64,000 nt of DNA from Streptomyces niger (GTDB taxonomy: Bacteria; Actinomycetota; Actinomycetes; Streptomycetales; Streptomycetaceae), in contig NZ_JOFQ01000001.1 of assembly GCF_000718305.1 (NCBI RefSeq), positions 620,001 through 684,000 on the forward strand. The letters run 5' to 3'. Both the position numbers and the translations under genes were made by a program. Below are positions 1 to 64,000 of this stretch, in pieces (positions within the stretch are counted from its first letter, which is position 1; each line of letters opens with the position of its first letter). Under the pieces are notes generated by a model. The model was not told where the DNA came from. It ran no database searches and saw only the letters and a list, made by a program, of their open reading frames with translations.

Positions 1-204
1 GAGGAGGGCGACGACGAGCGCGATGTCGGTGTAGGGCGGCCGGTCGTAGCCGCGGGCGAGCAGCAGCAGGACGAGGCAGACGAGGAGGGTGCCGGTGTTC
101 TGGGCGGCGACGCGGCGGCGCAGCGGGCCGGTGGCGGCGTACCACAGGACGGGGGCGACGCCGAGTGCCATGAGTGCGGCGGCGGCCGCGAGCCAGCCGT
201 TCAC
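1..204 (-). CDS. MrpF-like cation/proton antiporter subunit (partial)
   Basis: The 5' part of a membrane-protein gene that runs off the left edge. It starts at a GTG (202-204) whose bases overlap the TGA of the upstream gene, so the two are translationally coupled. The 68 visible residues form two hydrophobic stretches separated by a basic loop, followed by a DIALVVALL segment that resembles the second helix of MrpF/MnhF subunits. Mrp complexes are multi-subunit Na+(K+)/H+ antiporters of the cytoplasmic membrane. The family call rests on helix layout and this short motif; the rest of the cluster, which would decide it, lies outside the window. Confidence 0.6.
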   Translation of the reverse strand, partial: MNGWLAAAAALMALGVAPVLWYAATGPLRRRVAAQNTGTLLVCLVLLLLARGYDRPPYTDIALVVALL

Positions 205-401
205 CGGTCGGTCACCGCCCGTCGCGCGGCTCCGGCCGCGACCGCGCCCACGAGGGAGACGGCGGCCCCGACCAGGAGCTCCAGCGTGTCGACGGTGGAG
301 ATCAGGACGGTCCACAGGGCGAGGAGGGCGGCCCACCACACCGCCACCTCGACCGTGTCCCGCATCCGGCGCCGCGCCATGCTGCCATCAAAACACCGCA
401 T
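201..401 (-). CDS. Small two-helix membrane protein, MrpE-like
   Basis: A 66-residue protein with a basic N-terminus (RRRMRD) and two hydrophobic helices (about residues 20-38 and 42-58) ending in a basic tail. It lies immediately upstream of the MrpF-like gene with a GTGA overlap. In Mrp operons subunit E precedes F, and the helix pattern resembles the N-terminal part of MrpE, but full MrpE proteins are about 160 residues, so this is short. The start at 399-401 has an AAGGGG-like ribosome site about 8 bases upstream; ATG codons 8 and 13 are alternatives. It could also be an unrelated small membrane protein. Confidence 0.5.
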   Translation of the reverse strand: MRCFDGSMARRRMRDTVEVAVWWAALLALWTVLISTVDTLELLVGAAVSLVGAVAAGAARRAVTDR

Positions 402-443
402 GTCCGCCCCTTCACCGTCGACGCGCTGGCCGGGTACCCCGTG

Positions 444-2510
444 TCACAGGGAGTCGCGCGGGAGGGTTTCGTTCCAGGTGCGGGAGAAGACCCGGCGGTC
501 GCCTTCGTAGCCGTCGAGGGTGGCGTCGATGCAGAAGGTGTCCTCGTCGGACCAGAGGGCCTGGGAGGTGACGATGCGGACGTCCCAGTCGCCGCGCCGG
601 AAGCGCATGGTCCAGGTGGTCTCGCCGCGTACGGAGGTGAAGTCGTCGGCGACGGAGGTGTACTTCTCGTAGGCGCGGCGGCCGACGTCGATGTCTGCTT
701 CCTCGTAGTGGACGAGGCCGGCGTCCTTCACGATCTCCAGTGCGTTGTGGTAGTTGACCAGGTCGCGTTTGACGTCCCAGCGCTGTTCGGCGGGGAGCAG
801 CTGGGTGGTGGCCAGCGGTGCGGTGCCTTCGGGTTCGCCGAAGGCGGGCTCGGGCACGTCGTCGGGTGCGTCGTTGGGGCGTACCGGCAGGGCGAGGGCG
901 CTGGTGCCTTCGTAGACGCTGAGCCGGACGGGGCGGGGCGGCGGCCAGGCCAGCGGCCAGTAGGAAGTGGAGAGGGAGAGCCGCAGGCGGTGGCCGGCAG
1001 GGAAGGCCTGTGCGGTGCAGTTGAGCTGCACGGTGGCACGGTAGCGGCGGCCGGGTTCGAGGGTCTGGGGCACGCCGGTGCCGTCCCGCCGGGTGAGGTT
1101 GAGCAGGCCGTAGGTGACGCGGGTGGCGCTGCCGTCGGGGGCGACGTCGGAGAGCCGGGCGGCGACCATGGCGACCGGCTCGGAGACGGAGACCTCCAGC
1201 TCGACCGTGGCGGTGCCGAGGAGTTCCAGGGGCTCGGTGAGTGGCGGGCTGTCGAAGACCAGCGAGCCGCCGTCCTCCTCGCGCTGGTCGTAGGGCAGGT
1301 CCGGGGGCGCGTTGTAGGAGGCCCACTTGCCGGCGAACTGGCCTACGGACAGCGGGGATTCGACGGTCAGTGCGTCGCCGCGCGCGGCGTCGTCGCGGGT
1401 TTCGTCCCGGGTGCCGTCCTCGGCCCAGGTGTCGTCGCGCGGGCAGATGCGGTGCCGGGTGAGGGGGTGCACGGCCCGCTCGATGCGCGGGGAGGGCCAG
1501 GTGGGTTCGCCGACCCAGCGGCCGGGGCGCTCCTCGTAGGAGGTGGAGGGCGGCATGCTGTCCTGCATCCAGGTGCGGAGCATGGGGCCGTCCATGGCGC
1601 CGTTGTCGATGCCCTTGAGCCAGTGGTCCCACCAGCGCACGACTTCCTGGAGGTAGCCGATGGCGGGGCCGGGCTCGCCGAGGTGGGGGAACTTGTGCGA
1701 CCAGGGGCCGATGAGTCCCCTGCGGGGTACGTCGAGGTTGCTGAGGAGGCGGCAGACGGCGTTGGAGTAGCCGTCGGCCCAGCCGCTGGAGGCCAGTACG
1801 GGCACCTTGACGGCGTCGTAGTCCTCGCAGACCGAGGCGTGCCGCCAGTAGTCGTCGCGGCGCTGGTGGCGCAGCCATTCCAGGGCCCAGGGGCGGGTGG
1901 ACTCCAGGCGTTCGTGCCACATGTCGCGCCAGCGGTCGCCGACGACGGCGGGGTCGGGCGGGCAGGTGGCGTAGGCGAACATGGTGCCGGCCTCGGCGAG
2001 GTTGTCCGAGAGCAGGGTGCCGCCCATGTAGTGCATGTCGTCGCTGTACCGGTCGTCGGTGAAGGACGCAATGACGATGGCGCGGAGGCTCTCGGGCTGC
2101 CGGGCGGCGACCTGGAGCGCCGCGAAGGCGCCCCAGGAGATGCCCATCATGCCGGTGGTGCCGTCGCACCAGGGCTGGTCGGCGACCCAGGCGAGCACTT
2201 CTTCGGCGTCGGCCTGTTCCTGTTCCAGGTACTCGTCCAGCAGGACGCCCTCGCTGTCGCCGGTGCCGCGCAGGTCGACGCGGACGCACGCGTAGCCGTG
2301 GCCGGCGAGGTAGGGGTGGTGGATCGAGTCGCGGACGGAGGTCAGGTCGCGTTTGCGGTACGGGATGTACTCGACGACGGCCGGCACCGGTTCCCCGTCG
2401 GAGGTGACGGGGCGCCAGATGTGGGCGGAGAGCCGGGTGCCGTCGGGCATGGGGATCGCGACGTGGTGTTTTTGCTTGGTCGCGTGGGGCAGGTCGCTCA
2501 CGTACTGCAT
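444..2510 (-). CDS. CocE/NonD family serine hydrolase (X-Pro dipeptidyl-peptidase type)
   Basis: 688 residues, normal length for CocE-like enzymes (alpha/beta-hydrolase plus C-terminal jelly-roll domain). The nucleophile elbow is GISWG with Ser125. The acid is probably the Asp in SSGWADGYSN and the His that in GPWSHKFPH. The C-terminal third (from about residue 400) looks like the beta-sandwich of the S15 family. Family members hydrolyse acyl esters or N-terminal X-Pro amides; no secretion signal is seen, so it is likely cytoplasmic. The start at 2508-2510 has AAGGAG 12 bases upstream. It follows the ATP-grasp gene by 62 bases on the same strand, which suggests one transcript: a ligase making, and a hydrolase cutting, an amide or ester. 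Confidence 0.85.
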   Translation of the reverse strand: MQYVSDLPHATKQKHHVAIPMPDGTRLSAHIWRPVTSDGEPVPAVVEYIPYRKRDLTSVRDSIHHPYLAGHGYACVRVDLRGTGDSEGVLLDEYLEQEQADAEEVLAWVADQPWCDGTTGMMGISWGAFAALQVAARQPESLRAIVIASFTDDRYSDDMHYMGGTLLSDNLAEAGTMFAYATCPPDPAVVGDRWRDMWHERLESTRPWALEWLRHQRRDDYWRHASVCEDYDAVKVPVLASSGWADGYSNAVCRLLSNLDVPRRGLIGPWSHKFPHLGEPGPAIGYLQEVVRWWDHWLKGIDNGAMDGPMLRTWMQDSMPPSTSYEERPGRWVGEPTWPSPRIERAVHPLTRHRICPRDDTWAEDGTRDETRDDAARGDALTVESPLSVGQFAGKWASYNAPPDLPYDQREEDGGSLVFDSPPLTEPLELLGTATVELEVSVSEPVAMVAARLSDVAPDGSATRVTYGLLNLTRRDGTGVPQTLEPGRRYRATVQLNCTAQAFPAGHRLRLSLSTSYWPLAWPPPRPVRLSVYEGTSALALPVRPNDAPDDVPEPAFGEPEGTAPLATTQLLPAEQRWDVKRDLVNYHNALEIVKDAGLVHYEEADIDVGRRAYEKYTSVADDFTSVRGETTWTMRFRRGDWDVRIVTSQALWSDEDTFCIDATLDGYEGDRRVFSRTWNETLPRDSL

Positions 2511-2572
2511 GCGGCTGCCGTGCTCCTTTCCGATGTGCCGGGGTGCGCTCGCCGCGCCGACGGGCCGTGTGT

Positions 2573-3874
2573 TCAGGCGGCGGTGTCCGCCGGCGGCGGG
2601 GTGCCCTCGAAGTGCTCGTTGAGGGCCGCCACGCAGCGGTCGTACTTCTCGGTCATCTCCTCCACGCTGTCGGCGCCGGTGATGATGTGGGCCAGCTCGC
2701 AGCTGTAGCTGTCCTGCTGCGGGCTCTCGGAGAGGTTCCTGCCCTCTTCCGGAACCATCTCGATCTGGACGCCGGGGATCTCCTGTTCGATGTGCTCGAT
2801 CTCCGCGGGGGTGGGCACGTTCTTCACCACCGCGTCCGTGAACCAGCGGTAGTACCACTTGGCGGCCATGCGGTACTCGCCGGCGCCGGGCGTCCACCGC
2901 GGATCCTTGCCGAGGGCCAGGGCCACCATGACGTGGTGGTTCGGCTCGCCGTGCACGTAGTGGAACATCTCGGCGTGCGACTGGGAGTGCCGGGGGTTGA
3001 TCTCCAGCAGGTTGATCCGGTCGGTGTGCGGATCGTAGAAGTACTCGATGCTGAAGGTCGCGGCTTCCATGCCGATCTGCCGCATCACCCGCTCACTGGC
3101 GACCCGGAGCCGCTGGACGACCTCCGGCGGCAGGGTGGAGGGGTACTGGTGGCGGAGGAAGCTGGAGCTGTCCGGGTAATTGATGGAGTCCAGCGTGCCG
3201 TAAACGGTGACCTCACCGTTGAGGACGTAGCCCTCCACGGCCACCTGAATTCCGTGGATCGCCTCTTCGGCGAGGCAGACCTGGCCGCCGACGCCGGACA
3301 TTTCCGGGGGCAGCTCCAGCTGCTCCATGATGTATTCGAAGGGGCGCCCCACCCGGCTGATGCCCTGCCGGATCTTCTCGACCGCCTCCTGAAATTCCGC
3401 CTCGTTCTTGACGCCGTAGGCGAGCTCCGAGGAATAGGAGAGGGCGGGCTTGAGCCACATCGGGAACCGTACGCCCTCGGGCGGTTCCGGGTGCTCGGCG
3501 GTGAGGTCCACCCGGCCGAAGCGCGGGTGCTCGTCGATGACCTTCTGCTGTTCCAGCCGGCTCCAGTACTTGTGCTCGCACTTGACGATGGATTCCAGGC
3601 TGGTGTGCCGGGTGCCGTACCGCTCGCCCAGGATCGGGACGAGGGTGCTGGCGGGAAAGTCCCAGTAGGTCACGATGGCGTCGATGCTGCCGTCGAAGGC
3701 GTCCAGGATGCCGTGCGCCTTTTCCAGCAGCTCCGGCACGGACACCTCCCCCTCCTGCAGTTCCGAGGGGGTCAGCAGACCGTGAAAAGCGTATTCCGCG
3801 GCATCGGGAACGGCCTGCAGCTCCCGCAGGTTTCCCTCGTCCATACCGACGACAAAGATGTTCTTCCTACTCAA
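2573..3874 (-). CDS. ATP-grasp domain ligase/carboxylase-like protein
   Basis: 433 residues with an N-terminal pre-ATP-grasp Rossmann-like region (about 1-110), then an ATP-grasp fold. Visible features are a Lys-containing strand (RFPMWLKPALSYSS), the EQLELP hinge region, and the late metal-binding segment LLEINPRHSQSH, which carries the Glu/Asn pair that binds Mg-ATP. ATP-grasp enzymes activate a carboxylate as an acyl-phosphate and join it to an amine or thiol, or act as biotin-carboxylase-like subunits. The start is a TTG (3872-3874) with an excellent AAGGAGG site upstream. The downstream CocE hydrolase is probably co-transcribed. The substrate cannot be read from the sequence. Confidence 0.8.
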   Translation of the reverse strand: MSRKNIFVVGMDEGNLRELQAVPDAAEYAFHGLLTPSELQEGEVSVPELLEKAHGILDAFDGSIDAIVTYWDFPASTLVPILGERYGTRHTSLESIVKCEHKYWSRLEQQKVIDEHPRFGRVDLTAEHPEPPEGVRFPMWLKPALSYSSELAYGVKNEAEFQEAVEKIRQGISRVGRPFEYIMEQLELPPEMSGVGGQVCLAEEAIHGIQVAVEGYVLNGEVTVYGTLDSINYPDSSSFLRHQYPSTLPPEVVQRLRVASERVMRQIGMEAATFSIEYFYDPHTDRINLLEINPRHSQSHAEMFHYVHGEPNHHVMVALALGKDPRWTPGAGEYRMAAKWYYRWFTDAVVKNVPTPAEIEHIEQEIPGVQIEMVPEEGRNLSESPQQDSYSCELAHIITGADSVEEMTEKYDRCVAALNEHFEGTPPPADTAA

Positions 3875-4148
3875 GGGACCTCCTTCTTTTCGGCTGCGGG
3901 GCCCCGGCTACCCGTCCTTCTACCGTGCACACACGGTCCGCGTCAGCACAGACACGCGTGAAGACCGGCGCGCCACGCGCCTGCCCCGGGATCGGTCCGC
4001 CGAGTACCCAGCACGCCGGAGTCATGCAGCGGCCCGGGAAACTCCTGTGCCGGCACACGGTCGCCGGGGCGTGCCGGATGGGAAGGGCGAAGCGGGGCAG
4101 GATGGTCCCCGCAGGGACTGCACGTCCGATGGATGGAGAGCTGACACC
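3875..4148. other. Divergent intergenic region
   Basis: 274 bases between the divergent ATP-grasp and aldo/keto reductase genes. It must hold both promoters. No clear operator, hairpin or small gene could be identified by eye. Confidence 0.5.
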
Positions 4149-5147
4149 GTGGAATACCGCCGCCTGGGCCGCAGTGGCCTGACCATCAGCGAGATCGCGT
4201 ACGGCAACTGGCTCACGCACGGCTCGCAGGTGGAACAGGACGCCGCCACCGCCTGTATCCGTGCCGCACTGGACGCGGGCATCACCACCTTCGACACCGC
4301 CGACGTCTACGCCGAGACGCGAGCCGAATCGGTGCTGGGCACCGCGCTGCGGGGCGAGCGGCGCGAGGGGCTGGAGATCTTCACCAAGGTCTACTTCCCG
4401 ACCGGCACCGGCCGGAACGACCGGGGGCTGGGCCGCAAGCACATCATGGAGTCCATCGACGGATCGCTGCGCCGCCTGCGTACCGACTACGTCGACCTCT
4501 ACCAGGCACATCGGTACGACCACTCCACACCGCTGGAGGAGACCATGGAGGCCTTCGCCGACGTGGTCCGCTCCGGCAAGGCGCACTACATCGGTGTGTC
4601 GGAGTGGACCGCCGACCAGCTGCGCGCCGGGCATGCCCTGGCCCGCGAACTGAAGATCCCCTTCATCTCCAACCAGCCGCAGTACTCGGCGCTGTGGCGG
4701 GTGATCGAGTCGGAGGTGGTGCCGGCGAGCGAGGAGCTGGGCATCGGCCAGATCGTGTGGTCGCCGATCGCGCAGGGCGTACTGACCGGCAAGTACCTGC
4801 CCGGCGCCCCGTTGCCGGCCGGGTCGCGGGCCACGGACGAGAAGGGCGGTGCCACCTTCGTCCAGCGCTTCCTGCGGGACGAGGTGCTGGAGCGCGTGCA
4901 GCAGCTGCGGCCGCTCGCGGAGGACGCCGGGCTCTCGCTCGCCCAGCTGGCCGTGGCGTGGGTGCTGCAGAACCGCAACGTCTCCGCCGCGATCATCGGT
5001 GCCTCGCGGCCCGAGCAGGTCGAGGAGAACGTCGAGGCGGCCGGGGTGCGGCTGGAGGCGGACCTGCTCAAGGCCATGGAGGAGATCCTGGCCCCGGTGG
5101 CGACCCGGGACCCGGCACTGACCGCGGGCAACCCTGCCAACGACTGA
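4149..5147 (+). CDS. Aldo/keto reductase
   Basis: 332 residues, full length for an (alpha/beta)8 NADPH-dependent aldo/keto reductase of the Kv-beta/YghZ-like branch. The catalytic tetrad is visible: Asp49 and Tyr54 in FDTADVY, Lys80 in IFTKVYF, and His121 in YQAHRYD. The NADPH-binding end is the IIGASRPEQVEEN segment near residue 280. The GTG start at 4149 is preceded by GGAGAG at an 8-base spacing; longer reading frames upstream lack a better site. It would reduce aldehydes or ketones in the cytoplasm. It appears monocistronic and ends at a strong hairpin. The substrate is unknown. Confidence 0.9.
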   Translation: MEYRRLGRSGLTISEIAYGNWLTHGSQVEQDAATACIRAALDAGITTFDTADVYAETRAESVLGTALRGERREGLEIFTKVYFPTGTGRNDRGLGRKHIMESIDGSLRRLRTDYVDLYQAHRYDHSTPLEETMEAFADVVRSGKAHYIGVSEWTADQLRAGHALARELKIPFISNQPQYSALWRVIESEVVPASEELGIGQIVWSPIAQGVLTGKYLPGAPLPAGSRATDEKGGATFVQRFLRDEVLERVQQLRPLAEDAGLSLAQLAVAWVLQNRNVSAAIIGASRPEQVEENVEAAGVRLEADLLKAMEEILAPVATRDPALTAGNPAND

Positions 5148-5173
5148 GCACGGCCGCCACGACGGGGCGACGG

Positions 5174-5210
5174 GGTGACGGGCGCGCACCGCGAGTGCGC
5201 GCCCGTCACC
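5174..5210. terminator. Bidirectional hairpin terminator
   Basis: Perfect 16-bp stem (left arm 5174-5189, right arm 5195-5210) with a 5-base loop, between the convergent aldo/keto reductase and hexuloisomerase genes. There is no T-run, as is common in high-GC actinomycetes. Confidence 0.75.
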
Positions 5211-5213
5211 GTG

Positions 5214-5280
5214 GGTCATACGGTGTCGCCGGTCATGCGGTGTTGCCGGTCATGCGGTGTGCCGGTCATTCGGTGTTGGC
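5214..5280. repeat. Four tandem copies of a ~17-bp repeat
   Basis: Units start at 5214, 5231, 5248 and 5264, with consensus GGTCATGCGGTGTTGCC and one to three differences each; the third is one base short. The last unit contains the stop codon of the hexuloisomerase gene. It looks like slippage duplication of the 3' end. Confidence 0.8.
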
Positions 5281-5844
5281 GTGGGCCGCGCGGGCGCGGT
5301 CGTTGTCCACCTCCAGGAGGTTCGCGAGGCGGAGTGCCACGACGTCCAGGGTGACGTGGGTGGCCTGGTCGAAGAGGCTGGACAGCGGCTGCACGCTGGC
5401 GGCCTCGCCGGCGCGGCGGTACTTCGTCGCGGCGGGCAGCAGCAGGACGGTGGCGGCGAGGTCGCCGAGCGGCGCGTCCGGTGCGGTGGTCACGGCATGC
5501 ACCTCGGCGCCCGCCTTGACGGCCTGTTCGGCCACCCGCACCGTGCCGGCGGTGGTGCCGGAGCCGGAGACGGCGACGACGGTGTCGCCGTCGGCGACGG
5601 CCGGGGTGGTGGTCTCGCCGATGACGTGGACGGGCAGGCCGAGGTGCATCAGCCGCATGGCGAAGGCCTTGGCCATGAAGCCGGAGCGGCCCTCGCCGGC
5701 CACGAAGACGCGGCGGGCGCGCAGGAGTGCGGTCGCGAGCGCATCGAGCGAGGCGGTGTCGACGGCGCCGAGCACCCCGCTCATCTCGTCCTGCACGGTG
5801 TGCAACAGCGTTGCGGTGGTGGGGAGTTCCGGCCGGTCGGTCAT
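5266..5844 (-). CDS. hxlB: 6-phospho-3-hexuloisomerase-like SIS protein
   Basis: 192 residues, almost entirely one SIS (sugar isomerase) domain, the usual length for PHI. Signature segments are AGEGRSGFMAKAFAMRL (from residue 49) and VSGSGTT (92-98), which bind the sugar phosphate. PHI converts D-arabino-3-hexulose 6-phosphate to fructose 6-phosphate, the second step of the ribulose monophosphate pathway. The gene follows hxlA by 39 bases on the same strand and is last in a five-gene operon. The start has AAGGGA about 8 bases upstream. The pairing with hxlA makes the assignment strong, although the true in vivo sugar may differ. Confidence 0.85.
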   Translation of the reverse strand: MTDRPELPTTATLLHTVQDEMSGVLGAVDTASLDALATALLRARRVFVAGEGRSGFMAKAFAMRLMHLGLPVHVIGETTTPAVADGDTVVAVSGSGTTAGTVRVAEQAVKAGAEVHAVTTAPDAPLGDLAATVLLLPAATKYRRAGEAASVQPLSSLFDQATHVTLDVVALRLANLLEVDNDRARAAHANTE

Positions 5845-5883
5845 GGTGGTCCCTTGCGTGGTGGTGGGTTCGGCGGGGTGGGG

Positions 5884-6510
5884 TCAGCGGCCGGCGGCCG
5901 CGGCCAGGGCGCGGGCCGCCGCTTCCGGTTCGTCGGCGGCCGTCACGGCGGAGCCGACGATGACGCGTACGGGGTCGGGGCCGGCGAAGGCCGGCAGGTC
6001 GGCGGCGGTGAGACCGCCGGCAACGGCGATCGGGCGGCCGTGCCGCCAGTCCCCGAGGAGGTCGGTGGGGTTGCCGCCGGCGCGCTGGGCGTCCTTGCCG
6101 ACGTGCGCGGCGAGCACGGTGTGGGCGGGCAGCCGGGCGGCGAGCGCCGTCCGCCGCTCCTCGGTGGTCTGCATCAGGTCGACCACGGTCTCGGTGCCGC
6201 GGTCGGCGGCGACGCGTACGGCGGCGTCCAGGGTGGCGTCGGCGGCGGTGCCGAGGACGGTCGCGGAGGCGGCGCCCGCGTCGTACGCGAGAGTGAACTC
6301 GAACACCGCGTCGTCCGCGGTCTTCAGGTCGGCCAGTACGGGGACCGGCCCGGCCGCCGCGGCGACCTCCGTCACGGCCCGCATCCCGAAGTGTTTGATC
6401 AGGGAGGTGCCGACCTCGATCCAGTCGGTGTGCGGCGCGACGGCCTCGGCGATCCGGACCGCCCGCTCCAGGGGCATCCGGTCCAGGGCGATCTGCAGGT
6501 GTCCGGCCAT
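5884..6510 (-). CDS. hxlA: 3-hexulose-6-phosphate synthase-like protein (OMPDC superfamily)
   Basis: 208 residues, a single TIM barrel of the orotidine-phosphate decarboxylase superfamily. It keeps the DxKxxD catalytic signature as DLKTAD (Asp61, Lys63, Asp66), EVGTSLIK (32-39), and the phosphate-binding VAGG and VGSA segments near the C-terminus. HPS joins formaldehyde and ribulose 5-phosphate, or runs in reverse; its close relative is 3-keto-L-gulonate-6-phosphate decarboxylase. An adjacent PHI gene favours HPS. The sugar-acid kinase and transporter upstream leave a sugar-acid role possible. The start has GAGGAG about 10 bases upstream. Confidence 0.75.
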   Translation of the reverse strand: MAGHLQIALDRMPLERAVRIAEAVAPHTDWIEVGTSLIKHFGMRAVTEVAAAAGPVPVLADLKTADDAVFEFTLAYDAGAASATVLGTAADATLDAAVRVAADRGTETVVDLMQTTEERRTALAARLPAHTVLAAHVGKDAQRAGGNPTDLLGDWRHGRPIAVAGGLTAADLPAFAGPDPVRVIVGSAVTAADEPEAAARALAAAAGR

Positions 6511-6549
6511 GGGGCCAACTCCTCGTGGTGCTCGGGTACTTCGGGTGGG

Positions 6550-7530
6550 TCAGGCGGCGGCGCGGGCGCGGAGGAAGGCCTCCAGCCGGTCCCGGGTGGG
6601 CAGGCCGTCGCGGTCGCCGTGGCTGGTGGTGGCGAGCGCGCCCACGGCGGCGGCCCTCGCCAGGGACTCCTGCGGGCCGAGGCCGTCCAGGTGGGCGCTG
6701 ATCAGTCCGGCCGCGAAGCCGTCGCCGGCGCCCACGGTGTCCACGGCCCGGACCGGGAAGACCGGCTGCGTCCAGGTGCCGCCCGAGGCGTCGTACAGGG
6801 TGGCACCGCGGGCGCCGTCCTTCAGGACGACACGGCGTACGCCGCGCTCCAGGTACCGGTGCGCCACGTCGGCCGGCTCCCGGGCGCCGGTGAGCAGCCG
6901 GCCCTCGCTCAGGCCGGGCAGTACCCAGTCCGCCCGCGCGGCGAGGTCGTTGACGGTCCGCACCATCTCGGCGCGGTCCGGCCAGAGCGCCGGCCGGAGG
7001 TTCGGATCGAAGGACACGGTGCTGCCGGCGTCGCGCGCAGCATCCATGGCGCGGTGGGTGAAGGCGCGGGCCGTGGCGGACAGGGCGGCGGGGATGCCGG
7101 TCACGTGCAGGTGGCGGGCGCCGCGTACGTAGGCGTCGGCGGCTTCGGAGGGGGCGAGGCGACTGCCGGCGGAGTGCTTGCGGAAGTACACCACCTCCGG
7201 GTCGCCCTCGGCGACGCGGCTCTTGAGCTGGAAGCCGGTGCGGGCCTCGGGGTCGACGGTCACCTGGCCGGTGTCCACGCCTTCGGCGCGCAGCGCGGCC
7301 AGGGCGTGGGTGCCGAGCGGGTCGTCGCCGACCCGGCCGACCCAGCCCGCGGTGTGGCCGAGGCGGACCAGTCCGGTGGCGACGTTGATCTCGGCGCCGG
7401 CCAGGGAGCGGGTGTAGTGGGTGACGTCGGCCAGGGGCCCGGCGTCGGCCGCGACGAGCATGCCCATCACCTCGCCGAACGTCACCACGTCGAGCCGGGG
7501 CCGGGCTGCGGGAACGGCGGTGGGCTTCAA
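6550..7530 (-). CDS. PfkB-family sugar kinase, 2-keto-3-deoxygluconate kinase-like
   Basis: 326 residues of the ribokinase/PfkB family. It opens with DVVTFGEVMGMLV and carries the family signature DTVGAGDGFAAG with the catalytic Asp near the C-terminus. The VVYFRKHSAGSRLAP stretch is typical of 2-keto-3-deoxygluconate kinases, where Tyr and Arg residues contact the substrate carboxylate. The start is TTG (7528-7530) with GGAGG upstream, and its bases overlap the TGA of the preceding FAH remnant, so translation is coupled. It probably phosphorylates the imported sugar or sugar acid before HxlA/HxlB act. The exact substrate is unproven. Confidence 0.75.
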   Translation of the reverse strand: MKPTAVPAARPRLDVVTFGEVMGMLVAADAGPLADVTHYTRSLAGAEINVATGLVRLGHTAGWVGRVGDDPLGTHALAALRAEGVDTGQVTVDPEARTGFQLKSRVAEGDPEVVYFRKHSAGSRLAPSEAADAYVRGARHLHVTGIPAALSATARAFTHRAMDAARDAGSTVSFDPNLRPALWPDRAEMVRTVNDLAARADWVLPGLSEGRLLTGAREPADVAHRYLERGVRRVVLKDGARGATLYDASGGTWTQPVFPVRAVDTVGAGDGFAAGLISAHLDGLGPQESLARAAAVGALATTSHGDRDGLPTRDRLEAFLRARAAA

Positions 7531-7793
7531 CGGGGGCCTCCGGCGCGTGCGGGGGTGGTCGCGGTGGCGACGGGGGTGGTCAGGGTGCCGATGCCGGTGA
7601 CGGTGGCGTCGGCGCGGCCGCCGGGGCGGAGCGGGCCATACTCCCCCGGCGCCCTGGTCAGGACGACGTCGCCGGGGCCGAGCGGGAGGACGCCACCGAG
7701 GTGGCAGAGAATCTCGGCCACTCCGCGGGCGAGTCCGCCGGTGGATGCAGGGCGCAGTGGTACGCCGTCGAGGGCGGTCCGTGCGATACGCAT
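7527..7793 (-). pseudogene. C-terminal remnant of a fumarylacetoacetate hydrolase-family gene
   Basis: 88 residues matching only the last third of FAH-family enzymes. PGDVVLTRAPGEYGPLRPGG corresponds to the usual PGDVxxTGTPxGVGxxxPGD, followed by TVTGIGTLTTPV, which ends the fold. The first ~200 residues with the metal-binding Glu/Asp residues are absent, so it cannot be catalytic. It sits 7 bases after the MFS gene and its TGA overlaps the kinase start. It may persist because it couples translation of the kinase to the operon. No good ribosome site is seen for its ATG. The transporter-FAH-kinase order hints that the operon once handled a 2-keto-3-deoxy sugar acid. Confidence 0.65.
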
Positions 7794-7800
7794 GCTGCTG

Positions 7801-9147
7801 TCAGGCGTCCTTCGGGGTGGGGACGGGGCGCGGCTCCGGGGTGTCGTCGGGGGCCGCTGCGCCCCGGGGTGCCCGTACCGCGAACATCAGCAGGGCGGCG
7901 AGGACCAGGCAGCCGGCCATGGTGAGGAACGAGGCGGCGGTGGAGCCGGTCACGTCGTTGAGGGTGCCGATCAGGTAGCTGCCGGCGAAGCCGCCGAGCG
8001 CGCCGAAGGAGTTGACGAGGCCGACGGCGGCGGCGCTGAGCTTCTGCGGCAGGAGTTCGGGGATGGTGGCGAAGTACGGGCCGTACGGCGCGTACATGCC
8101 GGCGGCGGCGAGGCAGAGCAGCGGGTAGGAGAGCCAGAAGGCGTCGCCGAGGAGGTAGGAGCCGTAGAAGCCGGCGGCGCCGAGCAGCAGCCACGGCCAG
8201 ATGTACCGGCCGCGCGCTCCGGCCCGGTCCGAGGCGCGGCTGTTCCAGAGCATCGCGGCGCAGGCGAAGAGGTAGGGCAGCGCGGAGATCAGGCCGGTGA
8301 GGCCGATGCCCTCGCTGCTGCCGGCCTTGACGATGGAGGGCAGCCAGAAGACGAAGCCGTAGACGCCGAGGCTCCACAGGAAGTACTGGAGGGAGAGCAG
8401 GACGACGTTGCGGGAGCGGAGCGCGGCGAGGTAGCTGCCGCCGGCGGCGGGCAGTCGGCGCTGTTCGGCGGCGAGCGCGCCTTCGAGGGCGGTGCGCTCC
8501 TCGGGGGTGAGCCACTTGGCGTCGCGCGGGTGGTCGTCGATGTACTTGTGGAAGACGAACGCCCAGATCAGTGCGGGGATGCCCTGGGCGATGAACATGC
8601 CGTGCCAGCCGACCCATTCGACGAGGTAGCCGGAGACGACGGTGAGCCAGAGGACGGTGGCGGGGTTGCCGAGGATGAGCCAGGTGTTGGCGCGGCCGCG
8701 CTCGCGTGAGGTGAACCAGTGGGTGATGTGGATGACCATCGCGGGCAGCACGGCGGCCTCGGAGACGCCGAGCAGGAAGCGCACCACCATCAGCACGCGC
8801 ACGTCGGGGATGAGTCCCTGGGCGGTGGCGAGCACGCCCCACAGCAGCAGGCACCACACGATGAGCCGTTTGACGCTCCGTCGCTCGGCGTAGAGGGCGC
8901 CGGGGATCTGGAAGGCGAAGTAGCCGAGGAAGAACAGCGAGCCGAGCAGCGCCGAGACCGAGCCGGTGATGTGCAGGTCGTCGGCCATGCCACCGGCGGC
9001 GGCCACGGAGAAGTTCGAGCGTTCCAGGTACGCGAAGCTGTAGGTCACGAAGACCACGGGCATCAGCCGGGTCCAGCGCCGGCGGCTGAGGGCTGCGGCG
9101 GACGCGGACGCGGGGGCCGCGGCCGGGGGCGGGGGCGGGGTCGACAT
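7801..9147 (-). CDS. MFS transporter, anion:cation symporter (hexuronate/glucarate-like)
   Basis: 448 residues with about 12 hydrophobic helices. The N-terminal RSNFSVAAAGG after FAYLE, and the WFTSRERGRAN loop between helices, are typical of the ACS family (ExuT, GudP), which moves sugar acids and other organic anions with protons. The chosen start (9145-9147) gives the usual family length; upstream in-frame codons belong to the promoter. It is first in the operon that continues into the kinase and HxlA/B genes. The shared promoter region with the divergent IclR gene contains dyad sequences suited to IclR control. Confidence 0.8.
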   Translation of the reverse strand: MSTPPPPPAAAPASASAAALSRRRWTRLMPVVFVTYSFAYLERSNFSVAAAGGMADDLHITGSVSALLGSLFFLGYFAFQIPGALYAERRSVKRLIVWCLLLWGVLATAQGLIPDVRVLMVVRFLLGVSEAAVLPAMVIHITHWFTSRERGRANTWLILGNPATVLWLTVVSGYLVEWVGWHGMFIAQGIPALIWAFVFHKYIDDHPRDAKWLTPEERTALEGALAAEQRRLPAAGGSYLAALRSRNVVLLSLQYFLWSLGVYGFVFWLPSIVKAGSSEGIGLTGLISALPYLFACAAMLWNSRASDRAGARGRYIWPWLLLGAAGFYGSYLLGDAFWLSYPLLCLAAAGMYAPYGPYFATIPELLPQKLSAAAVGLVNSFGALGGFAGSYLIGTLNDVTGSTAASFLTMAGCLVLAALLMFAVRAPRGAAAPDDTPEPRPVPTPKDA

Positions 9148-9205
9148 CCAGGAGGCCTTTCTCCCGAGACGGCAAGGGCACAAGAGATACAGACTTTTGC
9201 CACGA

Positions 9206-9312
9206 TGCGGCAAGCGCTGCCGCAAGTTGAAAAGAGAATGACGGGCACGTTTCTGCCTGTCAACGGATTGTTTCCGCATGGAAGAAAGGCTTGCCGCGAT
9301 GCGAGAAACAAT
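9206..9312. promoter_or_regulatory. IclR-type operator region between MFS and regulator genes
   Basis: Three dyads are visible. TGCGGCA/TGCCGCA (9206-9212 and 9218-9224) forms a 7-bp inverted repeat. TTCC-GCAT-GGAA lies at 9272-9283. A wider pair is ATTGTTTCCGCAT (9267-9279) and the inverse of ATGCGAGAAACAAT (9299-9312). IclR regulators bind such short dyads, and the last pair overlaps the regulator's probable start, consistent with autoregulation. Binding is inferred. Confidence 0.5.
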
Positions 9313-10114
9313 GTGGGACACTGACGGCATGTCCGCCAGCGAGCCCTCCGCCACGCCGCCTTCCGACATGGTCGGCAAGGCCCTGCACGTCCTCACCCTG
9401 CTCGGCGATCGCCCGGCCGGCGTCACCCTCTCCGAGTTGGCCCGCACCTCCGGCTTCCCGACCAGCACCTGCTACCGGCTGCTGAAGTCCCTCACCCGGG
9501 ACGGCTTCGTGGAGTTCGAGGCCCGCTCGAAGCACTACACGCTCGGCCTGCGGGTGTACCAGCTCGGCCAGCGGGTCTCGCACGCGCACGGCTTCGCGGG
9601 CGTCGCACTCCCCGTGATGCGCAAGCTCGCCGAGACCTGCCGGGAGGCGGTCCTGATGTCGGTGCTGGACGGCGACAAGCAGCTCTACATCCACCACGTG
9701 GAGGGCCCGCAGCAGGTGAGCGTGCGCGGCGAGCCCGGCAAGCACGGCCCGGTCCACTGCACGTCCATGGGCAAGGTGCTGATCGCGTTCGCGCCGCCCG
9801 AGGTCCGCGACGCACTCGTCGAGACCGTCGAACTGTCCGCGCTCGGCCCCCACGCGATCACCGACCGGGCGGCGTTCCGTACCGAGATCGAGGCCGTACG
9901 CGCCCAGGGGCACGCGGTCGCCGACGAGGAGCACGAGCCCGGCATCCGGGCGCTGGGCGTCCCCATCACCGGCCCGGACGGCGTCGCGCACGCCGCGCTC
10001 TCGGTCGCGGCCCCCGCCTTCCGCATGCCGCTCGACGAACTGCTGGCACTGCGCCCCGCCCTGACGAGCGCCGCACAGGAACTCGCCGTACTGCTCCCGC
10101 CCCGACCCTTCTGA
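9299..10114 (+). CDS. IclR-family transcriptional regulator
   Basis: About 271 residues: an N-terminal winged helix-turn-helix (GVTLSELARTSGFPTSTCYR as the recognition region) and a C-terminal IclR effector domain containing EGPQQVSVRGEPGKHGPVHC and the HEPGIRALGVPI segment. It is divergent from the sugar-acid/HPS-PHI operon, so it most likely represses that operon until a pathway metabolite binds. The start is uncertain: ATG 9299 has GAAAGG upstream, ATG 9278 extends it, and ATG 9329 is also possible. The gene ends 20 bases before the GH18 operator. Confidence 0.85.
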   Translation: MRETMWDTDGMSASEPSATPPSDMVGKALHVLTLLGDRPAGVTLSELARTSGFPTSTCYRLLKSLTRDGFVEFEARSKHYTLGLRVYQLGQRVSHAHGFAGVALPVMRKLAETCREAVLMSVLDGDKQLYIHHVEGPQQVSVRGEPGKHGPVHCTSMGKVLIAFAPPEVRDALVETVELSALGPHAITDRAAFRTEIEAVRAQGHAVADEEHEPGIRALGVPITGPDGVAHAALSVAAPAFRMPLDELLALRPALTSAAQELAVLLPPRPF

Positions 10115-10133
10115 GCCGCCTCGGTCCGGCGGT

Positions 10134-10151
10134 TACTAAAGCGCATTAGTA
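10134..10151. promoter_or_regulatory. LacI-type operator upstream of the GH18 gene
   Basis: TACTAAAGCGCATTAGTA is an almost perfect 18-bp palindrome centred on GCGC, 88 bases before the GH18 start. The 15-base core ACTAAAGCGCATTAG occurs again exactly at 56043-56057, and a variant occurs at 56018-56035, both in front of the LacI/ABC/mannosidase cluster. This makes control by that LacI protein in trans likely. Confidence 0.75.
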
Positions 10152-10239
10152 GCCGCCGGGGTCTGGCTTTCCGCATTCCTCCCTCGCCAGAATTGCCGGC
10201 GGCCCGGCCCGCGTTCGTCCGGAAAAAGGGAGCGACCCG

Positions 10240-11169
10240 ATGCACATGACCAGACGTGGCGTACTCCTCGCGTCCATGGCACTGTCCATGACCGCGGCGA
10301 CCCCGGCCTGGGCGGCACCGTCCGCCGCGCCGGGCCGACGGCTCGCCGTCTATTACCAGACGCAGTACACGAACGGTACGTACGTCTCCCCGCTCGGCCT
10401 CACCGAGCACGGCACGGGCACAACGCACGTACTGGTGGCGGCAGTTCACCTCAACGACGTGAACGGACCGTACCCGCCGGTGCACCTGAACGACGACCCG
10501 CCGCAGGCCGCGAAGTTCGCGCCGATGTGGCGTGACCTGAAGTCGATGCAGGGGCAGGGGATACGCGTACTCGCCATGCTCGGCGGCGCGGCGCCCGGCA
10601 CGTTCCAGCGCCTGGACACCGAATTCGCCACCTATTACCCGCTACTCCGGGATTTCCTGCGCGCTTACGGTCTGAACGGTGTGGACCTCGATGTCGAGGA
10701 GCGGATGTCGCTCGCCGGGATCGAGCGGGTCGTCGACGCGCTGCGGGCGGACTTCGGGCCGGACTTCCTCATCACGCTCGCGCCGGTGGCGAGCGCGCTG
10801 AGCGGCGGTGGAAACCTCTCCGGCTTCGACTACGAGCGGCTGTACCGGGACCGCGGCGGCGACATCGCGTGGTTCAACGCCCAGTTCTACAACGGCTGGG
10901 GCAGCATGACCGCCACCCGCGACTACGACGCGATCGTCGGCCGCGGCCTGATCCCGGCCGCCAAGGTGGTGGCCGGCGCACTGACCGCCCCGGGCAACGG
11001 CAACGGCTACGTCGACCTGCCGTCCCTCACCCGGACGGTGCGCGCCCTGCGCGCGAAGTACGGCGACTTCGGCGGGGTGGCCGGCTGGGAGTACTTCAAC
11101 TCCGAGCCGGGCGGCCCGACCGCACCGTGGCAGTGGGCGTCGGAGGTGTCGGGCGCACTGTTCCGCTGA
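10240..11169 (+). CDS. Secreted GH18 glycosidase, probable endo-beta-N-acetylglucosaminidase
   Basis: 309 residues. The N-terminus is a Tat- or Sec-type signal (MTRRGVLLAS, cleavage near TPAWA-AP). The GH18 active-site motif reads NGVDLDVEE (146-154) with Glu153 as acid and Asp151/Asp149 as partners; the first Asp of the usual DGxDxDxE is Asn. FNAQFYNGWG marks the later substrate-binding Tyr strand. The length is close to Endo H of Streptomyces (about 313), and no chitin-binding module is present. GH18 enzymes cut chitin or the GlcNAc-GlcNAc bond of N-glycans. The operator shared with the mannosidase cluster favours the N-glycan role. GGGAG lies 7 bases before the start. Confidence 0.8.
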   Translation: MHMTRRGVLLASMALSMTAATPAWAAPSAAPGRRLAVYYQTQYTNGTYVSPLGLTEHGTGTTHVLVAAVHLNDVNGPYPPVHLNDDPPQAAKFAPMWRDLKSMQGQGIRVLAMLGGAAPGTFQRLDTEFATYYPLLRDFLRAYGLNGVDLDVEERMSLAGIERVVDALRADFGPDFLITLAPVASALSGGGNLSGFDYERLYRDRGGDIAWFNAQFYNGWGSMTATRDYDAIVGRGLIPAAKVVAGALTAPGNGNGYVDLPSLTRTVRALRAKYGDFGGVAGWEYFNSEPGGPTAPWQWASEVSGALFR

Positions 11170-11187
11170 GCCGCCGGTGATCCGTCC

Positions 11188-11361
11188 GGGGCCACTGCGG
11201 CGTACGGGTCGTCGAGATCGGCGCGTACATGGCCGCACCGTTCGCGACCATGCAACTCGCCGACCTCGGCGTCGAAGTGATCAAGGTGGAGAGTCCCGGC
11301 ACCGGCGATCCCACGCGTGCCAACGGGCCGAGCCCGGGGAAGATCGTGGACTCTCCCGCGC
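11188..11361 (+). pseudogene. N-terminal fragment of a family III CoA-transferase (CaiB/BaiF)
   Basis: A stretch beginning [17 protein letters not shown] and continuing [13 protein letters not shown] matches the conserved N-terminus of CaiB/BaiF CoA-transferases, which move CoA between acids. After about 50 residues the homology stops and the frame runs into sequence from an unrelated gene. There is no start context or catalytic Asp. It is a remnant. Confidence 0.75.
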
Positions 11362-11764
11362 TCACCGACCACCTCCGCGACCCGGCCCTGCCGTCCGCGC
11401 CCGCGCTGCGTACCCGGCTGGACTTCGAAGTGGTGGACGGTATGCGCGGCGCGGCCGACCGCTGCCTGAACATCGGCCTGTGCCGCAAGGCGGACTCCGG
11501 TGCGATGTGTCCCTCGTACATGGCGACGAAGAACGAGGCGGACTCACCCGGGGGCGGGCCGGCGCCCTGGTGAAGGCGCTCTCCGAGCCCGACCCGAAGC
11601 GGGCGTCGGGCGACGAACGGCTGCACGAGGTACTGGACCTGGCCGAGACGGTCGTCGTCGCGAGCGGCGTCTCCTGCCGCCAGCAGATCTTCCACGGCAC
11701 GGAGCGCACGGCCTGGCACCCGGTACAACTGCTCCGGGAGGCGCTGGACGTGGACGTCTCCTGA
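11362..11764 (+). pseudogene. Eroded FAD-linked oxidase / Fe-S reductase fragment
   Basis: Two frames together resemble the C-terminal iron-sulfur part of large FAD-linked 2-hydroxyacid dehydrogenases. [20 protein letters not shown] (about 11464-11523) matches the first Cys cluster. After a frameshift near 11545-11570, DERLHEVLDL and VASGVSCRQQIFHGT (to stop 11764) match the end of the family. The FAD domain is missing and large internal parts are deleted. It directly abuts the CoA-transferase remnant, so a deletion probably fused two dead genes. Confidence 0.7.
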
Positions 11765-11828
11765 CCGGAGTGGATTCGCGCGTGTCGTACCGTCTCCGCA
11801 GAAAGTGACAAGACCAGGAGGCGGGGAC

Positions 11829-12254
11829 GTGCAGCTGACGCGCGAGGTCGTTCGGGGGTGGGCCGAGGCGATCCTTCCGCAACTCGGCCCGCCGGCCGGC
11901 CATACGCTGACCGTGACCGGCCCGGGCTTCGCCGACGAGGCCGGCGAGACCGCCGACGGCCGGAGCGGCCCGCTTCTTGCGGGTGGGCCCGTCACCGGAG
12001 TCCTCGTGGCGATCACGTTCGCCGACGGGTCCGCGGTGGGCGTGCACGTCGAGCAGCCGATGCCGCCGGCCGATGCCATCGCCCTGGTGGCCGACCGACT
12101 CCAGGACGCGGTACTGGAGGAGACCGGGGGCGCGCCGAATCCGCCGTGCCCCGGGCACCGGCATCCCGCTGTGGCCGAAGTGGTGGCGGGAGTCGCCTGC
12201 TGGACCTGTCCGCGCGGCGACAACGCGGCGTGGCCCATTCTCCCGGCCTCGTGA
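11829..12254 (+). CDS. Hypothetical protein with C-terminal Cys/His motif
   Basis: 141 residues, soluble, family not recognised. The N-terminus reads REVVRGWAEAILPQLGPPAG. The C-terminus carries CPGHRHP and, 13 residues later, CWTC, a spacing that could bind one zinc ion. The GTG start at 11829 has a strong AGGAGG site 8 bases upstream, which supports expression. It stands alone between the pseudogene pair and the epoxide-hydrolase-like gene. No function can be assigned. Confidence 0.6.
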   Translation: MQLTREVVRGWAEAILPQLGPPAGHTLTVTGPGFADEAGETADGRSGPLLAGGPVTGVLVAITFADGSAVGVHVEQPMPPADAIALVADRLQDAVLEETGGAPNPPCPGHRHPAVAEVVAGVACWTCPRGDNAAWPILPAS

Positions 12255-12361
12255 CCGGTCCCGCCGACGACATGTTTGCGTCACCGGCTTGACCGGTGAC
12301 GCGGAGGGTGCGAAAGTCATGGCGCAGGGCAAGAGCGGTGACCGACGCGCGGAGGCTTCGC

Positions 12362-13426
12362 ATGATCGACAGGCGTACGTTCAGCAAGGTCTTAGGGGTG
12401 GGGACGGGCGCCGCGGCCGCCGCTTCACTCGCCGGTCCACCCGCGCTGTCGACCGCCTCGGCCACCACGGCGCAGGAAGCCGGGCCGGCGACCGCACCCG
12501 CGGCAAGCGCCGGCGGGCACCCCTCCTTCGCCTCGCTGAAGCAGGTCGACGCAGGGCTGTTGAACGTCGGTTACGCCGAAGCGGGGCCCGCTCACGGGCC
12601 GGTGGTCATCTGCCTGCACGGCTGGCCGTACGACATCCACAGCTTCGTCGACGTCGCCCCGCTGCTGGCGGCGAAGGGGTACCGCGTCCTCGTCCCCTAC
12701 CTCCGCGGGCACGGCACGACGCGGTTCCGCTCCGCGCGGACGTTCCGCAACGCCCAGCAGTCGGCCATCGCCCTCGACATCATCGCGCTGATGGACGCCC
12801 TCGCCATCGAGAAGGCCGTGCTCGCCGGCTTCGACTGGGGGTCACGGACCGCCGACATCATCGCGGCGCTGTGGCCCGAGCGGTGCAAGGCCCTGGTGTC
12901 GGTGAGCGGTTATCTCGTCACCGACCGCGAAGCGAACCTCCGACCGCTGGCGCCGGCGGCGGAGTACGCGTGGTGGTACCAGTACTACTTCGCCACGGAG
13001 CGGGGGCGGCTCGCCGTGGAGGACCGGACCAAACGCACCGAACTGGCCCGGCTCGTGTGGAACACCGTATCGCCCACCTGGGACTTCGACGACGCGACGT
13101 TCGCGCGCACGGCCGCCGCCTTCGACAACCCCGATTACGCCGCCATCGTGCTGCACAACTACCGCTGGCGGCTGAGCCTCGCGGACGGTGAGCGCCGTTA
13201 CGACCGGTGGGAGAAGCAGCTCGCCACCCGCCCGGTCATCGAGGTGCCCACCGTCACCCTCGATGCCGAACGGGACCCCTTCACCGCGCCGGGCGACGGC
13301 TCCTCGTACCGGGACCGGTTCGCGGGGCCGTACGACCACCGCACCTTGAAAGGCATCGGCCACAACCTCCCGCAGGAGGCCCCCGCGGCCTTCGCCCGGG
13401 CCGTCGTCGATGCCGATCACCTCTGA
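12362..13426 (+). CDS. Secreted epoxide hydrolase-like alpha/beta hydrolase with a TTA codon
   Basis: 354 residues. The N-terminus has a Tat-type signal (RRTFSKVLG, Ala-rich region, cleavage near residue 37). The hydrolase core shows HGWP (86-89, oxyanion hole) and GFDWG with nucleophile Asp158, typical of epoxide hydrolases and haloalkane dehalogenases rather than Ser esterases. The acid lies near LDAERDP and the His in GIGHNLPQE. Residue 11 is encoded by TTA (12392-12394), so translation should depend on the bldA tRNA and be limited to late growth. GGAGG lies 6 bases before the start. The substrate is unknown. Confidence 0.8.
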   Translation: MIDRRTFSKVLGVGTGAAAAASLAGPPALSTASATTAQEAGPATAPAASAGGHPSFASLKQVDAGLLNVGYAEAGPAHGPVVICLHGWPYDIHSFVDVAPLLAAKGYRVLVPYLRGHGTTRFRSARTFRNAQQSAIALDIIALMDALAIEKAVLAGFDWGSRTADIIAALWPERCKALVSVSGYLVTDREANLRPLAPAAEYAWWYQYYFATERGRLAVEDRTKRTELARLVWNTVSPTWDFDDATFARTAAAFDNPDYAAIVLHNYRWRLSLADGERRYDRWEKQLATRPVIEVPTVTLDAERDPFTAPGDGSSYRDRFAGPYDHRTLKGIGHNLPQEAPAAFARAVVDADHL

Positions 13427-13471
13427 ATCACGGAACGAACGGATGAACCACGGAATGAACGGAGACCGCTG

Positions 13472-13687
13472 ATGGAGCACCGCGACACCACGGCGCACCA
13501 CAACACTGCGGACCGCGACGCCTCGGCAGCGCGCCGCACGCGGTTCGGTGCGCTGCCCGAGCGCGTGCGGTTCGAGGACATGGTCGAGGAGCGGCCGGCC
13601 GCGCCGCGGGACCCCGCACGCGACAACTACGACCCCGAGGGGTCGTGGCGGTCCTTCTCCTGCCTGGCGGCGGATCTGGCACCGTGA
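13472..13687 (+). CDS. Small hypothetical protein coupled to a CGNR regulator
   Basis: 71 residues, charged, with the conserved-looking core TRFGALPERVRFEDMVEE and the tail YDPEGSWRSFSCLAADLAP. No family recognised. GGAGA lies 7 bases before the ATG. Its TGA overlaps the GTG start of the downstream CGNR gene by the GTGA arrangement, so the two are translated together and are probably functionally linked. Confidence 0.65.
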   Translation: MEHRDTTAHHNTADRDASAARRTRFGALPERVRFEDMVEERPAAPRDPARDNYDPEGSWRSFSCLAADLAP

Positions 13688-14247
13688 ACCTGCAACACGT
13701 CTTCGTCTGCGGCAATCCGGCCCTCGACTTCGCCGCCACGCTGCGGGCGCGCCGTACCGCACGGTTCGAGATGTTCCCGTCACCGGACCGGCTGGCCGCG
13801 TGGTACGTGGAATCCGGCATCGTCGACGCCGTCTCCCCCTGCCGGGAGGCCGACGTGACCGCGGCGACGACCGTACGGGAGGCGCTCTACCGGCTCATCA
13901 CGGCCCGGCGCCTGGAAGAGGACTACGACGACGAGGCGCTGGCCGTGGTGAACGACGCGGCCCGCGTGCCCCCGGCGGTGCCGCAGCTCACCCGCTCCGG
14001 CCGGTGGACGGCGGCGACGCCGCAGGAGGCGCTGTCCACGGTGGCGCGGCACGCGGTGGAGCTGCTCAGCGGTCCGGACGTCCCCCTGCTCAAGGAGTGC
14101 GGCAATCCGGAGTGCACGCGTACCTACCTCGACCGGTCGCGCGGCATGCGGCGGCAGTGGTGCGGCATGGAGTCCTGCGGCAACAAGATCAAGGCCGCCG
14201 CCTACCGCGCCCGGAAGAGGAACAGCCCGGCCCCGGCCACCGGTTGA
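13684..14247 (+). CDS. CGNR zinc-finger protein (ABATE domain)
   Basis: 187 residues. The N-terminal ABATE domain begins FVCGNPALDFAATL, and the C-terminal zinc finger is KECGNPECTRTYLDRSRG followed by WCGMESCGNKIKAAAYRAR, giving the CGNR-type Cys set. Such proteins are presumed stress-related regulators in actinobacteria. GTG 13684 is used because it couples to the upstream small gene; the longer ATG form (13645) would overlap that gene by 43 bases. It converges on the HAD gene. Confidence 0.85.
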   Translation: MNLQHVFVCGNPALDFAATLRARRTARFEMFPSPDRLAAWYVESGIVDAVSPCREADVTAATTVREALYRLITARRLEEDYDDEALAVVNDAARVPPAVPQLTRSGRWTAATPQEALSTVARHAVELLSGPDVPLLKECGNPECTRTYLDRSRGMRRQWCGMESCGNKIKAAAYRARKRNSPAPATG

Positions 14248-14288
14248 CGGGGCCCAGGGCCTGCGACTGCTCCGCCGGACGGTGCGGG

Positions 14289-14906
14289 TCATGGGGTCGG
14301 CAGCCAGGTGTCGAGGGCCGCGGCCAGTTCCTCGCGCCCGGTGAAGAGGTGTCCGTTCATGCCGGTGGCCTGCGCCGCGCGGACGTTCTCGGCGCGGTCG
14401 TCGACGAAGAGGAAGTCGGCGGGGTCGGCGTGCAGGGCGGCGACGCAGTGGCGGAACGCCGCCGGGTCCGGCTTGGCCGCCTTGATCTTGCCGGAGAAGG
14501 CGACGTGGTCGAGGTGGCGGAGCCAGGGCTGGGCGGTGCGGAAAGCATCTGCATGGTCGGCGGGGATGTTGGACAGCAGGGCGACCGCGGCGCGCTCCCG
14601 CAGGGACTGCGCGTAGGTGACCATGCGGTCGTCGACGCGTGACCAGCTGTCGATGTCGGCCAGCCGCAGTACCTCGATCGTGTCGGGGCCGGCGGTGAGT
14701 GACAGCGAGTCCAGTACGGCGGTCCAGTACTGGAATGCGGTCCACTCACCGGCGTCGTAGGGCCGGCGGAGGGTCCAGTAGGCGGTGGTGAAGGCGTCCG
14801 TGGGCGCGCCGCTCAGGGCGGCCATCTCGTCCATGGAGCACGGGCGTTGGTGGCATGCGAGGACGCCGAAGAGGTCGAACAGCACGATGGGCCGGCGGCT
14901 GGACAT
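14289..14906 (-). CDS. HAD-superfamily hydrolase
   Basis: 205 residues with the HAD motifs: VLFDLFGVL (nucleophile Asp11), ALLSNIP (motif II Ser), KAAKPDPAAF (motif III Lys) and LFVDDRAENV (motif IV acidic pair). The cap is helical and small, as in the YihX/epoxide-hydrolase N-domain branch. These enzymes remove phosphate from small phosphorylated metabolites or sugars in the cytoplasm. GGAGGG lies 8 bases before the start. It lies 31 bases after the LLM oxidoreductase gene on the same strand and may be co-transcribed with it. Confidence 0.85.
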   Translation of the reverse strand: MSSRRPIVLFDLFGVLACHQRPCSMDEMAALSGAPTDAFTTAYWTLRRPYDAGEWTAFQYWTAVLDSLSLTAGPDTIEVLRLADIDSWSRVDDRMVTYAQSLRERAAVALLSNIPADHADAFRTAQPWLRHLDHVAFSGKIKAAKPDPAAFRHCVAALHADPADFLFVDDRAENVRAAQATGMNGHLFTGREELAAALDTWLPTP

Positions 14907-14937
14907 GGCGTGGTCCCTCCAGGTCCGGTGGTGGGTG

Positions 14938-15936
14938 TCAGGGGCGGCGGGGCAGGGCGCGGGCGAGGGCATCGAGGGATGCCGGGGCGGCGGGGCCGGC
15001 GGGGGCGAGGACGACGCCGGTCGCGCCGGCCGCGTGGCGGGCGTCGATCGCCGCGCGGGCCTGATCGGGGGTGCCGGCGATGCTCAGCTCACGGACCCAG
15101 GCGGCGGGCATGGTCCGGGCGAACTCCCGGCCGTCGGGGCAGGCGGCGCGGTGTGCGCGCAGTTCGGCGGCGAAGGGCAGGGGGTCGATGTGCGCGGCCC
15201 GGTCCGGCTCGCCGATCGCCTCCAGCCCGGCGCGGACGCGGGTGAGGGCGGCTTCCTCGTCGTCGTCGACGGCGGCGGCATCGTAGGTGATGATCTCCGG
15301 GTGCTTCCCGGCGGCCGTGGGGCCCAGCCGGTGCAGGGAGGCGGTGACGTAGGCGGGGGCCGCGGGCTCGGCCAGGAGGAGCCCGTCGGCGACCTCGCCC
15401 GCGGCTGCCTGTGACCGGGGGCCGCGGACGCCCAGGACGACCGGCGGGACGGCCTCGGTGGCGGGGGTCTCGGTGAGGACGACGCCTTCGCAGCGTACGT
15501 AGCGGCCGTCCGCGGGCCCGGGCTCGCCGCGCAGGAGCCGGCGCAGCGCGGTGGCGTACTCCTTGATCAGCGTCAGGGGACCGGCGGGCCAGGCTCCGGC
15601 CTGACGCATCCAGCCGGGCATGCCGTGGCCGACGCCGGCGATGAGGCGCCCGGGATGGAGCTGGGCGAGGGTGGCCAACTCCATTGCGGCGAAGCACACG
15701 TTGCGGGCACCGGCGGGCAGGATGCCGACGCCGACGGTGATCTTCGTGGTGGCGGCCAGGACGGTGGCCGCCTGTGCGATGCCGCCGCGCCAACCGAGGT
15801 CCTCCACCACCCAGAGCTGCTCGAAGCCCAGTTCTTCGGCGCGCCGTGCGTACGGCAGCACGTCACGGACGGGGAGATCGCGGGGCAGCAGTACCCCGAC
15901 ACGGCCGCGGGCGGGCAGGGCGTGGGGCTCGGGCAT
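14938..15936 (-). CDS. LLM-class flavin-dependent oxidoreductase
   Basis: 332 residues, a luciferase-like TIM barrel. Typical segments are ARRAEELGFEQLWVVEDL, VGVGILPAGARN, HPGRLIAGVGHGMPGWM and the C-terminal AGTPDQARAAIDA. Members use FMN or F420 to oxidise or reduce varied organic substrates; the GVGHGMPGW loop is common in F420-type actinobacterial proteins. GGAGG lies about 9 bases before the ATG at 15934-15936. The substrate is unknown. Confidence 0.85.
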   Translation of the reverse strand: MPEPHALPARGRVGVLLPRDLPVRDVLPYARRAEELGFEQLWVVEDLGWRGGIAQAATVLAATTKITVGVGILPAGARNVCFAAMELATLAQLHPGRLIAGVGHGMPGWMRQAGAWPAGPLTLIKEYATALRRLLRGEPGPADGRYVRCEGVVLTETPATEAVPPVVLGVRGPRSQAAAGEVADGLLLAEPAAPAYVTASLHRLGPTAAGKHPEIITYDAAAVDDDEEAALTRVRAGLEAIGEPDRAAHIDPLPFAAELRAHRAACPDGREFARTMPAAWVRELSIAGTPDQARAAIDARHAAGATGVVLAPAGPAAPASLDALARALPRRP

Positions 15937-15994
15937 CAAGGACTCCTCCGGTCGGCTGCGGGTTTTCCGCCCCGGCCCCGGTGGGCCGGGCAGG

Positions 15995-16031
15995 GCTCGT
16001 GCGGCACGGGTCAGGTCCGTGCCGCACGAGC
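15995..16031. terminator. Hairpin terminator downstream of an MFS gene
   Basis: Perfect 15-bp stem (15995-16009 with 16017-16031) and a 7-base loop, two bases beyond the stop of the minus-strand MFS gene. Confidence 0.75.
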
Positions 16032-16033
16032 GG

Positions 16034-17251
16034 TCAGTGGCCGATGCGCGCCATCTCGCTCTCGCGAATGTTGTCGGATCCGGTGCGCAGGACCCGGGCG
16101 CCCACAGCGGTGGTCGCACAGAGCAGGGTCAGCAGGACCAAGGCGTGGTCGAGCGCGACGAGATGGGTCAGCCAGCCGATGACGGCGGGGCCGGCGAGCA
16201 TGCCGACGTAGCCGAGTCCGGCGACACGGGAGACGTTGGCGCCGGCGGCCGCGGGGTCGGCGTGCCCGGCCGCGCTGAACAGCTGCGGGACACAGCCCGA
16301 CAGGCCCAGCCCGAACAGTGCCCAGCCGGTGAACGCGGCCCACGTCCACGGGCCGAGCGCAACGAGGGTGATGCCGACGGCGGCCGTGGCCGCGCCGTGG
16401 CGCAGGATCGCCAGGGAACCGAACCGGGCGACGAACCGGTCCGCGAGCAGCCGGCCGACGGTCATGGCCGCCGCGAAGGTGCCGTACGCGAAGGCGGCCG
16501 TGCCGGCGGGCGCCCCCAGGACGTCCTTCATGTGCAGGGCGCTCCAGTCGTTGGCTGCGCCCTCGCACAGCATGACCATCAGCGCCAGGACGGCCAGCAG
16601 CCGGACCCGGCCCGCGGTGCGGTGGGGCTCGACGACGGGTGGCGCCTCGCTGCTCTCCCCGGAGCCGGGGCTCTCGGCGGCGGGAGCGGCGGGAGCGGCG
16701 GGCAGCAGAGCACGGGCCGAGGCCAGGGCGATCACGATGCCCACGGCTCCCATCGCGGCCATGCCCGCGGCCGGGTCCAGGCCGGCGCTCGCGGCGCCCG
16801 CCCCGACGAGCGAGGCGAGGACACCGCCGACGGAGAACGTGGCGTGGAAGCCGGACATGACGGGCCGGCCGTAGGCCTTCTCCACGTGCACGGCGTGGGC
16901 GTTCATGCTCACGTCCAGGCAGCCGTTGCAGAACCCGAAGACCAGCAACGCGCCGGCCAGCGTCCACGGGTCCCGGGCGAGGCCGGGCAGGACCAGGGCC
17001 GCGCCGCACAGGATGCCGCCGGCGGGGACCACGATGCGGGTGCCGAGGCGGTCGGTCAGGCGGCCGGCCACCTGCATGCCGATGAAGGCTCCGAGCCCGA
17101 GCAGCACCAGCAGGCCGCCGAGCGTGGCGTGGCTGATGCCCACGCGGTCCTCGATCGCGGGGATGTGCACCACCCAGGCGCCCATCAGGGTGCCGCACAG
17201 GATGAAGTAGACATACGTCGCCACGCGGGCGGCTCGGAGCGAACGTTCCAT
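16034..17251 (-). CDS. MFS transporter (YbjJ-like)
   Basis: 405 residues with 12 predicted helices in a high-Ala/Gly/Leu background. The GRLTDRLGTRIVVPAGG loop after helix 2 is the MFS signature, and a short acidic linker separates the two six-helix halves. Layout resembles YbjJ-type carriers, whose substrate is usually unknown. A GGGTGAG ribosome site precedes the ATG. No linked pathway genes help define the substrate; the neighbours converge or are unrelated. Confidence 0.8.
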   Translation of the reverse strand: MERSLRAARVATYVYFILCGTLMGAWVVHIPAIEDRVGISHATLGGLLVLLGLGAFIGMQVAGRLTDRLGTRIVVPAGGILCGAALVLPGLARDPWTLAGALLVFGFCNGCLDVSMNAHAVHVEKAYGRPVMSGFHATFSVGGVLASLVGAGAASAGLDPAAGMAAMGAVGIVIALASARALLPAAPAAPAAESPGSGESSEAPPVVEPHRTAGRVRLLAVLALMVMLCEGAANDWSALHMKDVLGAPAGTAAFAYGTFAAAMTVGRLLADRFVARFGSLAILRHGAATAAVGITLVALGPWTWAAFTGWALFGLGLSGCVPQLFSAAGHADPAAAGANVSRVAGLGYVGMLAGPAVIGWLTHLVALDHALVLLTLLCATTAVGARVLRTGSDNIRESEMARIGH

Positions 17252-17362
17252 GCGCTCACCCTAATGAACACATTCGACGTTCGGAAGGGCGCCTAACGAA
17301 CAGATTACTTGTTTGATCATCCGGCGCGACCTCGATCCCTGGCCGCCGGGTGTGCGTCCGGA

Positions 17363-19894
17363 TCACTCCGTGTCCGTCTGGACCGCGCGCAGTACCGGTA
17401 CGCGGGCGGCCTGGCGGGCGGGCCAGGTGGCGGCCAGGACGCCGACCGCGGCGGCGAGCGCGAAGAACAGCGCGAGCCGTCCCCACGGGAGCACGAACGG
17501 GGCACCCTCCTGTCCGGCCACGGCGGCGAGGCCGATCGCGGTGCCCGACAGCACGCCGAGTGCGGCGCCGAGCAGGGAGATCAGGAGCGATTCGAGGCGT
17601 AGGACGGCGGCTACTCGGCCGCGTTCGAAGCCGATGGCGCGCAGGGTACCGATCTCCCGGACGCGTTCGAAGACGGCCATCGCCATGGTGTTGACGACGC
17701 CGAGGCTGCCTATCAGCACGGCCAGGCTCAGCAGGGCGTACACGATGTCGAGGAGCGGGGCGAACGGGCGCACCGCCTCGCGGCCGGCCTCGGCACGGTC
17801 CTGAATGAGCAGGGCCGGATTGTCCAGGGTCTCGCGGATGTCGTCGCGGAGGGCGGCCGTGCGTCCGGGGGCCGCCTTGACGAGTACGGCTTCGGTACGC
17901 GGGCCCTGTACGGAGGGGTCGGCGGGGAGGCGCAGGGCGTTGCGGGACAGGAGGGCGGGGGCGAGGGCGTCGGGGCCGTCGTAGAGCGCGACGACCGGCA
18001 GTCCGATCCGCTGGCCGGTGCCTTCGACGGTGCCGGTGATCCGGGAGCCCAGGCGCCAGCCGTGCGCCCGCGCCTCCTCGCGGGTGACCGCGATGCCGCG
18101 GTCGAGCCTGCTCAACGACCCGGCGCGGACGTTGAGTTGAGCGGCCTTCGCGACCGTGTCGGGGTCCACGGCGGTCGCGTCGAGGTAGTCCCCGGCGGGC
18201 AGTGCCAGGTACGCGGAGACGGTGGGCGTGACCGCGGCGGCGTCCTTCAGCCGGGCGATCCGCGCCGCGGTGCCCGCGTCGAGCTCGGCGTGGTCGACGG
18301 GGGTCACCCGCAGGTCGGCGACCATGGCGTCCGCGGCCCTCGCGGCGGAGACCTCGCGGAGCGAGGCCGCCGCGACGGTGACGGCGCTGATCAGCGCGAG
18401 GCTGATCATCAGCATGGCCGCGGTGGCGGCCGTGCGGCGGGGGTTGCGGCGGGCGTTCTCGACGGCGAGCGTGCCGATGACGCCGGTGAGCCGGGTCAGC
18501 GGGCGGCGGATCAGGCCGGTGACCCCGAGGGCGACCGCGGGGGTGAGGATGATCAGGCCGAGCAGCAGGACGGCCCCGGCGACCGTGACGGCGCCCAGGT
18601 CCGCGGCGCCGGACGCCGCGGCGACCAGGAACGCACCCAGTACGGTGACGACCGCGCCGGCCAGGTGGCGGCGGCGCAGCGAGGCCGGGGTGGGCGGCTC
18701 GCCGCTGCGCAGCGCCGCGACGGGCGGCACGGCGGCGGCGCGGCGGGCCGGTACGTAGGCGGCGAGCAGGGTGACCACGATGCCGACCCCGAAGGCGGCG
18801 GCCAGCGGCGCGGGCGCGAGGATCTGGAGCGGTGCGCCGGGACCGTCGGTGGCGCCGAAGAAGCGGCCCAGTACGGTCGCGACGCCGATGCCGAGCAGGT
18901 GGCCGAGGGCCGCGGCGAGGGTGCCGATCAGCAGCGCCTCGGTGAGGACCAGGCGGAGCACGTACCGGCGGGACGCGCCGACCGCGCGCAGCAGCGCGTG
19001 TTCGCGGGCGCGGGCCGCGCTGAGCATGGTGAAGGTGTTGGCGACGACAAAGGTGGCGACCAGCAGCGCGATGGCGCCGAAGCTCAGCAGGATGCCGGTC
19101 AGCTTGTCCTCGTCGCCGCCCGACGCCGCCTCGCGCTCGGCGTTCAGGGCCTGCCGGGTGACGGCGCGCAGCCCGTCGGGCAGTACGGCGTCGGCCGCGC
19201 GGGCGAGCCGTTGCGCGGAGACGCCGCGGTGTGCGGTGAGGGTGAGCGCGGTGTAGGCGTCCGGGGCGGGCGCGAACCACCGTTGTGCGGTGGCGGTGTC
19301 GAAGAGGGTGAGCGTGCCACCGGAGACCAGCCGCGGGTCGTGCGCGGTGACGGTGCCGACCAGCCGCTCGGTGCGGGCCCGGCCGCGTACGACGATGCGT
19401 ACGTCGTCGCCGATGCGGTGGCCGGCCCGGCGGGCGGTGTACTCGTCGAGGGCGATCTCGCCCGCGGCGCGGGGGCCGCGCCCCGCGGTGAGCGGGTAGC
19501 GCGGATCGCCGCCGCCACGTACGGGGACGAAGTTGGCGCCGCCCGCCTCCTGGCGGGGCCCGATCAGCTCGCCGTCGGGGCCGACGACGAAGGCGATGCC
19601 CTCCGCCGTTCCGCGTGCGGCGGCCGCGTCCGGGAGCGAGCGCAGCCGCTTCAGCAGCCGGGTGTCGAGGGCCGGTGCCGTGGCCTTGCCGGTGTCGTCG
19701 GCGGCGGGGTCCGGCCGGACCGTCACGGACGCGTCGGGCTGTGCGGCGGTCCGCGCCTGCGTCAGCGCCGTACGTACGGACTGGGTGTAGAGAAGCGAGC
19801 CGGAGGTGAACGCCACGCCCAGCAGGACCGCCAGGGCCGGCAGCAGGAAGCGGCGCCGATGGGCGCGCAAGGAGCGCAGTGCGGTGCGGAGCAT
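17363..19894 (-). CDS. FtsX-domain ABC transporter permease (MacB/LolC-like)
   Basis: 843 residues with the duplicated layout of actinobacterial efflux permeases: an N-terminal helix (about 15-35), an extracytoplasmic MacB-like domain, an FtsX block of three helices (near 255-400), central helices, a second extracytoplasmic domain, and a second FtsX block ending MALAVFERVREIGTLRAIG. The EHALLRAVGAS and REIGTLRAIGFERGRV segments are the coupling loops that meet the ATPase. The partner ATPase is not in this window, although such genes usually sit next to it. A divergent histidine kinase/response regulator pair probably controls it. Confidence 0.85.
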   Translation of the reverse strand: MLRTALRSLRAHRRRFLLPALAVLLGVAFTSGSLLYTQSVRTALTQARTAAQPDASVTVRPDPAADDTGKATAPALDTRLLKRLRSLPDAAAARGTAEGIAFVVGPDGELIGPRQEAGGANFVPVRGGGDPRYPLTAGRGPRAAGEIALDEYTARRAGHRIGDDVRIVVRGRARTERLVGTVTAHDPRLVSGGTLTLFDTATAQRWFAPAPDAYTALTLTAHRGVSAQRLARAADAVLPDGLRAVTRQALNAEREAASGGDEDKLTGILLSFGAIALLVATFVVANTFTMLSAARAREHALLRAVGASRRYVLRLVLTEALLIGTLAAALGHLLGIGVATVLGRFFGATDGPGAPLQILAPAPLAAAFGVGIVVTLLAAYVPARRAAAVPPVAALRSGEPPTPASLRRRHLAGAVVTVLGAFLVAAASGAADLGAVTVAGAVLLLGLIILTPAVALGVTGLIRRPLTRLTGVIGTLAVENARRNPRRTAATAAMLMISLALISAVTVAAASLREVSAARAADAMVADLRVTPVDHAELDAGTAARIARLKDAAAVTPTVSAYLALPAGDYLDATAVDPDTVAKAAQLNVRAGSLSRLDRGIAVTREEARAHGWRLGSRITGTVEGTGQRIGLPVVALYDGPDALAPALLSRNALRLPADPSVQGPRTEAVLVKAAPGRTAALRDDIRETLDNPALLIQDRAEAGREAVRPFAPLLDIVYALLSLAVLIGSLGVVNTMAMAVFERVREIGTLRAIGFERGRVAAVLRLESLLISLLGAALGVLSGTAIGLAAVAGQEGAPFVLPWGRLALFFALAAAVGVLAATWPARQAARVPVLRAVQTDTE

Positions 19895-20079
19895 CGGGGG
19901 CCTTCGGACGAGTGCGGGCGGGCGGGGAGGCAGGGCCGGAAGCGGCCCGCGGTTCGATGATCCGGCGCGGCGGGCGGCCGGCGGATCAGCCGTATTGCCG
20001 AGCCGGCGGGGCGTACGTGCCGTCCGTGTCGGCCGAAAGGCCGAGGCGTCCGGTGCTCCGCCGCCGTACCGTCGGCGAC

Positions 20080-21270
20080 ATGATCCGCACGTTCCGCCAC
20101 CGCTCCGTACTCCAACAGGCCCTGCTCCTGTTGGCCGCCGCCGTCGTTCTCGCCCTGTTGGTCGTCGAGGGAGCGAACACCGGCTTCGTGCCCACCGCGG
20201 CGGCCACCGTGGCGACCGGCGCGCTGTGCGTGGCGGCCCTCGTCGTGCGGCCGGCCCGCTTCCCGCTCGTGGCGGCCGGCGCGGTGACCGCGTCGGCCGT
20301 CCTCACCGTGGTCACCACACAGCTGACGCACCGTCCGGAGAACACGCCCGGCATGACCGAGCTGTGCGCACTGTTGCTGGTCACCGCCCGTGCCGTCCGG
20401 CTGCTGCCACTGCTGCGCACCATGGTGCTCGTCCCCGCTGCCGCGTGCGCCGCCGGTGTCCTGCTGCTGCGGATGCCGGGCACCGAGTGGCACACGGCGG
20501 CCACCTTCGTCGCCCCGTTCGTCCTGCTCGGCGCGGTGCTGGCGGTCGTCCTGGGCCTGTACCTGCGCGTGCTCGACACCCTGCGGGAGCGCGAGCGGCT
20601 CGCCGACCGGCAGGACCAGCGCCTGGAATACGCCCGGGAGCTGCACGACTTCGTGGCCCACCACATCACCGCGATCGTCGCCCAGACCAAGGCCGTACGG
20701 TTCGCCACCGCCTCCGGGCACGCGCCGGCCCCCGCCGAACTGGACACCATGCTCGGCCGCATCGAGGAGGCGGGCTCCGAGGCCATGGAGTCGATGCGGG
20801 GCATCGTCTCCGTCCTGCGCACCGCGGCGGATCCGGCCGCCACCCGGCCCGGCTCCACCCTCGACCGGATCCGCCCGCTGATCGCGGACTTCGCCCGGAC
20901 CGGCCCGCCGGCGGAGCTGACGCTCGATCCGCGGCTGACGGACCGTCCGCTGCCGCCCGAGCTCACCACGGCGGTGCACGGGCTGGTGCGGGAGAGCCTG
21001 ACCAACATCCGCAAGCACGGCGTCGACGTCGGCCGCGTCACCGTCGACGTACGGCTGCGCCCCGATGACGCGGGCCGGCTGGAGGCCACCGTGGCCGACG
21101 ACGGCCGGGTGGCCAGGGCGGGGCTGCGCGCGCGGGGCGACGGCGGTTACGGCCTGCTCGGCCTGGCGGAGCGGATCGAGGGGGCCGGCGGGCGCTTCAC
21201 CGCCGGGCCGGGGGCGGCCGGCGGCTGGCGGGTGGCCGCCGACCTGCCGCTGCGTACGGAGCGGCGCTAG
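20080..21270 (+). CDS. Sensor histidine kinase (NarL-type two-component system)
   Basis: 396 residues. Four or five membrane helices fill residues 10-165 with short loops. The HisKA_3 dimerisation domain carries ARELHDFVAHHI with His189 as phosphoacceptor, and the C-terminal HATPase shows LVRESLTNIRKHG (N box) and VADDGR with GGYGLLGLAERI (G boxes). It signals to the response regulator 61 bases downstream. No ribosome site is evident before the ATG, so it may be leaderless. The divergent FtsX permease is a likely target, as in antibiotic-sensing systems. Confidence 0.88.
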   Translation: MIRTFRHRSVLQQALLLLAAAVVLALLVVEGANTGFVPTAAATVATGALCVAALVVRPARFPLVAAGAVTASAVLTVVTTQLTHRPENTPGMTELCALLLVTARAVRLLPLLRTMVLVPAAACAAGVLLLRMPGTEWHTAATFVAPFVLLGAVLAVVLGLYLRVLDTLRERERLADRQDQRLEYARELHDFVAHHITAIVAQTKAVRFATASGHAPAPAELDTMLGRIEEAGSEAMESMRGIVSVLRTAADPAATRPGSTLDRIRPLIADFARTGPPAELTLDPRLTDRPLPPELTTAVHGLVRESLTNIRKHGVDVGRVTVDVRLRPDDAGRLEATVADDGRVARAGLRARGDGGYGLLGLAERIEGAGGRFTAGPGAAGGWRVAADLPLRTERR

Positions 21271-21331
21271 CCGGCCCCGCGGCCGCGAGGCGGGCGGGAG
21301 CGCCGCCGGCCGCGGCTGCCATCATGGACGT

Positions 21332-22039
21332 ATGACGATCCGGGTGCTCATTGCCGACGACCAGGAGATGATCCGGTCCGCCTACCGCATGATCCTGGAT
21401 TCCCAGCCGGACATGCAGGTCGTGGCGGAGGCCGCCGACGGGGCCACCGCGGTCGAGCTGGCCCGCTCGCTCCGCCCGGACGTCTGCCTCCTCGACATCC
21501 GCATGCCGGAGCTCGACGGCCTGGAAGCCACCCGGCACCTGGCGGGCCCGGACGTCCGCGATCCCCTGCACGTCCTCATCGCCACCACCTTCGACCTCGA
21601 CGCGTACGTGTACCGGGCGCTGCGCAACGGCGCCTGCGGCTTCCTGCTCAAGGACGGCTCCCCCGCCCTGCTCACCGAGGCGGTGCGGGCGGCGGCCAAG
21701 GGCACCTCGCTGATCTCCCCGGCGATCACGGTGCGGCTGCTCCGGCACATGGCGCCGCCGGAGCGGCCCCCGGCCAGGAACCACCCCGCCGCCGGCCCCG
21801 CGTCCCGGACCGCCGCGCCGTCCGAGCCGCTGACGGAGCGGGAGTTGGACGTCGTACGGCTGGTCGCCCGCGGCCGTACCAACGACGAGATCGCCACCGA
21901 GCTGTACGTGACCCTCTCCACCGTGAAGACGCACCTCGGCAACGTCCAGCGCAAGCTCGCCGCCCGCAACCGCGTCGAGATCGCCGCCTGGTGCTGGGAG
22001 AACGGCCTCTGCGACGACCGGGGCGCGGACGTACCGTGA
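21332..22039 (+). CDS. NarL/FixJ-family response regulator
   Basis: 235 residues. The receiver domain has the acidic pair at residues 9-10 (IADDQ), phosphoacceptor Asp55 in LLDIRMPE, and Lys in LLKDGSPA. A 30-residue Pro/Ala linker leads to a LuxR-type helix-turn-helix (LTERELDVVRLVARG, with STVKTHLGNVQRKL as the DNA-binding region). It is the partner of the upstream kinase. The gene ends at a strong hairpin shared with the convergent SnoaL gene. Confidence 0.92.
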   Translation: MTIRVLIADDQEMIRSAYRMILDSQPDMQVVAEAADGATAVELARSLRPDVCLLDIRMPELDGLEATRHLAGPDVRDPLHVLIATTFDLDAYVYRALRNGACGFLLKDGSPALLTEAVRAAAKGTSLISPAITVRLLRHMAPPERPPARNHPAAGPASRTAAPSEPLTERELDVVRLVARGRTNDEIATELYVTLSTVKTHLGNVQRKLAARNRVEIAAWCWENGLCDDRGADVP

Positions 22040-22085
22040 CGCCGTCCGCGGCGTGCGCCGGCGGCGCGGCACGGTGGCGGCCGCG

Positions 22086-22131
22086 GACGCGGGAGGGCCC
22101 GGCCTCCTGGGAGTTCGGGCCCTCCCGCGTC
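22086..22131. terminator. Strong bidirectional hairpin terminator
   Basis: Perfect 16-bp stem (22086-22101 with 22116-22131) and a 14-base loop, between the convergent response regulator and SnoaL genes. Confidence 0.8.
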
Positions 22132-22166
22132 TTGCCGGACGAGCTGGGTGCTCAGTAGATGTCGGC

Positions 22167-23165
22167 TCAGTAAATGTTGGCGTCGACGGCCGGGCCGTCG
22201 CCGCGGGTGCTGTTGATCTGCGCCCGGAGCGCGATCTCGTCGTAGACCCGGACCTCCTTCACGATCCGGCCGCCCTGGATCAGGAAGTGGGAGGCGCCGA
22301 GCACGGTGACCGGCTTGTCCGTCAGCGGGCCGAAGGTGGGGTTGCCGCGGTAGGTGCCCTGCATGGTCCAGAGCACGGCGATCCGCAGGCCCGCGTAGCG
22401 CTCGGCGTAGTTGGTCTGGATGTCCCGTACTTCGAAGCGCGCGTCGGGGAACGGCCCGACGGTGGCCAGCAGATCACGCTGGTAGCGCTCGGGGCGGATG
22501 ACGGTCTGGTCGCCGATGGTGTGCAGGAAGAGGTCCCGCGCCATGAAGTCGTTGACCTTCTGCAGCCGGCGCTGGGTCCAGACCTCGTCGATGAATTCGA
22601 GGACCATCTCGCACTCGGGCCGGTAGTCGTCCGGGCGCGGCCCGCTGACGCCCTCGGCGAGGACGTCCTTCGGCGGCGCGTCGAGCATCGAGCCGGACCA
22701 GCCCTGGAAGCGCAGCGCGCGGGCCGCCTCGTCCGGGTCCAGGCCGCGCTGCAGGCAGTCGGCGAGTTCGTCGCGGACGACCCACTCCTCGACCATCCGG
22801 CCCCTGCGGTAGAGGCAGTTGGGGATGGTGCGCTTGCGGACCCGGACGTGCTGACCGTTCACGAGGTACTCGTCGGCGGAGAAGACCAGGTGCGAGCTGA
22901 GGAAGGCATCGTCCCCGCGGGCCTCCCACACCACGTCCTCGGCCTGGCCGATGTGCTGGGGCGCGCTGCCCATCCGCATCGTGCTGCCCTCGATCACCCC
23001 GTCGCGGCCGACGACGGTGCCGAGGCTGGCGTGGACGATCGAGTCCGGCTCGTAGTTGTCCACGATGTAGGAGATGTCGCGGTCGACCCAGATGCGGTCG
23101 GTGACCTCGCGGATGAAATCGTCGGGGTCCTCGTAGGGGAGGTAGGCGACGGGGTCGAGTGCCAT
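22167..23165 (-). CDS. Tandem SnoaL-like (NTF2-fold) protein
   Basis: 332 residues that look like two NTF2/SnoaL-like domains in tandem: about 10-150 (DRIWVDRDISYIVDNY to CLYRRGRMVEEWVVRD) and about 180-315 (EFIDEVWTQRRLQKVNDFM to GGRIVKEVRVYDE). Both keep the C-terminal 'GRIxEE' strand typical of SnoaL folds, which serve as cyclases, isomerases, hydratases or ligand-binding proteins. It is last in the LacI-regulated cluster and has an operator-like site upstream. AAAGGA precedes the start. Its reaction is unknown. Confidence 0.7.
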   Translation of the reverse strand: MALDPVAYLPYEDPDDFIREVTDRIWVDRDISYIVDNYEPDSIVHASLGTVVGRDGVIEGSTMRMGSAPQHIGQAEDVVWEARGDDAFLSSHLVFSADEYLVNGQHVRVRKRTIPNCLYRRGRMVEEWVVRDELADCLQRGLDPDEAARALRFQGWSGSMLDAPPKDVLAEGVSGPRPDDYRPECEMVLEFIDEVWTQRRLQKVNDFMARDLFLHTIGDQTVIRPERYQRDLLATVGPFPDARFEVRDIQTNYAERYAGLRIAVLWTMQGTYRGNPTFGPLTDKPVTVLGASHFLIQGGRIVKEVRVYDEIALRAQINSTRGDGPAVDANIY

Positions 23166-23198
23166 GGTGTTTTCCTTTCGGGTGCTACCGCATCGATG

Positions 23199-23211
23199 AA
23201 TGCGTATGCAG
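23199..23211. promoter_or_regulatory. LacI operator-like site before the SnoaL gene
   Basis: AATGCGTATGCAG, a variant of the ATACGTAT-type dyad found before the other transcription units of this cluster, 34 bases from the SnoaL start. Confidence 0.5.
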
Positions 23212-23264
23212 AGAGGGTTGGCCGGAGGTGGCGGACGGCGGCGCTCAGCCCGCCTCCATGGGCA

Positions 23265-24611
23265 TCACGCCCTGAACTTGTCCGCGCCCAGATGGCTCCG
23301 GTACGTCTCCGTCATGAAGGCGCTCACCACGACGAGGGCCAGGAGTGCCGCCGCGGCGAGGTAGACCCACACGGCGTAGATCGTGCCGAAGGAGGAGACC
23401 AGGAGCGTCGCCACGAAGGGCGTGATGCCCATGAAGATGGAGAACGAGGCGTTGTACGCCATCGCACCGGCACTGAACCGGGTGCGGGTGGCGAAGAGTT
23501 CCGCGAGGCAGACCGTCACGATGCCGGTCAGGAAGAACTCCGGGACGATGTAGATGAGTTGACTCGCGACCGCGGCGCCGAAAGTGGCCTGTTCGCCGAC
23601 GTGGAAGGCGAGCGGGACCAGCACGATACAGGCGACGGCACCCGTGATCAGCATCGGTTTGCGGCCGATCCGGTCCGAGAGCTTGCCGGCCAGCGGCAGC
23701 AGCGGCATCAGGACCGCGACCGAGATCGCGTTGGACGCCAGGGCCATCCACCGGGGCAGGCCCAGCGTCCCCGTCAGGTACTCGGGATAGAAGGTGACCC
23801 AGCTGTAGGAGAGGATCGCCAGCATGATCGATACGCCGCAGTAGACGAGGATCGGCCGCAGCTGGGACCGGAGCGCCTCACGGATCGGCGCCTTGACGAC
23901 CTGGGTGCCGTCCTCGGTGGCGCGGACGAACTCCGGCGTCTCCTCGATGCGCTTCCGCAGCCAGACGCCGACCGCGCTGAGCGGCAGGGCGAGCAGGAAC
24001 GGGATCCGCCAGCCGTAGGAGTCGAGCGCCTCCCCCTGGAACACCGCGCTGGTCAGCGCCGCGGTACCGGCACCCGCGAGGATGCCGAGGAAGCAGCTGT
24101 TCGAGGCGTACGACGCGTAGTAGGCGCGCCGGCGCGGCTCGGCCCACTCCACGACGAAGGCCACCGCTCCCACGTACTCCCCGCCGGAGACCATGCCCTG
24201 GATGATGCGGATCACCAGCAGGAGCAGCGGTGCGACGAGCCCGATCCGGTGGTACGTCGGCAGCGCACCGATCAGGGCGGTGGACACGCCCATGACCACG
24301 ATGGTCCACAGCAGCGTCTTCTTGCGGCCCAGCCGGTCGCCCCAGCGGCCGACGAGGGTGCCGCCGAGGGGGCGGAACAGGCACGCGATCGCGATGATGC
24401 CGTAGGTGCTGAGCACCGCGGCGGTGGGGTTACTCGCGGGGAAGAAGGCCGGGGCGAGTATCGGGGCCAGGTAGCCGTAGAGCCCGTAGTCGAACTGTTC
24501 CACGAAATTGCCGATACTGCCCGCGCCGATGGCCCGGCGTATCGCCTTGCGCTTCTCGGGGTCGGCGGCCTCCGTGGGGGCAGCGGCTGTGGGTGGCGCT
24601 ACAGCGGACAT
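23265..24611 (-). CDS. MFS transporter of the metabolite:H+ symporter family
   Basis: 448 residues with 12 helices. FVEQFDYGLYGYLAPILAP in helix 1, the GRWGDRLGRKKTL loop, and GMVSGGEYVGAVAFVVEWA are hallmarks of the MHS family (shikimate, benzoate-like and dicarboxylate importers). It is the likely uptake system for the substrate of the adjacent bicupin/hydrolase/SDR/aldolase operon. GGAGAA precedes the ATG. An ATACGTAT operator lies 80 bases upstream, so it has its own promoter within the regulon. Confidence 0.85.
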   Translation of the reverse strand: MSAVAPPTAAAPTEAADPEKRKAIRRAIGAGSIGNFVEQFDYGLYGYLAPILAPAFFPASNPTAAVLSTYGIIAIACLFRPLGGTLVGRWGDRLGRKKTLLWTIVVMGVSTALIGALPTYHRIGLVAPLLLLVIRIIQGMVSGGEYVGAVAFVVEWAEPRRRAYYASYASNSCFLGILAGAGTAALTSAVFQGEALDSYGWRIPFLLALPLSAVGVWLRKRIEETPEFVRATEDGTQVVKAPIREALRSQLRPILVYCGVSIMLAILSYSWVTFYPEYLTGTLGLPRWMALASNAISVAVLMPLLPLAGKLSDRIGRKPMLITGAVACIVLVPLAFHVGEQATFGAAVASQLIYIVPEFFLTGIVTVCLAELFATRTRFSAGAMAYNASFSIFMGITPFVATLLVSSFGTIYAVWVYLAAAALLALVVVSAFMTETYRSHLGADKFRA

Positions 24612-24689
24612 GGCTTCTCCGTTCGCGCGGTGCGGGAGTCAGAGGGGTTTCACGGGGAATTCACGAGGGGTGCGACGAGGGCGCGTGCT

Positions 24690-24702
24690 ATGCATACGTA
24701 TG
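24690..24702. promoter_or_regulatory. LacI operator-like site before the MFS gene
   Basis: ATGCATACGTATG, centred on the palindrome ATACGTAT, in the 154-base gap between the aldolase stop and the MFS start. Confidence 0.6.
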
Positions 24703-24765
24703 AACAACACGGCGATGCGCCGACCCTAGAGAGGGCGGTGGGGGGCGTCAAGAGGTGGCACGCGG

Positions 24766-25569
24766 TCAGCCGTCGTGCGTACCGGGTGTCCCGGTACGCG
24801 GCGCGGCGAGCGTCCGGAAGGCGTCCATCAGGACCTGTGCCGTGTTGTAGAGCACCAGCTGGGCACCGGCCCGCTCGGCGGCCCGGGCAGCGGCCGTGCC
24901 GGGCACGATGGACATGACCGCACGGCCGGCGTCGTGCGCCGCCCGGTACGTCGCGGCGATGAGCCCGTCGAGGGTCTCCTTCGGCGGGAACCCGCAGTCC
25001 ACGGCGAGGTCGGCCGGGCCGACCAGGATTGCGTCGATGCCGTCCGTCGCGACGATCTCCGGGGCCGCGGCGCACGCCCGCGCCGTCTCGATCATCGCCA
25101 CGACCAGGGTCTCCTCCGCGGCGGCCAGGTGCTCGGCCGCGGTGACCGTGCCGAATCGGCCCGCCCTGCTGTACGTGGCGAAGCCCCGCTCCCCCAGCGG
25201 TGGATAGCGGTCCCCCGCCACCGCCCGCCGCGCGTCCGCCGCGCTGTCGATGTGCGGATGGATGATGCCGGCAGCGCCCAGGTCCAGGCAGCGCAGGGCG
25301 AGCGCGGGCTCGGCGGAACCGACCCGGACCAGTACGTCGATGCCCTGCGCTGCGGCCGCGGTCAGATGGTGCTGCAGCGCCGTCGTGTCGGCCGGGCCGT
25401 GCTCGCAGTCGATGACCACGTAGTCCAGGCCGGCCACCCCCGCCATCTCCACCAGCGTCTCCGACGGCAATCGGAGCAACGCACCGTGGAGCCGTTCCCC
25501 CGCGGCCAGCCGCTGCTTGAGGGAGCGTCGCGCCGGCGGTGCCGGGCGCCCCTCCGTCGCGCCCGTCAT
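24766..25569 (-). CDS. HpcH/HpaI-family aldolase/citrate lyase
   Basis: 267 residues, a TIM barrel of the HpcH/HpaI family. Key segments are VVIDCEHGPAD (base and backbone), ARRAVAGDRYPPLGERGF, MIETARA (metal Glu), and VGPADLAVDCG (metal Asp). These class II enzymes cleave 4-hydroxy-2-keto acids to pyruvate plus an aldehyde, the last step of many aromatic meta-cleavage pathways. Its ATG overlaps the SDR stop as ATGA, so it is translationally coupled and last in the cupin-to-aldolase operon. Confidence 0.85.
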   Translation of the reverse strand: MTGATEGRPAPPARRSLKQRLAAGERLHGALLRLPSETLVEMAGVAGLDYVVIDCEHGPADTTALQHHLTAAAAQGIDVLVRVGSAEPALALRCLDLGAAGIIHPHIDSAADARRAVAGDRYPPLGERGFATYSRAGRFGTVTAAEHLAAAEETLVVAMIETARACAAAPEIVATDGIDAILVGPADLAVDCGFPPKETLDGLIAATYRAAHDAGRAVMSIVPGTAAARAAERAGAQLVLYNTAQVLMDAFRTLAAPRTGTPGTHDG

Positions 25570-26339
25570 CGCGCCACCATCCCCGCGGAGAGGTCGATGT
25601 CGGCGCCGCACAGGCCCGGCATGCGCAGCATCGCCGTCACGGCGGCCCCCACCTCTTCCTCGGTGACCATCCGGCCGAGCGCCGACCGGGACACGAAGGC
25701 CGCTTCCGCCTCCTCGTAGCTGCTGCCGGTGCGCTCCGCCTCCAGGCGGAAGTTGCGTGCCATCCGCGGGCCGGACACCGGGCCGGGCGAGAGCGAGTTC
25801 ACCGTGACGCCCAGCGGTCCCACCTCGCCCGCCAGTGTGGTGGTGAGGCCGATGACCGCCATCTTGGACGCGCAGTAGGGGGTGCGGCGCAGCAACGGCC
25901 GCTTCCCCGACACCGAAGCGATGTTGATGACGTCGCCCGCGCCGCGCGCCGTCATGGCGGGCAGGAAGGCCTGGCACATCAGGAACACACCGCGGACGTT
26001 CACGGCGAAGACCTCGTCCCAGTCGTCCGCCGTGATGTCGGTCAGCGGGGCCACCGGTCCCGCGATGCCGGCGTTGTTGACGAGAACGGAGATCTCCTCA
26101 CCGGCGAGGCTGTCGGCGAGCGCGGTCACCTCGGCCGGGTCGGACACGTCGCAGACGCGGTGGGAGACGCCGGGGCCGAGCCGCGTTGCCGTCTCCTTCA
26201 GGTTGCGTTCGTTGCGGCCGGTGATCACGACCCGTGCGCCGTCCGTCAGCAGGGCGCTGGTGATGGCGGCTCCCAGCCCGCTGCCCCCGCCGCTGACGAG
26301 TGCGGTACGCCCGGCCAGCGGCGCCGTTCCGCCCGTCAT
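25566..26339 (-). CDS. Short-chain dehydrogenase/reductase
   Basis: 257 residues, classical SDR. The cofactor motif is SGGGSGLGAAI and NNAG is intact. The active site is Ser in NIASVSG with Tyr/Lys in PYCASK. The SPGPVSGPRM loop closes the substrate pocket. Lack of an acidic residue right after strand 2 (TGRNERN) favours NADP(H). It likely oxidises or reduces a hydroxy/keto intermediate in the operon's pathway. GGAGGTG precedes the ATG, and that ATG overlaps the stop of a 34-codon upstream frame. Confidence 0.88.
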   Translation of the reverse strand: MTGGTAPLAGRTALVSGGGSGLGAAITSALLTDGARVVITGRNERNLKETATRLGPGVSHRVCDVSDPAEVTALADSLAGEEISVLVNNAGIAGPVAPLTDITADDWDEVFAVNVRGVFLMCQAFLPAMTARGAGDVINIASVSGKRPLLRRTPYCASKMAVIGLTTTLAGEVGPLGVTVNSLSPGPVSGPRMARNFRLEAERTGSSYEEAEAAFVSRSALGRMVTEEEVGAAVTAMLRMPGLCGADIDLSAGMVAR

Positions 26340-26440
26340 ACGGCACCTCCGGTGTCCCGTGTCGGGCGACCGTTGCCGGGCTCCGCGCTGCCGACGCGCG
26401 TCGCATCGACGAGTTCGGGGGGTGGTGGACATCGCAGCAT
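26336..26440 (-). CDS. Candidate 34-residue leader or small protein
   Basis: An ATG at 26438-26440 preceded by GAGGAGAG at ideal spacing opens a 34-codon frame starting MLRCPPPPELVDATRV. It ends in a TGA that overlaps the SDR start as ATGA. The placement is that of a translational coupler; the Cys and four consecutive prolines are unusual. No homologue is recognised. It may be only a leader that lets ribosomes reach the SDR gene, or a real small protein. Confidence 0.4.
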   Translation of the reverse strand: MLRCPPPPELVDATRVGSAEPGNGRPTRDTGGAV

Positions 26441-26543
26441 GGTGACTCTCCTCGGAAGGGTGCCGGAGGGGGTGGAAGGGTGTGGGAGGGGGTGGGAGCG
26501 GACGAGCGGTGGTGAGAGAGTTCGGGCGGGGGTGAGTGGGTGT
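26441..26543 (-). promoter_or_regulatory. C-rich, G-poor transcript segment (rut-like)
   Basis: In the transcribed (minus) sense this ~100-base gap after the hydrolase gene is strongly C-rich and very G-poor, unlike the flanking coding sequence. That composition is characteristic of Rho-utilisation sites, so it may attenuate transcription between the hydrolase and SDR genes. No hairpin is seen. Confidence 0.35.
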
Positions 26544-27302
26544 TCAGGTGAGGGGTGGACGCGTACGCGGCGTCGCGCGCGTTTCCTCCGCCGCCGCGAC
26601 CAGGTCGCGTACCGCGGTGGCGACGGGCCCCGGTTCCTGAACGGGGAGCAGGTGGCCGGCGCCGGGGACCTCGGTCAGCCGGGCGTGCGGTACGGCGTCG
26701 GCGATCGCACGGTGGAAGTCCGGCGGGCACAACGCGTCCCGCGTGCCGTACAGGACGGTCACGGGGCAGCGGACGGTGCGCAGTGTGTCCTGCGCGTCGG
26801 TGCGGGTCGCCTGGGCGGCGAGCTGGGCGCGGGCGGCGACCGGGCCGACCCTGCGGGCCATGTCCCGGTAGCGGCGGGCCGGTTCGCGTGGCGGGTCGGG
26901 CACATCGAACATGCCGGGCAGGGTCCGCTCCACGACCTCCTCGAAGCGGCCCTCGGCGATCAGCCCGTCCATGGCGCGCCAGGCGGCGTACTGCTCCGGG
27001 CGCGGCGCCCCCGCGTTGGTCGACATCGCGCAGAACCCCGCGACCCGTCCGGGCGCTCGGCGCAGTACCTCGAAGCCGACGATCGCCCCGAGGCTGAGCC
27101 CCACGAGGACGAAGGGGCCGGGGACCGCCGACAGGACGTCGTCGGCCTGCCGGCCGATGTCGGGCCGGGTCAGCGCGACCTGCCGGACCCGGTGGTGTGC
27201 GGGGAACGCCACGCCGGACCAGAGGTCGTGGTCGCACAGCATGCCGGGGACCACCACCAGCGGCAGCGGGCCGGGCGCCGCGTCCGGAGCTGCGGTGGAC
27301 AT
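26544..27302 (-). CDS. Alpha/beta hydrolase (enol-lactonase/MhpC-like)
   Basis: 252 residues. Oxyanion region VVVPGMLCDHDLW, nucleophile elbow GLSLG (Ser), acid in LYGTRDALCPP and His in GAGHLLPVQEP complete a Ser-Asp-His triad. Size and cap suit PcaD-like enol-lactonases or meta-cleavage product hydrolases. Its ATG shares one base with the stop of the bicupin gene (TGATG), so it is coupled to it. It fits a ring-cleavage dioxygenase followed by hydrolase and aldolase. The C-terminal tail is Pro/Thr-rich. Confidence 0.85.
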   Translation of the reverse strand: MSTAAPDAAPGPLPLVVVPGMLCDHDLWSGVAFPAHHRVRQVALTRPDIGRQADDVLSAVPGPFVLVGLSLGAIVGFEVLRRAPGRVAGFCAMSTNAGAPRPEQYAAWRAMDGLIAEGRFEEVVERTLPGMFDVPDPPREPARRYRDMARRVGPVAARAQLAAQATRTDAQDTLRTVRCPVTVLYGTRDALCPPDFHRAIADAVPHARLTEVPGAGHLLPVQEPGPVATAVRDLVAAAEETRATPRTRPPLT

Positions 27303-28438
27303 CAGCGCCGCGCGGAGCGGGGCAGCAGGGCGTACGGGGCGACGTAGCCGTTGTGGTCGACACCGAGGCCGGCGTCGGCCGCGGCCTTGACGACCTCCTC
27401 GTCCCACTCCAGACGCACCCGGCCGTCGCCGCCGTTGACGATCAGGACGTCGCCCTCGGACTCCCCGACGTTGCGGAGGGTGCGCCAGGCGCCCTCGGGG
27501 ACGGAGAGGATGTCGCGCGGCCCCAGGCGCACCGAGACCGGGTCGGTGCGGTTCAGGGTGACCTCCCAGAGCCCGTCCTTGACGATCAGCGCCTGGGTCT
27601 CGTGCTGGCGGTGCCACGAGACGCCCTGCCCCGGCTCGGCGCGCAGCCAGGCGGCGTTGTGGCCGTGCGGGTTGTGGATCCGCGGCTCCTGGTGCAGGTC
27701 CTCGGTCATGCCGTAGCCGATGACGCAGCTCAGTCGCGCCCCGCCACCCGGCAGCGTGCTGTCGAGGAAGGGGCGGTCGGACCAGACCAGTTCGTCGGAC
27801 GCGGCGACGCGTCGGTTCATCTGCTCGGTGCTGTAGCTGCGCAGCCGGTCGATGTACTCCTGCGCCATCGGCTGGGTCAGCTCGGTGTCGGCGGGCACCT
27901 CGTCGCCGGCGACCGTGTCGATGAGCTTGTTGTCAGCCGTGAGGTACAGGCCGTGGCCCTCCGCTTCGCGCAGCACCGAGGGGCCCCAGATGATGCCGCC
28001 GGTGTTGTCCATGCCGAGGACGGTGAACATCCAGCCGTCGTCCGGTCCGGTGTTGGTGAAGCCGCGGAAGATCCAGGTGGGGATCGAGGCCACGTCGCCG
28101 GCCTTGAGGGTCAGCTCGCCCTCGTCGCCGTCGGCGCCCCAACGCAGCAGGTATTCGCCCTCGGTGCAGATGAACACCTCGGCGGTGTAGTGCAGGTGGA
28201 GGTTGTTGGTGACGCCGTTCGGCATGGCCGCCGCGCCGATCTGGAAGCCGTGCGGGAGGCGGAGGTTGACGTGCTGCCCGGAGGACTGCGAGACCCCGGG
28301 CCCGATCATCGCGTAGTTCTCCTTCCGGTCCGAGCCGGGCGTACGGCAGTCGATGAAGGCCTGGTTGCAGGAGACGAAGTCGCTGCGGCGGATCGTGCGG
28401 CGATCCAGTTCGGCGGTGGTCACGACGACATCGGACAC
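27302..28438 (-). CDS. Bicupin protein, gentisate-dioxygenase-like
   Basis: 378 residues with two cupin barrels. The first holds NNLHLHYTAEVFICTEGEYL, giving metal-binding His/Glu, and the second GVSWHRQHETQALIVKDGLW. This layout matches gentisate/salicylate-type ring-cleavage dioxygenases (about 350-380 residues), in which the N-terminal cupin binds Fe(II). It is the first gene of the operon under the divergent LacI regulator. The GTG start (28436-28438) has AAGGAG 7 bases upstream; no ATG fits better. The substrate is inferred as a hydroxylated aromatic acid. Confidence 0.75.
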   Translation of the reverse strand: MSDVVVTTAELDRRTIRRSDFVSCNQAFIDCRTPGSDRKENYAMIGPGVSQSSGQHVNLRLPHGFQIGAAAMPNGVTNNLHLHYTAEVFICTEGEYLLRWGADGDEGELTLKAGDVASIPTWIFRGFTNTGPDDGWMFTVLGMDNTGGIIWGPSVLREAEGHGLYLTADNKLIDTVAGDEVPADTELTQPMAQEYIDRLRSYSTEQMNRRVAASDELVWSDRPFLDSTLPGGGARLSCVIGYGMTEDLHQEPRIHNPHGHNAAWLRAEPGQGVSWHRQHETQALIVKDGLWEVTLNRTDPVSVRLGPRDILSVPEGAWRTLRNVGESEGDVLIVNGGDGRVRLEWDEEVVKAAADAGLGVDHNGYVAPYALLPRSARR

Positions 28439-28489
28439 GGTCGCTCCTTCTCTCGGAATTCCCCCGAGGTCTCTCGGAAATTGCCGTGG

Positions 28490-28623
28490 AATACGTATGC
28501 ATTGATCTGACAGCTCCGTATCCGGCACTGTCAAGGGGTCGGTGGCGATCGATTGCAGGCGTATGCTGCACAGGAACGGACGCGAGGCCGACTGCCGGGC
28601 CCCGGCGTCTACATACGTATACT
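28490..28623. promoter_or_regulatory. Divergent promoter region with LacI operators
   Basis: AATACGTATGCATTG (28490-28504) lies next to the bicupin start and TACATACGTATACT (28610-28623) next to the lacI start. Both contain the palindrome ATACGTAT. A GCGTATGC variant lies at 28559-28566. The arrangement suits autoregulated, divergent control with possible looping. Confidence 0.65.
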
Positions 28624-28666
28624 CCTGGCCGTACGGGCCGGTGCCGCGGACCAGGCGAGGGGATGA

Positions 28667-29671
28667 GTGCGGGTGGCGATCACGAGTCACGATGTGGCGA
28701 GGCTGGCGGGCGTCTCGCAGGCCACGGTCTCCCGTGCGCTCCGTGACGACCACCGGGTGTCGGCGGCCACCCGCGAGAAGGTCCGGCAGGCGGCGCAGGC
28801 GCTGAACTACTTCCCCAGCGAGGCCGGACGGACCCTGTCCACCCGCGCCACGCGCCGCGTCGGGGTCATCGTCACCGACCTGACGAACCCGTTCTACCCG
28901 CACGTCGTCGCCCCGCTGCACGACGAGCTCCAGGCCCTCGGCTACCGCATGATGCTGATCACCGAGCGGTCCGACGAGGCGGTGGCGGGCGAGAAGCTCC
29001 TGGACCAGTCCCTGGACGGGGTGGTCCTGGCGACCGCGACCACCGAGTCCCGGCTGCCGGCCCAGCTGGACCGCCGCGACATCCCCTACGTGTTCCTCAA
29101 CCGCGACACCGGGCAGCCGGGCGACTACGCGTCCGTCGTGGACAACGAAGGCGGCGGCCGGCTGGTGGCCGGGGTACTCGCCGAGCTGGGGCACCGCCGC
29201 ATCGCCGGCATCTTCGGCTCGCCCAACACGACCACCGGCCGGGACCGCGAGCTCGGCTTCCGCCTGGCGCTGGCCGAGGCGGGCATCGGCCTGCCGGACA
29301 GCCGGGTCGTCCGCGGTGCCTTCGAGTACGCGACGGGGTACGACGCGCTCCCCCGGCTGCTGGCCGCCGACGAGCCGCCCACCGCCGTCTTCTGCGGCAA
29401 CGACGTGGTCGCCATCGGCGCGCTGAACGCGGCCATCGCGGCCGGGCTGCGGGTGCCGGACGACCTGACGGTGATCGGCTTCGACGACCTGCCGATGGCC
29501 GACTGGGAGGTGTTCCGTCTGACCACCGTCCGCCACGACCTGCGGGAACTGGCCCGCCAGGCAGCCCGTCTGCTGGTGCGCCGGATCACCGGGGAGGCCG
29601 ATCCGGCCGGCGAACGCCTCGTCCTGCCGACCGAATTCGTACCCCGGGCCACACACGCGCGCCTGCACTGA
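28667..29671 (+). CDS. LacI-family transcriptional regulator
   Basis: 334 residues. The N-terminal LacI helix-turn-helix is TSHDVARLAGVSQATVSRAL with the hinge NYFPSEAGRTLSTRATRRVG, followed by a periplasmic-binding-protein-like effector domain with LTNPFYPHVVAPLHDE and PTAVFCGNDVVAIGALNA. It is divergent from the bicupin operon. The start is GTG 28667, 4 bases after GAGGGG, or GTG 28673 at a better 10-base spacing. It probably represses the cluster until a pathway compound binds; LacI control of aromatic-type genes is less usual than GntR or IclR control. Confidence 0.9.
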   Translation: MRVAITSHDVARLAGVSQATVSRALRDDHRVSAATREKVRQAAQALNYFPSEAGRTLSTRATRRVGVIVTDLTNPFYPHVVAPLHDELQALGYRMMLITERSDEAVAGEKLLDQSLDGVVLATATTESRLPAQLDRRDIPYVFLNRDTGQPGDYASVVDNEGGGRLVAGVLAELGHRRIAGIFGSPNTTTGRDRELGFRLALAEAGIGLPDSRVVRGAFEYATGYDALPRLLAADEPPTAVFCGNDVVAIGALNAAIAAGLRVPDDLTVIGFDDLPMADWEVFRLTTVRHDLRELARQAARLLVRRITGEADPAGERLVLPTEFVPRATHARLH

Positions 29672-29695
29672 CCCACCCGCTCGCCGGATCGCCGG

Positions 29696-31186
29696 TCAGC
29701 GTTGCGGTGCGCTCTCGCGCCGGGCGGCCGGGCCGCGGGCGCCGGCGTCCGGTGGCTCCGTACCGTCGGAGCGGGCCGGCGATTGCGTACCGGCGGAGTG
29801 GCCGGTGCCGGAGCCGCTGCCGTACTTGCGCTGGAGCCGCAGGCCCACGGTGACGAGGACCGCGGCCAGGCCGAACGTAAGCCAGAGTTCGAGGCGGTGT
29901 CCGGGCAGGATCGCCATCAGGACCAGCACGCCCGCGATGAAGACGATCGTCGCCACGGTGAGGTACGGGAAGAGCCACATCCGCACTTCGGCGGGTTCCT
30001 GCCGGCGGCGCCGGGTGGCGTACTGGGTGACCGCGATGACCAGGTACATCATCAGCGCGATCGCTCCGCTGGACGCCAGCAGGTACGTGAAGACCTGCGG
30101 CATCAGGTAGTTGGCGAGGACCGCGACGATGCCGACGACGGTGGACGCGGCGACCGCGTTGCGGGGCACGCCACCGCGCGAGACGACCGCGAAGGCCGTC
30201 GGTGCGTCCTTGCGCCGCGCGAGGGAGAAGGCCATGCGGGAGGCGGTGTAGATGGCCGAGTTCAGGCAGCTGCACACCGCGATGACGACCACCACGTCCA
30301 TGATCTGGCGTGCGCCCGGGACGTTCATGCGCTCCAGGACGGCCTGGTAGGAGCCGGCGGCCAGCCCTTCGGCGTTCCACGGCACCAGGCTGACCACGAG
30401 GAAGATCGAGCCGAGGTAGAAGAGCCCGAGCCGCCACACGACGGCCTTGACGGCCTTCTTGATGTTCTTCTTCGGGTCCTCCGACTCGGCCGCCGCGATG
30501 GTGACGATCTCGCTGCCCTGGAAGCTGAACATCGCGGTGAGCAGGGCGGCGAGCACGGCGATGCCGCCCTTGGGCGCGAAGCCGCCGTTGCTCCAGAGGT
30601 TCGACACGCCGCTGGTTCCCGAGCCGGGCAGCACGCCGAAGACCGCGAGGAGGCCGAGGACGAGGAAGCCCACGATCGCGATGACCTTCAGCAGCGCGAA
30701 CCAGTACTCGAACTCGCCGTAGTTCCGGACGGCGAGCAGGTTGGTGCCCGCCAGTACGGCGATGACCGCGAAGGTGGGGAGCCAGCTGGGCACGCCGGTC
30801 ATGCCGCCGAGCACCTCACCCGCGGCGATGGCCTCGATGGGGATGACCAGGACGTAGAACCACCAGTAGAGCCAGCCGATGGAAAATCCGGCCCAGCGGC
30901 CCAGGGCCCGGTCGGCGTAGGTGGAGAAGGAGCCGGTGTCGGGGTTGGCCACGGCCATCTCGCCGAGCATCTGCATGACCAGGACCACCAGCGCGGCGGC
31001 GGCCAGGAACGCGAGGATGACGGCGGGGCCCGCGGTGGCGACGGCGGTGGACGAGCCGACGAACAGGCCGGCTCCGATCACACCGCCGATCGAGATCATC
31101 GTGATCTGGCGGCCCTTGAGTCCCTGGGTGAGCTGCGCTCCGCCGGGGCTGCCGGAGGGCGGTGGGACGGGTGACTCGTGTGGCAT
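29696..31186 (-). CDS. APC-family amino acid permease
   Basis: 496 residues with 12 helices. The N-terminal GLKGRQITMISIGGVIGAGLFVG split across helix 1 is the amino acid transporter signature, and GGVPRNAVAAS precedes helix 9. Relatives are GABA-, proline- and aromatic-type permeases (GabP/AnsP-like). The C-terminal 35 residues are a hydrophilic Ser/Gly/Pro tail. It lies 66 bases after the HisD-like gene on the same strand, with a hairpin between them, so it may have its own promoter. It may import the substrate of the HisD/amidohydrolase cluster. Confidence 0.85.
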   Translation of the reverse strand: MPHESPVPPPSGSPGGAQLTQGLKGRQITMISIGGVIGAGLFVGSSTAVATAGPAVILAFLAAAALVVLVMQMLGEMAVANPDTGSFSTYADRALGRWAGFSIGWLYWWFYVLVIPIEAIAAGEVLGGMTGVPSWLPTFAVIAVLAGTNLLAVRNYGEFEYWFALLKVIAIVGFLVLGLLAVFGVLPGSGTSGVSNLWSNGGFAPKGGIAVLAALLTAMFSFQGSEIVTIAAAESEDPKKNIKKAVKAVVWRLGLFYLGSIFLVVSLVPWNAEGLAAGSYQAVLERMNVPGARQIMDVVVVIAVCSCLNSAIYTASRMAFSLARRKDAPTAFAVVSRGGVPRNAVAASTVVGIVAVLANYLMPQVFTYLLASSGAIALMMYLVIAVTQYATRRRRQEPAEVRMWLFPYLTVATIVFIAGVLVLMAILPGHRLELWLTFGLAAVLVTVGLRLQRKYGSGSGTGHSAGTQSPARSDGTEPPDAGARGPAARRESAPQR

Positions 31187-31212
31187 GGGGTGGTCCTCGG
31201 GGAGTGTGACGG

Positions 31213-31244
31213 GCCCCGCCTCCCGGAAGCCGTGGAGGCGGGGC
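31213..31244. terminator. Hairpin between HisD-like and permease genes
   Basis: 11-bp perfect stem (31213-31223 with 31234-31244) and a 10-base loop, 8 bases beyond the stop of the HisD-like gene. Confidence 0.65.
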
Positions 31245-31252
31245 GGACGAGG

Positions 31253-32614
31253 CTACAGCTGCTCGCGCAGGGCCTCCGGGACGGAGTCGAAGGCACCCGA
31301 GTGCCGGCCGATCTCGTCGATGCGCAGGGTGGCGGTGGCGCCGTGCGCCGCCAGGCCCTCGAATGCGGAGATCCGCTCGACGGCCGGGGCCAGCGCTGCC
31401 GTGCCCTCCTTGGCGGCGCGCTGGTAGGTCAGCGGCTTGAGGAAGCGGGACACCGAGAGCCCGGCGTTGTAGCGGGCCGTCTTGCCGGTCGGCAGGACGT
31501 GGTTGGTGCCGGCGATGCCCTTGTCGGAGTAGGCCACCGTGCTCCAGGGGCCGATGAACAGCGAGCCGTAGTTGGTGAGGTTCCGCAGGTAGAAGTCGTC
31601 GTCCTCGGTCTGGATCTCCAGGTGCTCGGGGCCCAGGACGTCGGCCACGGCGACGGCCTCGTCGGCGTTGCGCACGACGATGACGGAGCCGAAGTCGCGC
31701 CAGGCGGCGCCGGCGATCTCCCGGGTGGTGAGCGTTTCGAGCTGCCGGTCGATCTCGGCGATGACCTTGCGGCCCAGCTCCTCGGACGTGGTGATCAGCG
31801 CGGCCGGGGAGTTCGGTCCGTGCTCGGCCTGGCCGAGCAGGTCGGCGGCGACCCAGGCGGGGTTCGCGGTGTCGTCGGCGAGGACGGCCACCTCGGAAGG
31901 GCCGGCGAGCAGGTCGATGCCGACCTGGCCGAACAGCTGCCGCTTGGCCTCGGTGACGAAGGCGTTGCCGGCGCCGACGAGCATGTCGACGGGGGCCTCG
32001 CCGAGCAGCCCGAAGGCCATCGCGCCCAGCGCCTGTACGCCGCCGACCGCGAAGACCCGGTCGGCCTGGGAGAGGTACGCGCCGTACAGCACTGCGGGGT
32101 GCGCACCGTGCTCTCCCGACGGCGGGGTGCACGCCACGACGGTGGGCACGCCGGCCGCCTTGGCGACGCCGACGGTCATGAAGGCGCTGGCCAGCAGGGG
32201 GAAGCGGCCGGCCGGGAGGTAGCCGCCGACCCGGGTGACCGGGACGTAGCGCTGGCCGCCCCGCACGCCCGGGGCGAGCTCTATCTCGAAGTCGGTCAGG
32301 TGCTCACGCTGGGCGGAGGCGAAGCGGTGCGTCCGCTCGTAGCCCATTTCGAGCGCGGTACGGACGTCGGGCGGCAGCGCGTCGCCGGACTTCTTCAGCT
32401 CGTCGGCGCCGATCTCCAGCTCCCCGGACCAGCCGTCGAGCTCCTCGGCGTAGGCGCGGACGGCGTCGAGGCCCTTGCGCTCGATGGTGGAGAGCATCTC
32501 CGAGACGCGCTCGACGACCTTGGGGTCGCGCTGCGCGGGAGGGCCGTCGACGGCCGGCTTCTTGAGCCACTGGAACGGGGCGAGGGCTTGGGCTTCGTCG
32601 TGCGTGATCTGCAT
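31253..32614 (-). CDS. HisD-family NAD-dependent dehydrogenase
   Basis: 453 residues of the histidinol dehydrogenase family. Conserved parts include VPVTRVGGYLPAGRFPL, VDMLVGAGNAFVTEAKR, DLLAGPSEVAVLADD (with the HisD-type GPSE), EHGPNSPAALIT and GPEHLEIQT. Key zinc-ligand and base positions (Gln in LGQAEH, Glu/His in GPEHLE) are present. HisD oxidises histidinol in four-electron steps; paralogues such as HpsN oxidise other primary alcohols. There are no other his genes here, so a paralogue role with the linked LysR and amidohydrolase genes is likely. Start uncertain: ATG 32614 chosen, ATG 32644 overlaps a dyad. Confidence 0.75.
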   Translation of the reverse strand: MQITHDEAQALAPFQWLKKPAVDGPPAQRDPKVVERVSEMLSTIERKGLDAVRAYAEELDGWSGELEIGADELKKSGDALPPDVRTALEMGYERTHRFASAQREHLTDFEIELAPGVRGGQRYVPVTRVGGYLPAGRFPLLASAFMTVGVAKAAGVPTVVACTPPSGEHGAHPAVLYGAYLSQADRVFAVGGVQALGAMAFGLLGEAPVDMLVGAGNAFVTEAKRQLFGQVGIDLLAGPSEVAVLADDTANPAWVAADLLGQAEHGPNSPAALITTSEELGRKVIAEIDRQLETLTTREIAGAAWRDFGSVIVVRNADEAVAVADVLGPEHLEIQTEDDDFYLRNLTNYGSLFIGPWSTVAYSDKGIAGTNHVLPTGKTARYNAGLSVSRFLKPLTYQRAAKEGTAALAPAVERISAFEGLAAHGATATLRIDEIGRHSGAFDSVPEALREQL

Positions 32615-32641
32615 GTCAGGGACGGTAGAGCGCACACCATC

Positions 32642-32690
32642 CATAGGACCAGAGGAGTGATTCCTGCGCCTCCCACAGGGTTGCCCTATG
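32642..32690. promoter_or_regulatory. Inverted repeat between lysR and the HisD-like gene
   Basis: CATAGG (32642-32647) and CCTATG (32685-32690) form a spaced dyad in the 108-base gap before the HisD-like gene. It could be the binding region for the adjacent LysR protein. The evidence is modest because the arms are short. Confidence 0.35.
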
Positions 32691-32722
32691 CCTCAGCTTG
32701 TCCTGTGCCGTGTGCGGGGTGC

Positions 32723-33634
32723 TCAGCCCTGCACCTCCTCGCGGAGCTCGCGGATGGTGTCCTCCGCGAGGCGGGCGAGCTCGCGGGTGGCCCGGGACAA
32801 CGGGTGCCCGCGCCGCCTGACCAGCGCGATCGTGTCGTACAGCGGCTCGGCGAAGGGCACGGTGTGCAGTCCGGCCGGGAGGCTCGGGCTGTCGATCACC
32901 GCGCGGCTGGCGATCGTGTCGCCCACTCCGGCGGCGGCGAGTTTCAGCGCCGCCTCGACGCGCTCCAGCTCCATCAGCGGTTCCACGCGGACGCCGGCCA
33001 GCTGGGCGCGCTCGGCGATCTGCCGCCGGGTCGGGTCCTCCCATCCGTAGTGGGCGTCGTACAGCACGAGCGGTGCCGCGGCGAAGGCCTCGATGGTGAC
33101 GGGCGCCGCGGCGCGCTCCGGGTCCGCGGTGACGTAGTAGACCTCGTCCCGCATGAGCGGCCGTACGACCAGGCCTTCGTCGTCGATCGGCAGCACCACC
33201 AGGCCCGCCTCGATCTTGCCGGCGGCGACGGCGTGGGCGGTCTCGGCGGAGTTCTGCCCGACGAGGCGTACGCGGACGGCGGGGTACCGGGCGTGGAAGG
33301 TCTGCGCGAGGTTGGCGAGGAGGTAGTAGTCGGCGTTGCGCAGGACGCCGAAGGTGGCGGTGCCGCCGCCCAGCGATCCGAGGGACCGCACCGCCTTCAC
33401 GCCGCCGTCCGCGGCGCGCAGCGTCTCCTGTGCGTACGGCAGCAGCTCGCGCCCGGCCGCGGTGAGGGCGAGCCGGCGGCTGCCGCGGACGAACAGGACG
33501 GCGTCCAGTTCCTCCTCCAGGCGGCGTACCAACTCCGACACGGAGGCCTGCGCGATCTCCATGGCCGCCGCCGCGGCGGTGAAGGAGCCGAGCCGCTCGG
33601 CCTCGGCGAAGGCGCGCAGCTGATTGAGCGTCAT
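32723..33634 (-). CDS. LysR-family transcriptional regulator
   Basis: 303 residues. The N-terminal winged helix is MTLNQLRAFAEAERLGSFTA with recognition helix MEIAQASVSELVRRLEEEL, then a two-lobed effector domain (VGQNSAETAHAVAAGKIEAG, YDAHYGWEDP). It lies between the amidohydrolase and HisD-like genes on the same strand rather than divergently, so it probably belongs to the cluster and activates the HisD/permease part. The ATG at 33632-33634 starts the domain in the usual place; GGTGGG lies upstream. The effector is unknown. Confidence 0.88.
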   Translation of the reverse strand: MTLNQLRAFAEAERLGSFTAAAAAMEIAQASVSELVRRLEEELDAVLFVRGSRRLALTAAGRELLPYAQETLRAADGGVKAVRSLGSLGGGTATFGVLRNADYYLLANLAQTFHARYPAVRVRLVGQNSAETAHAVAAGKIEAGLVVLPIDDEGLVVRPLMRDEVYYVTADPERAAAPVTIEAFAAAPLVLYDAHYGWEDPTRRQIAERAQLAGVRVEPLMELERVEAALKLAAAGVGDTIASRAVIDSPSLPAGLHTVPFAEPLYDTIALVRRRGHPLSRATRELARLAEDTIRELREEVQG

Positions 33635-33750
33635 GCGGTGGCCCACCGGGTACGAGGGGACGGTGCGGTCGGGGCGTACGGAGGTCGGTGGCCGTCCGGG
33701 GTGGCGGGTGCTCCGCAGGGTGTGGCTGTGCGCATGCGCGGCACTATAGG

Positions 33751-35187
33751 TCAACCCTGTGGACCAGGGGCCGGCGCTTCGGCGGGCAGCCAGCTGCCGT
33801 CGGGTGCGCCGAACCACGGGTGCGCACCGCGGCCGTCGTAGATGACCTGGCCGCGGCGTACGGTGACGTCCGGGCGGCCGGTGAAGGTCCACCCCTCGTA
33901 CGCCGACCAGCCGCACTTGGACCGGGCGTGCTCGGCGGACATGCACCAGGTGCGCTCGGCATCGAAGAGGACGAAGTCGGCGTCCAGCCCCGGGAGGATG
34001 CGTCCCTTGCGCCCGGCCAGGCCGAAGAGGTCGGCCGGCGTGGCGGAGGCCAGCCGGGCGATCCGCAGCAGCGCCTCGTCGGCCGGCAGCTCGGGGTGGC
34101 GGCGCCGCATTCCGGTGTGGACCGCGGTCAGCAGTTCCTGCGTGCCGGGCAGTCCGGGCGGTGCGTCCGGCACCGGCCGGACCTTCTCCTCGATGGTGTG
34201 GGGTGCGTGGTCGCTGCCGATCGTGGCCACGCCGCCGGCCATCAGCGCTGCCCACAGCCGGTCCTGATCATGGGCGGTGCGAAGGGCGGGGCTGAGCCGG
34301 AGGCGGGCGCCCTGTCGCCGGGTGTCGGTGGCCGTGAAGGACAGGTGGTGCGCGGTGACTTCGTGGGTGAGGGGCAGTGCGGCGGCGGCCGCGGCACGCA
34401 GCAGGTCGGACTCCTCGGCGGAGGAGACGTGCACGACGTGTGTCGCGGTGCCGTGTCTGCGTACCAGCTCGATGACGCGGGCCGCGGCCACGATCCCCCC
34501 GGTACGCGGCCGGCGGGACTCGTAGGACGCGTAGCTGTCCGGCGGTGTGAGGAAGGCGTCGAGCAGGGTGAAGACCCCGTCGTCCTCCGCGTGCAGGACG
34601 AGGCGGAGACCGCGCTCGGCGGCCAGGGCGAAGATCCGGTCCAGGGTCGCCGGGTCGCGGATGACGTGCGGCGCGGTGTGGTGCCCGGTCATGAACACCT
34701 TGACGGAGGTCGCGAGTTGCGGGGTGAGGTCGCGCAGCCGGTCGACGGTCTGCTCGGTCACCCCGAAGTGGAAGCGGTGGTCCACCAGCGAGGTGCCCTC
34801 GATGAGTGCGGCCTTCGCGGCGGCCTCGCCCGGATCGGTCAGCGGGGGCCGGGTGTTGGGCATGTCGATGACGGTGGTCACGCCGCCTGCCGCCGCCGCC
34901 CGGCTGCCGTGTGCCCAGTCCTCCTTGTGGGTCAGGCCGGGGGTGCGGAAGTGCACGTGCGAGTCGATCACACCGGGCAGGAGGTGGCGGCCCGCCGCGT
35001 CCAGTACGCGGTGCGCCGCGGGGCGGGCATCGGGCGCGGTCAGTGCGGTGATGCGGCCACCGTCGACCGCCACGCCGGCGCGGCGCACACCGTCCGGCGT
35101 GACCACGCGCGCGCGGATCACCAGGAGGTCGTGGGCCCTGTGTGCGGTGCCGTCCGAGCCCGCTCTCAGGCGGTCAGCGGCCGGCAT
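33751..35187 (-). CDS. Cyclic amidohydrolase (dihydroorotase/hydantoinase/allantoinase family)
   Basis: 478 residues with all metal-binding features: DSHVHFRTPG (His77, His79), the carbamylated Lys163 in TSVKVFM, LHAED (His199), a later HHL, and GSDHAPH. DMPNTRPP is typical of allantoinases and dihydroorotases. These enzymes open or close rings such as hydantoin, dihydropyrimidine or dihydroorotate. The ATG (35185-35187) has AGGAGG 7 bases upstream and overlaps the AsnB-PrpF gene by 22 bases, so the two are tightly coupled. It is not next to pyr or allantoin genes. A role on an amidated, ring-forming product is inferred. Confidence 0.85.
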   Translation of the reverse strand: MPAADRLRAGSDGTAHRAHDLLVIRARVVTPDGVRRAGVAVDGGRITALTAPDARPAAHRVLDAAGRHLLPGVIDSHVHFRTPGLTHKEDWAHGSRAAAAGGVTTVIDMPNTRPPLTDPGEAAAKAALIEGTSLVDHRFHFGVTEQTVDRLRDLTPQLATSVKVFMTGHHTAPHVIRDPATLDRIFALAAERGLRLVLHAEDDGVFTLLDAFLTPPDSYASYESRRPRTGGIVAAARVIELVRRHGTATHVVHVSSAEESDLLRAAAAAALPLTHEVTAHHLSFTATDTRRQGARLRLSPALRTAHDQDRLWAALMAGGVATIGSDHAPHTIEEKVRPVPDAPPGLPGTQELLTAVHTGMRRRHPELPADEALLRIARLASATPADLFGLAGRKGRILPGLDADFVLFDAERTWCMSAEHARSKCGWSAYEGWTFTGRPDVTVRRGQVIYDGRGAHPWFGAPDGSWLPAEAPAPGPQG

Positions 35188-38060
35188 ACCGGGTCCTCCT
35201 GGTCGAAGTCGCACAGTGAGGTGATGCGGGCGCTGCCGGTGAGGTGGGCGAGCTTCCGGCTGACGCTGACCCACTGGAGGGTGAGGGAGTCGTCGTCCTC
35301 ACCGTCTGACGGGCCAGCCGCCGCGACGACGGCCGCGGTGGCGGCGGTGGAACCGCTCGGAGTGTCGATCTCGATCACCCCACGGGGGCAGCCCGCTTCC
35401 TGCGCCAGGCGGTGCGGAACGGTGCCGGCGATGGTGGTCGCGGCGGCCAGGCAGGTGGCCCCGGTCAACGCGACGCTGGGGTGCCAGCCGGGGACGGAGA
35501 CGGCGCGGACGGCCAGCCGGCCCGTCTCGTAACCGCCCACCGCGGCAATCTTGGGGAAGGCGCCGCCGCCGGGCAGGCCGAGGAGTTCGGTGGCGGCGAT
35601 GCGGATGTCCTGCAGCCGGCCGAAGACGTGCTCACCCGCGGCGAACAGCGCTTCCTTGCTGGTCAGGCCGAGCGATCGGGCATCGACGAAGACGTAGGGG
35701 TTGCCGACCGCGACGAGGGAGGCGGCGTGTGCGCCGGCCCGCGTCAGCAGCTGGTCGGTGCAGTGGCCGGTGAGGAGGAACCGGGTGACCGGGAGCGGGG
35801 TGTCCTGGACGAAGTGCACGGTGAAGCTGCCGCTGTGGCGGCGTACCTCGTCCACTTCGCACACCACGTGGTCGCCGTTGTTGAGCACGCGGACGCGCAC
35901 CCGGTCGCCCGGCGCCAGCCGGGGCAGCCAGCCGCGTTCCTCCGCCGCGACGATGGCCGCGAGGATGGAGTGGCCGCAGTTGCCGCGGAAGTCGAAGCGG
36001 TCCAGCCCACCGGGGAGCGCCTGGACGAAGCGGTAGTCCAGGTCGAAGAGCGGGTGCTTCGAGGGGTTCAGCAGCGCCATCTTGAGCACGTGTCCCCGGC
36101 CGGTGTCGGTCAGCCACTCGCGGACGGTGGTCAGCGCCGGCCGGAGTACGTCCTCGTTCCGCGGCAGCCGGTCGGCGTCCAGCACCACGGTCGGGCACGG
36201 CGCGCCCTCCGCCTGCGCGATGTGCGCGGTCATCGGGTTGCCCACGGCACCACCGCCACTGTCCGGCAGCCCGGTGGGGGCGGGGCAGAACTGCTCCAGC
36301 CACAGCTCGTGCACCAGCAACGACCAGATGGCGAGCGCGGTGGTGTCGTCGGGCGTCTCGGCCTGTCGCTCGATCAGCCGGGCCACCCGCTGCGGGTCCA
36401 ACTGACCGCGTCGGCGCAGCCGTTCGCCGGTGAGGAGCTCACGTGCGTACTCCATCAGCGGCGCGCCGGGTCGCAGCATGGCGGCGATCGGGAGGGTGAA
36501 GGGCTGCTTGGGCCGGCGGAGCACCGAGTCGGGCAACCGGCCGGCGGCCGCCCGGTAGAGCACCTTCTTGCCCTGCCCGCCCGCCACCTTCCACTCCTGC
36601 GGCAGCGCCCGCGCGTGGCGGAGGACCGAGCGCTGGCAGAACGGCAGCCGCACCTCGACCGAGGCCGCCATGGACAGGTGGTCCACCCGGCGCAGGTGGT
36701 AGGCGGGCAGCCGGGAGCCGATCTCGAAGTCCGTGAGGGTGCGCAGCCGGTCGGTGCCGGCGGCGCGCAGTCGCGCGGCGATGGCGTCGGCCGGGGAGCC
36801 CTCCTGCCGCACGAACGCGCGGTAGTCCGCGGTGTAGAGCGAGGCGCGCAGCTCGCGGGGTACGGCGGCCAGGGCCTCGACGTACGGGGGCACCCAGTCC
36901 GTATCTGACGGTGCGTCGACCGCGGCCTTCATCCGGCCGTACCCGCCGAAGAGTTCGTCCGCCGCGTCGCCGGTGAGGGCCACGGTGAAGCCGGCGTCGC
37001 GCACCGCCCGGAACAACGCGTACGTGCTGAGGGTGATCGGGTCGGCGTTGGGCTGGCCCAGGTGCCAGACCACGTCCGGCAGCAGGTCGGGGAAGCCCGC
37101 CGGATCGATCTCCACCTGGTGGTGGCGGGTGGCGCAGTGCTCGGCGACCTCACGGGCGTAGCCCCGTTCGTCGCAGGGCCAGCTGCCGCGGTAGGCGATG
37201 TTGAAGGTGTGCAGGTCGGCGAGGTCTTCCGCGGCCAGCGCGGTGACGAGGCCGGAGTCGAGACCGCCGCTGGTGACGGCGGAGACCGGTACGTCGGCGC
37301 GGGTGAGCCGGTGCACTTCCCTGCGCAGCAGTGTTAGCGTCCGTTCGGCGGCCTCCTCCCCATCCTGCTGAACGTCGGCGTCGTCCGGGTGCTCGGGGGC
37401 CGGGCGCCGGACGAGGCGGAGTCCGCCGGAGCGGGTGAAGCGGGCGGTGGTGGCGGGTGGCAGCACCTGGACGCCCTCGAACATGGTCTGTTCGCCGAAG
37501 GGGGTCTTGGTGGCGAGATAGGCGTCCAGCCCCGGTTCCCAAGGGCGTGCCGTGACGCCGCGGAAGGCGAGCAGGGCGGGCAGTTCGGAGGAGAAGTGCA
37601 GGTGTCCGCGTGCCTCATCCCAGTGGTGGTACAGCGGCTTCATGCCGACGTCGTCGGTGACGAGCCAGAGGGTGGGTTCCGTGCGCAGATCGACCAGCGC
37701 CACCGAGAACATGCCGTCGAGGTGTTCGGCGAAGGCGGGGCCGAACTCCTGGTACAACGCCGGGATCACCGAGCCGTCGCAGCGGTCGGCGAAGGTGTGG
37801 CCACGAGCGGTGAGTAAGTCGCGCAGCTCGTCGTGGTTGTAGATCTCGCCGTTGAAGACGGCCACGATGTTCTCGCCCAGGGTGTAGGGCTGTGCACCGC
37901 CGTCCAGGTCCACCACGGCCAGCCGGTCGGCGCCCAGCGCCCACCCGGCACCGGACGTACGGGTCTGCGCGTCGGGGCCGCCGTGCCGCTGGAGCGCGGC
38001 CACCGTCCGGAGTTCGTGCGGCGTGGCCCGGGCGTCGAAGTGGCCGAAGATTCTGCACAT
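35166..38060 (-). CDS. Asparagine synthetase B-PrpF fusion with a TTA codon
   Basis: 964 residues. Residues 1-200 are a class II glutamine amidotransferase with catalytic Cys2 (MCRIFG) and VFNGEIYNHDEL. Residues 240-595 are asparagine synthase with the PP-loop TSGGLDSG (263-270), ALTGDAADELFGGY (361-374) and DHLSMAASVEVRLPF (460-474). From about 608 a PrpF-like (DapF-fold) domain begins, with VVLDADRLPRN, FRGNCGH (Cys695) and a VALTGATCLAAAT repeat. The usual PrpF GGTSKG loop reads EGAPCP. AsnB adds ammonia to an acyl-adenylate; PrpF proteins isomerise aconitate-like acids. Residue 82 is TTA (37815-37817), implying bldA control. The AsnB half matches AsnB length, so this is a true C-terminal addition. 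Confidence 0.85.
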   Translation of the reverse strand: MCRIFGHFDARATPHELRTVAALQRHGGPDAQTRTSGAGWALGADRLAVVDLDGGAQPYTLGENIVAVFNGEIYNHDELRDLLTARGHTFADRCDGSVIPALYQEFGPAFAEHLDGMFSVALVDLRTEPTLWLVTDDVGMKPLYHHWDEARGHLHFSSELPALLAFRGVTARPWEPGLDAYLATKTPFGEQTMFEGVQVLPPATTARFTRSGGLRLVRRPAPEHPDDADVQQDGEEAAERTLTLLRREVHRLTRADVPVSAVTSGGLDSGLVTALAAEDLADLHTFNIAYRGSWPCDERGYAREVAEHCATRHHQVEIDPAGFPDLLPDVVWHLGQPNADPITLSTYALFRAVRDAGFTVALTGDAADELFGGYGRMKAAVDAPSDTDWVPPYVEALAAVPRELRASLYTADYRAFVRQEGSPADAIAARLRAAGTDRLRTLTDFEIGSRLPAYHLRRVDHLSMAASVEVRLPFCQRSVLRHARALPQEWKVAGGQGKKVLYRAAAGRLPDSVLRRPKQPFTLPIAAMLRPGAPLMEYARELLTGERLRRRGQLDPQRVARLIERQAETPDDTTALAIWSLLVHELWLEQFCPAPTGLPDSGGGAVGNPMTAHIAQAEGAPCPTVVLDADRLPRNEDVLRPALTTVREWLTDTGRGHVLKMALLNPSKHPLFDLDYRFVQALPGGLDRFDFRGNCGHSILAAIVAAEERGWLPRLAPGDRVRVRVLNNGDHVVCEVDEVRRHSGSFTVHFVQDTPLPVTRFLLTGHCTDQLLTRAGAHAASLVAVGNPYVFVDARSLGLTSKEALFAAGEHVFGRLQDIRIAATELLGLPGGGAFPKIAAVGGYETGRLAVRAVSVPGWHPSVALTGATCLAAATTIAGTVPHRLAQEAGCPRGVIEIDTPSGSTAATAAVVAAAGPSDGEDDDSLTLQWVSVSRKLAHLTGSARITSLCDFDQEDPVCRPLTA
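36641..36693. repeat. Source copy of a 53-bp duplicated asnB segment
   Basis: These 53 bases inside the asnB part encode the conserved HLSMAASVEVRLP region. The same 53 bases recur at 41521-41573 with a single mismatch, outside any gene. Confidence 0.85.
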
Positions 38061-38379
38061 GTGCGTGGATCACCGAGCCTCGGTCGGGTGCCCTGCCGGT
38101 CGCAGCGGCAGCCGCCCCCTCCTCGCCGGTGACACCACACTTCATCGGTGACAGCACACCGTGGTGGCCTCGGCCGTGGCGGTGGTGGCGTTGGCCGCGT
38201 TCCCGACTCTCAGGCTGCGCAGGCGGCCGGGGCCCCGCAATTCGTCACCTGGCCCGGCGCGTCCCGGCAACCGGCCGACCCCGGCTCCCCCAAGACGTGC
38301 GGCGCCCGGCCGGCCTCACCCCGGTTAGCCCATCCAGGTGAGACCGGCCGCGGCGCGACGCCACGCGGTGCCGTTTGCT
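38061..38379. other. 319-base gap upstream of the AsnB-PrpF gene
   Basis: Lies between the Rieske gene stop and the AsnB-PrpF start and must hold the AsnB-PrpF promoter. Frames on both strands are low-complexity and unlike known proteins. No clear operator or RNA element is seen. Confidence 0.5.
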
Positions 38380-38742
38380 TCAGACGGTTCCCGCGGTGAG
38401 GCGGGCCGCGACGCACGGCGGCAGGTTGGGGGAAGCCGTGGACAGCTCGATGTAGACCATGCCGTCCGCGACGAGGACCTCGTGCGTGCGTACCGGGCGC
38501 CGGGCCGGCGGCGCGTCGACGGCGCCGGTCCGGAGGTCGAATTTCGAGGAGTGCAGCGGGCATTCCACCTCGCAGCCCTCCAGCCAGCCGTCGGCGAGCG
38601 AGGCGTCCTGGTGGGTGCAGGTGTCGTCGATGGCGTAGAACTCGCCGCCCTCGGTGTGGAAGACCGAGACGGGCGGGTCGATGTCAAGCCGGTAGGCCTC
38701 GCCTCGGGGCAGATCCTCGAGACGGCACGCGGGAATCATCAT
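38380..38742 (-). CDS. Rieske [2Fe-2S] ferredoxin
   Basis: 120 residues. The Rieske cluster motif is complete: Cys42-Thr-His44 in DTCTHQDASL and Cys61-Pro-Leu-His64 in VECPLHSSKFDL. The length fits a stand-alone ferredoxin that feeds electrons to a Rieske oxygenase or cytochrome P450. No oxygenase or reductase partner is encoded in the window. GAGGTG precedes the ATG, and a TTGCGTAT-type element lies 11 bases further upstream. It is divergent from the MFS gene and shares a 443-base promoter region with it. The same elements flank the folD and purU genes, hinting at a demethylation pathway. Confidence 0.9.
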   Translation of the reverse strand: MMIPACRLEDLPRGEAYRLDIDPPVSVFHTEGGEFYAIDDTCTHQDASLADGWLEGCEVECPLHSSKFDLRTGAVDAPPARRPVRTHEVLVADGMVYIELSTASPNLPPCVAARLTAGTV

Positions 38743-38752
38743 GACACCTCGG

Positions 38753-39046
38753 TGCGTATAACGAAACGGATTGCGGTTGGCGCAACAGCGCGATGCCAGT
38801 GTGCGGTCGCGCCGGAACCCGTGTCAAGGCACGAAAATCCCGACCACCCCCTCGCTGCACTGTTGCGCACAGCGCAACTATCTCTCTGTCTACGCAACGC
38901 GCATCGACCCCCGCCACAGCCCGCGAAAACCTTCCTCGGGCAGGTGAACACGGTGCCGCGCACGGGCCGGTGACGGTCCGGGAGATCTCCGGTAGGCAGT
39001 CTTGACGAGGACGAGCTCTCGATGTTCCGTTGCGTATGCCGAAACG
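38753..39046. promoter_or_regulatory. Promoter region rich in TTGCGTAT-type operators
   Basis: Elements seen are TGCGTATAACGAAACG (38753-38768) by the Rieske start, TTGCG/CGCAA at 38771-38785, the perfect palindrome GTTGCGC-ACA-GCGCAAC (38862-38878), and TTGCGTATGCCGAAACG (39030-39046) on the MFS side. The first and last share one consensus and point to a single regulator of both divergent genes. The whole intergenic region spans 38743-39185 and holds no convincing gene. Confidence 0.65.
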
Positions 39047-39185
39047 CGACGCCTCTTGAGAAACGAATTCACCGCGTGAACCGCCGGCCGCGACGGCGCC
39101 GTTCAGGTCGGCCGACGACCTCGGCGGTACGGGCGTCGCGCCGCGCGGTTCGCGCCGTCCACCGTCCCCTGCCCCGGGAGGTCAC

Positions 39186-40592
39186 ATGTCCATCCGTGCC
39201 ATCGACGAGGCGCCTCTGAACGCGTTCCACCGAAAACTCACCTGGGCCTGCGCGGGAGGCCCGTTCCTCGACGGTTACCTGCTCAGCATCATCGGCGTCT
39301 CGCTGATCGGCATGAGCAACGAACTGCACCTGACCACGGCGGACGAGAGCCTCATCGGCGCCGCCGCCCTGGTCGGCATCTTCATCGGCGGTCTGTGCTT
39401 CGGCGCCGTCACCGACCGGCTCGGCCGGGAAGCGATGTACACCATCGACCTGGCGGTGCTCGTCGGCGGCTCCGTCCTGTCGGTCTTCGCCACCGAGACC
39501 TGGCAGTTCGTCATCCTGCGTTTCATCCTCGGCGTCGCCATCGGAGCCGACTACCCGATCGCCACCTCGCTGCTGGCCGAGTGGGTGCCGAACAAGCACC
39601 GCGGCCGGCTGCTCGGCGTCCTCATCCTCGCCTGGTACATCGGTGCGGCGGCCGCGTACGCCGTCGGCTTCGTGCTCGCCGAGATCGGTGGTTCCGGCAC
39701 CTGGCGCTGGATGATCGCCTCCTCCGCCGTACTGAGCGCGCTGATCCTGCTCATGCGCATCGGCACCCCCGAATCACCACTGTGGCTGGTCAACAAGGGC
39801 CGCACCGAGGATGCCCAGAAGGCGATCGAACGCGCGCTCGGCCGTACCGTCCCGACCAAGGAGCTGCTCGCCGCCTCGGCCACCGAGCAGTCGCTGCAAC
39901 AGCACGGATTCCGCGGCCTGTTTCACGGCAGGTACCTGCGCCGGACGCTGTTCTGCGGCCTGTTCTACATGTGTCAGATCACGCCGATGTTCGCGCTCTA
40001 CACCTTCGGCCCCACCATCCTGGGCTCCTTCGGCCTGGGGGACGGCAACGACAGCAACCTCGGCTCGGCACTGATCAGCATCGTGTTCGTGCTCGGCTGC
40101 CTGCCGGCACTGCGGCTGGTGGACCGGATCGGACGGCGCCCCGTCATCGTCTGGTCGTTCGCCCTCATGGCGCTGCCGCTCGTGGTGCTCGGCGGTGGTT
40201 CCTCGCTGCCCCTCGCGGTGGTCGTACTGTGTTTCTGCGCCTACGCCCTCTTCTCCGGCGGGCCCACCGTTCTGGAGTGGACCTACCCCAACGAGCTGTT
40301 CCCCACCAGCATCCGGGCGACGGCCGGCGGTGTGGCCACCTCCATCAGCCGCGTCGGAGCCGCGGCGGGCACCTACCTGCTGCCGATCTCCCTGAGCACA
40401 CTGGGCATCGGCGTGACCATGCTGATCGGCGCCGGCATCACACTGCTGGGCTGGCTGGTGTCGGTGCTGTGGGCCGAGGAGACCCGCGGCCGCACACTGG
40501 CGGAGACCAGCGCCCTGCCCGCAACGCAACCCACCGCTTCCGTTGAAGACCGCCGCGCGAAACTCCGGGAAGACGAGTACGAAGGATCCTGA
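39186..40592 (+). CDS. MFS sugar/aromatic-acid porter
   Basis: 468 residues with 12 helices. FLDGYLLSIIGVSLIG in helix 1, GAVTDRLGREAMYTIDL after helix 2, PESPLWLVNKGRTEDAQKAI before the central loop, and ELFPTSIRATAGGVATSISR in the C-half are typical of the sugar porter/aromatic acid:H+ symporter branches. GGGAGG lies 5 bases before the ATG. It shares an operator-rich promoter with the Rieske gene, so it probably imports the substrate that the Rieske-dependent oxygenase attacks. The gene ends at a strong hairpin. Confidence 0.85.
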   Translation: MSIRAIDEAPLNAFHRKLTWACAGGPFLDGYLLSIIGVSLIGMSNELHLTTADESLIGAAALVGIFIGGLCFGAVTDRLGREAMYTIDLAVLVGGSVLSVFATETWQFVILRFILGVAIGADYPIATSLLAEWVPNKHRGRLLGVLILAWYIGAAAAYAVGFVLAEIGGSGTWRWMIASSAVLSALILLMRIGTPESPLWLVNKGRTEDAQKAIERALGRTVPTKELLAASATEQSLQQHGFRGLFHGRYLRRTLFCGLFYMCQITPMFALYTFGPTILGSFGLGDGNDSNLGSALISIVFVLGCLPALRLVDRIGRRPVIVWSFALMALPLVVLGGGSSLPLAVVVLCFCAYALFSGGPTVLEWTYPNELFPTSIRATAGGVATSISRVGAAAGTYLLPISLSTLGIGVTMLIGAGITLLGWLVSVLWAEETRGRTLAETSALPATQPTASVEDRRAKLREDEYEGS

Positions 40593-40613
40593 CGTCGTAG
40601 GCACGCCACTCTC

Positions 40614-40653
40614 CGGCAGCGGGCCGGCCTCGTTCGGGGCCGGCCCGCTGCCG
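40614..40653 (+). terminator. Hairpin terminator after the MFS gene
   Basis: Perfect 16-bp stem (40614-40629 with 40638-40653) and an 8-base loop, 21 bases after the MFS stop. Confidence 0.8.
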
Positions 40654-40877
40654 TAACGAGAAGGCCGGTCGTACTGATGGACCGCGTAGGTCGCTCCGAT
40701 GGGGCCCGGTGCGCGGCCGGGCCGTCACCGGCCACCGCGGGACGGTCGATGCTCTGAAGCGGCTGGTGCAGCCAGTGCTGCAACCTCGGCACACACAATG
40801 AGGTCCGTAAGCACTCGTTGCAGTGCCGGATCGACCCGCTGCCGAGCGCTCCCACCGGACAGAGGAGCACCGACGCC

Positions 40878-41192
40878 ATGATCAGCACCACCGACCTTCT
40901 GACCACTGCCAGGGCCGAAGCGCTCTTCAGCAGCAGCATGACGGTGGAGTCCCACCCGACGAAGGGGGAACTCGCGGCAGCCGTTACGGAGGCGATCCGC
41001 CGGCACGGTGGGACCCGTGGATGTGCCGTTGTGCTCGCCGGAGCCTACGGGGAACACCCGGAGACCGCGGCGCCCCGCATGCGCTGGGCATTGCGGCAGG
41101 TTCGTGCGGCCTACCCGCGGAGTGCGCAGTCCGTGCACGGCTCCCGCAGCGACCGATTCCTGATCGCCCCTCGGCTGAAGGAGGCGTCATGA
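40878..41192 (+). CDS. Small conserved actinobacterial protein
   Basis: 104 residues. The core reads ALFSSSMTVESHPTKGELAA and later GGTRGCAVVLAGAYGEHPET followed by RMRWALRQVRAAYP. This resembles a small conserved actinobacterial family of unknown role; the recollection is weak. GAGGAG lies 10 bases before the ATG. The leader contains CTGCAAC (40778-40784) and GTTGCAG (40817-40823), a spaced dyad that may be regulatory. Its stop overlaps the start of the next gene (ATGA), so the two small genes form one operon. Confidence 0.65.
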   Translation: MISTTDLLTTARAEALFSSSMTVESHPTKGELAAAVTEAIRRHGGTRGCAVVLAGAYGEHPETAAPRMRWALRQVRAAYPRSAQSVHGSRSDRFLIAPRLKEAS

Positions 41193-41455
41193 CCGGGAGC
41201 GAGACGTTCCACGCGGACGGCGAGCACGAGTACCGTGCGGTGTTCCTGGCCTACGAACTCATCGTGGACGCAACGGAGACGCTGGTCCGGCACGGTGTGC
41301 AGGTGCCCGAGCCGGCGGAGTTGAGAGCCGCGGCGGCCCGCATGACCACACTGGACGAGGCCTTGAGCGCGATCCGGGAGCTCGGCCGCATGCTGACCGC
41401 GGTCATCGCGGGGCAAGCACAGGGGTCTGCTGAGCCCTCCGAAACAGGCGCCTGA
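41189..41455 (+). CDS. Small hypothetical protein, second gene of a two-gene operon
   Basis: 88 residues, predicted largely alpha-helical (EYRAVFLAYELIVDATETLV, then LDEALSAIRELGRMLTAVIA). No family recognised. The ATG overlaps the preceding stop, and GAAGGAGG lies just upstream, so it is well translated with the 104-residue gene. The pair could be a small two-component module, but no toxin, antitoxin or regulator motif is visible. Confidence 0.65.
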   Translation: MTGSETFHADGEHEYRAVFLAYELIVDATETLVRHGVQVPEPAELRAAAARMTTLDEALSAIRELGRMLTAVIAGQAQGSAEPSETGA

Positions 41456-41520
41456 CACCACGCCGTTGTGCTGCAGCGGCCGGTGCAACGGTCACTGCAA
41501 CCGTGCACACCAGGACGGGG

Positions 41521-41573
41521 ACGGCAGCCGCACCTCGACCGAGGCCGCCATGGACAGGTGGTCCCCCCGGCGC
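41521..41573. repeat. Displaced 53-bp copy of an asnB segment
   Basis: Matches 36641-36693 at 52 of 53 bases in the same orientation. It lies in the 299-base gap 41456-41754, which otherwise shows only an 18-codon frame (41630-41686, GTG after GGAGG) and no recognised gene. It is a relic of a second asnB copy or of a recombination event. Confidence 0.8.
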
Positions 41574-41754
41574 GGCGCATACGGCCCGAGCAGCCGGTTC
41601 CCGCAAAGCAGTCACGGGAGGATTTTGAAGTGCATCGCGATATCGACGCTTCCCCCACCGGAAACCGCGCCGTCGAGTCTCCCTGAAGAGAGGGACAGAG
41701 AGCTTCCGCAGTGGGCCGATGACGGCCGCCGAGGTCGCGGACTGGATCGTCGCC

Positions 41755-42070
41755 TAGTACTCCAGTCCGGTTTCGTGATCTATCCAGTGGGTTCGCTTGC
41801 CGTCCGGCGTCGGTGGTGGCTGCGTCGGGCTGTTGCCTGGCGGCGTGTGCGCCAGATGGACCAGTTCAGCAGCGGATCGCTGATCTGTCCGGCGCGAGGG
41901 CCTCCGTCGGCCGTACCACCGTGATCGCGGATGGCGGTTACCGGTGCACTGACCTGGTCATCCCACACCGCCGCGAACCAGGCCGACCATCCCGGCGGAA
42001 CGACACCACTCACCGGCTCGCCCAGCGCGTCGCTACTCGTCGGGCAGGTCGGTCTTGCAGGGCTCGCGCT
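41755..42070 (+). pseudogene. IS5-like transposase remnant
   Basis: The segment opens with an end-like sequence (TACTCCAGTCCGGTTTCGTG) and, from about 41915, encodes GRTTVIADGGYRCTDLVIPH, which matches the C-terminal DDE-transposase region common in Streptomyces IS5-type elements (normally ...DGGYRGTGLVIPHRRE). The sequence then drifts, and the first part of the transposase is missing or scrambled. It is a deletion derivative and cannot transpose on its own. Confidence 0.65.
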
Positions 42071-42130
42071 CGCTCACGGCGACCAACCCAGCACACCCAT
42101 GGACGCAGTGCAGAAGCAGAGTGTTCGCGA

Positions 42131-42715
42131 TCACGGAGAAACTTCACGGGTGTGGAAGGCGCGACGGACGGTCTCGGCCAGGGCGTGCTTTCGGCGCTCG
42201 TGGTCCGGTGGGGAGGTGTCCTGCGCGGTGCCGGAAGGGCCCACATCCGACCAAGTCAGCGCCATGGACGTCACCAGCGCGAGAAGATCCTCTGCCTGCA
42301 GCGATGACACGACTCGCCCGTCGCGCTGGGCCTGCGTGATGGCCTGTAGCTTGGCGCCCGTCTCCGGTGCTGCGGCCGCGGTGTTCGTGGGCGTGACTCC
42401 CTCCAGCTGAGCCCAGGCGGCAAGCCTGATCAGTTCCGGTTGCGCGAGAGCGGCTTCGTAGAGCCCCGTGGCGTACTGGGCGAGGTCGTCGGCAGTGAAA
42501 GGGACCGAGTCGACGACGGTTTGGGAGTGGGCGCGGAAGACGGCGTCGAAGAGGCCGAGCTTGTCACCGAAGTAGGCGTACAACCGAGCTTTGTTGATCC
42601 CTGCGGCGGCCGCGATGCGGTCGACGCGGGCACCCGCGATGCCGTGGGCCGCGAAGTCGGTGGTTGCGGCGTCCAGCAGGCGGCGGCGGGTGTCTTCACT
42701 CTTGGGGTACGGCAC
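42131..42715 (-). CDS. TetR-family transcriptional regulator
   Basis: 194 residues. The N-terminal helix-turn-helix reads RRRLLDAATTDFAAHGIAGA with VDRIAAAAGINKARLYAYFG as recognition helix, followed by an all-helical ligand domain. It is divergent from the alcohol dehydrogenase gene, and the shared gap holds a long inverted repeat. The GTG start (42713-42715) gives the usual short N-terminus; a TTG at 42730 would add five residues but lies within the repeat. It most likely represses the dehydrogenase and itself until an aldehyde- or alcohol-type ligand binds. Confidence 0.85.
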   Translation of the reverse strand: MPYPKSEDTRRRLLDAATTDFAAHGIAGARVDRIAAAAGINKARLYAYFGDKLGLFDAVFRAHSQTVVDSVPFTADDLAQYATGLYEAALAQPELIRLAAWAQLEGVTPTNTAAAAPETGAKLQAITQAQRDGRVVSSLQAEDLLALVTSMALTWSDVGPSGTAQDTSPPDHERRKHALAETVRRAFHTREVSP

Positions 42716-42729
42716 AGCCTCATCATACA

Positions 42730-42791
42730 AACCAGTTAGTTTTCATCGCGCCCGCGCCCTCTGGTGATGTATGAATGAAAACGAACTGGTT
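42730..42791. promoter_or_regulatory. Long inverted repeat, probable TetR operator
   Basis: AACCAGTTAGTTTTCAT (42730-42746) and ATGAAAACGAACTGGTT (42775-42791) match as inverse complements at 16 of 17 positions. They flank the 105-base divergent promoter between tetR and the dehydrogenase gene, one arm facing each gene. Confidence 0.75.
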
Positions 42792-42820
42792 AGTTTTCTC
42801 GATCGGATTGGATCGTTTGC

Positions 42821-43833
42821 ATGACTGTGCACGCGTATGCGGTGGAGCGGGCGGGTGGCCCTGTGCAGGTGCGTCAGTACGAACCGGAGCCGCTGGGACC
42901 TCTTGAGGTGGACATCTCCGTGACCCACTGCGGCGTCTGCCACACCGATATAGGCATGATCGACAACAGTCACGGGATCTCACGGTTCCCGGTGGTAGCG
43001 GGGCATGAGGCTGTCGGGGTGATCACGGCATTGGGTGACGCCGTGGACCGCTCCCGCCTCACTCTGGGACAGCGTGTGGGAATCGGCGCGTACGCGGGGT
43101 CGTGCTTCGCCTGCGAGTGGTGCATAACCGGCCGCCAGCACCTGTGCCCGGCCGGCGACGCAACCGTCTTCCGCGGCGACCGCGGCGGGTTCGCCACTCA
43201 ACTCCGCGCCAGCGACTGGCGGCATGTGCACCCGCTCCCGGACGTCATCACCTCCGAGCAGGCAGGGCCGCTGCTGTGCGCCGGTGCGACCGTTTTCTCG
43301 GCCATCGTGCGTCACGACGTCCGGCCCACAGACCGGGTCGCCGTCGTGGGTGTGGGCGGTCTGGGCCACCTGGCCATCCAGTTTCTGGCCAAGTGGGGCT
43401 GCCACGTCACCGCCGTTTCCAGGAGTGCCGAGAAGGCGGACGACGCCCGCCGTTTCGGCGCCCACGCGGTCGTCACCCCCCCCACGACGGGTTCGAGGAC
43501 CTGGCCGGCTCGTTCCACTTCGTACTGTCCACCGTCTCGGGTGATCTGCCGTGGGACACGTACCTCAACGCGTTGCGCCCTCAGGGAACCCTGTGCGTGG
43601 CCGGCGTCCCCGACAGCAGCTTCACCGTGCACCCACTCAGCATCCTGACGGGCGAAAGAAAACTCGCGGGAGGCCTCACCGGGACGCCCGCCGAGACCCG
43701 GCAGATGCTTGACTTCGCCGCGCGCCACGGGATCCGCCCCGCCACGGAGACATACCCGGTCTCCCGCATCAACGAGGCGCTCGACCACGTTCGCCGTGGT
43801 CGAGCGCGCTACCGCGCCGTCCTTGAGATGTGA
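42821..43833 (+). pseudogene. Zinc alcohol dehydrogenase, frameshifted in a C-run
   Basis: Two frames join into one ~337-residue medium-chain dehydrogenase. The first (from 42821) has HCGVCHTDIG (catalytic zinc Cys), GHEAVG, CFACEWCITGRQHLC (structural zinc Cys set) and the cofactor loop VVGVGGLGHLA. The second frame carries HFVLSTVSGDLPWDTYLN to the stop at 43833. The break is at a run of eight C (43476-43483); one extra C restores the protein. It resembles YahK/cinnamyl-alcohol-type enzymes. It may be a real mutation, slippage-prone variant or sequencing error. It is divergent from and probably controlled by the TetR gene. Confidence 0.8.
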
Positions 43834-44124
43834 GCGTCGTAGGCCACTGCCCTGCCTCCTCGCCGACACGGCGCCCGGCGATCCGTGGGAGCAAGCCGTC
43901 AAGGCCTGCCCGACCGTTCTGTGCCACCGCGACGCCGGGCAGACGGTCGACCGCCACCTGGCGCAACCGGTGACGGCCCATCCCGGACGGGAGAATGAAC
44001 CGCCCCGGTTCGGCAGGTCGGCCGGCGCCGATGGCCCTGCGGCCCACCCTTGACTCGGCCCGTGGAATCACGGGGGGGGAAGCGAGCGGGCCGCCCCGAA
44101 AAAGAGGGCCCGGTCGGGCGGCCC
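43834..44124. other. 291-base region without a gene
   Basis: Lies between the dehydrogenase stop and the folD remnant. It holds a G-run (44074-44081) and the minus-strand terminator described separately. No coding signal is recognised. Confidence 0.5.
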
Positions 44125-44126
44125 TC
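44098..44126 (-). terminator. Intrinsic terminator for the minus strand
   Basis: A GAGGGCC/GGCCCTC 7-bp stem (44104-44110 with 44120-44126) followed, in the minus sense, by a run of five T. This is a classical Rho-independent signal directly at the end of the truncated folD frame. Confidence 0.7.
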
Positions 44127-44544
44127 AGTACTCCGGTCTGACTTCGCGATCTTGCGGCGGACCCGGCTGGGAACGGGTACGGCCGTCGGCGTCCTTCGCC
44201 GGGTCCATCCGCTCCAGTACGGCGTTGGCGTCGAGCCCGCGCGGCAGGGGCAGCTGGACGATGTAGCCGGTGCACGCCGGGTCGGCGTTGAGTTCGTCGA
44301 TGACGCGCTCCACCTGCTCCTGGGTCGCGTCGGCCGGCAGCTCGCGCCGGATCGAGGCGATCCCGACCTGCGCGCAGTCGCGGTGTTTGCCGCCGACGTA
44401 GGCGTGGCTGCCGGGGTCGTCCCCGACCAGTACCGTGCCGAGGCCGGGTACGACGCCGCGTTCGGCCAACGCCGCGACGCGGCTGGTGAGTTCGGTGCGG
44501 ATGGCGGCCGCGGTGCGTCGCCCGTCGAGGATGGTGGCGTTCAT
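44125..44544 (-). pseudogene. folD: Truncated FolD (methylene-THF dehydrogenase/cyclohydrolase)
   Basis: The N-terminal half of FolD is clear: [29 protein letters not shown] with catalytic Lys53, GYIVQLPLP and DPAKDADG. At 44182 the homology stops; the frame continues 19 codons of foreign sequence to TGA. The NADP-binding half (about 160 residues) is gone, so it cannot be active. The foreign part contains TACTCCGGTCTGACTTCGCG, which resembles the IS-end sequence at 41757, suggesting IS-mediated truncation. The start has AAGGGGAG upstream. FolD would interconvert methylene- and formyl-THF, upstream of PurU. Confidence 0.85.
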
Positions 44545-44610
44545 TCGTCTCCCCTTTGCCGGCCCTGTCGGCCTCACCGGCCGCGGAGGATCATCGGCAT
44601 GACCTGCCGG

Positions 44611-44836
44611 GCGTTGCTTTATACGCAACGCATATCGAAATGCGCAACACGCAGTGCAGCCCGTCCGGAGCACTGTCAAGAGGTGATTGCCGGGGCTGTG
44701 CAGGCGAGTTGAAGTACCGGCATTCGGCCGGGGCGACGCCCCGACGCGCAGGTGGGCGAGGTCGGAACGGGGGCTTGACCGCGAACCGTCACGTCCGGAC
44801 CATGTTGCGTATCAAACACGCTGTTGCGTATTGCGC
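44611..44836. promoter_or_regulatory. Divergent folD-purU operators of the TTGCGTAT type
   Basis: On the folD side are GCGTTGC/GCAACGC (44611-44617 and 44625-44631, containing ATACGCAA) and CGCAT/ATGCG (44629-44644). On the purU side are TTGCGTATCAAACACG (44805-44820) and TTGCGTAT again at 44824-44831, 19 bases apart. They resemble the elements at 38753 and 39030, which implies a common regulator encoded elsewhere. No gene is seen in 44545-44853. Confidence 0.65.
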
Positions 44837-44853
44837 TTCTCCTTGGAGGCCCG

Positions 44854-45726
44854 ATGTCCGCTCGACCGCAGCCCGCGCGCGAGTTCGTCCTCACCGTCTC
44901 GTGCCCCGACCGCTCCGGCCTCGTCCACGCCGTCACCGGCTTCGTCGTCCAGCACTCCGGGAACATCGAGGAGAGTCAGCAGTTCGACGACCGACTGCAG
45001 GACCGCTTCTTCCTCCGTATGCGCTTCCATGTGCCGGATCCGGACACGTCGCTGGACGATCTGCGTTCCGGTTTCGCGCCCGTCGCGGAGGCGTACCGCA
45101 TCTCCTGGAATCTCTACGAGGCGTCGACCCCCACCCGTACGCTGATCATGGTGTCGAAGTTCGGCCACTGCCTGAACGACCTGCTCTTCCGGCGCAGCAC
45201 CGGCGCGCTCAACGTCGAGATACCGGCGATCGTCTCCAACCACCGCGACTTCGAAGCCCTGGCGGAGAGCCACGGCATTCCGTTCCACCACATCCCCGTG
45301 ACGCGGGAGACGAAGCCCGAGGCGGAGGCGCGGCTGTTGGAGCTCGTCGACGAGCTCGACATCGACCTGGTGGTTCTCGCCCGCTACATGCAGATCCTCT
45401 CCAACGACCTGTGCAAGCAGCTCGAAGGCCGGGCGATCAACATCCACCACTCGTTCCTGCCGAGCTTCAAGGGCGCGCGGCCGTACGCCCAGGCGCACGA
45501 CCGCGGCGTCAAGCTCGTCGGAGCCACGGCGCACTACGTCACCCCGGACCTCGACGAGGGACCCATCATCGAGCAGGACGTGGTCCGCGTGGACCACTCG
45601 CAGGGGCCCGAGAACCTGGTCGCCCTCGGCCGCGACGTCGAGGCACAGGTCCTCGCCCGCGCGGTGAAGTGGCACAGCGAGAGCCGGATCATGGTCAACG
45701 GGAACCGTACGGTCGTGCTGCGCTGA
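44854..45726 (+). CDS. purU: Formyltetrahydrofolate deformylase
   Basis: 290 residues: an N-terminal ACT regulatory domain (FVLTVSCPDRSGLVHAVTGF) and a C-terminal formyl-transferase-type catalytic domain with the Asn196-His198-Asp234 set (INIHHSFLPSFKG and TPDLDEGP). PurU hydrolyses 10-formyl-THF to THF and formate. Outside purine metabolism it disposes of one-carbon units from demethylation, for example in actinobacterial betaine/sarcosine catabolism, where it pairs with folD as here. TTGGAGG lies just before the ATG. Operator repeats link it with the Rieske and MFS genes. Confidence 0.92.
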   Translation: MSARPQPAREFVLTVSCPDRSGLVHAVTGFVVQHSGNIEESQQFDDRLQDRFFLRMRFHVPDPDTSLDDLRSGFAPVAEAYRISWNLYEASTPTRTLIMVSKFGHCLNDLLFRRSTGALNVEIPAIVSNHRDFEALAESHGIPFHHIPVTRETKPEAEARLLELVDELDIDLVVLARYMQILSNDLCKQLEGRAINIHHSFLPSFKGARPYAQAHDRGVKLVGATAHYVTPDLDEGPIIEQDVVRVDHSQGPENLVALGRDVEAQVLARAVKWHSESRIMVNGNRTVVLR

Positions 45727-45796
45727 CCTGCCGTGCCCCTACCCGTACCGTTACCGGGAAACTTCGTGCAGGGGCGCCGGCGCGCTGGTGCGTCCG

Positions 45797-47077
45797 TCAG
45801 GTGCCGAGGTCCACTGCGCGGGACACAGCGGCGCCGGGGCGTGGGGCGGGTGCGGCCGCCGCGGTGCTGACGGCCCCTCCCGTGTCGAGGAAGCGGCTGA
45901 GCGGCAGGGTGGCGGCGCCGACGGTGACCGCGTCCGTGCCGAGGCGGCCGAGTTCGATGGTGGCGCGGGCCGCCGGGTAGCGCAGTGCGTAGGCCGCGGT
46001 GGCCTCCCGTACGGCGGGCAGCAGGCGGGTGCCGAGGAGGAGGCCGGCCCAGCCGGCCAGCACGATGCGTTCGGGGTTGAAGAGGTTCACCAGGTCGGCG
46101 ATGCCCGCGCCGAGGTATTCGGCGGTCTCGGCGAGGACCTCGGCGGCGGCCGGGTCGTCGGCGGCGAGGAGGGCGGCCAGCGCTCCTTCTTCGCCGGCGC
46201 CCGGGGGTGTCGTGCCGCCCGCTTCCTGCCACCGTTCGAGCACCGCTTCGGCGCCGACGTACGCCTCCAGGCAGCCGCGGGCGCCGCACCGGCAGCGGCG
46301 GCCGCGCAGCTGCATGGTGGTGTGGCCCCACTCCCCCGCGCCGTGCGCGGCGCCGCCGTACGCGCTGCCGTCGGTGATCACGCTGGCGCCGACGCCGGAG
46401 CCGATGAGGGCGATGACGGCGTCGCGGGCGCCCCGCCCGGCGCCGAACCACATCTCCGCCTGGCCGAGCGTCTTGGCACCGTTGGACACGAACAGCGGTG
46501 TGTCGTGGCCGAGTTGGGCGGCTTCGCGGAGCAGGGACTCCAGGGGGACGGCGTCCCAGCCGACGGTCTGGCCGTGCACCACAGCGCCGCCGCGCGCCGG
46601 GTCGTCCGCGACGATGCCGGGCACGCCGACGCCGATGCCGAGCAGCGGGCCGTGCGGGACGTCGGTGCCGCGCACCGCCTTCAGCCCGTCGGCTATCAGG
46701 CGGACCACATGGGTGACGTTGTGGCCGTCGTCCTTCAAGGGATGTTCACAGCGGGCCAGCTCGGTCATCGACACGTCGAAGAGTTCCACGCGTATTCGTG
46801 TCTCGCCGACGTCCACCCCGATGAGCGATCCGGCGCCCGGCGCGACCCGCAGCAGGATGCGCGGGCGGCCGCCGTCGGAGTCGACCGAGCCCGCCTCCTC
46901 CAGCAGCCCGTCCGCGAGGAGTTCGGCGGTGACGTTGCTGACGGACGCCGAGCTCAGGCCGGTCAGCGCGGCGAGTTCCTGGCGGCTCAGCGGCCCTTCC
47001 AGGTACAGCCGGCGCAGCAGTCGCGCGCGGTTGCCGCGGCGCAGATCACGGACCGTCCGGCGGTGGCGTTCGGGCAT
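45797..47077 (-). CDS. ROK-family transcriptional repressor
   Basis: 426 residues. The N-terminal winged helix (RLYLEGPLSRQELAALTGLS) is followed by a ROK fold with IGVDVGETRIRVELFD, GVGVPGIV and the zinc motif CRCGARGCLE. ROK repressors of this type sense an imported or phosphorylated sugar. It is divergent from the sugar-importer/GH1/GH30 operon, and an inverted repeat lies between them. AAGGAG precedes the ATG at 47075-47077. Whether it also phosphorylates sugar is doubtful because regulators with this DNA-binding domain often do not. Confidence 0.9.
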   Translation of the reverse strand: MPERHRRTVRDLRRGNRARLLRRLYLEGPLSRQELAALTGLSSASVSNVTAELLADGLLEEAGSVDSDGGRPRILLRVAPGAGSLIGVDVGETRIRVELFDVSMTELARCEHPLKDDGHNVTHVVRLIADGLKAVRGTDVPHGPLLGIGVGVPGIVADDPARGGAVVHGQTVGWDAVPLESLLREAAQLGHDTPLFVSNGAKTLGQAEMWFGAGRGARDAVIALIGSGVGASVITDGSAYGGAAHGAGEWGHTTMQLRGRRCRCGARGCLEAYVGAEAVLERWQEAGGTTPPGAGEEGALAALLAADDPAAAEVLAETAEYLGAGIADLVNLFNPERIVLAGWAGLLLGTRLLPAVREATAAYALRYPAARATIELGRLGTDAVTVGAATLPLSRFLDTGGAVSTAAAAPAPRPGAAVSRAVDLGT

Positions 47078-47164
47078 GTGGCTCCTTCCTTTCCCTTCCT
47101 TCCTCGGCTCCTTCCCCGGCAACTTACCGGTGCCGAGTGTCTTGACGACCCCTTCTTTCACTAC

Positions 47165-47185
47165 TTAACTCACGCTTTAAGTTAA
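47165..47185. promoter_or_regulatory. Probable ROK operator
   Basis: TTAACT (47165-47170) and AGTTAA (47180-47185) form a dyad with a 9-base spacer in an AT-rich patch between the ROK gene and the importer operon. The AT-richness is striking in this genome. Confidence 0.6.
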
Positions 47186-47240
47186 TACGGAGCCGCGTTC
47201 AGAGCTTTGATGCTCGCCTCCTGGAGGGGCCACAACGACC

Positions 47241-48557
47241 ATGCGTAGAACCCGTATGGCGGCAGTCGCCGCGCTCACCACCGCACTGACCGCCGCCCTG
47301 GCCACGGGCTGCGGCGGCGGCACCGCCCTCGGCGGCGGTGCCAACAACGACAGTCCGAAGGAGCTGACCTACTGGGCGACCAACCAGGGGTCCAGCCTGG
47401 AGGCGGACAAGAAGGTGCTCGGCCCGGAGCTGAAGAAGTTCGAACAGCAGACCGGGATCAAGGTCCATCTGGAGGTCATCCCCTGGGCCACCGTCCTCGA
47501 CCGGATCCTCGCCGCTGCGTCCTCCGGTCAGGGCCCGGACGTGCTCAACCTCGGCAACACCTGGTCCTCGTCGCTGCAGAAGAGCAACGCGCTGCTGCCG
47601 TTCGACGCCAAGAACTTCAAGAAGATCGGCGGCAAGGACCGCTTCGCGCCGGCGCCGATGGCCGCCACCGGCGCGGCCGGCAAGGATCCGGCCGCGGTGC
47701 CGCTGTACTCGCTGACGTACGCGCTGTACTACAACAAGCAGATGTTCAAGGAGGCGGGCATCTCCCGGCCGCCCACCACCTGGGACGAACTTGTCGCGGA
47801 CGGCAAGAAGCTCACCAAGGACGGCACGTACGGGCTGGCCATGGAGGGCGGCAACCCGGTGGAGAACGCGCACCACGCCTTCGTCTTCGGCAAGCAGCAC
47901 GGCGCCGACTTCTTCGACGCCTCGGGCAAGCCCACCTTCGACAAGCCCGCGAACGTCGCGGCCGTCAAGCAGTACATCGACTTCCTCGCCAACGACAAGA
48001 TCGCCGCGCCCGGCAACGCCGAGTACGCGCAGAACCAGTCGGTGCGGGACTTCGCCACCGGCAAGGCCGGCATGCTGCTGTGGCAGGCGGCCCGCACCTC
48101 GTTGCAGGCGCACGGGATGAAGACCGACGAGTACGGGGTGGCGCCGGTGCCCTTCCAGTCCGGCGGCACGGACGGCCGGCGCAACGTCGACTCCATGGTG
48201 GCCGGCATCAACCTCGGCGTCTTCCAGAACACCGACAACGTCGACGGCGCCCTGAAGTTCGTGAAGTTCATGACCTCCACCGAGGAACAGCGGATCCTCA
48301 CCACCAAGTACGGCTCGATCTCGCCGGTGCTGGAGGCGCAGCGGAGCAAGCCGCGGGACAAGGACGAGGCCGTGCAGCGCGAGGTGCTGGCCAAGAGCGC
48401 GGCGCCGCTGCCGCAGGTCCCGGACGAGTCGCAGTTCGAGACGCTGGTCGGCGGCGCCATGAAGGAACTGCTGGCCGACGCCGCGGCGGGCAAGAAGACC
48501 GGCACCGCCGAGGTGCAGGCCGCACTGACCAAGGCCCAGCAGCAGATGCAGAAGTGA
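47241..48557 (+). CDS. Sugar ABC transporter substrate-binding lipoprotein (CUT1)
   Basis: 438 residues. The signal peptide ends in a lipobox (ALATGC, Cys24) and a Gly-rich linker follows. The mature protein is a type-B solute-binding protein with YWATNQGSSLEADKKV, GPDVLNLGNTWSS and the GMLLWQAARTSL region that lines the sugar cleft. It delivers oligosaccharide to the two permeases downstream. GGAGGGG lies 12 bases before the ATG. The linked GH1 and GH30 enzymes suggest a beta-glucoside as ligand. Confidence 0.9.
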   Translation: MRRTRMAAVAALTTALTAALATGCGGGTALGGGANNDSPKELTYWATNQGSSLEADKKVLGPELKKFEQQTGIKVHLEVIPWATVLDRILAAASSGQGPDVLNLGNTWSSSLQKSNALLPFDAKNFKKIGGKDRFAPAPMAATGAAGKDPAAVPLYSLTYALYYNKQMFKEAGISRPPTTWDELVADGKKLTKDGTYGLAMEGGNPVENAHHAFVFGKQHGADFFDASGKPTFDKPANVAAVKQYIDFLANDKIAAPGNAEYAQNQSVRDFATGKAGMLLWQAARTSLQAHGMKTDEYGVAPVPFQSGGTDGRRNVDSMVAGINLGVFQNTDNVDGALKFVKFMTSTEEQRILTTKYGSISPVLEAQRSKPRDKDEAVQREVLAKSAAPLPQVPDESQFETLVGGAMKELLADAAAGKKTGTAEVQAALTKAQQQMQK

Positions 48558-48567
48558 GACCCGCGCC

Positions 48568-49584
48568 ATGACCACCACCGCACCGCACGAAGCGGCCGGG
48601 ACGGCGGCGGCCGGCACGTCGCCGTCCGGCGCCTCTCCCCCGAACCGGCCGCCGCGCCGCTCCTTCCTCCCCGATCGGATCCGACGCGGCGGCCTTCCCT
48701 ACCTCCTGCTGCTCCCCGCCCTCGCCCTCGAACTGCTCATCCACATCGTGCCGATGGTCATCGGCATCGCGATGAGCTTCAAGCAGCTCACCCACGAGTA
48801 CATCCGCAACTGGGGCTCGGCACCCTGGGCCGGCCTGGACAACTTCCGCATCGCGGTCGACTTCGACGCCCCGGTCGGCCGGGCACTGCTGCACTCCTTC
48901 GCGGTGACCTGCGGGTTCACCGTGCTCGCCGTGGGCCTGGCCTGGCTGTTCGGCGTGACGGCCGCGATCCTCATGCAGGACCGGTTCCGCGGCCGCGGCC
49001 TGCTGCGCGCACTGTTCCTCACCCCGTACGCGCTGCCCGTCTACACCGCCGTCATCACCTGGTCCTTCCTGCTCCAGCGGGACAACGGGCTGGTGAACCA
49101 CGTACTGCACGACCAGCTCGGGATCACCGACTCGCCCACGTTCTGGCTGGTCGGTGACAACAGCTTCTGGGCGCTGGTGGTGACGTCGGTCTGGCGCACC
49201 TGGCCGTTCGCCTTCCTGATGCTGACGGCCGCGCTGCAGAACATCCCGCGGGAGTCCTACGAGGCGGCGCAGCTGGACGGCGCCGGGATCCGGCAGCAGA
49301 TCCGGCACATCACCCTGCCGGCCCTGCGCCCCGTCAACCAGGTCCTGATACTGGTCCTCTTCCTGTGGACGTTCAACGACTTCAACGTGCCGTACGTGCT
49401 GTTCGGCAAGGCGGCGCCGGAGGCGGCCGACCTGATCTCGATCCACATCTACCAGGCGTCCTTCGAGACCTGGAACTTCGGCTCGGGCTCGGCGATGTCC
49501 GTCCTGCTGCTGCTCTTCCTGCTCGTCGTGACGGCCGCGTACCTGCTGGTCACCGGCCGTGGAAGGAGGGGCGAGCATGGCTGA
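48568..49584 (+). CDS. Sugar ABC transporter permease (first CUT1 subunit)
   Basis: 338 residues. A long Pro/Ala-rich cytoplasmic N-terminus (1-40) leads to six helices. The EAA loop that contacts the ATPase reads ESYEAAQLDGAGIRQQIRHI. It is the MalF-type partner of the next permease, which it overlaps by 8 bases. It starts 11 bases after the binding-protein gene. No ATPase gene is present in the operon, as is usual for Streptomyces systems that share MsiK. Confidence 0.9.
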   Translation: MTTTAPHEAAGTAAAGTSPSGASPPNRPPRRSFLPDRIRRGGLPYLLLLPALALELLIHIVPMVIGIAMSFKQLTHEYIRNWGSAPWAGLDNFRIAVDFDAPVGRALLHSFAVTCGFTVLAVGLAWLFGVTAAILMQDRFRGRGLLRALFLTPYALPVYTAVITWSFLLQRDNGLVNHVLHDQLGITDSPTFWLVGDNSFWALVVTSVWRTWPFAFLMLTAALQNIPRESYEAAQLDGAGIRQQIRHITLPALRPVNQVLILVLFLWTFNDFNVPYVLFGKAAPEAADLISIHIYQASFETWNFGSGSAMSVLLLLFLLVVTAAYLLVTGRGRRGEHG

Positions 49585-50440
49585 GGCCGGCAAGTCGCCC
49601 ACCGCGCCGCCCCGGTCCTTCGTCTGGACCCGGCGGGTGCTGCTCACCCTGCTGACCCTCTTCACGGCCACCCCGCTGTACGTGATGCTCAGCAGCTCGC
49701 TGAAGCCGCTGCAGGACGTGACCGGTGCCTTTCGGTGGTTCCCCAGCACGGTGACCTTCCAGCCGTACCTGGACATCTGGAAGACCGTGCCGCTGGGCCG
49801 GTACTTCGTGAACTCGCTGATCGTGGCGGGCGCGGCGACCGCCTGCTCGGTGGTGATCGCGGTGTTCGCGGCGTACGCGGTCAGCCGCTACCGCTTCCGG
49901 GGCAAGCGGCTGTTCACCGTCACGGTGCTGTCCACGCAGATGTTCCCCGGCATCCTCTTCCTGCTGCCGCTCTTCCTGATCTTCGTGAACATCGGGAACG
50001 CCACCGGCGTCGCGCTCTACGGTTCGCGCGGTGGCCTGATCCTCACCTACATGACCTTCACCCTGCCGCTGTCCATCTGGATGCTGGTGGGCTACTTCGA
50101 CTCCATCCCGCGCGACCTGGACGAGGCGGCGCAGGTCGACGGCTGCGGGCCGCTCGGCGCGCTCGTCCGGGTGGTCGTACCGGCCGCCGTTCCCGGCATC
50201 GTCGCGGTCGCCATCTACTCCTTCATGACCGCCTGGGGCGAGGTGCTCTTCGCCTCGGTCATGACCAACGACGTCACCCGCACCCTCGCGATCGGCCTGC
50301 AGGGCTACGCGACCCAGACCGAGGTGTACTGGAACCAGATCATGGCCGCCTCGCTCGTCGTCAGCGTCCCCGTCGTCGCGGGCTTTCTGCTCCTCCAGCG
50401 CTACCTCGTCGCCGGACTCACGGCCGGTGCCGTCAAGTGA
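49577..50440 (+). CDS. Sugar ABC transporter permease (second CUT1 subunit)
   Basis: 287 residues with six helices and the EAA loop [20 protein letters not shown]. It corresponds to MalG, which completes the membrane channel. The ATG at 49577 is preferred because GGAAGGAGG lies just upstream; a more upstream start would deepen the overlap with the first permease. The stop is 21 bases before the GH1 gene, so import and hydrolysis are co-expressed. Confidence 0.9.
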
Positions 50441-50460
50441 CCACCGCGGAAAGGAACTCC

Positions 50461-51822
<1,362 letters not shown>

Positions 51823-51838
51823 CACCCCCACGAGCACC

Positions 51839-51892
51839 GCTCGGGCGCGTCGCCACATCGGATCGCCAAACCCTGCCACGACGCGCCCGGGC
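51839..51892. terminator. Long inverted repeat after the GH1 gene
   Basis: 14-bp arms (51839-51852 and 51879-51892) with one G-T type mismatch and a 26-base loop. It probably ends the importer/GH1 transcript before the GH30 gene; an operator role is possible. Confidence 0.55.
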
Positions 51893-51946
51893 GGTTCTGC
51901 ACCGCCTGTACACAACACGGCCCACATCTTCCGGAGGAGCCGCATC

Positions 51947-53416
51947 ATGGCACACAGGCACCATCAGCATGCCCAAAAAAGATCGCCCGGGACACGGTGG
52001 AGGAGGGTGATGGCCGTCTCAGCCGCGCTCGTCATGGCCGCCGCCGGCTATGCCTACGCCGCCCCCGGGCACGGCCGGGCCGCCGCGACCGGCGCCCAGG
52101 TGTGGATCACCACGGCCGACGGCACGAAGAAGCTCAGCAGAGCCGCCGACGTGTCCTTCGACGGCAGCAGGCAACAGATAGACATCAGTGTGGACTCCCG
52201 GGTGAAGAGCCAGGAGTTCACCGGCGCGGGCGCGTCCTTCACCGAGGCGTCGGCGCACCTGATCGCCGGGCTGCCCCAAGGGCAGCGCACCACCCTGATG
52301 AACGATCTCTTCTCGCGGAACGGTACGGGCATCGGCCTGAACTACCTCCGCCAGCCCCTCGGCGGCACCGACTTCGTCGCCCGGCTGCCGTACTACACGT
52401 ACGAGGACACCAAGGGGTCCTTCTCGATCGACCGGGACACCGCGGAGATCCTGCCGCTGCTGAAGCAGGCCAAGGGCATCAACTCCGGCATCCGCGTGAT
52501 GGGTACACCGTGGTCGGCGCCCGCGTGGATGAAGGACAGCGGGAAGCTGGCGGGTGGCAAGCTCACCCGTGAGCACTACGGGGACTACGCCGACTACCTG
52601 GTCAAGGCCGTCAAGGCGTACGGCGCGGCCGGCGTGCCCGTCGACGACCTCACCGTCCAGAACGAGCCGCTGTTCCAGACGACGTACCCCTCGATGGGCA
52701 TGTCGGCCGAGGAGCAGGCGGACTTCCTCCGGGTCCTGGACGGCCGGCTGACCGCCGCAGGGCTGCCCACCCAGCTGTTCGCCTACGACCACAACTGGGA
52801 CCGGCCGGACTTCCCGCTCACCGTCCTGGACCGCACGAAGGACCTCGCCCGCGTCCAGGGCGCGGCCTTCCACTGCTACGGCGGCAATCCCGAGGCGCAG
52901 CAGCAGGTGCGGGACGCGGGCAAGCGGGTGTTCTTCACCGAGTGCTCCGGCACCGACAGCGACGACCCGTCGCGTACCTTCGCCGACTCCCTGAAGTGGC
53001 AGACGGAGAATTTGGTCATCCGCAGCATGCGCGCGGGAGCGGAGACCGTGGTGCTGTGGAACGTGGCGCTGGACAAGAACGGCGGGCCGCACTTCGGGAA
53101 CTGCGGCAGCCGCTGCAACGGCGTCGTGGAGGTGAACGGCTCCTCCGTGACCAGGAACGCCGAGTTCTACACCCTCGGCCACGTCGCCAAGTTCGTGGAC
53201 CGCGGCGCGCACCGCATCGCCTCCACCAGCCAGGGCTCCGGGGGCGTGCAGAACGTGACCTTCGAGAATCCGGACGGTTCGCGGGTCTCCGTCGTGCTCA
53301 ACGCCACCGGCTCGGCGCAGACCTTCTCCGTGACCGAGAGCGGCAGGTCGCTCCGGTACCAGCTGCCGGCGGGCGCCGTGGCCACGTTCAAGTGGCCCGG
53401 CGCCCCCACCGGCTGA
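51947..53416 (+). CDS. Secreted GH30 glycosidase (beta-1,6-glucanase/glucosylceramidase-like)
   Basis: 489 residues. A basic N-terminus (KRSPGTRWRR) and hydrophobic segment (22-38) form a signal peptide. The GH30 catalytic pair is Glu240 in VQNEPLF (acid/base) and Glu332 in FTECSG (nucleophile), with GTPWSAPAWMK and EFTGAGASFTEAS as family signatures. The C-terminal 80 residues form the GH30 side beta-domain. GH30 subfamily members attack beta-1,6-glucan or glucosylceramide. Placement after a beta-glucoside importer and GH1 enzyme favours fungal beta-1,6-glucan. A CGGAGGAG site precedes the ATG. Confidence 0.85.
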   Translation: MAHRHHQHAQKRSPGTRWRRVMAVSAALVMAAAGYAYAAPGHGRAAATGAQVWITTADGTKKLSRAADVSFDGSRQQIDISVDSRVKSQEFTGAGASFTEASAHLIAGLPQGQRTTLMNDLFSRNGTGIGLNYLRQPLGGTDFVARLPYYTYEDTKGSFSIDRDTAEILPLLKQAKGINSGIRVMGTPWSAPAWMKDSGKLAGGKLTREHYGDYADYLVKAVKAYGAAGVPVDDLTVQNEPLFQTTYPSMGMSAEEQADFLRVLDGRLTAAGLPTQLFAYDHNWDRPDFPLTVLDRTKDLARVQGAAFHCYGGNPEAQQQVRDAGKRVFFTECSGTDSDDPSRTFADSLKWQTENLVIRSMRAGAETVVLWNVALDKNGGPHFGNCGSRCNGVVEVNGSSVTRNAEFYTLGHVAKFVDRGAHRIASTSQGSGGVQNVTFENPDGSRVSVVLNATGSAQTFSVTESGRSLRYQLPAGAVATFKWPGAPTG

Positions 53417-53431
53417 GCGGCCCGGCCCCCC

Positions 53432-54763
53432 TCAGCCGGCCAGCAGGGCCGTGATGGCCTTGTCCAGGGCGCCACCGACGTCCTCGACGTGCAGGTGGCG
53501 CCCGTCCACCACGACCGGCTCGCCGCCGACGATCACATGGCTGACGTCGGCGGCGGTGCCGGCGAAGACGGCGTGGGCCAACGGATCACCGGCCCGCGCC
53601 CCGGCCGTACGGGGCGAGTCCAGCCGTACGGTGGCCAGGTCGGCGTGTCTGCCGGGAGCGATGCGGCCGGCGTCCCAGCCGAGCGCGGTCGCACCGGCGG
53701 AGGTCGCGGCGGTGAGCAGCTCGCCGGCGGTCCAGTGGCCGCGGCGACCGCTGATCAGCCGCTCGTCCAGCTCGATGGCGCGGGCCTCCTCCCACAGGTC
53801 GATCATCATGTGCGCGTCGGTGCCGAGGCTCAGCGGTGTGCCGGCCGCCGCCAGCCGCTCGGCGGGGCCGATGCCGTCGGCGAGGTCGCGTTCGGTGGTC
53901 GGGCAGAGGCAGACGCCGGTGCGGGACTCGCCGAGCAGCACGATGTCGGCGCCGTCCAGGTGCGTGGCGTGCACGGCCGTCGCGCCCTCGCCCAGTACGC
54001 CCTTCTCGTGCAGCAGGCGGGTGGGGGTGCGACCGTACCGCTGGCGGCAGGCGGCGTTCTCGGCGGGCTGCTCGGAGAGGTGGACGTGGAGCGGGACGGC
54101 GCGGCGGCGGGCGTCCTCGGCGACGAACGTCATCGCCTCGCGCGGCACGGCGCGCACGCTGTGCACGGCGGCGCCGATCCGCAGCCGTTCGCCGTCCCGC
54201 AGGGCGCGGGTGCGCAGGGCCCAGTCCTCGGCGCTGCCGTCGCTGAAGCGCCGCTGCACGCCCGCCAGCCGCCTGCCGTCGATATCGGCCATCAGGTAGC
54301 AGGTGTCCAGGAGGGTGAGCCGGATGCCGGCGTCGTCGGCGGCCCGGGCGAGCGCGCGGCCCATGGCGTTGGGGTCGTCGTAGGGGGTGCCGTCGGGGTT
54401 GTGGTGAACGTAGTGGAACTCGCCCACGGCGGTGATGCCGGAGAGCGCCATCTCCGCGTACGTGGCGCGGGCGAGGGTGTACATCCGGTCGGGGTCGAGG
54501 TGCTCGGCGGCGCCGTACATGACGTCGCGCCAGCGCCAGAAGTCGGTGACGCCGCTCTGGCCGCGGCCGCGGATGGCGCGGTGGAAGACGTGGGAGTGGG
54601 TGTTGGCCAGGCCCGGGACGGTGAGTCCGGGCAGTCGGACGGCACCGGGCGGTGCCGGGGTGTTGTCGGTGACGCGGGTGATCCGGCCGTCGGCCACTTC
54701 GATGAGGACCTGTTCGGCGACGCCGGTGCCGCCGAGCCAGGCGTACTCGCAATGAAACGTCAT
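53432..54763 (-). CDS. hutF: Formimidoylglutamate deiminase
   Basis: 443 residues of the amidohydrolase family. Zinc ligands are His56 and His58 in NTHSHVF, a later His in PLHVHLSEQP, and Asp in LGTDAHMMID. The E-Q-P and WEEARAIELDERL segments match HutF, which converts N-formimidoyl-L-glutamate to N-formylglutamate and ammonia in histidine breakdown. It is isolated: no hutU, hutI or hutH genes are nearby. It reads toward the GH30 gene, with 15 bases between their stops. Confidence 0.88.
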   Translation of the reverse strand: MTFHCEYAWLGGTGVAEQVLIEVADGRITRVTDNTPAPPGAVRLPGLTVPGLANTHSHVFHRAIRGRGQSGVTDFWRWRDVMYGAAEHLDPDRMYTLARATYAEMALSGITAVGEFHYVHHNPDGTPYDDPNAMGRALARAADDAGIRLTLLDTCYLMADIDGRRLAGVQRRFSDGSAEDWALRTRALRDGERLRIGAAVHSVRAVPREAMTFVAEDARRRAVPLHVHLSEQPAENAACRQRYGRTPTRLLHEKGVLGEGATAVHATHLDGADIVLLGESRTGVCLCPTTERDLADGIGPAERLAAAGTPLSLGTDAHMMIDLWEEARAIELDERLISGRRGHWTAGELLTAATSAGATALGWDAGRIAPGRHADLATVRLDSPRTAGARAGDPLAHAVFAGTAADVSHVIVGGEPVVVDGRHLHVEDVGGALDKAITALLAG

Positions 54764-54905
54764 CCGGCCTCCCTGATGACGGACCGCCGCGGCCGGTCAC
54801 GCACCGCGGCGACCACGGAGCTCTCCGTCAACGGTAGTTGACCTCCGAACGACTGGGAACGGCTTGTACGGACGTGGCCTCAAGAGGGCTGTGCCGACGG
54901 CGAGT

Positions 54906-55997
54906 TCAGGATGTCTGCCGTGGGCCGGAACGGCCTTCTTGCGGCGCGGTGGCCGGGGCCGTACCCGTGCTGCCGCGGGCCTCCAGCCGGGGCAGGGGTT
55001 CCTGGGTGTGGCCTGCGGGGGCGCCGTCCAGCAGGGCGGTGAGGGCCTGCGCCGCGTGCCGGCCGAAGGCGGCGGTGTCGCGCAGCGGGGCGGTCAGCGC
55101 CGGGTGCACGCTGCGGCACAGTACCGAGTCGTCCCAGGCGACCAGGGAGAGCTGGTCGGGGACGCGGATGCCGCGTTCGAGGGCGACGGCGAGCCCGGCG
55201 ACGGCCAGCACGTCGTTGTCGTAGATCAGGGCGGTGGGCGGCTGCGGCTGGTCCAGCACCCGGCGGGTGGCCGCGGCGCCCTCGCTGTCGGAGTAGTCGG
55301 TGGTCACCGAGGTGGCCTCGGTGAGGCCGAGCCGGGCGGCCTCGGCGCGCAGGGAGGCGATCCGGCGCTGGGTGTGGGCGAATTCGGGCAGTCCGGCGAT
55401 GTGCGTGATACGGCGGTGGCCGAGCGCGTGGAGATGGCTGACGATCGCCGCCATGATGCCGGCGTCGTCGGCGCCGAGCGTGGAGACCGCCGGCGACTCG
55501 TCGTCCGCCGTGGCCCGGTCCGCGTCGCCGATCATCACGGCGGGCAGGCCCAGCCCGCCGAGCAGGTCGGGGCGCGGGTCGTCCTGACGCGGGTCGACGA
55601 CGAGGACGCCGTCCACGCGGTGCTCGGCCCACCAGCGGCGGTAGGTCGCGCACTCCGCGTCCAGCCCCTCGACCACCTGGAAGAGCAGCCCCAGCCCGCG
55701 CTCGGACAGCTCCTCCTGGATGCCGGAGACCAGTTGGAGGAAGAAGGACTCGACGCCCAGGGTGCGGGCGGGCCGGGCCAGGACGAGCCCGACGGTGGCG
55801 GAGCCCTCGCCGGACAGCGCGCGGGCGGCGGCGCGGGGCTGCCAGCCGAGCTGTTCGGCGACCCGGCGGATGCGCTCCCGGGTCACGGGCGAGACGCCGG
55901 GGCGGCCGTTGAGCGCGAAGGAGACCGCGCTCTCGGACACCCCGGCACGCAGGGCGATGTCCTTCATGGTCGGCCGCCGGGCCGGCGTACGGCGCAT
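54906..55997 (-). CDS. LacI-family repressor of the mannosidase cluster
   Basis: 363 residues. The helix-turn-helix is TMKDIALRAGVSESAVSFAL with hinge RAAARALSGEGSATVG, followed by a sugar-binding effector domain (GIQEELSERGLGLLFQV, PPTALIYDNDVLAVAG, WDDSVLCRSVHP). It is divergent from the ABC/GH5/GH38 operon, and two operator copies lie in the gap. The same operator precedes the GH18 gene at 10.2 kb, so it should act there in trans. GAAGAGGG precedes the ATG. Confidence 0.92.
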   Translation of the reverse strand: MRRTPARRPTMKDIALRAGVSESAVSFALNGRPGVSPVTRERIRRVAEQLGWQPRAAARALSGEGSATVGLVLARPARTLGVESFFLQLVSGIQEELSERGLGLLFQVVEGLDAECATYRRWWAEHRVDGVLVVDPRQDDPRPDLLGGLGLPAVMIGDADRATADDESPAVSTLGADDAGIMAAIVSHLHALGHRRITHIAGLPEFAHTQRRIASLRAEAARLGLTEATSVTTDYSDSEGAAATRRVLDQPQPPTALIYDNDVLAVAGLAVALERGIRVPDQLSLVAWDDSVLCRSVHPALTAPLRDTAAFGRHAAQALTALLDGAPAGHTQEPLPRLEARGSTGTAPATAPQEGRSGPRQTS

Positions 55998-56017
55998 GTT
56001 CCCTCTTCCGCTGCACC

Positions 56018-56059
56018 TACTAATGCGCTTGAGTGCGCAAAGACTAAAGCGCATTAGCT
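56018..56059. promoter_or_regulatory. Pair of LacI operators before the mannosidase operon
   Basis: TACTAATGCGCTTGAGTG (56018-56035) and GACTAAAGCGCATTAGCT (56042-56059). Their centres are 24 bases apart, about two helical turns, which suits cooperative binding. They match the dyad at 10134-10151. Confidence 0.8.
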
Positions 56060-56207
56060 CTTCGCGCAACGGTTCCGAACTCACGCTTCTGGCCTGGCCT
56101 TTCGGGGTGAGGAAAAGAAATACCCGCGAAAAGTGTTGACGCAACTCGGCGGCTGCGGGCACCTTTTGGTGCGCCCACCCAGGACCGACCGAAGGAGCCC
56201 TGCGGCC

Positions 56208-57521
56208 ATGCGCACTTTCCGGGGGACACCTGTGCCCAGACCCGCCCGTACCGCCGTACCGCTGCTGGCGGGTGCGCTGCTCCTCGGCGCCTGCGGCAGT
56301 GGCGGTGCCGAGGGCGCCGGCAGCGCCGCCGACGGCAAGGTCAGCGGCCACATCACCTTCCAGACCTGGAACCTGCGGGCGCAGTACAAGGACTACTTCA
56401 ACGGCCTCATCGACGAGTTCGAGAAGGCGCACCCCGGCACGAAGGTGAAGTGGATCGACCAGCCGGCGGAGAACTACCCGGAGAAGCTCAGCGCGGACGC
56501 CGGCGGCGGCACCCTGCCCGACGTCGTGAACGTCTCCCCCGACCTGTCCTACCCGCTGGCCAAGGCCGGGCTGCTGATGAACCTCGACAAGGAGCCGGTC
56601 ACCGCACAGGCCAAACGGGATTACACGCCGGAGGCCTGGCAGGGCAACGAGCTGCCGGGGCTGGACGGCGCGTACGCATTCCCCTGGTACCTCAACACCG
56701 GCCCGCTCTTCTACAACAAGGCGCTGTTCAAGAAGGCCGGGCTGGACCCGGCGAAGCCGCCGAAGACGTACGACGAGCTCTTCGCGGACGCCGCGAAGAT
56801 GGCGAAGTCCTCCGGCGGGAAGGTCGCCACGCTGGCCGGGGTGCCCGCGATCGAGGACTTCGGGCGGTACGGCGTGCAGCTGATGAACGCCGACGCGACG
56901 AAGTTCACGTACAACGGGCCGCGCGGTGTGGAGCTGCTGACCGAGTACAAGAAGCTGTTCGAGAGCGGCGGGCTGGACTCGCAGGCGCTGAGCGCCACTC
57001 CGGAGAGCGCGGGCCGCAAGTTCCTCCAGCAGCGGGTGGCCATGAATCCGGGCAGCGCGCACGATTTGGCCAACTTCAAGGAGAACGCACCGGACCTCTA
57101 CAAGAACCTCGGCATCACCGACGCGCCCGCCGACACCGGCAAGCCCAACATGTATGTGATGGGTCTGGGCATCAACGACCGCAGCGAGCACAAGGCCGCG
57201 GCCATCGCCTTCGCGCGGTTTGTCACCAACCAGCGCAACCAGGAGTCCTTCGCGCACCAGGTCGCCGTCTTCCCCAGCACCAAGGGCTCGCTGGACAAGC
57301 CGTACTGGACGAAGGACGACGGCACCGACGAGGGCCGGGTGCGGGTGGCCTCGGCGAAGATGCTGGACGGCGCGGTCAACTACACGCCCGTGGTGATGAC
57401 CGACGAGATGAAGACCGTCCTGCAGAACGAGGTCGCCAAGGCGCTGCAGGGTGACAAGTCGCCGAAACAGGCACTGGACGACGCGGTCGCACAGAGCAAC
57501 CGGCTGCTCCAGCAGGGCTGA
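56208..57521 (+). CDS. Oligosaccharide ABC transporter substrate-binding lipoprotein
   Basis: 437 residues. The lipobox is LLLGAC (Cys29), followed by a Gly/Ala linker. The type-B binding protein fold shows ITFQTWNLRAQYKDYFNGLI, LPDVVNVSPDLSYPLAKAG and GAYAFPWYLNTGPLFYNK. It feeds the two permeases that follow. GAAGGAG lies about 10 bases before the ATG. Linked GH5 and GH38 enzymes point to a mannose-containing oligosaccharide, plausibly an N-glycan, as ligand. Confidence 0.9.
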   Translation: MRTFRGTPVPRPARTAVPLLAGALLLGACGSGGAEGAGSAADGKVSGHITFQTWNLRAQYKDYFNGLIDEFEKAHPGTKVKWIDQPAENYPEKLSADAGGGTLPDVVNVSPDLSYPLAKAGLLMNLDKEPVTAQAKRDYTPEAWQGNELPGLDGAYAFPWYLNTGPLFYNKALFKKAGLDPAKPPKTYDELFADAAKMAKSSGGKVATLAGVPAIEDFGRYGVQLMNADATKFTYNGPRGVELLTEYKKLFESGGLDSQALSATPESAGRKFLQQRVAMNPGSAHDLANFKENAPDLYKNLGITDAPADTGKPNMYVMGLGINDRSEHKAAAIAFARFVTNQRNQESFAHQVAVFPSTKGSLDKPYWTKDDGTDEGRVRVASAKMLDGAVNYTPVVMTDEMKTVLQNEVAKALQGDKSPKQALDDAVAQSNRLLQQG

Positions 57522-57524
57522 GGC

Positions 57525-58418
57525 ATGAGCGTACGGACCCAAGGCGTACGGACTCATCGCGCGGCCAGCCCCTGGCTGTTCCTGCTGCCGGGGCTGGCGG
57601 TGGTCGCGGTCTTCGTCCTGTACCCGTTCCTCAGTACGGTGCAGCACGCCTTCACCGACGCCCGCACGCTCACCCCCGGTGTGTGGGTGGGGCTGCGCAA
57701 CTTCGAGGAGATGCTGCACGACCCGCAGTTCTGGACCGCGCTGCGCAACAGTTCGCTGTACGCGGTGGTCGTCGTGCCCTCCACGGTGCTGCTGCCGCTG
57801 CTGATCGCCCTCCTGGTGGAGAAGCCGCTGAAGGGCGTGGTCTTCTTCCGGGCCGCGTTCTACACCCCGGTGGTCGCCTCCGTGGTCGTGGTGGCGCTGA
57901 TCTGGGTGTGGATGCTGGACGACCGCGGGCTGCTGAACAGCATGCTGGAGACGGTCGGCGCGGGCCCGGTGTCCTTCCTCGGGGACGCCTGGCTGGTGCT
58001 GCTGTGCGCGATGGCCCTGACGGTGTGGAAGGGCCTCGGCTACTACATGATCATTTATCTGGCGGCGCTGGCCCAGGTGCCGAAGGAGCTGCACGAGGCC
58101 GCGGCCGTGGACGGCGCGGGACCCTTCCGCCGCTTCACCACCGTCACCGTGCCCGCCGTGCGCTCCACGATGGTGCTGGTCGGCGCGCTTTCGTCGGTCG
58201 CCGCCTTCAAGGTGTTCTCCGAGGTGTACCTGCTGGCCGGGCCGACCGGCGGCCCGGCCGGCGAGGACAGCACGCTGGTGATGCTCGTCCAGCGCTCCGG
58301 CACGGGACTGTCGGGCCGGGTCGGCTACGCCTCCGCGCTCTCCCTCGTCATCTTCTGCATCGCCCTGCTGCTGATGCTGCTGGTGCTCCGCGCCGACCGT
58401 AAGGAGAAGACCGCGTGA
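57525..58418 (+). CDS. Oligosaccharide ABC transporter permease (MalF-type)
   Basis: 297 residues, six helices, EAA loop ELHEAAAVDGAGPFRRFTTV. It starts 3 bases after the binding-protein stop and overlaps the next permease by 4 bases, so all three are translated together. No ATPase follows; a shared MsiK-type ATPase is expected. Confidence 0.92.
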   Translation: MSVRTQGVRTHRAASPWLFLLPGLAVVAVFVLYPFLSTVQHAFTDARTLTPGVWVGLRNFEEMLHDPQFWTALRNSSLYAVVVVPSTVLLPLLIALLVEKPLKGVVFFRAAFYTPVVASVVVVALIWVWMLDDRGLLNSMLETVGAGPVSFLGDAWLVLLCAMALTVWKGLGYYMIIYLAALAQVPKELHEAAAVDGAGPFRRFTTVTVPAVRSTMVLVGALSSVAAFKVFSEVYLLAGPTGGPAGEDSTLVMLVQRSGTGLSGRVGYASALSLVIFCIALLLMLLVLRADRKEKTA

Positions 58419-59245
58419 CCCGCGTCGGCCGCACGGAGCGGATCGTGCGCTACGTGCTGATGCTCGCCGTGCTGGCGATCTCCGTCGGCCCCTTCCTGTG
58501 GCAGCTGTCCACCTCGCTCAAGGGTCCGGCCGAGAACATCTACCCCTCGCCGCCCTCCTTCGTCCCGCACGACCCGACCCTCGCCAACTACGCCGAGGTG
58601 GCCCGCATCATTCCGGTGTGGGACTACGCGCTGAACTCGCTGAAGGTGGCCGCCGCCAACGTCCTCACCAACTGCGTCGGCGCCTCGCTCGCCGGCTACG
58701 CGCTGGCCAGGCTGCGCTTCCGCGGCCGTACCGCGGCCGGCCTGGTCTTCGTCGCCGCGCTGCTCGTCCCACTGGAGTCGATCATCATCGCGCAGTTCAC
58801 CACCATGCGTGACCTGGGCCTGAACAACACCCTGGTGGCCGTCGTCCTGCCGGGCAGCGTCGGCGCGCTCAACGTGCTGCTGATGCGCAACGCGTTCCGC
58901 GCGCTGCCGTACGAGGTCGAGGAGGCGGCCGTCGTGGACGGCGCCAACGTCTGGCAGCGCTTCCTGCGCATCGCACTGCCGTCGGTGAAAGGCACCCTCG
59001 CGGTCGTCGCGATCTTCGCGTTCATGGGTGCCTGGGACGACTTCCTCTGGCCGCTCATCGTCCTCTCCGACCCGGACCACTTCACCCTCACCGTCGGCCT
59101 GAACTTCCTGCACGGCACCTTCGCCGACAAGCCCCGCGTGGTCGCGGCCGGCACGGTCATCGCGGTCGCGCCGCTCATCGTGATGTTCGCCTGCCTCCAG
59201 CGGTACTTCTTCCGCGGCGTCGGCGAGGGCGCGGTCAAGGGCTGA
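58415..59245 (+). CDS. Oligosaccharide ABC transporter permease (MalG-type)
   Basis: 276 residues, six helices, EAA loop EVEEAAVVDGANVWQRFLRI. The GTG start overlaps the preceding TGA (GTGA). It completes the membrane channel and is followed after 30 bases by the GH5 gene. Confidence 0.92.
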   Translation: MTRVGRTERIVRYVLMLAVLAISVGPFLWQLSTSLKGPAENIYPSPPSFVPHDPTLANYAEVARIIPVWDYALNSLKVAAANVLTNCVGASLAGYALARLRFRGRTAAGLVFVAALLVPLESIIIAQFTTMRDLGLNNTLVAVVLPGSVGALNVLLMRNAFRALPYEVEEAAVVDGANVWQRFLRIALPSVKGTLAVVAIFAFMGAWDDFLWPLIVLSDPDHFTLTVGLNFLHGTFADKPRVVAAGTVIAVAPLIVMFACLQRYFFRGVGEGAVKG

Positions 59246-59275
59246 CCCACCACCGAAGGAACAGGACCCCTGCCT

Positions 59276-60496
59276 ATGCCCCCCTTGCGCTTCGGCGTGA
59301 ACTACACGCCGACCCGCGGCTGGTTCCACCACTGGCTCGACTTCGACCTGGACGAGGTGCGGAGCGATCTGGACTCCATCGCCGCGCTCGGCCTGGACCA
59401 CATCCGCGTCTTCCCGTTGTGGCCGCTCTTCCAGCCCAACCGCACCCTGATCCGCCCGCGCGCGGTGGACCAGCTGGTCGCCCTCGCCGACGCGGCCGCC
59501 GAGCGCGGCCTGGACGTCGCCGTCGACGGCCTCCAGGGCCACCTGTCCAGCTTCGACTTCGTGCCCGCCTGGACCACCACCTGGCACCGCCGGAACCTCT
59601 TCACCGACCCGGACGTGCTGGACGGGCAGGCCGCGTACCTGCAGACACTCGCCGCCGCCCTCGCCGACCGGCCCAACTTCCTCGGCATGACGCTCGGCAA
59701 CGAGACCAACCAGTTCTCCGGCGACCCGCACCCCGACCCCGACCGCATCACCCCCGCGCAGGCCACCGCCTGGCTGGAACGGATGCTCGCCGCCTGCGAA
59801 CGCGGCGCACCGGGCCGACTGCATCTGCACGCCTCCTACGACGCGGCCTGGTACCTCGACGACCACCCGTTCACCCCGGCCCACTCCGCCACGCTCGGCG
59901 CGCTGACCGCCGTGCACGCGTGGGTGTTCAACGGCACGGCGCAACGCTACGGCCGGGAGTCCACCGCCACCGCGCAGCACGCCGCGTACCTCGTCGAGCT
60001 GTCCAAGGCCTGGGCGGAGGACCCGGCCCGGCCGGTGTGGCTCCAGGAGGTCGGCGCGCCCGCGCCGCACATCCCCGCCGAGCACGCCCCCGCGTTCGTG
60101 CGCGAGACCGTGCGGGCCGCGCTGGACTGCCCGGACCTGTGGGGCATCACGTGGTGGTGCTCGCACGACGTGGACCGGGCGCTGGCCGACTTCCCCGAGC
60201 TGGAGTACAGCCTCGGGCTGCTGACGAACGACCGGCGGGTCAAGCCGGTCGGCGAGGCGTTCGCCGAGGCCGTCCGCGCATTCCGGGCGGAGCCGCGTAC
60301 CGCCGCGCCGCGCACCCTCGCGCTGGCCGTCGAGAGCGGCACCCCGTGCGCCCCCGGCGGCCCGGTCTTCGAGGCGTGGATGCGGCTCGCGGAGCGCGGC
60401 CTGCGACCGGCCTGCGTTCGGCGCGAACGGGCTGCGGACAGCGCGTACTTGAAGGACCGCGGCATCGCGGAAGTGATCCAGCCCCACGAGGCGTGA
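59276..60496 (+). CDS. GH5-type beta-mannosidase (GH5_18-like)
   Basis: 406 residues, no signal peptide, so intracellular. FGVNYTPTRGWFHHWLDFDL opens a TIM barrel; acid/base Glu143 lies in LGNETNQF and nucleophile Glu258 in WLQEVGAP, both GH5-type. The layout recalls GH5_18 enzymes, one of which, in Bifidobacterium N-glycan loci, cleaves Man-beta-1,4-GlcNAc after endoglycosidase release. Its place between the importer and a GH38 alpha-mannosidase supports this. The subfamily call is from memory of features rather than alignment. GAAGGA precedes the ATG; the last 50 residues are a divergent tail. Confidence 0.7.
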   Translation: MPPLRFGVNYTPTRGWFHHWLDFDLDEVRSDLDSIAALGLDHIRVFPLWPLFQPNRTLIRPRAVDQLVALADAAAERGLDVAVDGLQGHLSSFDFVPAWTTTWHRRNLFTDPDVLDGQAAYLQTLAAALADRPNFLGMTLGNETNQFSGDPHPDPDRITPAQATAWLERMLAACERGAPGRLHLHASYDAAWYLDDHPFTPAHSATLGALTAVHAWVFNGTAQRYGRESTATAQHAAYLVELSKAWAEDPARPVWLQEVGAPAPHIPAEHAPAFVRETVRAALDCPDLWGITWWCSHDVDRALADFPELEYSLGLLTNDRRVKPVGEAFAEAVRAFRAEPRTAAPRTLALAVESGTPCAPGGPVFEAWMRLAERGLRPACVRRERAADSAYLKDRGIAEVIQPHEA

Positions 60497-60511
60497 AGGA
60501 GCCGTACCGCC

Positions 60512-63500
60512 ATGCACGACCACCGCACCACCACCGAAGCCCGACTGAAGCGGGTGCTCGAAGAGCGCCTGTGGCCCGCCGTGTACCCGGAGTCGGTGCC
60601 GCTGACCGTCGGCGTGTGGCACGCGCCCGGCGAGCCGGTGCCGGTCGCCGAGGGCATCGCCGCACCGCGCACCCCCATCGAGCCCGGCGCGCCCTGGGGC
60701 CCGCCGTGGGGCACCAGCTGGTTCACGGTCGGCGGCACCGTCCCCGCGGAGTGGGCGGGCCGCACCGTCGAGGCCCTGCTGGACCTGGGCTTCGACGAGA
60801 ACATGCCGGGCTTCCAGTGCGAGGGCCTGGTCTACCGCCCGGACGGCTCGCCCGTGAAGGGCCTCAACCCGCGCAACCAGTGGGTACGCATCGGGGCGCC
60901 CGTCCGCGGCGGTGAGGACGTGCAGCTGCACATCGAGGCGTCCGCCAACCCCGTCATCCTGGACTACCACCCCTTCCTCCCCACCGAGCTGGGCGACCGG
61001 GAGACGGCCGGTGACGTGCCGCAGTACAAGCTGGCACGGATGGATCTGGCCGTCTTCGACCACACCGTGTGGGAGCTGGCGCACGACCTCGAAGTACTGG
61101 GCCAGCTGATGGCCGAGCTGGGCGAGGACACGGCGCGCCGCTGGGAGATCCTGCGGGCGGTGGAGCGGGCCCTGGACGCGGTGGATCTCCAGGACATCGG
61201 CGGGACCGCGGCCCGCGCCCGGGAGCGGTTGACGGAGGTGCTGTCCGCGCCCGCCCATGCCTCGGCACACCGGATCAGCGCGGTCGGCCACGCGCACATC
61301 GACTCGGCGTGGCTGTGGCCGCTGCGCGAGACGGTGCGGAAGGTGGCGCGTACGGCGTCCAACATGACCGCACTGTTGGAAGACGAGCCGGACTTCGTGT
61401 ACGCGATGTCGCAGGCGCAGCAGTACGCGTGGCTGAAGGAGCACCGGCCCGAGGTGTACGCGCGGGTGAAGAAGGCGGTGGCGGACGGCCGGTTCGTGCC
61501 GGTGGGCGGGATGTGGGTGGAGTCGGACACCAACATGCCGGGGTCCGAGGCGCTGGCCCGGCAGTTCGTGCACGGCAAGCGGTTCTTCCTGGAGGAGTTC
61601 GGGGTCGAGACGGAGGAGGTCTGGCTGCCGGACACCTTCGGGTACTCCGCGGCCCTCCCCCAGCTCGTGCGGCACGCGGGCGCGAAGTGGTTCCTGACCC
61701 AGAAGATCTCCTGGTCCCGGACCAACTCCTTCCCGCACCACACCTTCTGGTGGGAGGGCCTGAACGGCACCCGCGTCTTCACGCACTTCCCGCCGATGGA
61801 CACCTACAACGCGCAGCTGTCGGGCAAGGAGGTCGCGCACGCGGCCCGCAACTTCCGCGAGAAGGGCGCGGCGACCCGGTCGCTGGCGCCGACCGGCTGG
61901 GGCGACGGGGGCGGCGGCACCACCCGCGACATGCTGGCGCGGGCCAGGAGGCTGGGTGACCTGGAGGGCTCGTCCCGGGTCAGGTTCGAGAAGCCGGCCG
62001 ACTTCTTCGCGAAGGCGGCGGCGGAGTATCCGGACGCGCCGGTGTGGACCGGTGAGCTGTACCTGGAGCTGCACCGCGCGACGCTGACCAGCCAGGTCCG
62101 TACGAAGCAGGGCAACCGGCGGAGCGAGCACCTGCTGTACGAGGCGGAGCTGTGGTCGGCGACGGCGGCGGTGCGCGCCGGATTCCCGTATCCCTACGAG
62201 CAGTTGGACCGGCTGTGGAAGGAGGTGCTGCTGCACCAGTTCCACGACATCCTGCCGGGTACGTCCATCGCGTGGGTGCACCGGGAGGCGGCCGAGCGGT
62301 ACGCGCGCATCGCGGCCGAGCTGGAGGAGCTGATCGGCGCCGCACAGCGGGCGCTGGCGGGCGACCCGGCGGCGGGCGCGACGCTGGTGTTCAACGCGGC
62401 GCCGCACGGCCGCGCGGGCGTGCCGGCACGCGGCGCGCGGCCCGAGCCGGCGGCACCGAACGGCACCGGTTGCGTGCCCCGCGCGGGCGGCGGCTACGTT
62501 CTGGACAACGGGCTGCTGCGGGCCGAGATCGACGGCCGGGGCCTGCTGGTATCGCTGTACGACCTGCGGGCCGCGCGGGAGACCCTCGCCCCGGGCAAGG
62601 CGGCCAACCTGCTCCAGCTGCACCAGGACTTCCCGACGATGTGGGACGCCTGGGACGTGGACGAGTTCTACCGCAACACGGTGACGGACCTGACCGAGGC
62701 CGATGAGGTGACGGCGGTCGACGGCGGCACGGCCGGGGCCGTACGCGTGCGTCGTACGTTCGGTGCCTCGTCCGTCACGCAGGTGCTGACGCTGCCGCCG
62801 GGCGCGGCGCGGCTGGAGATCGCCACGGAGGTGGACTGGCACGAGAGGGAGAAGTTCCTCAAGGCGGCCTTCCCCCTCGATGTGCACGCCGACCGGGTCG
62901 CGGCGGAGACCCAGTTCGGGCACCTGTACCGGCCCACGCACACCAACACCAGCTGGGACGCGGCGAAGTTCGAGGCGTGCGCGCACCGGTTCGTGCACGT
63001 CGAGGAGGTGGGCTGGGGTGTGGCGCTGGTGACGGACTCGACGTACGGGTACGACGCCTCGCGCGCCGCCCGCGAGACGGGCCGTGGCACCACCACGACC
63101 GTACGGCTGTCGCTGCTGCGGGCGCCGCGCTTCCCCGACCCCCGTACCGACCAGGGCGTGCACCGCTTCCGCTGCGCGCTGGTGCCGGGCGCGGGCGTCG
63201 GCGACGCGGTGCGCGAGGGCTGGGCGCTGAACCTGCCGGAGCGGCGGGTGGCGGGCACCGCGGCGGCGGTCGAGCCGCTCGTGTCGGTGGCCGACGAGGC
63301 CGTGACCGTGACCGCGGTGAAGCTCGCGGACGACGGCAGCGGGGATGTGGTGGTGCGGCTGCACGAGGCCCGCGGCGGACGCGTCCGCACCCGGCTGGCC
63401 TGCGGCTTCCCGGTGGCTTCCGTGGTCCGGTGCGACCTGCTGGAACGGCCGGTCGGGGGCGGAGAGGAACACACCGACGACGGGCTCGGCCTGACTCTGC

Positions 63501-63547
63501 ACCCCTTCGAGATCGTCACACTGCGGCTGGGCCGCCGGGCCGGCTGA
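60512..63547 (+). CDS. GH38 alpha-mannosidase
   Basis: 1011 residues, full length. The N-terminal domain (1-250) is followed by the catalytic domain with zinc ligands His262 and Asp264 in GHAHIDSAWLWP, nucleophile Asp374 in VWLPDTFGYSAALPQ, and a third His in HQFHDILPGT. The C-terminal half is the beta-sandwich set of bacterial and fungal cytosolic-type GH38 enzymes. It removes alpha-linked mannose from imported oligosaccharide. It starts 15 bases after the GH5 gene with GAAGGAG upstream and is last in the LacI-controlled operon. Confidence 0.95.
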   Translation: MHDHRTTTEARLKRVLEERLWPAVYPESVPLTVGVWHAPGEPVPVAEGIAAPRTPIEPGAPWGPPWGTSWFTVGGTVPAEWAGRTVEALLDLGFDENMPGFQCEGLVYRPDGSPVKGLNPRNQWVRIGAPVRGGEDVQLHIEASANPVILDYHPFLPTELGDRETAGDVPQYKLARMDLAVFDHTVWELAHDLEVLGQLMAELGEDTARRWEILRAVERALDAVDLQDIGGTAARARERLTEVLSAPAHASAHRISAVGHAHIDSAWLWPLRETVRKVARTASNMTALLEDEPDFVYAMSQAQQYAWLKEHRPEVYARVKKAVADGRFVPVGGMWVESDTNMPGSEALARQFVHGKRFFLEEFGVETEEVWLPDTFGYSAALPQLVRHAGAKWFLTQKISWSRTNSFPHHTFWWEGLNGTRVFTHFPPMDTYNAQLSGKEVAHAARNFREKGAATRSLAPTGWGDGGGGTTRDMLARARRLGDLEGSSRVRFEKPADFFAKAAAEYPDAPVWTGELYLELHRATLTSQVRTKQGNRRSEHLLYEAELWSATAAVRAGFPYPYEQLDRLWKEVLLHQFHDILPGTSIAWVHREAAERYARIAAELEELIGAAQRALAGDPAAGATLVFNAAPHGRAGVPARGARPEPAAPNGTGCVPRAGGGYVLDNGLLRAEIDGRGLLVSLYDLRAARETLAPGKAANLLQLHQDFPTMWDAWDVDEFYRNTVTDLTEADEVTAVDGGTAGAVRVRRTFGASSVTQVLTLPPGAARLEIATEVDWHEREKFLKAAFPLDVHADRVAAETQFGHLYRPTHTNTSWDAAKFEACAHRFVHVEEVGWGVALVTDSTYGYDASRAARETGRGTTTTVRLSLLRAPRFPDPRTDQGVHRFRCALVPGAGVGDAVREGWALNLPERRVAGTAAAVEPLVSVADEAVTVTAVKLADDGSGDVVVRLHEARGGRVRTRLACGFPVASVVRCDLLERPVGGGEEHTDDGLGLTLHPFEIVTLRLGRRAG

Positions 63548-63562
63548 TCCGGAGGAGGCGGC

Positions 63563-64000
63563 TCACTCGCCGTACACGTACGGCGTGGTGGTCGTCAGCG
63601 GGGCGAAGCCGAGGCGCTGGAGGATGGGGCGGCTCTGGTCGGAGGCGTCGACCTGGAGGTAGCGGTGCCCGCGGGCCGCGGCGATGCGGGCGCGGTGGGC
63701 GACCAGGGCGCGGTACAGGCCGCGGCCGCGCCATTCCGGGAGGGTGCCGCCGCCCCAGAGCGAGGCGAACGGGGCGTCCGGCGGCAGGTCCGCGCGGGCC
63801 GCGCTCACCGGGGTGTCGCCGGCCATCGCGACCACCGCCGCCACCGTCTCCGGTGCCTCGGCGAGCCGGTCGAGGAGCTGGGTGCGGAACCGGGCCCGGC
63901 CGGGGCCGAAGACCTGTGCGTGGACGGCGACCATGAGGTCCACGCCGGCGGGGCCGGTGACCGGTTCCAGCCGGATGCCGTCCGGGAGGTCGGCGGCGGT
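63563..64000 (-). CDS. GNAT-family N-acetyltransferase (partial)
   Basis: The C-terminal 145 residues of a GNAT protein; the frame stays open past an internal Met at 63943 to the right edge, and the residues before it (LPDGIRLEPVTGPAGVD) look like the start of the domain. The acetyl-CoA site is LPEWRGRGLYRALVAHR, and the end reads LQRLGFAPLTTTTPYVY. The substrate is unknown. It converges on the GH38 gene. Confidence 0.85.
   Translation of the reverse strand, partial: TAADLPDGIRLEPVTGPAGVDLMVAVHAQVFGPGRARFRTQLLDRLAEAPETVAAVVAMAGDTPVSAARADLPPDAPFASLWGGGTLPEWRGRGLYRALVAHRARIAAARGHRYLQVDASDQSRPILQRLGFAPLTTTTPYVYGE

Follow-up and report, generated by a model that had tools for sequence, protein, structure and literature searches.

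Streptomyces niger encodes a single protein that combines an AsnB-type amidotransferase with a PrpF-type isomerase, and its gene may represent the merged form of a gene pair from a conserved biosynthetic cassette in which AsnB would carry out an amidation, PrpF would set a double bond and a dihydroorotase-like enzyme would close a ring, a reading to which we give a probability of about 0.5. The fusion provides direct genetic evidence that an amidotransferase of the AsnB type and an isomerase of the PrpF type work together, and it points to a conserved, apparently undescribed cassette that occurs among many different tailoring genes in actinobacteria. The fusion is itself a local merger of two ordinary neighboring genes and is of modest novelty, and it is the cassette that is the worthwhile lead. 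No paper describing the cassette was found in the open-access literature that was searched, and in the accessible part of a paper on phosphonates (PMC7858074), PrpF occurs solely in the title of a reference.

The features are given below with their positions in the window, by which is meant the whole stretch of DNA that was analyzed (64,000 nucleotides).

33751..35187, minus strand: dihydroorotase/hydantoinase-like cyclic amidohydrolase, overlapping the fused gene by 22 bp, with HxH, Lys163, His199, His253 and Asp326 kept
35166..38060, minus strand: fused gene for an AsnB-type amidotransferase followed by a PrpF-type isomerase, 964 aa (Pfam, NCBIfam, fused relatives)
35169..36233, minus strand: PrpF-fold domain, residues 610-964, with Lys660, Cys695 and Lys837 invariant (Pfam, alignment, model, Foldseek)
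36234..36287, minus strand: linker, residues 592-609, an insertion relative to unfused genes (junction compared with five unfused loci)
36294..37334, minus strand: synthetase (Asn_synthase) part, residues 243-589, with SGGLDS at 264 and GDAADELFGGY at 364
37566..38060, minus strand: glutaminase (GATase_7) part, residues 1-165, with the nucleophile Cys2 located (Pfam 45-165)
38380..38742, minus strand: Rieske ferredoxin, similar to the ferredoxin of 3-phenylpropionate dioxygenase, upstream of the fused gene and noted for its position, its membership of the unit being uncertain

The fused frame runs from 38060 to 35166 with an ATG start, 964 codons and a third-position GC content of 0.92, and the plus strand across the same stretch is interrupted by stops. 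A stop between the two domains had been named as a possible refutation when the protein was first noticed, and the frame contains none. The original prediction that a complete class II AsnB precedes a PrpF domain within 964 residues is borne out by the order of the Pfam domains, which are GATase_7 at 45-165 (E 4.8e-32), Asn_synthase at 243-589 (2.8e-79) and PrpF at 660-907 (3.5e-18), and by the NCBIfam profile asn_synth_AEB, which scores 336.1 bits and passes its cut-off of 267.1. Cys2, SGGLDS, GDAADELFGGY and Cys695 likewise lie where that prediction had placed them, and the loop it had read as EGAPCP is found at 618-623. AsnB forms amides on free acids using glutamine and ATP, and the AsnB half of the fused protein is, judging from its sequence, a complete glutaminase plus ATP-dependent synthetase. 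It has the N-terminal Cys nucleophile with a glutaminase domain and the ATP pyrophosphatase domain with SGGLDS, the latter motif at 264 being kept in 92/92 aligned sequences. The individual residues of SGGLDS and GDAADELFGGY are conserved in 81-92 of the 92 aligned sequences, with Leu370 being variable.

LigU-type enzymes shift the double bonds of unsaturated acids, and the PrpF half of the protein has, judging from its sequence, the fold and the Lys/Cys pair of such 1,3-allylic isomerases. That the C-terminal part should adopt a DapF-type fold was confirmed by a confident AlphaFold2 model of residues 601-964 (22 sequences; mean pLDDT 92.7, pTM 0.90), for which the first 15 Foldseek matches in the PDB all fall in the PrpF branch, namely 3-methylitaconate isomerase, YbhH, PrpF-family proteins or LigU. 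Hydroxyproline epimerase, proline racemase and DapF follow further down the list. In a profile alignment, Lys660 and Cys695 coincide with Lys66 and Cys100 of LigU, whose variants K66M and C100S appear among the PDB titles, and Lys660, Cys695 and Lys837 are present in 92/92 aligned PrpF sequences. Two PrpF relatives that are linked to a nonribosomal peptide synthetase (NRPS; loci L069 and L070) and lie outside this set of 92 have Thr at the position of LigU Lys66.

The loop GGTS(K/R)G is a motif of PrpF proper and of OMA tautomerase. It is replaced by EGAPCP in the fused protein, and since the loop is G(A/S)PxP-like throughout the subfamily, its alteration is not a private defect of the fused protein; nor does it imply a dead isomerase, because Lys660 and Cys695 are kept in 92/92 sequences. 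The fused protein misses the NCBIfam equivalog cut-offs for both OMA tautomerase (82.2 vs 440 bits) and PrpF (26.8 vs 440.55 bits). PDB titles include members of the PrpF family bound to trans-aconitate, and an aconitate-like substrate for the fused enzyme is possible.

The fusion is real and rare. Residues 600-960 were searched against 5.8 billion proteins and the 7997 candidates sharing the most words with the query were scored. The same full-length fusion was present in P0002 (964 aa, Streptomyces olivaceiscleroticus, 2 member sequences), which is 98% identical over 600-960, and in P0003 (966 aa, Streptomyces sp. NPDC053560, 4 member sequences), which is 92% identical over the same range. 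Its occurrence in two further database proteins means that it is not a sequencing slip. Together with the window protein this makes three sequence clusters among the 7997 scored candidates, which are part of the possible matches, such that more diverged fusions could be missed. Both relatives retain all of the motifs, and the window copy is therefore probably still working. How the fusion arose can be seen at the junction, where the AsnB stop overlaps the PrpF start in 5/5 unfused loci compared (L001, L033, L034, L035 and L071), the longer linker of the window protein brings both domains into one frame, and Met610 occupies the position of the start codon of unfused PrpF. The view that the fusion is the essential novelty is not supported, as the fusion is a merger of usual neighbors, is found in three clusters, and involves a pair that is normally partnered by two further enzymes.

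These partners, acyl-CoA-dehydrogenase-like and dihydroorotase-like proteins, were seen when the gene neighborhood was compared across 100 distinct loci, drawn from 2 plasmid records, 40 stretches chosen mostly for having both genes and the best 80 of 236 relatives, one of which (L133) was dropped because no PrpF gene was called. The set is not random, the window copy is not among the 100, duplicates were dropped by identical PrpF C-termini, and genes were called by our own script with approximate starts. AsnB lies directly upstream of PrpF at 95 of the 100 loci, and the complete order AsnB-PrpF-dehydrogenase-like-dihydroorotase-like is found at 86, with the dihydroorotase-like gene present at 94 and the dehydrogenase-like gene at 90. 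Because part of the set was hand-picked, a recount was made for the 79 loci fetched via PrpF alone, which gave 76 with AsnB directly upstream and 73 with the full order. The 95 adjacent pairs overlap by 4 bp (77 pairs) or 1 bp (9 pairs) or are separated by gaps of 44-70 bp (9 pairs). Of what had been proposed for the fused enzyme, the presence of a complete AsnB and a PrpF-fold domain in one chain is supported, and so is the link between amidation and isomerization, the latter by this neighborhood as well as by the fusion. The hosts of the cassette include Streptomyces, Actinokineospora, Lentzea, Streptosporangium, Amycolatopsis and Saccharothrix, and a PrpF relative at E <= 1e-60 occurs in 45/394 sampled genomes of the family.

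The exceptions comprise five loci where AsnB is not directly upstream of PrpF (L045, L069, L070, L083 and L099) and nine more that have AsnB and lack the full order. In the cassette L045/L119 (Streptomyces diastatochromogenes ATCC 21481), AsnB was called as two fragments and there is no dehydrogenase-like gene. Five of the 100 loci have AsnB and PrpF without the dehydrogenase-like and dihydroorotase-like genes, and ring closure is therefore not the sole context of AsnB-PrpF; four of these five (L062, L064, L065 and L067) have very different neighbor genes. In these four, the pair is found beside a GT4 glycosyltransferase, a PIG-L deacetylase, a MetRS-like protein and an SDR (Pfam assignments for L064 only), a gene set reminiscent of mycothiol synthesis with its glycosyltransferase, deacetylase and tRNA-synthetase-like ligase.

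Dihydroorotase forms a six-membered ring by joining an amide-type nitrogen to an acid, and the substrates of dihydropyrimidinases include cyclic imides, for example succinimide and glutarimide. The product of the gene beside the fused gene is, by its residues, a metal-dependent cyclic amidohydrolase with a full set of metal ligands (His77, His79, Lys163, His199, His253 and Asp326), which are kept in 92/92 sequences. It is closest to dihydroorotase, allantoinase and hydantoinase, barely passes the broad NCBIfam subfamily TIGR00857 (280.2 vs 279.05 bits) and stays below every equivalog cut-off in the 25 families listed, with a best score of 325.8 vs 482 bits for dihydroorotase. The presence of such a partner suggests that the amide serves to close a ring and is not the end product.

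A flavin reductase is found near 35 of the 100 cassettes and an FAD monooxygenase near 38, with the two never occurring together and neither occurring near 27, and this mutual exclusion suggests two alternative oxidation routes. The reductase is closest to HpaC-type reductases, and the best matches of the monooxygenase include tropone 2-monooxygenase, a urate-hydroxylase-type protein and 6-hydroxynicotinate 3-monooxygenase, its single best PDB match being tropone monooxygenase, which is no pyridine enzyme. Acyl-CoA dehydrogenases carry a catalytic Glu, and the dehydrogenase-like partner has MGP at this site in 111/111 sequences (duplicates kept). Its role is uncertain with the usual Glu lost, and MGP would seem more in keeping with a flavin-fed oxygenase than with an acyl-CoA dehydrogenase. 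Also near the cassettes are genes for a cysteine-synthase-like enzyme (52 of 100), a serine-acetyltransferase-like hexapeptide protein (35), an ATP-grasp amino acid ligase (33), a C-glycosidase with an HAD phosphatase (7) and type II ketosynthase pairs (5). The best PDB match of the C-glycosidase is AlnA, followed by pseudouridine-5'-phosphate glycosidase. Plant cysteine-synthase-like enzymes couple pyridones or uracil to alanine, giving mimosine and willardiine, and the same chemistry would explain the 52 loci with such a gene. L069 (9275-15191) and L070 (9475-15303) have a PrpF relative with an EamA transporter and a single-module NRPS, and AsnB is absent from both. The L069 NRPS has an interrupted adenylation domain, a carrier and a thioesterase (Pfam), a layout at both loci that we take to be that of indigoidine synthetase; none of the profile libraries gave the L069 enzyme that name, the likeness being one of layout. 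The product of indigoidine synthetase is a pyridinedione that is used in minimycin, according to the accessible part of PMC8724604.

In contrast to the usual cassette, no dehydrogenase-like gene lies between the fused gene and the dihydroorotase-like gene, and among the 53 genes called in the window there is no dehydrogenase-like protein, C-glycosidase, phosphatase, cysteine-synthase-like protein, flavin reductase or flavin monooxygenase of the cassette families, nor is there an NRPS of the showdomycin/minimycin families beside the window copy. As these partners are absent, the pathway of the window copy may be shorter than usual or altered, or the copy may be declining; it may also feed a second cassette, use the upstream Rieske ferredoxin or make a simpler product. 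An HpcH/HpaI aldolase in the window was considered as a member of the unit and rejected, being 36% identical to cassette aldolases over about 200 residues and located in a separate operon 10 kb away. The block at 22167-33646 (minus strand, with one plus-strand gene), which encodes LysR, histidinol dehydrogenase, an amino acid permease, LacI, a cupin, a hydrolase, an SDR, an HpaI-type aldolase, a transporter and a SnoaL-like protein, is catabolic in appearance. Elsewhere in the window, the domains of a zinc-dependent alcohol dehydrogenase are split over two overlapping frames as if by a frameshift (42821-43833, plus strand), and a FolD catalytic domain, with the NAD-binding domain unmatched in the same ORF (44125-44679, minus strand), is near a PurU-like formyl transferase with an ACT domain (44824-45726, plus strand). 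A family search of the ORFs between 40.8 and 44.7 kb yielded nothing that bears on the fused gene.

The genome does hold one further AsnB-PrpF pair, which is unfused (L071, G000:C7:168500-188499). Its genes encode AsnB, PrpF, the dehydrogenase-like and dihydroorotase-like proteins, a flavin reductase, cupins, a C-glycosidase, an HAD phosphatase, an acyltransferase and an MFS exporter. Nowhere else in the genome is there a close copy of the dehydrogenase-like gene, the next best being 36% identical. The C-glycosidase matches AlnA (E 3.2e-90) and pseudouridine-5'-phosphate glycosidase, and it adjoins the HAD phosphatase as in YeiN-type clusters, an arrangement that is absent from the window, and L071 is a candidate for an unassigned C-nucleoside cluster. 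In a tree of the AsnB, PrpF and dihydroorotase-like proteins of 91 loci and the window (FastTree local supports, midpoint-rooted), L033, L035, L071 and five further loci form a group with the window copy (support 0.983). A wider clade adds L001, L034 and L080 (support 0.995), and 6 of its 11 loci carry the C-glycosidase, these being 6 of the 7 loci that have it.

In the proposed pathway, AsnB would use glutamine and ATP to amidate an unsaturated di- or tricarboxylate at one of its carboxylates, PrpF would move or re-set the C=C bond so that the amide and the remaining acid can meet, and the dihydroorotase-like enzyme would condense the two to a cyclic imide. An isomerase between amidation and ring closure is sensible because the right double-bond geometry is needed before closing. 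The fusion would hold the two steps at a 1:1 ratio and may hand on a labile intermediate. A six-membered ring, tautomeric with a 2,6-dihydroxypyridine and thus a deaza analogue of uracil or orotate, would be likelier than a five-membered maleimide, and is favored by the likeness to dihydroorotase, the hydroxypyridine-type monooxygenase and the occurrence of PrpF beside an indigoidine-synthetase-like NRPS. Showdomycin, which is likewise of the YeiN type, is a maleimide according to the accessible part of PMC8724604. In related clusters, the ring would be oxidized by a flavin enzyme and joined either to ribose, with a C-glycosidase of the YeiN type and a phosphatase as the enzymes, or to an alanine unit by a serine acetyltransferase and a cysteine-synthase-like enzyme. 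We tentatively extend this to a portable, NRPS-free cassette, an idea that is clearly less secure than the main reading, in which AsnB, PrpF, the dihydroorotase-like protein and a flavin enzyme would build a deazapyrimidine-like ring, in parallel with pyrimidine synthesis with carbon replacing one ring nitrogen, that is then joined to ribose to give new C-nucleosides or to alanine to give mimosine-/willardiine-like amino acids and peptides.

A simpler alternative, and the one first suggested for this protein, is that a single enzyme isomerizes and amidates an aconitate-like acid and that the open-chain amide is the product, with the dihydroorotase-like neighbor being incidental or a later, ordinary amidohydrolase. 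PDB titles show the PrpF family binding trans-aconitate and acting on unsaturated acids, and the five loci that have AsnB and PrpF without the dihydroorotase and dehydrogenase genes would fit, but a dihydroorotase-like gene at 94 of the 100 loci, the overlap of 22 bp with the fused gene in the window and the metal ligands kept in every sequence make this alternative unlikely. The fusion might also join steps that act on different intermediates of one pathway, fixing the protein ratio only and with no channeling. The 4 bp overlap in 77/95 pairs, from which it follows that AsnB and PrpF are probably translated together already, agrees with this, as do the rarity of the fusion and the small linker insertion that is enough to bring it about. 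However, PrpF still adjoins AsnB where the other partners are missing or have moved (L062-L068, L140), which favors direct cooperation, and a role in setting the ratio only is considered somewhat unlikely.

That the window unit is catabolic, with the amidohydrolase opening an imide or hydantoin and PrpF acting like LigU on a ring-cleavage acid, would be in keeping with a neighborhood of Rieske ferredoxin, LysR, histidinol dehydrogenase, amino acid permease, cupin, HpaI-type aldolase and transporters. A glutamine-dependent AsnB, however, spends ATP on making amides, and relatives are in clusters with C-glycosidase, ligases and ketosynthases, so that a catabolic role is highly improbable. If the biosynthetic cassette does make a pyridine-type or imide ring, it would make uracil-like bases and heterocyclic amino acids accessible without an NRPS and would provide a genome-mining handle for new antimetabolites.

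AsnB-type enzymes are the best PDB matches of both the fused protein and its unfused paralogue, and the fused protein has in common with TsnB9 (PDB 7ylz) and E. coli AsnB (1ct9) the Cys2 glutaminase, the SGGLDS ATP site and the two-domain layout, to which it adds a C-terminal isomerase domain. Enzymes of the TsnB9 type activate free carboxylates other than that of aspartate, and SaHAT, a homolog of TsnB9, acts on benzoic acid (PMC13418202, accessible part). With PrpF, 3-methylitaconate isomerase and LigU, the fused protein shares the fold, the motif order and Lys660/Cys695 as the equivalents of Lys66/Cys100, and it differs from them in having G(A/S)PxP instead of GGTSKG, an AsnB fused on and scores far under the NCBIfam cut-offs. 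The product of the neighboring gene shares its binuclear metal ligands, length and domain layout with dihydroorotase, allantoinase and hydantoinase, yet it scores just above TIGR00857 and reaches no equivalog cut-off among the 25 families listed. The YeiN-type C-glycosidase and HAD phosphatase of the showdomycin and minimycin clusters are also present in 7 of the 100 cassettes, among them the second cassette of this genome. The bases of showdomycin and minimycin are made from glutamine by NRPS enzymes, as described in the accessible part of PMC8724604, and on this ground the cassette was ruled out as a showdomycin/minimycin cluster. Unlike those clusters, the cassettes appear to rely on AsnB together with PrpF and a dihydroorotase-like enzyme in place of an NRPS.
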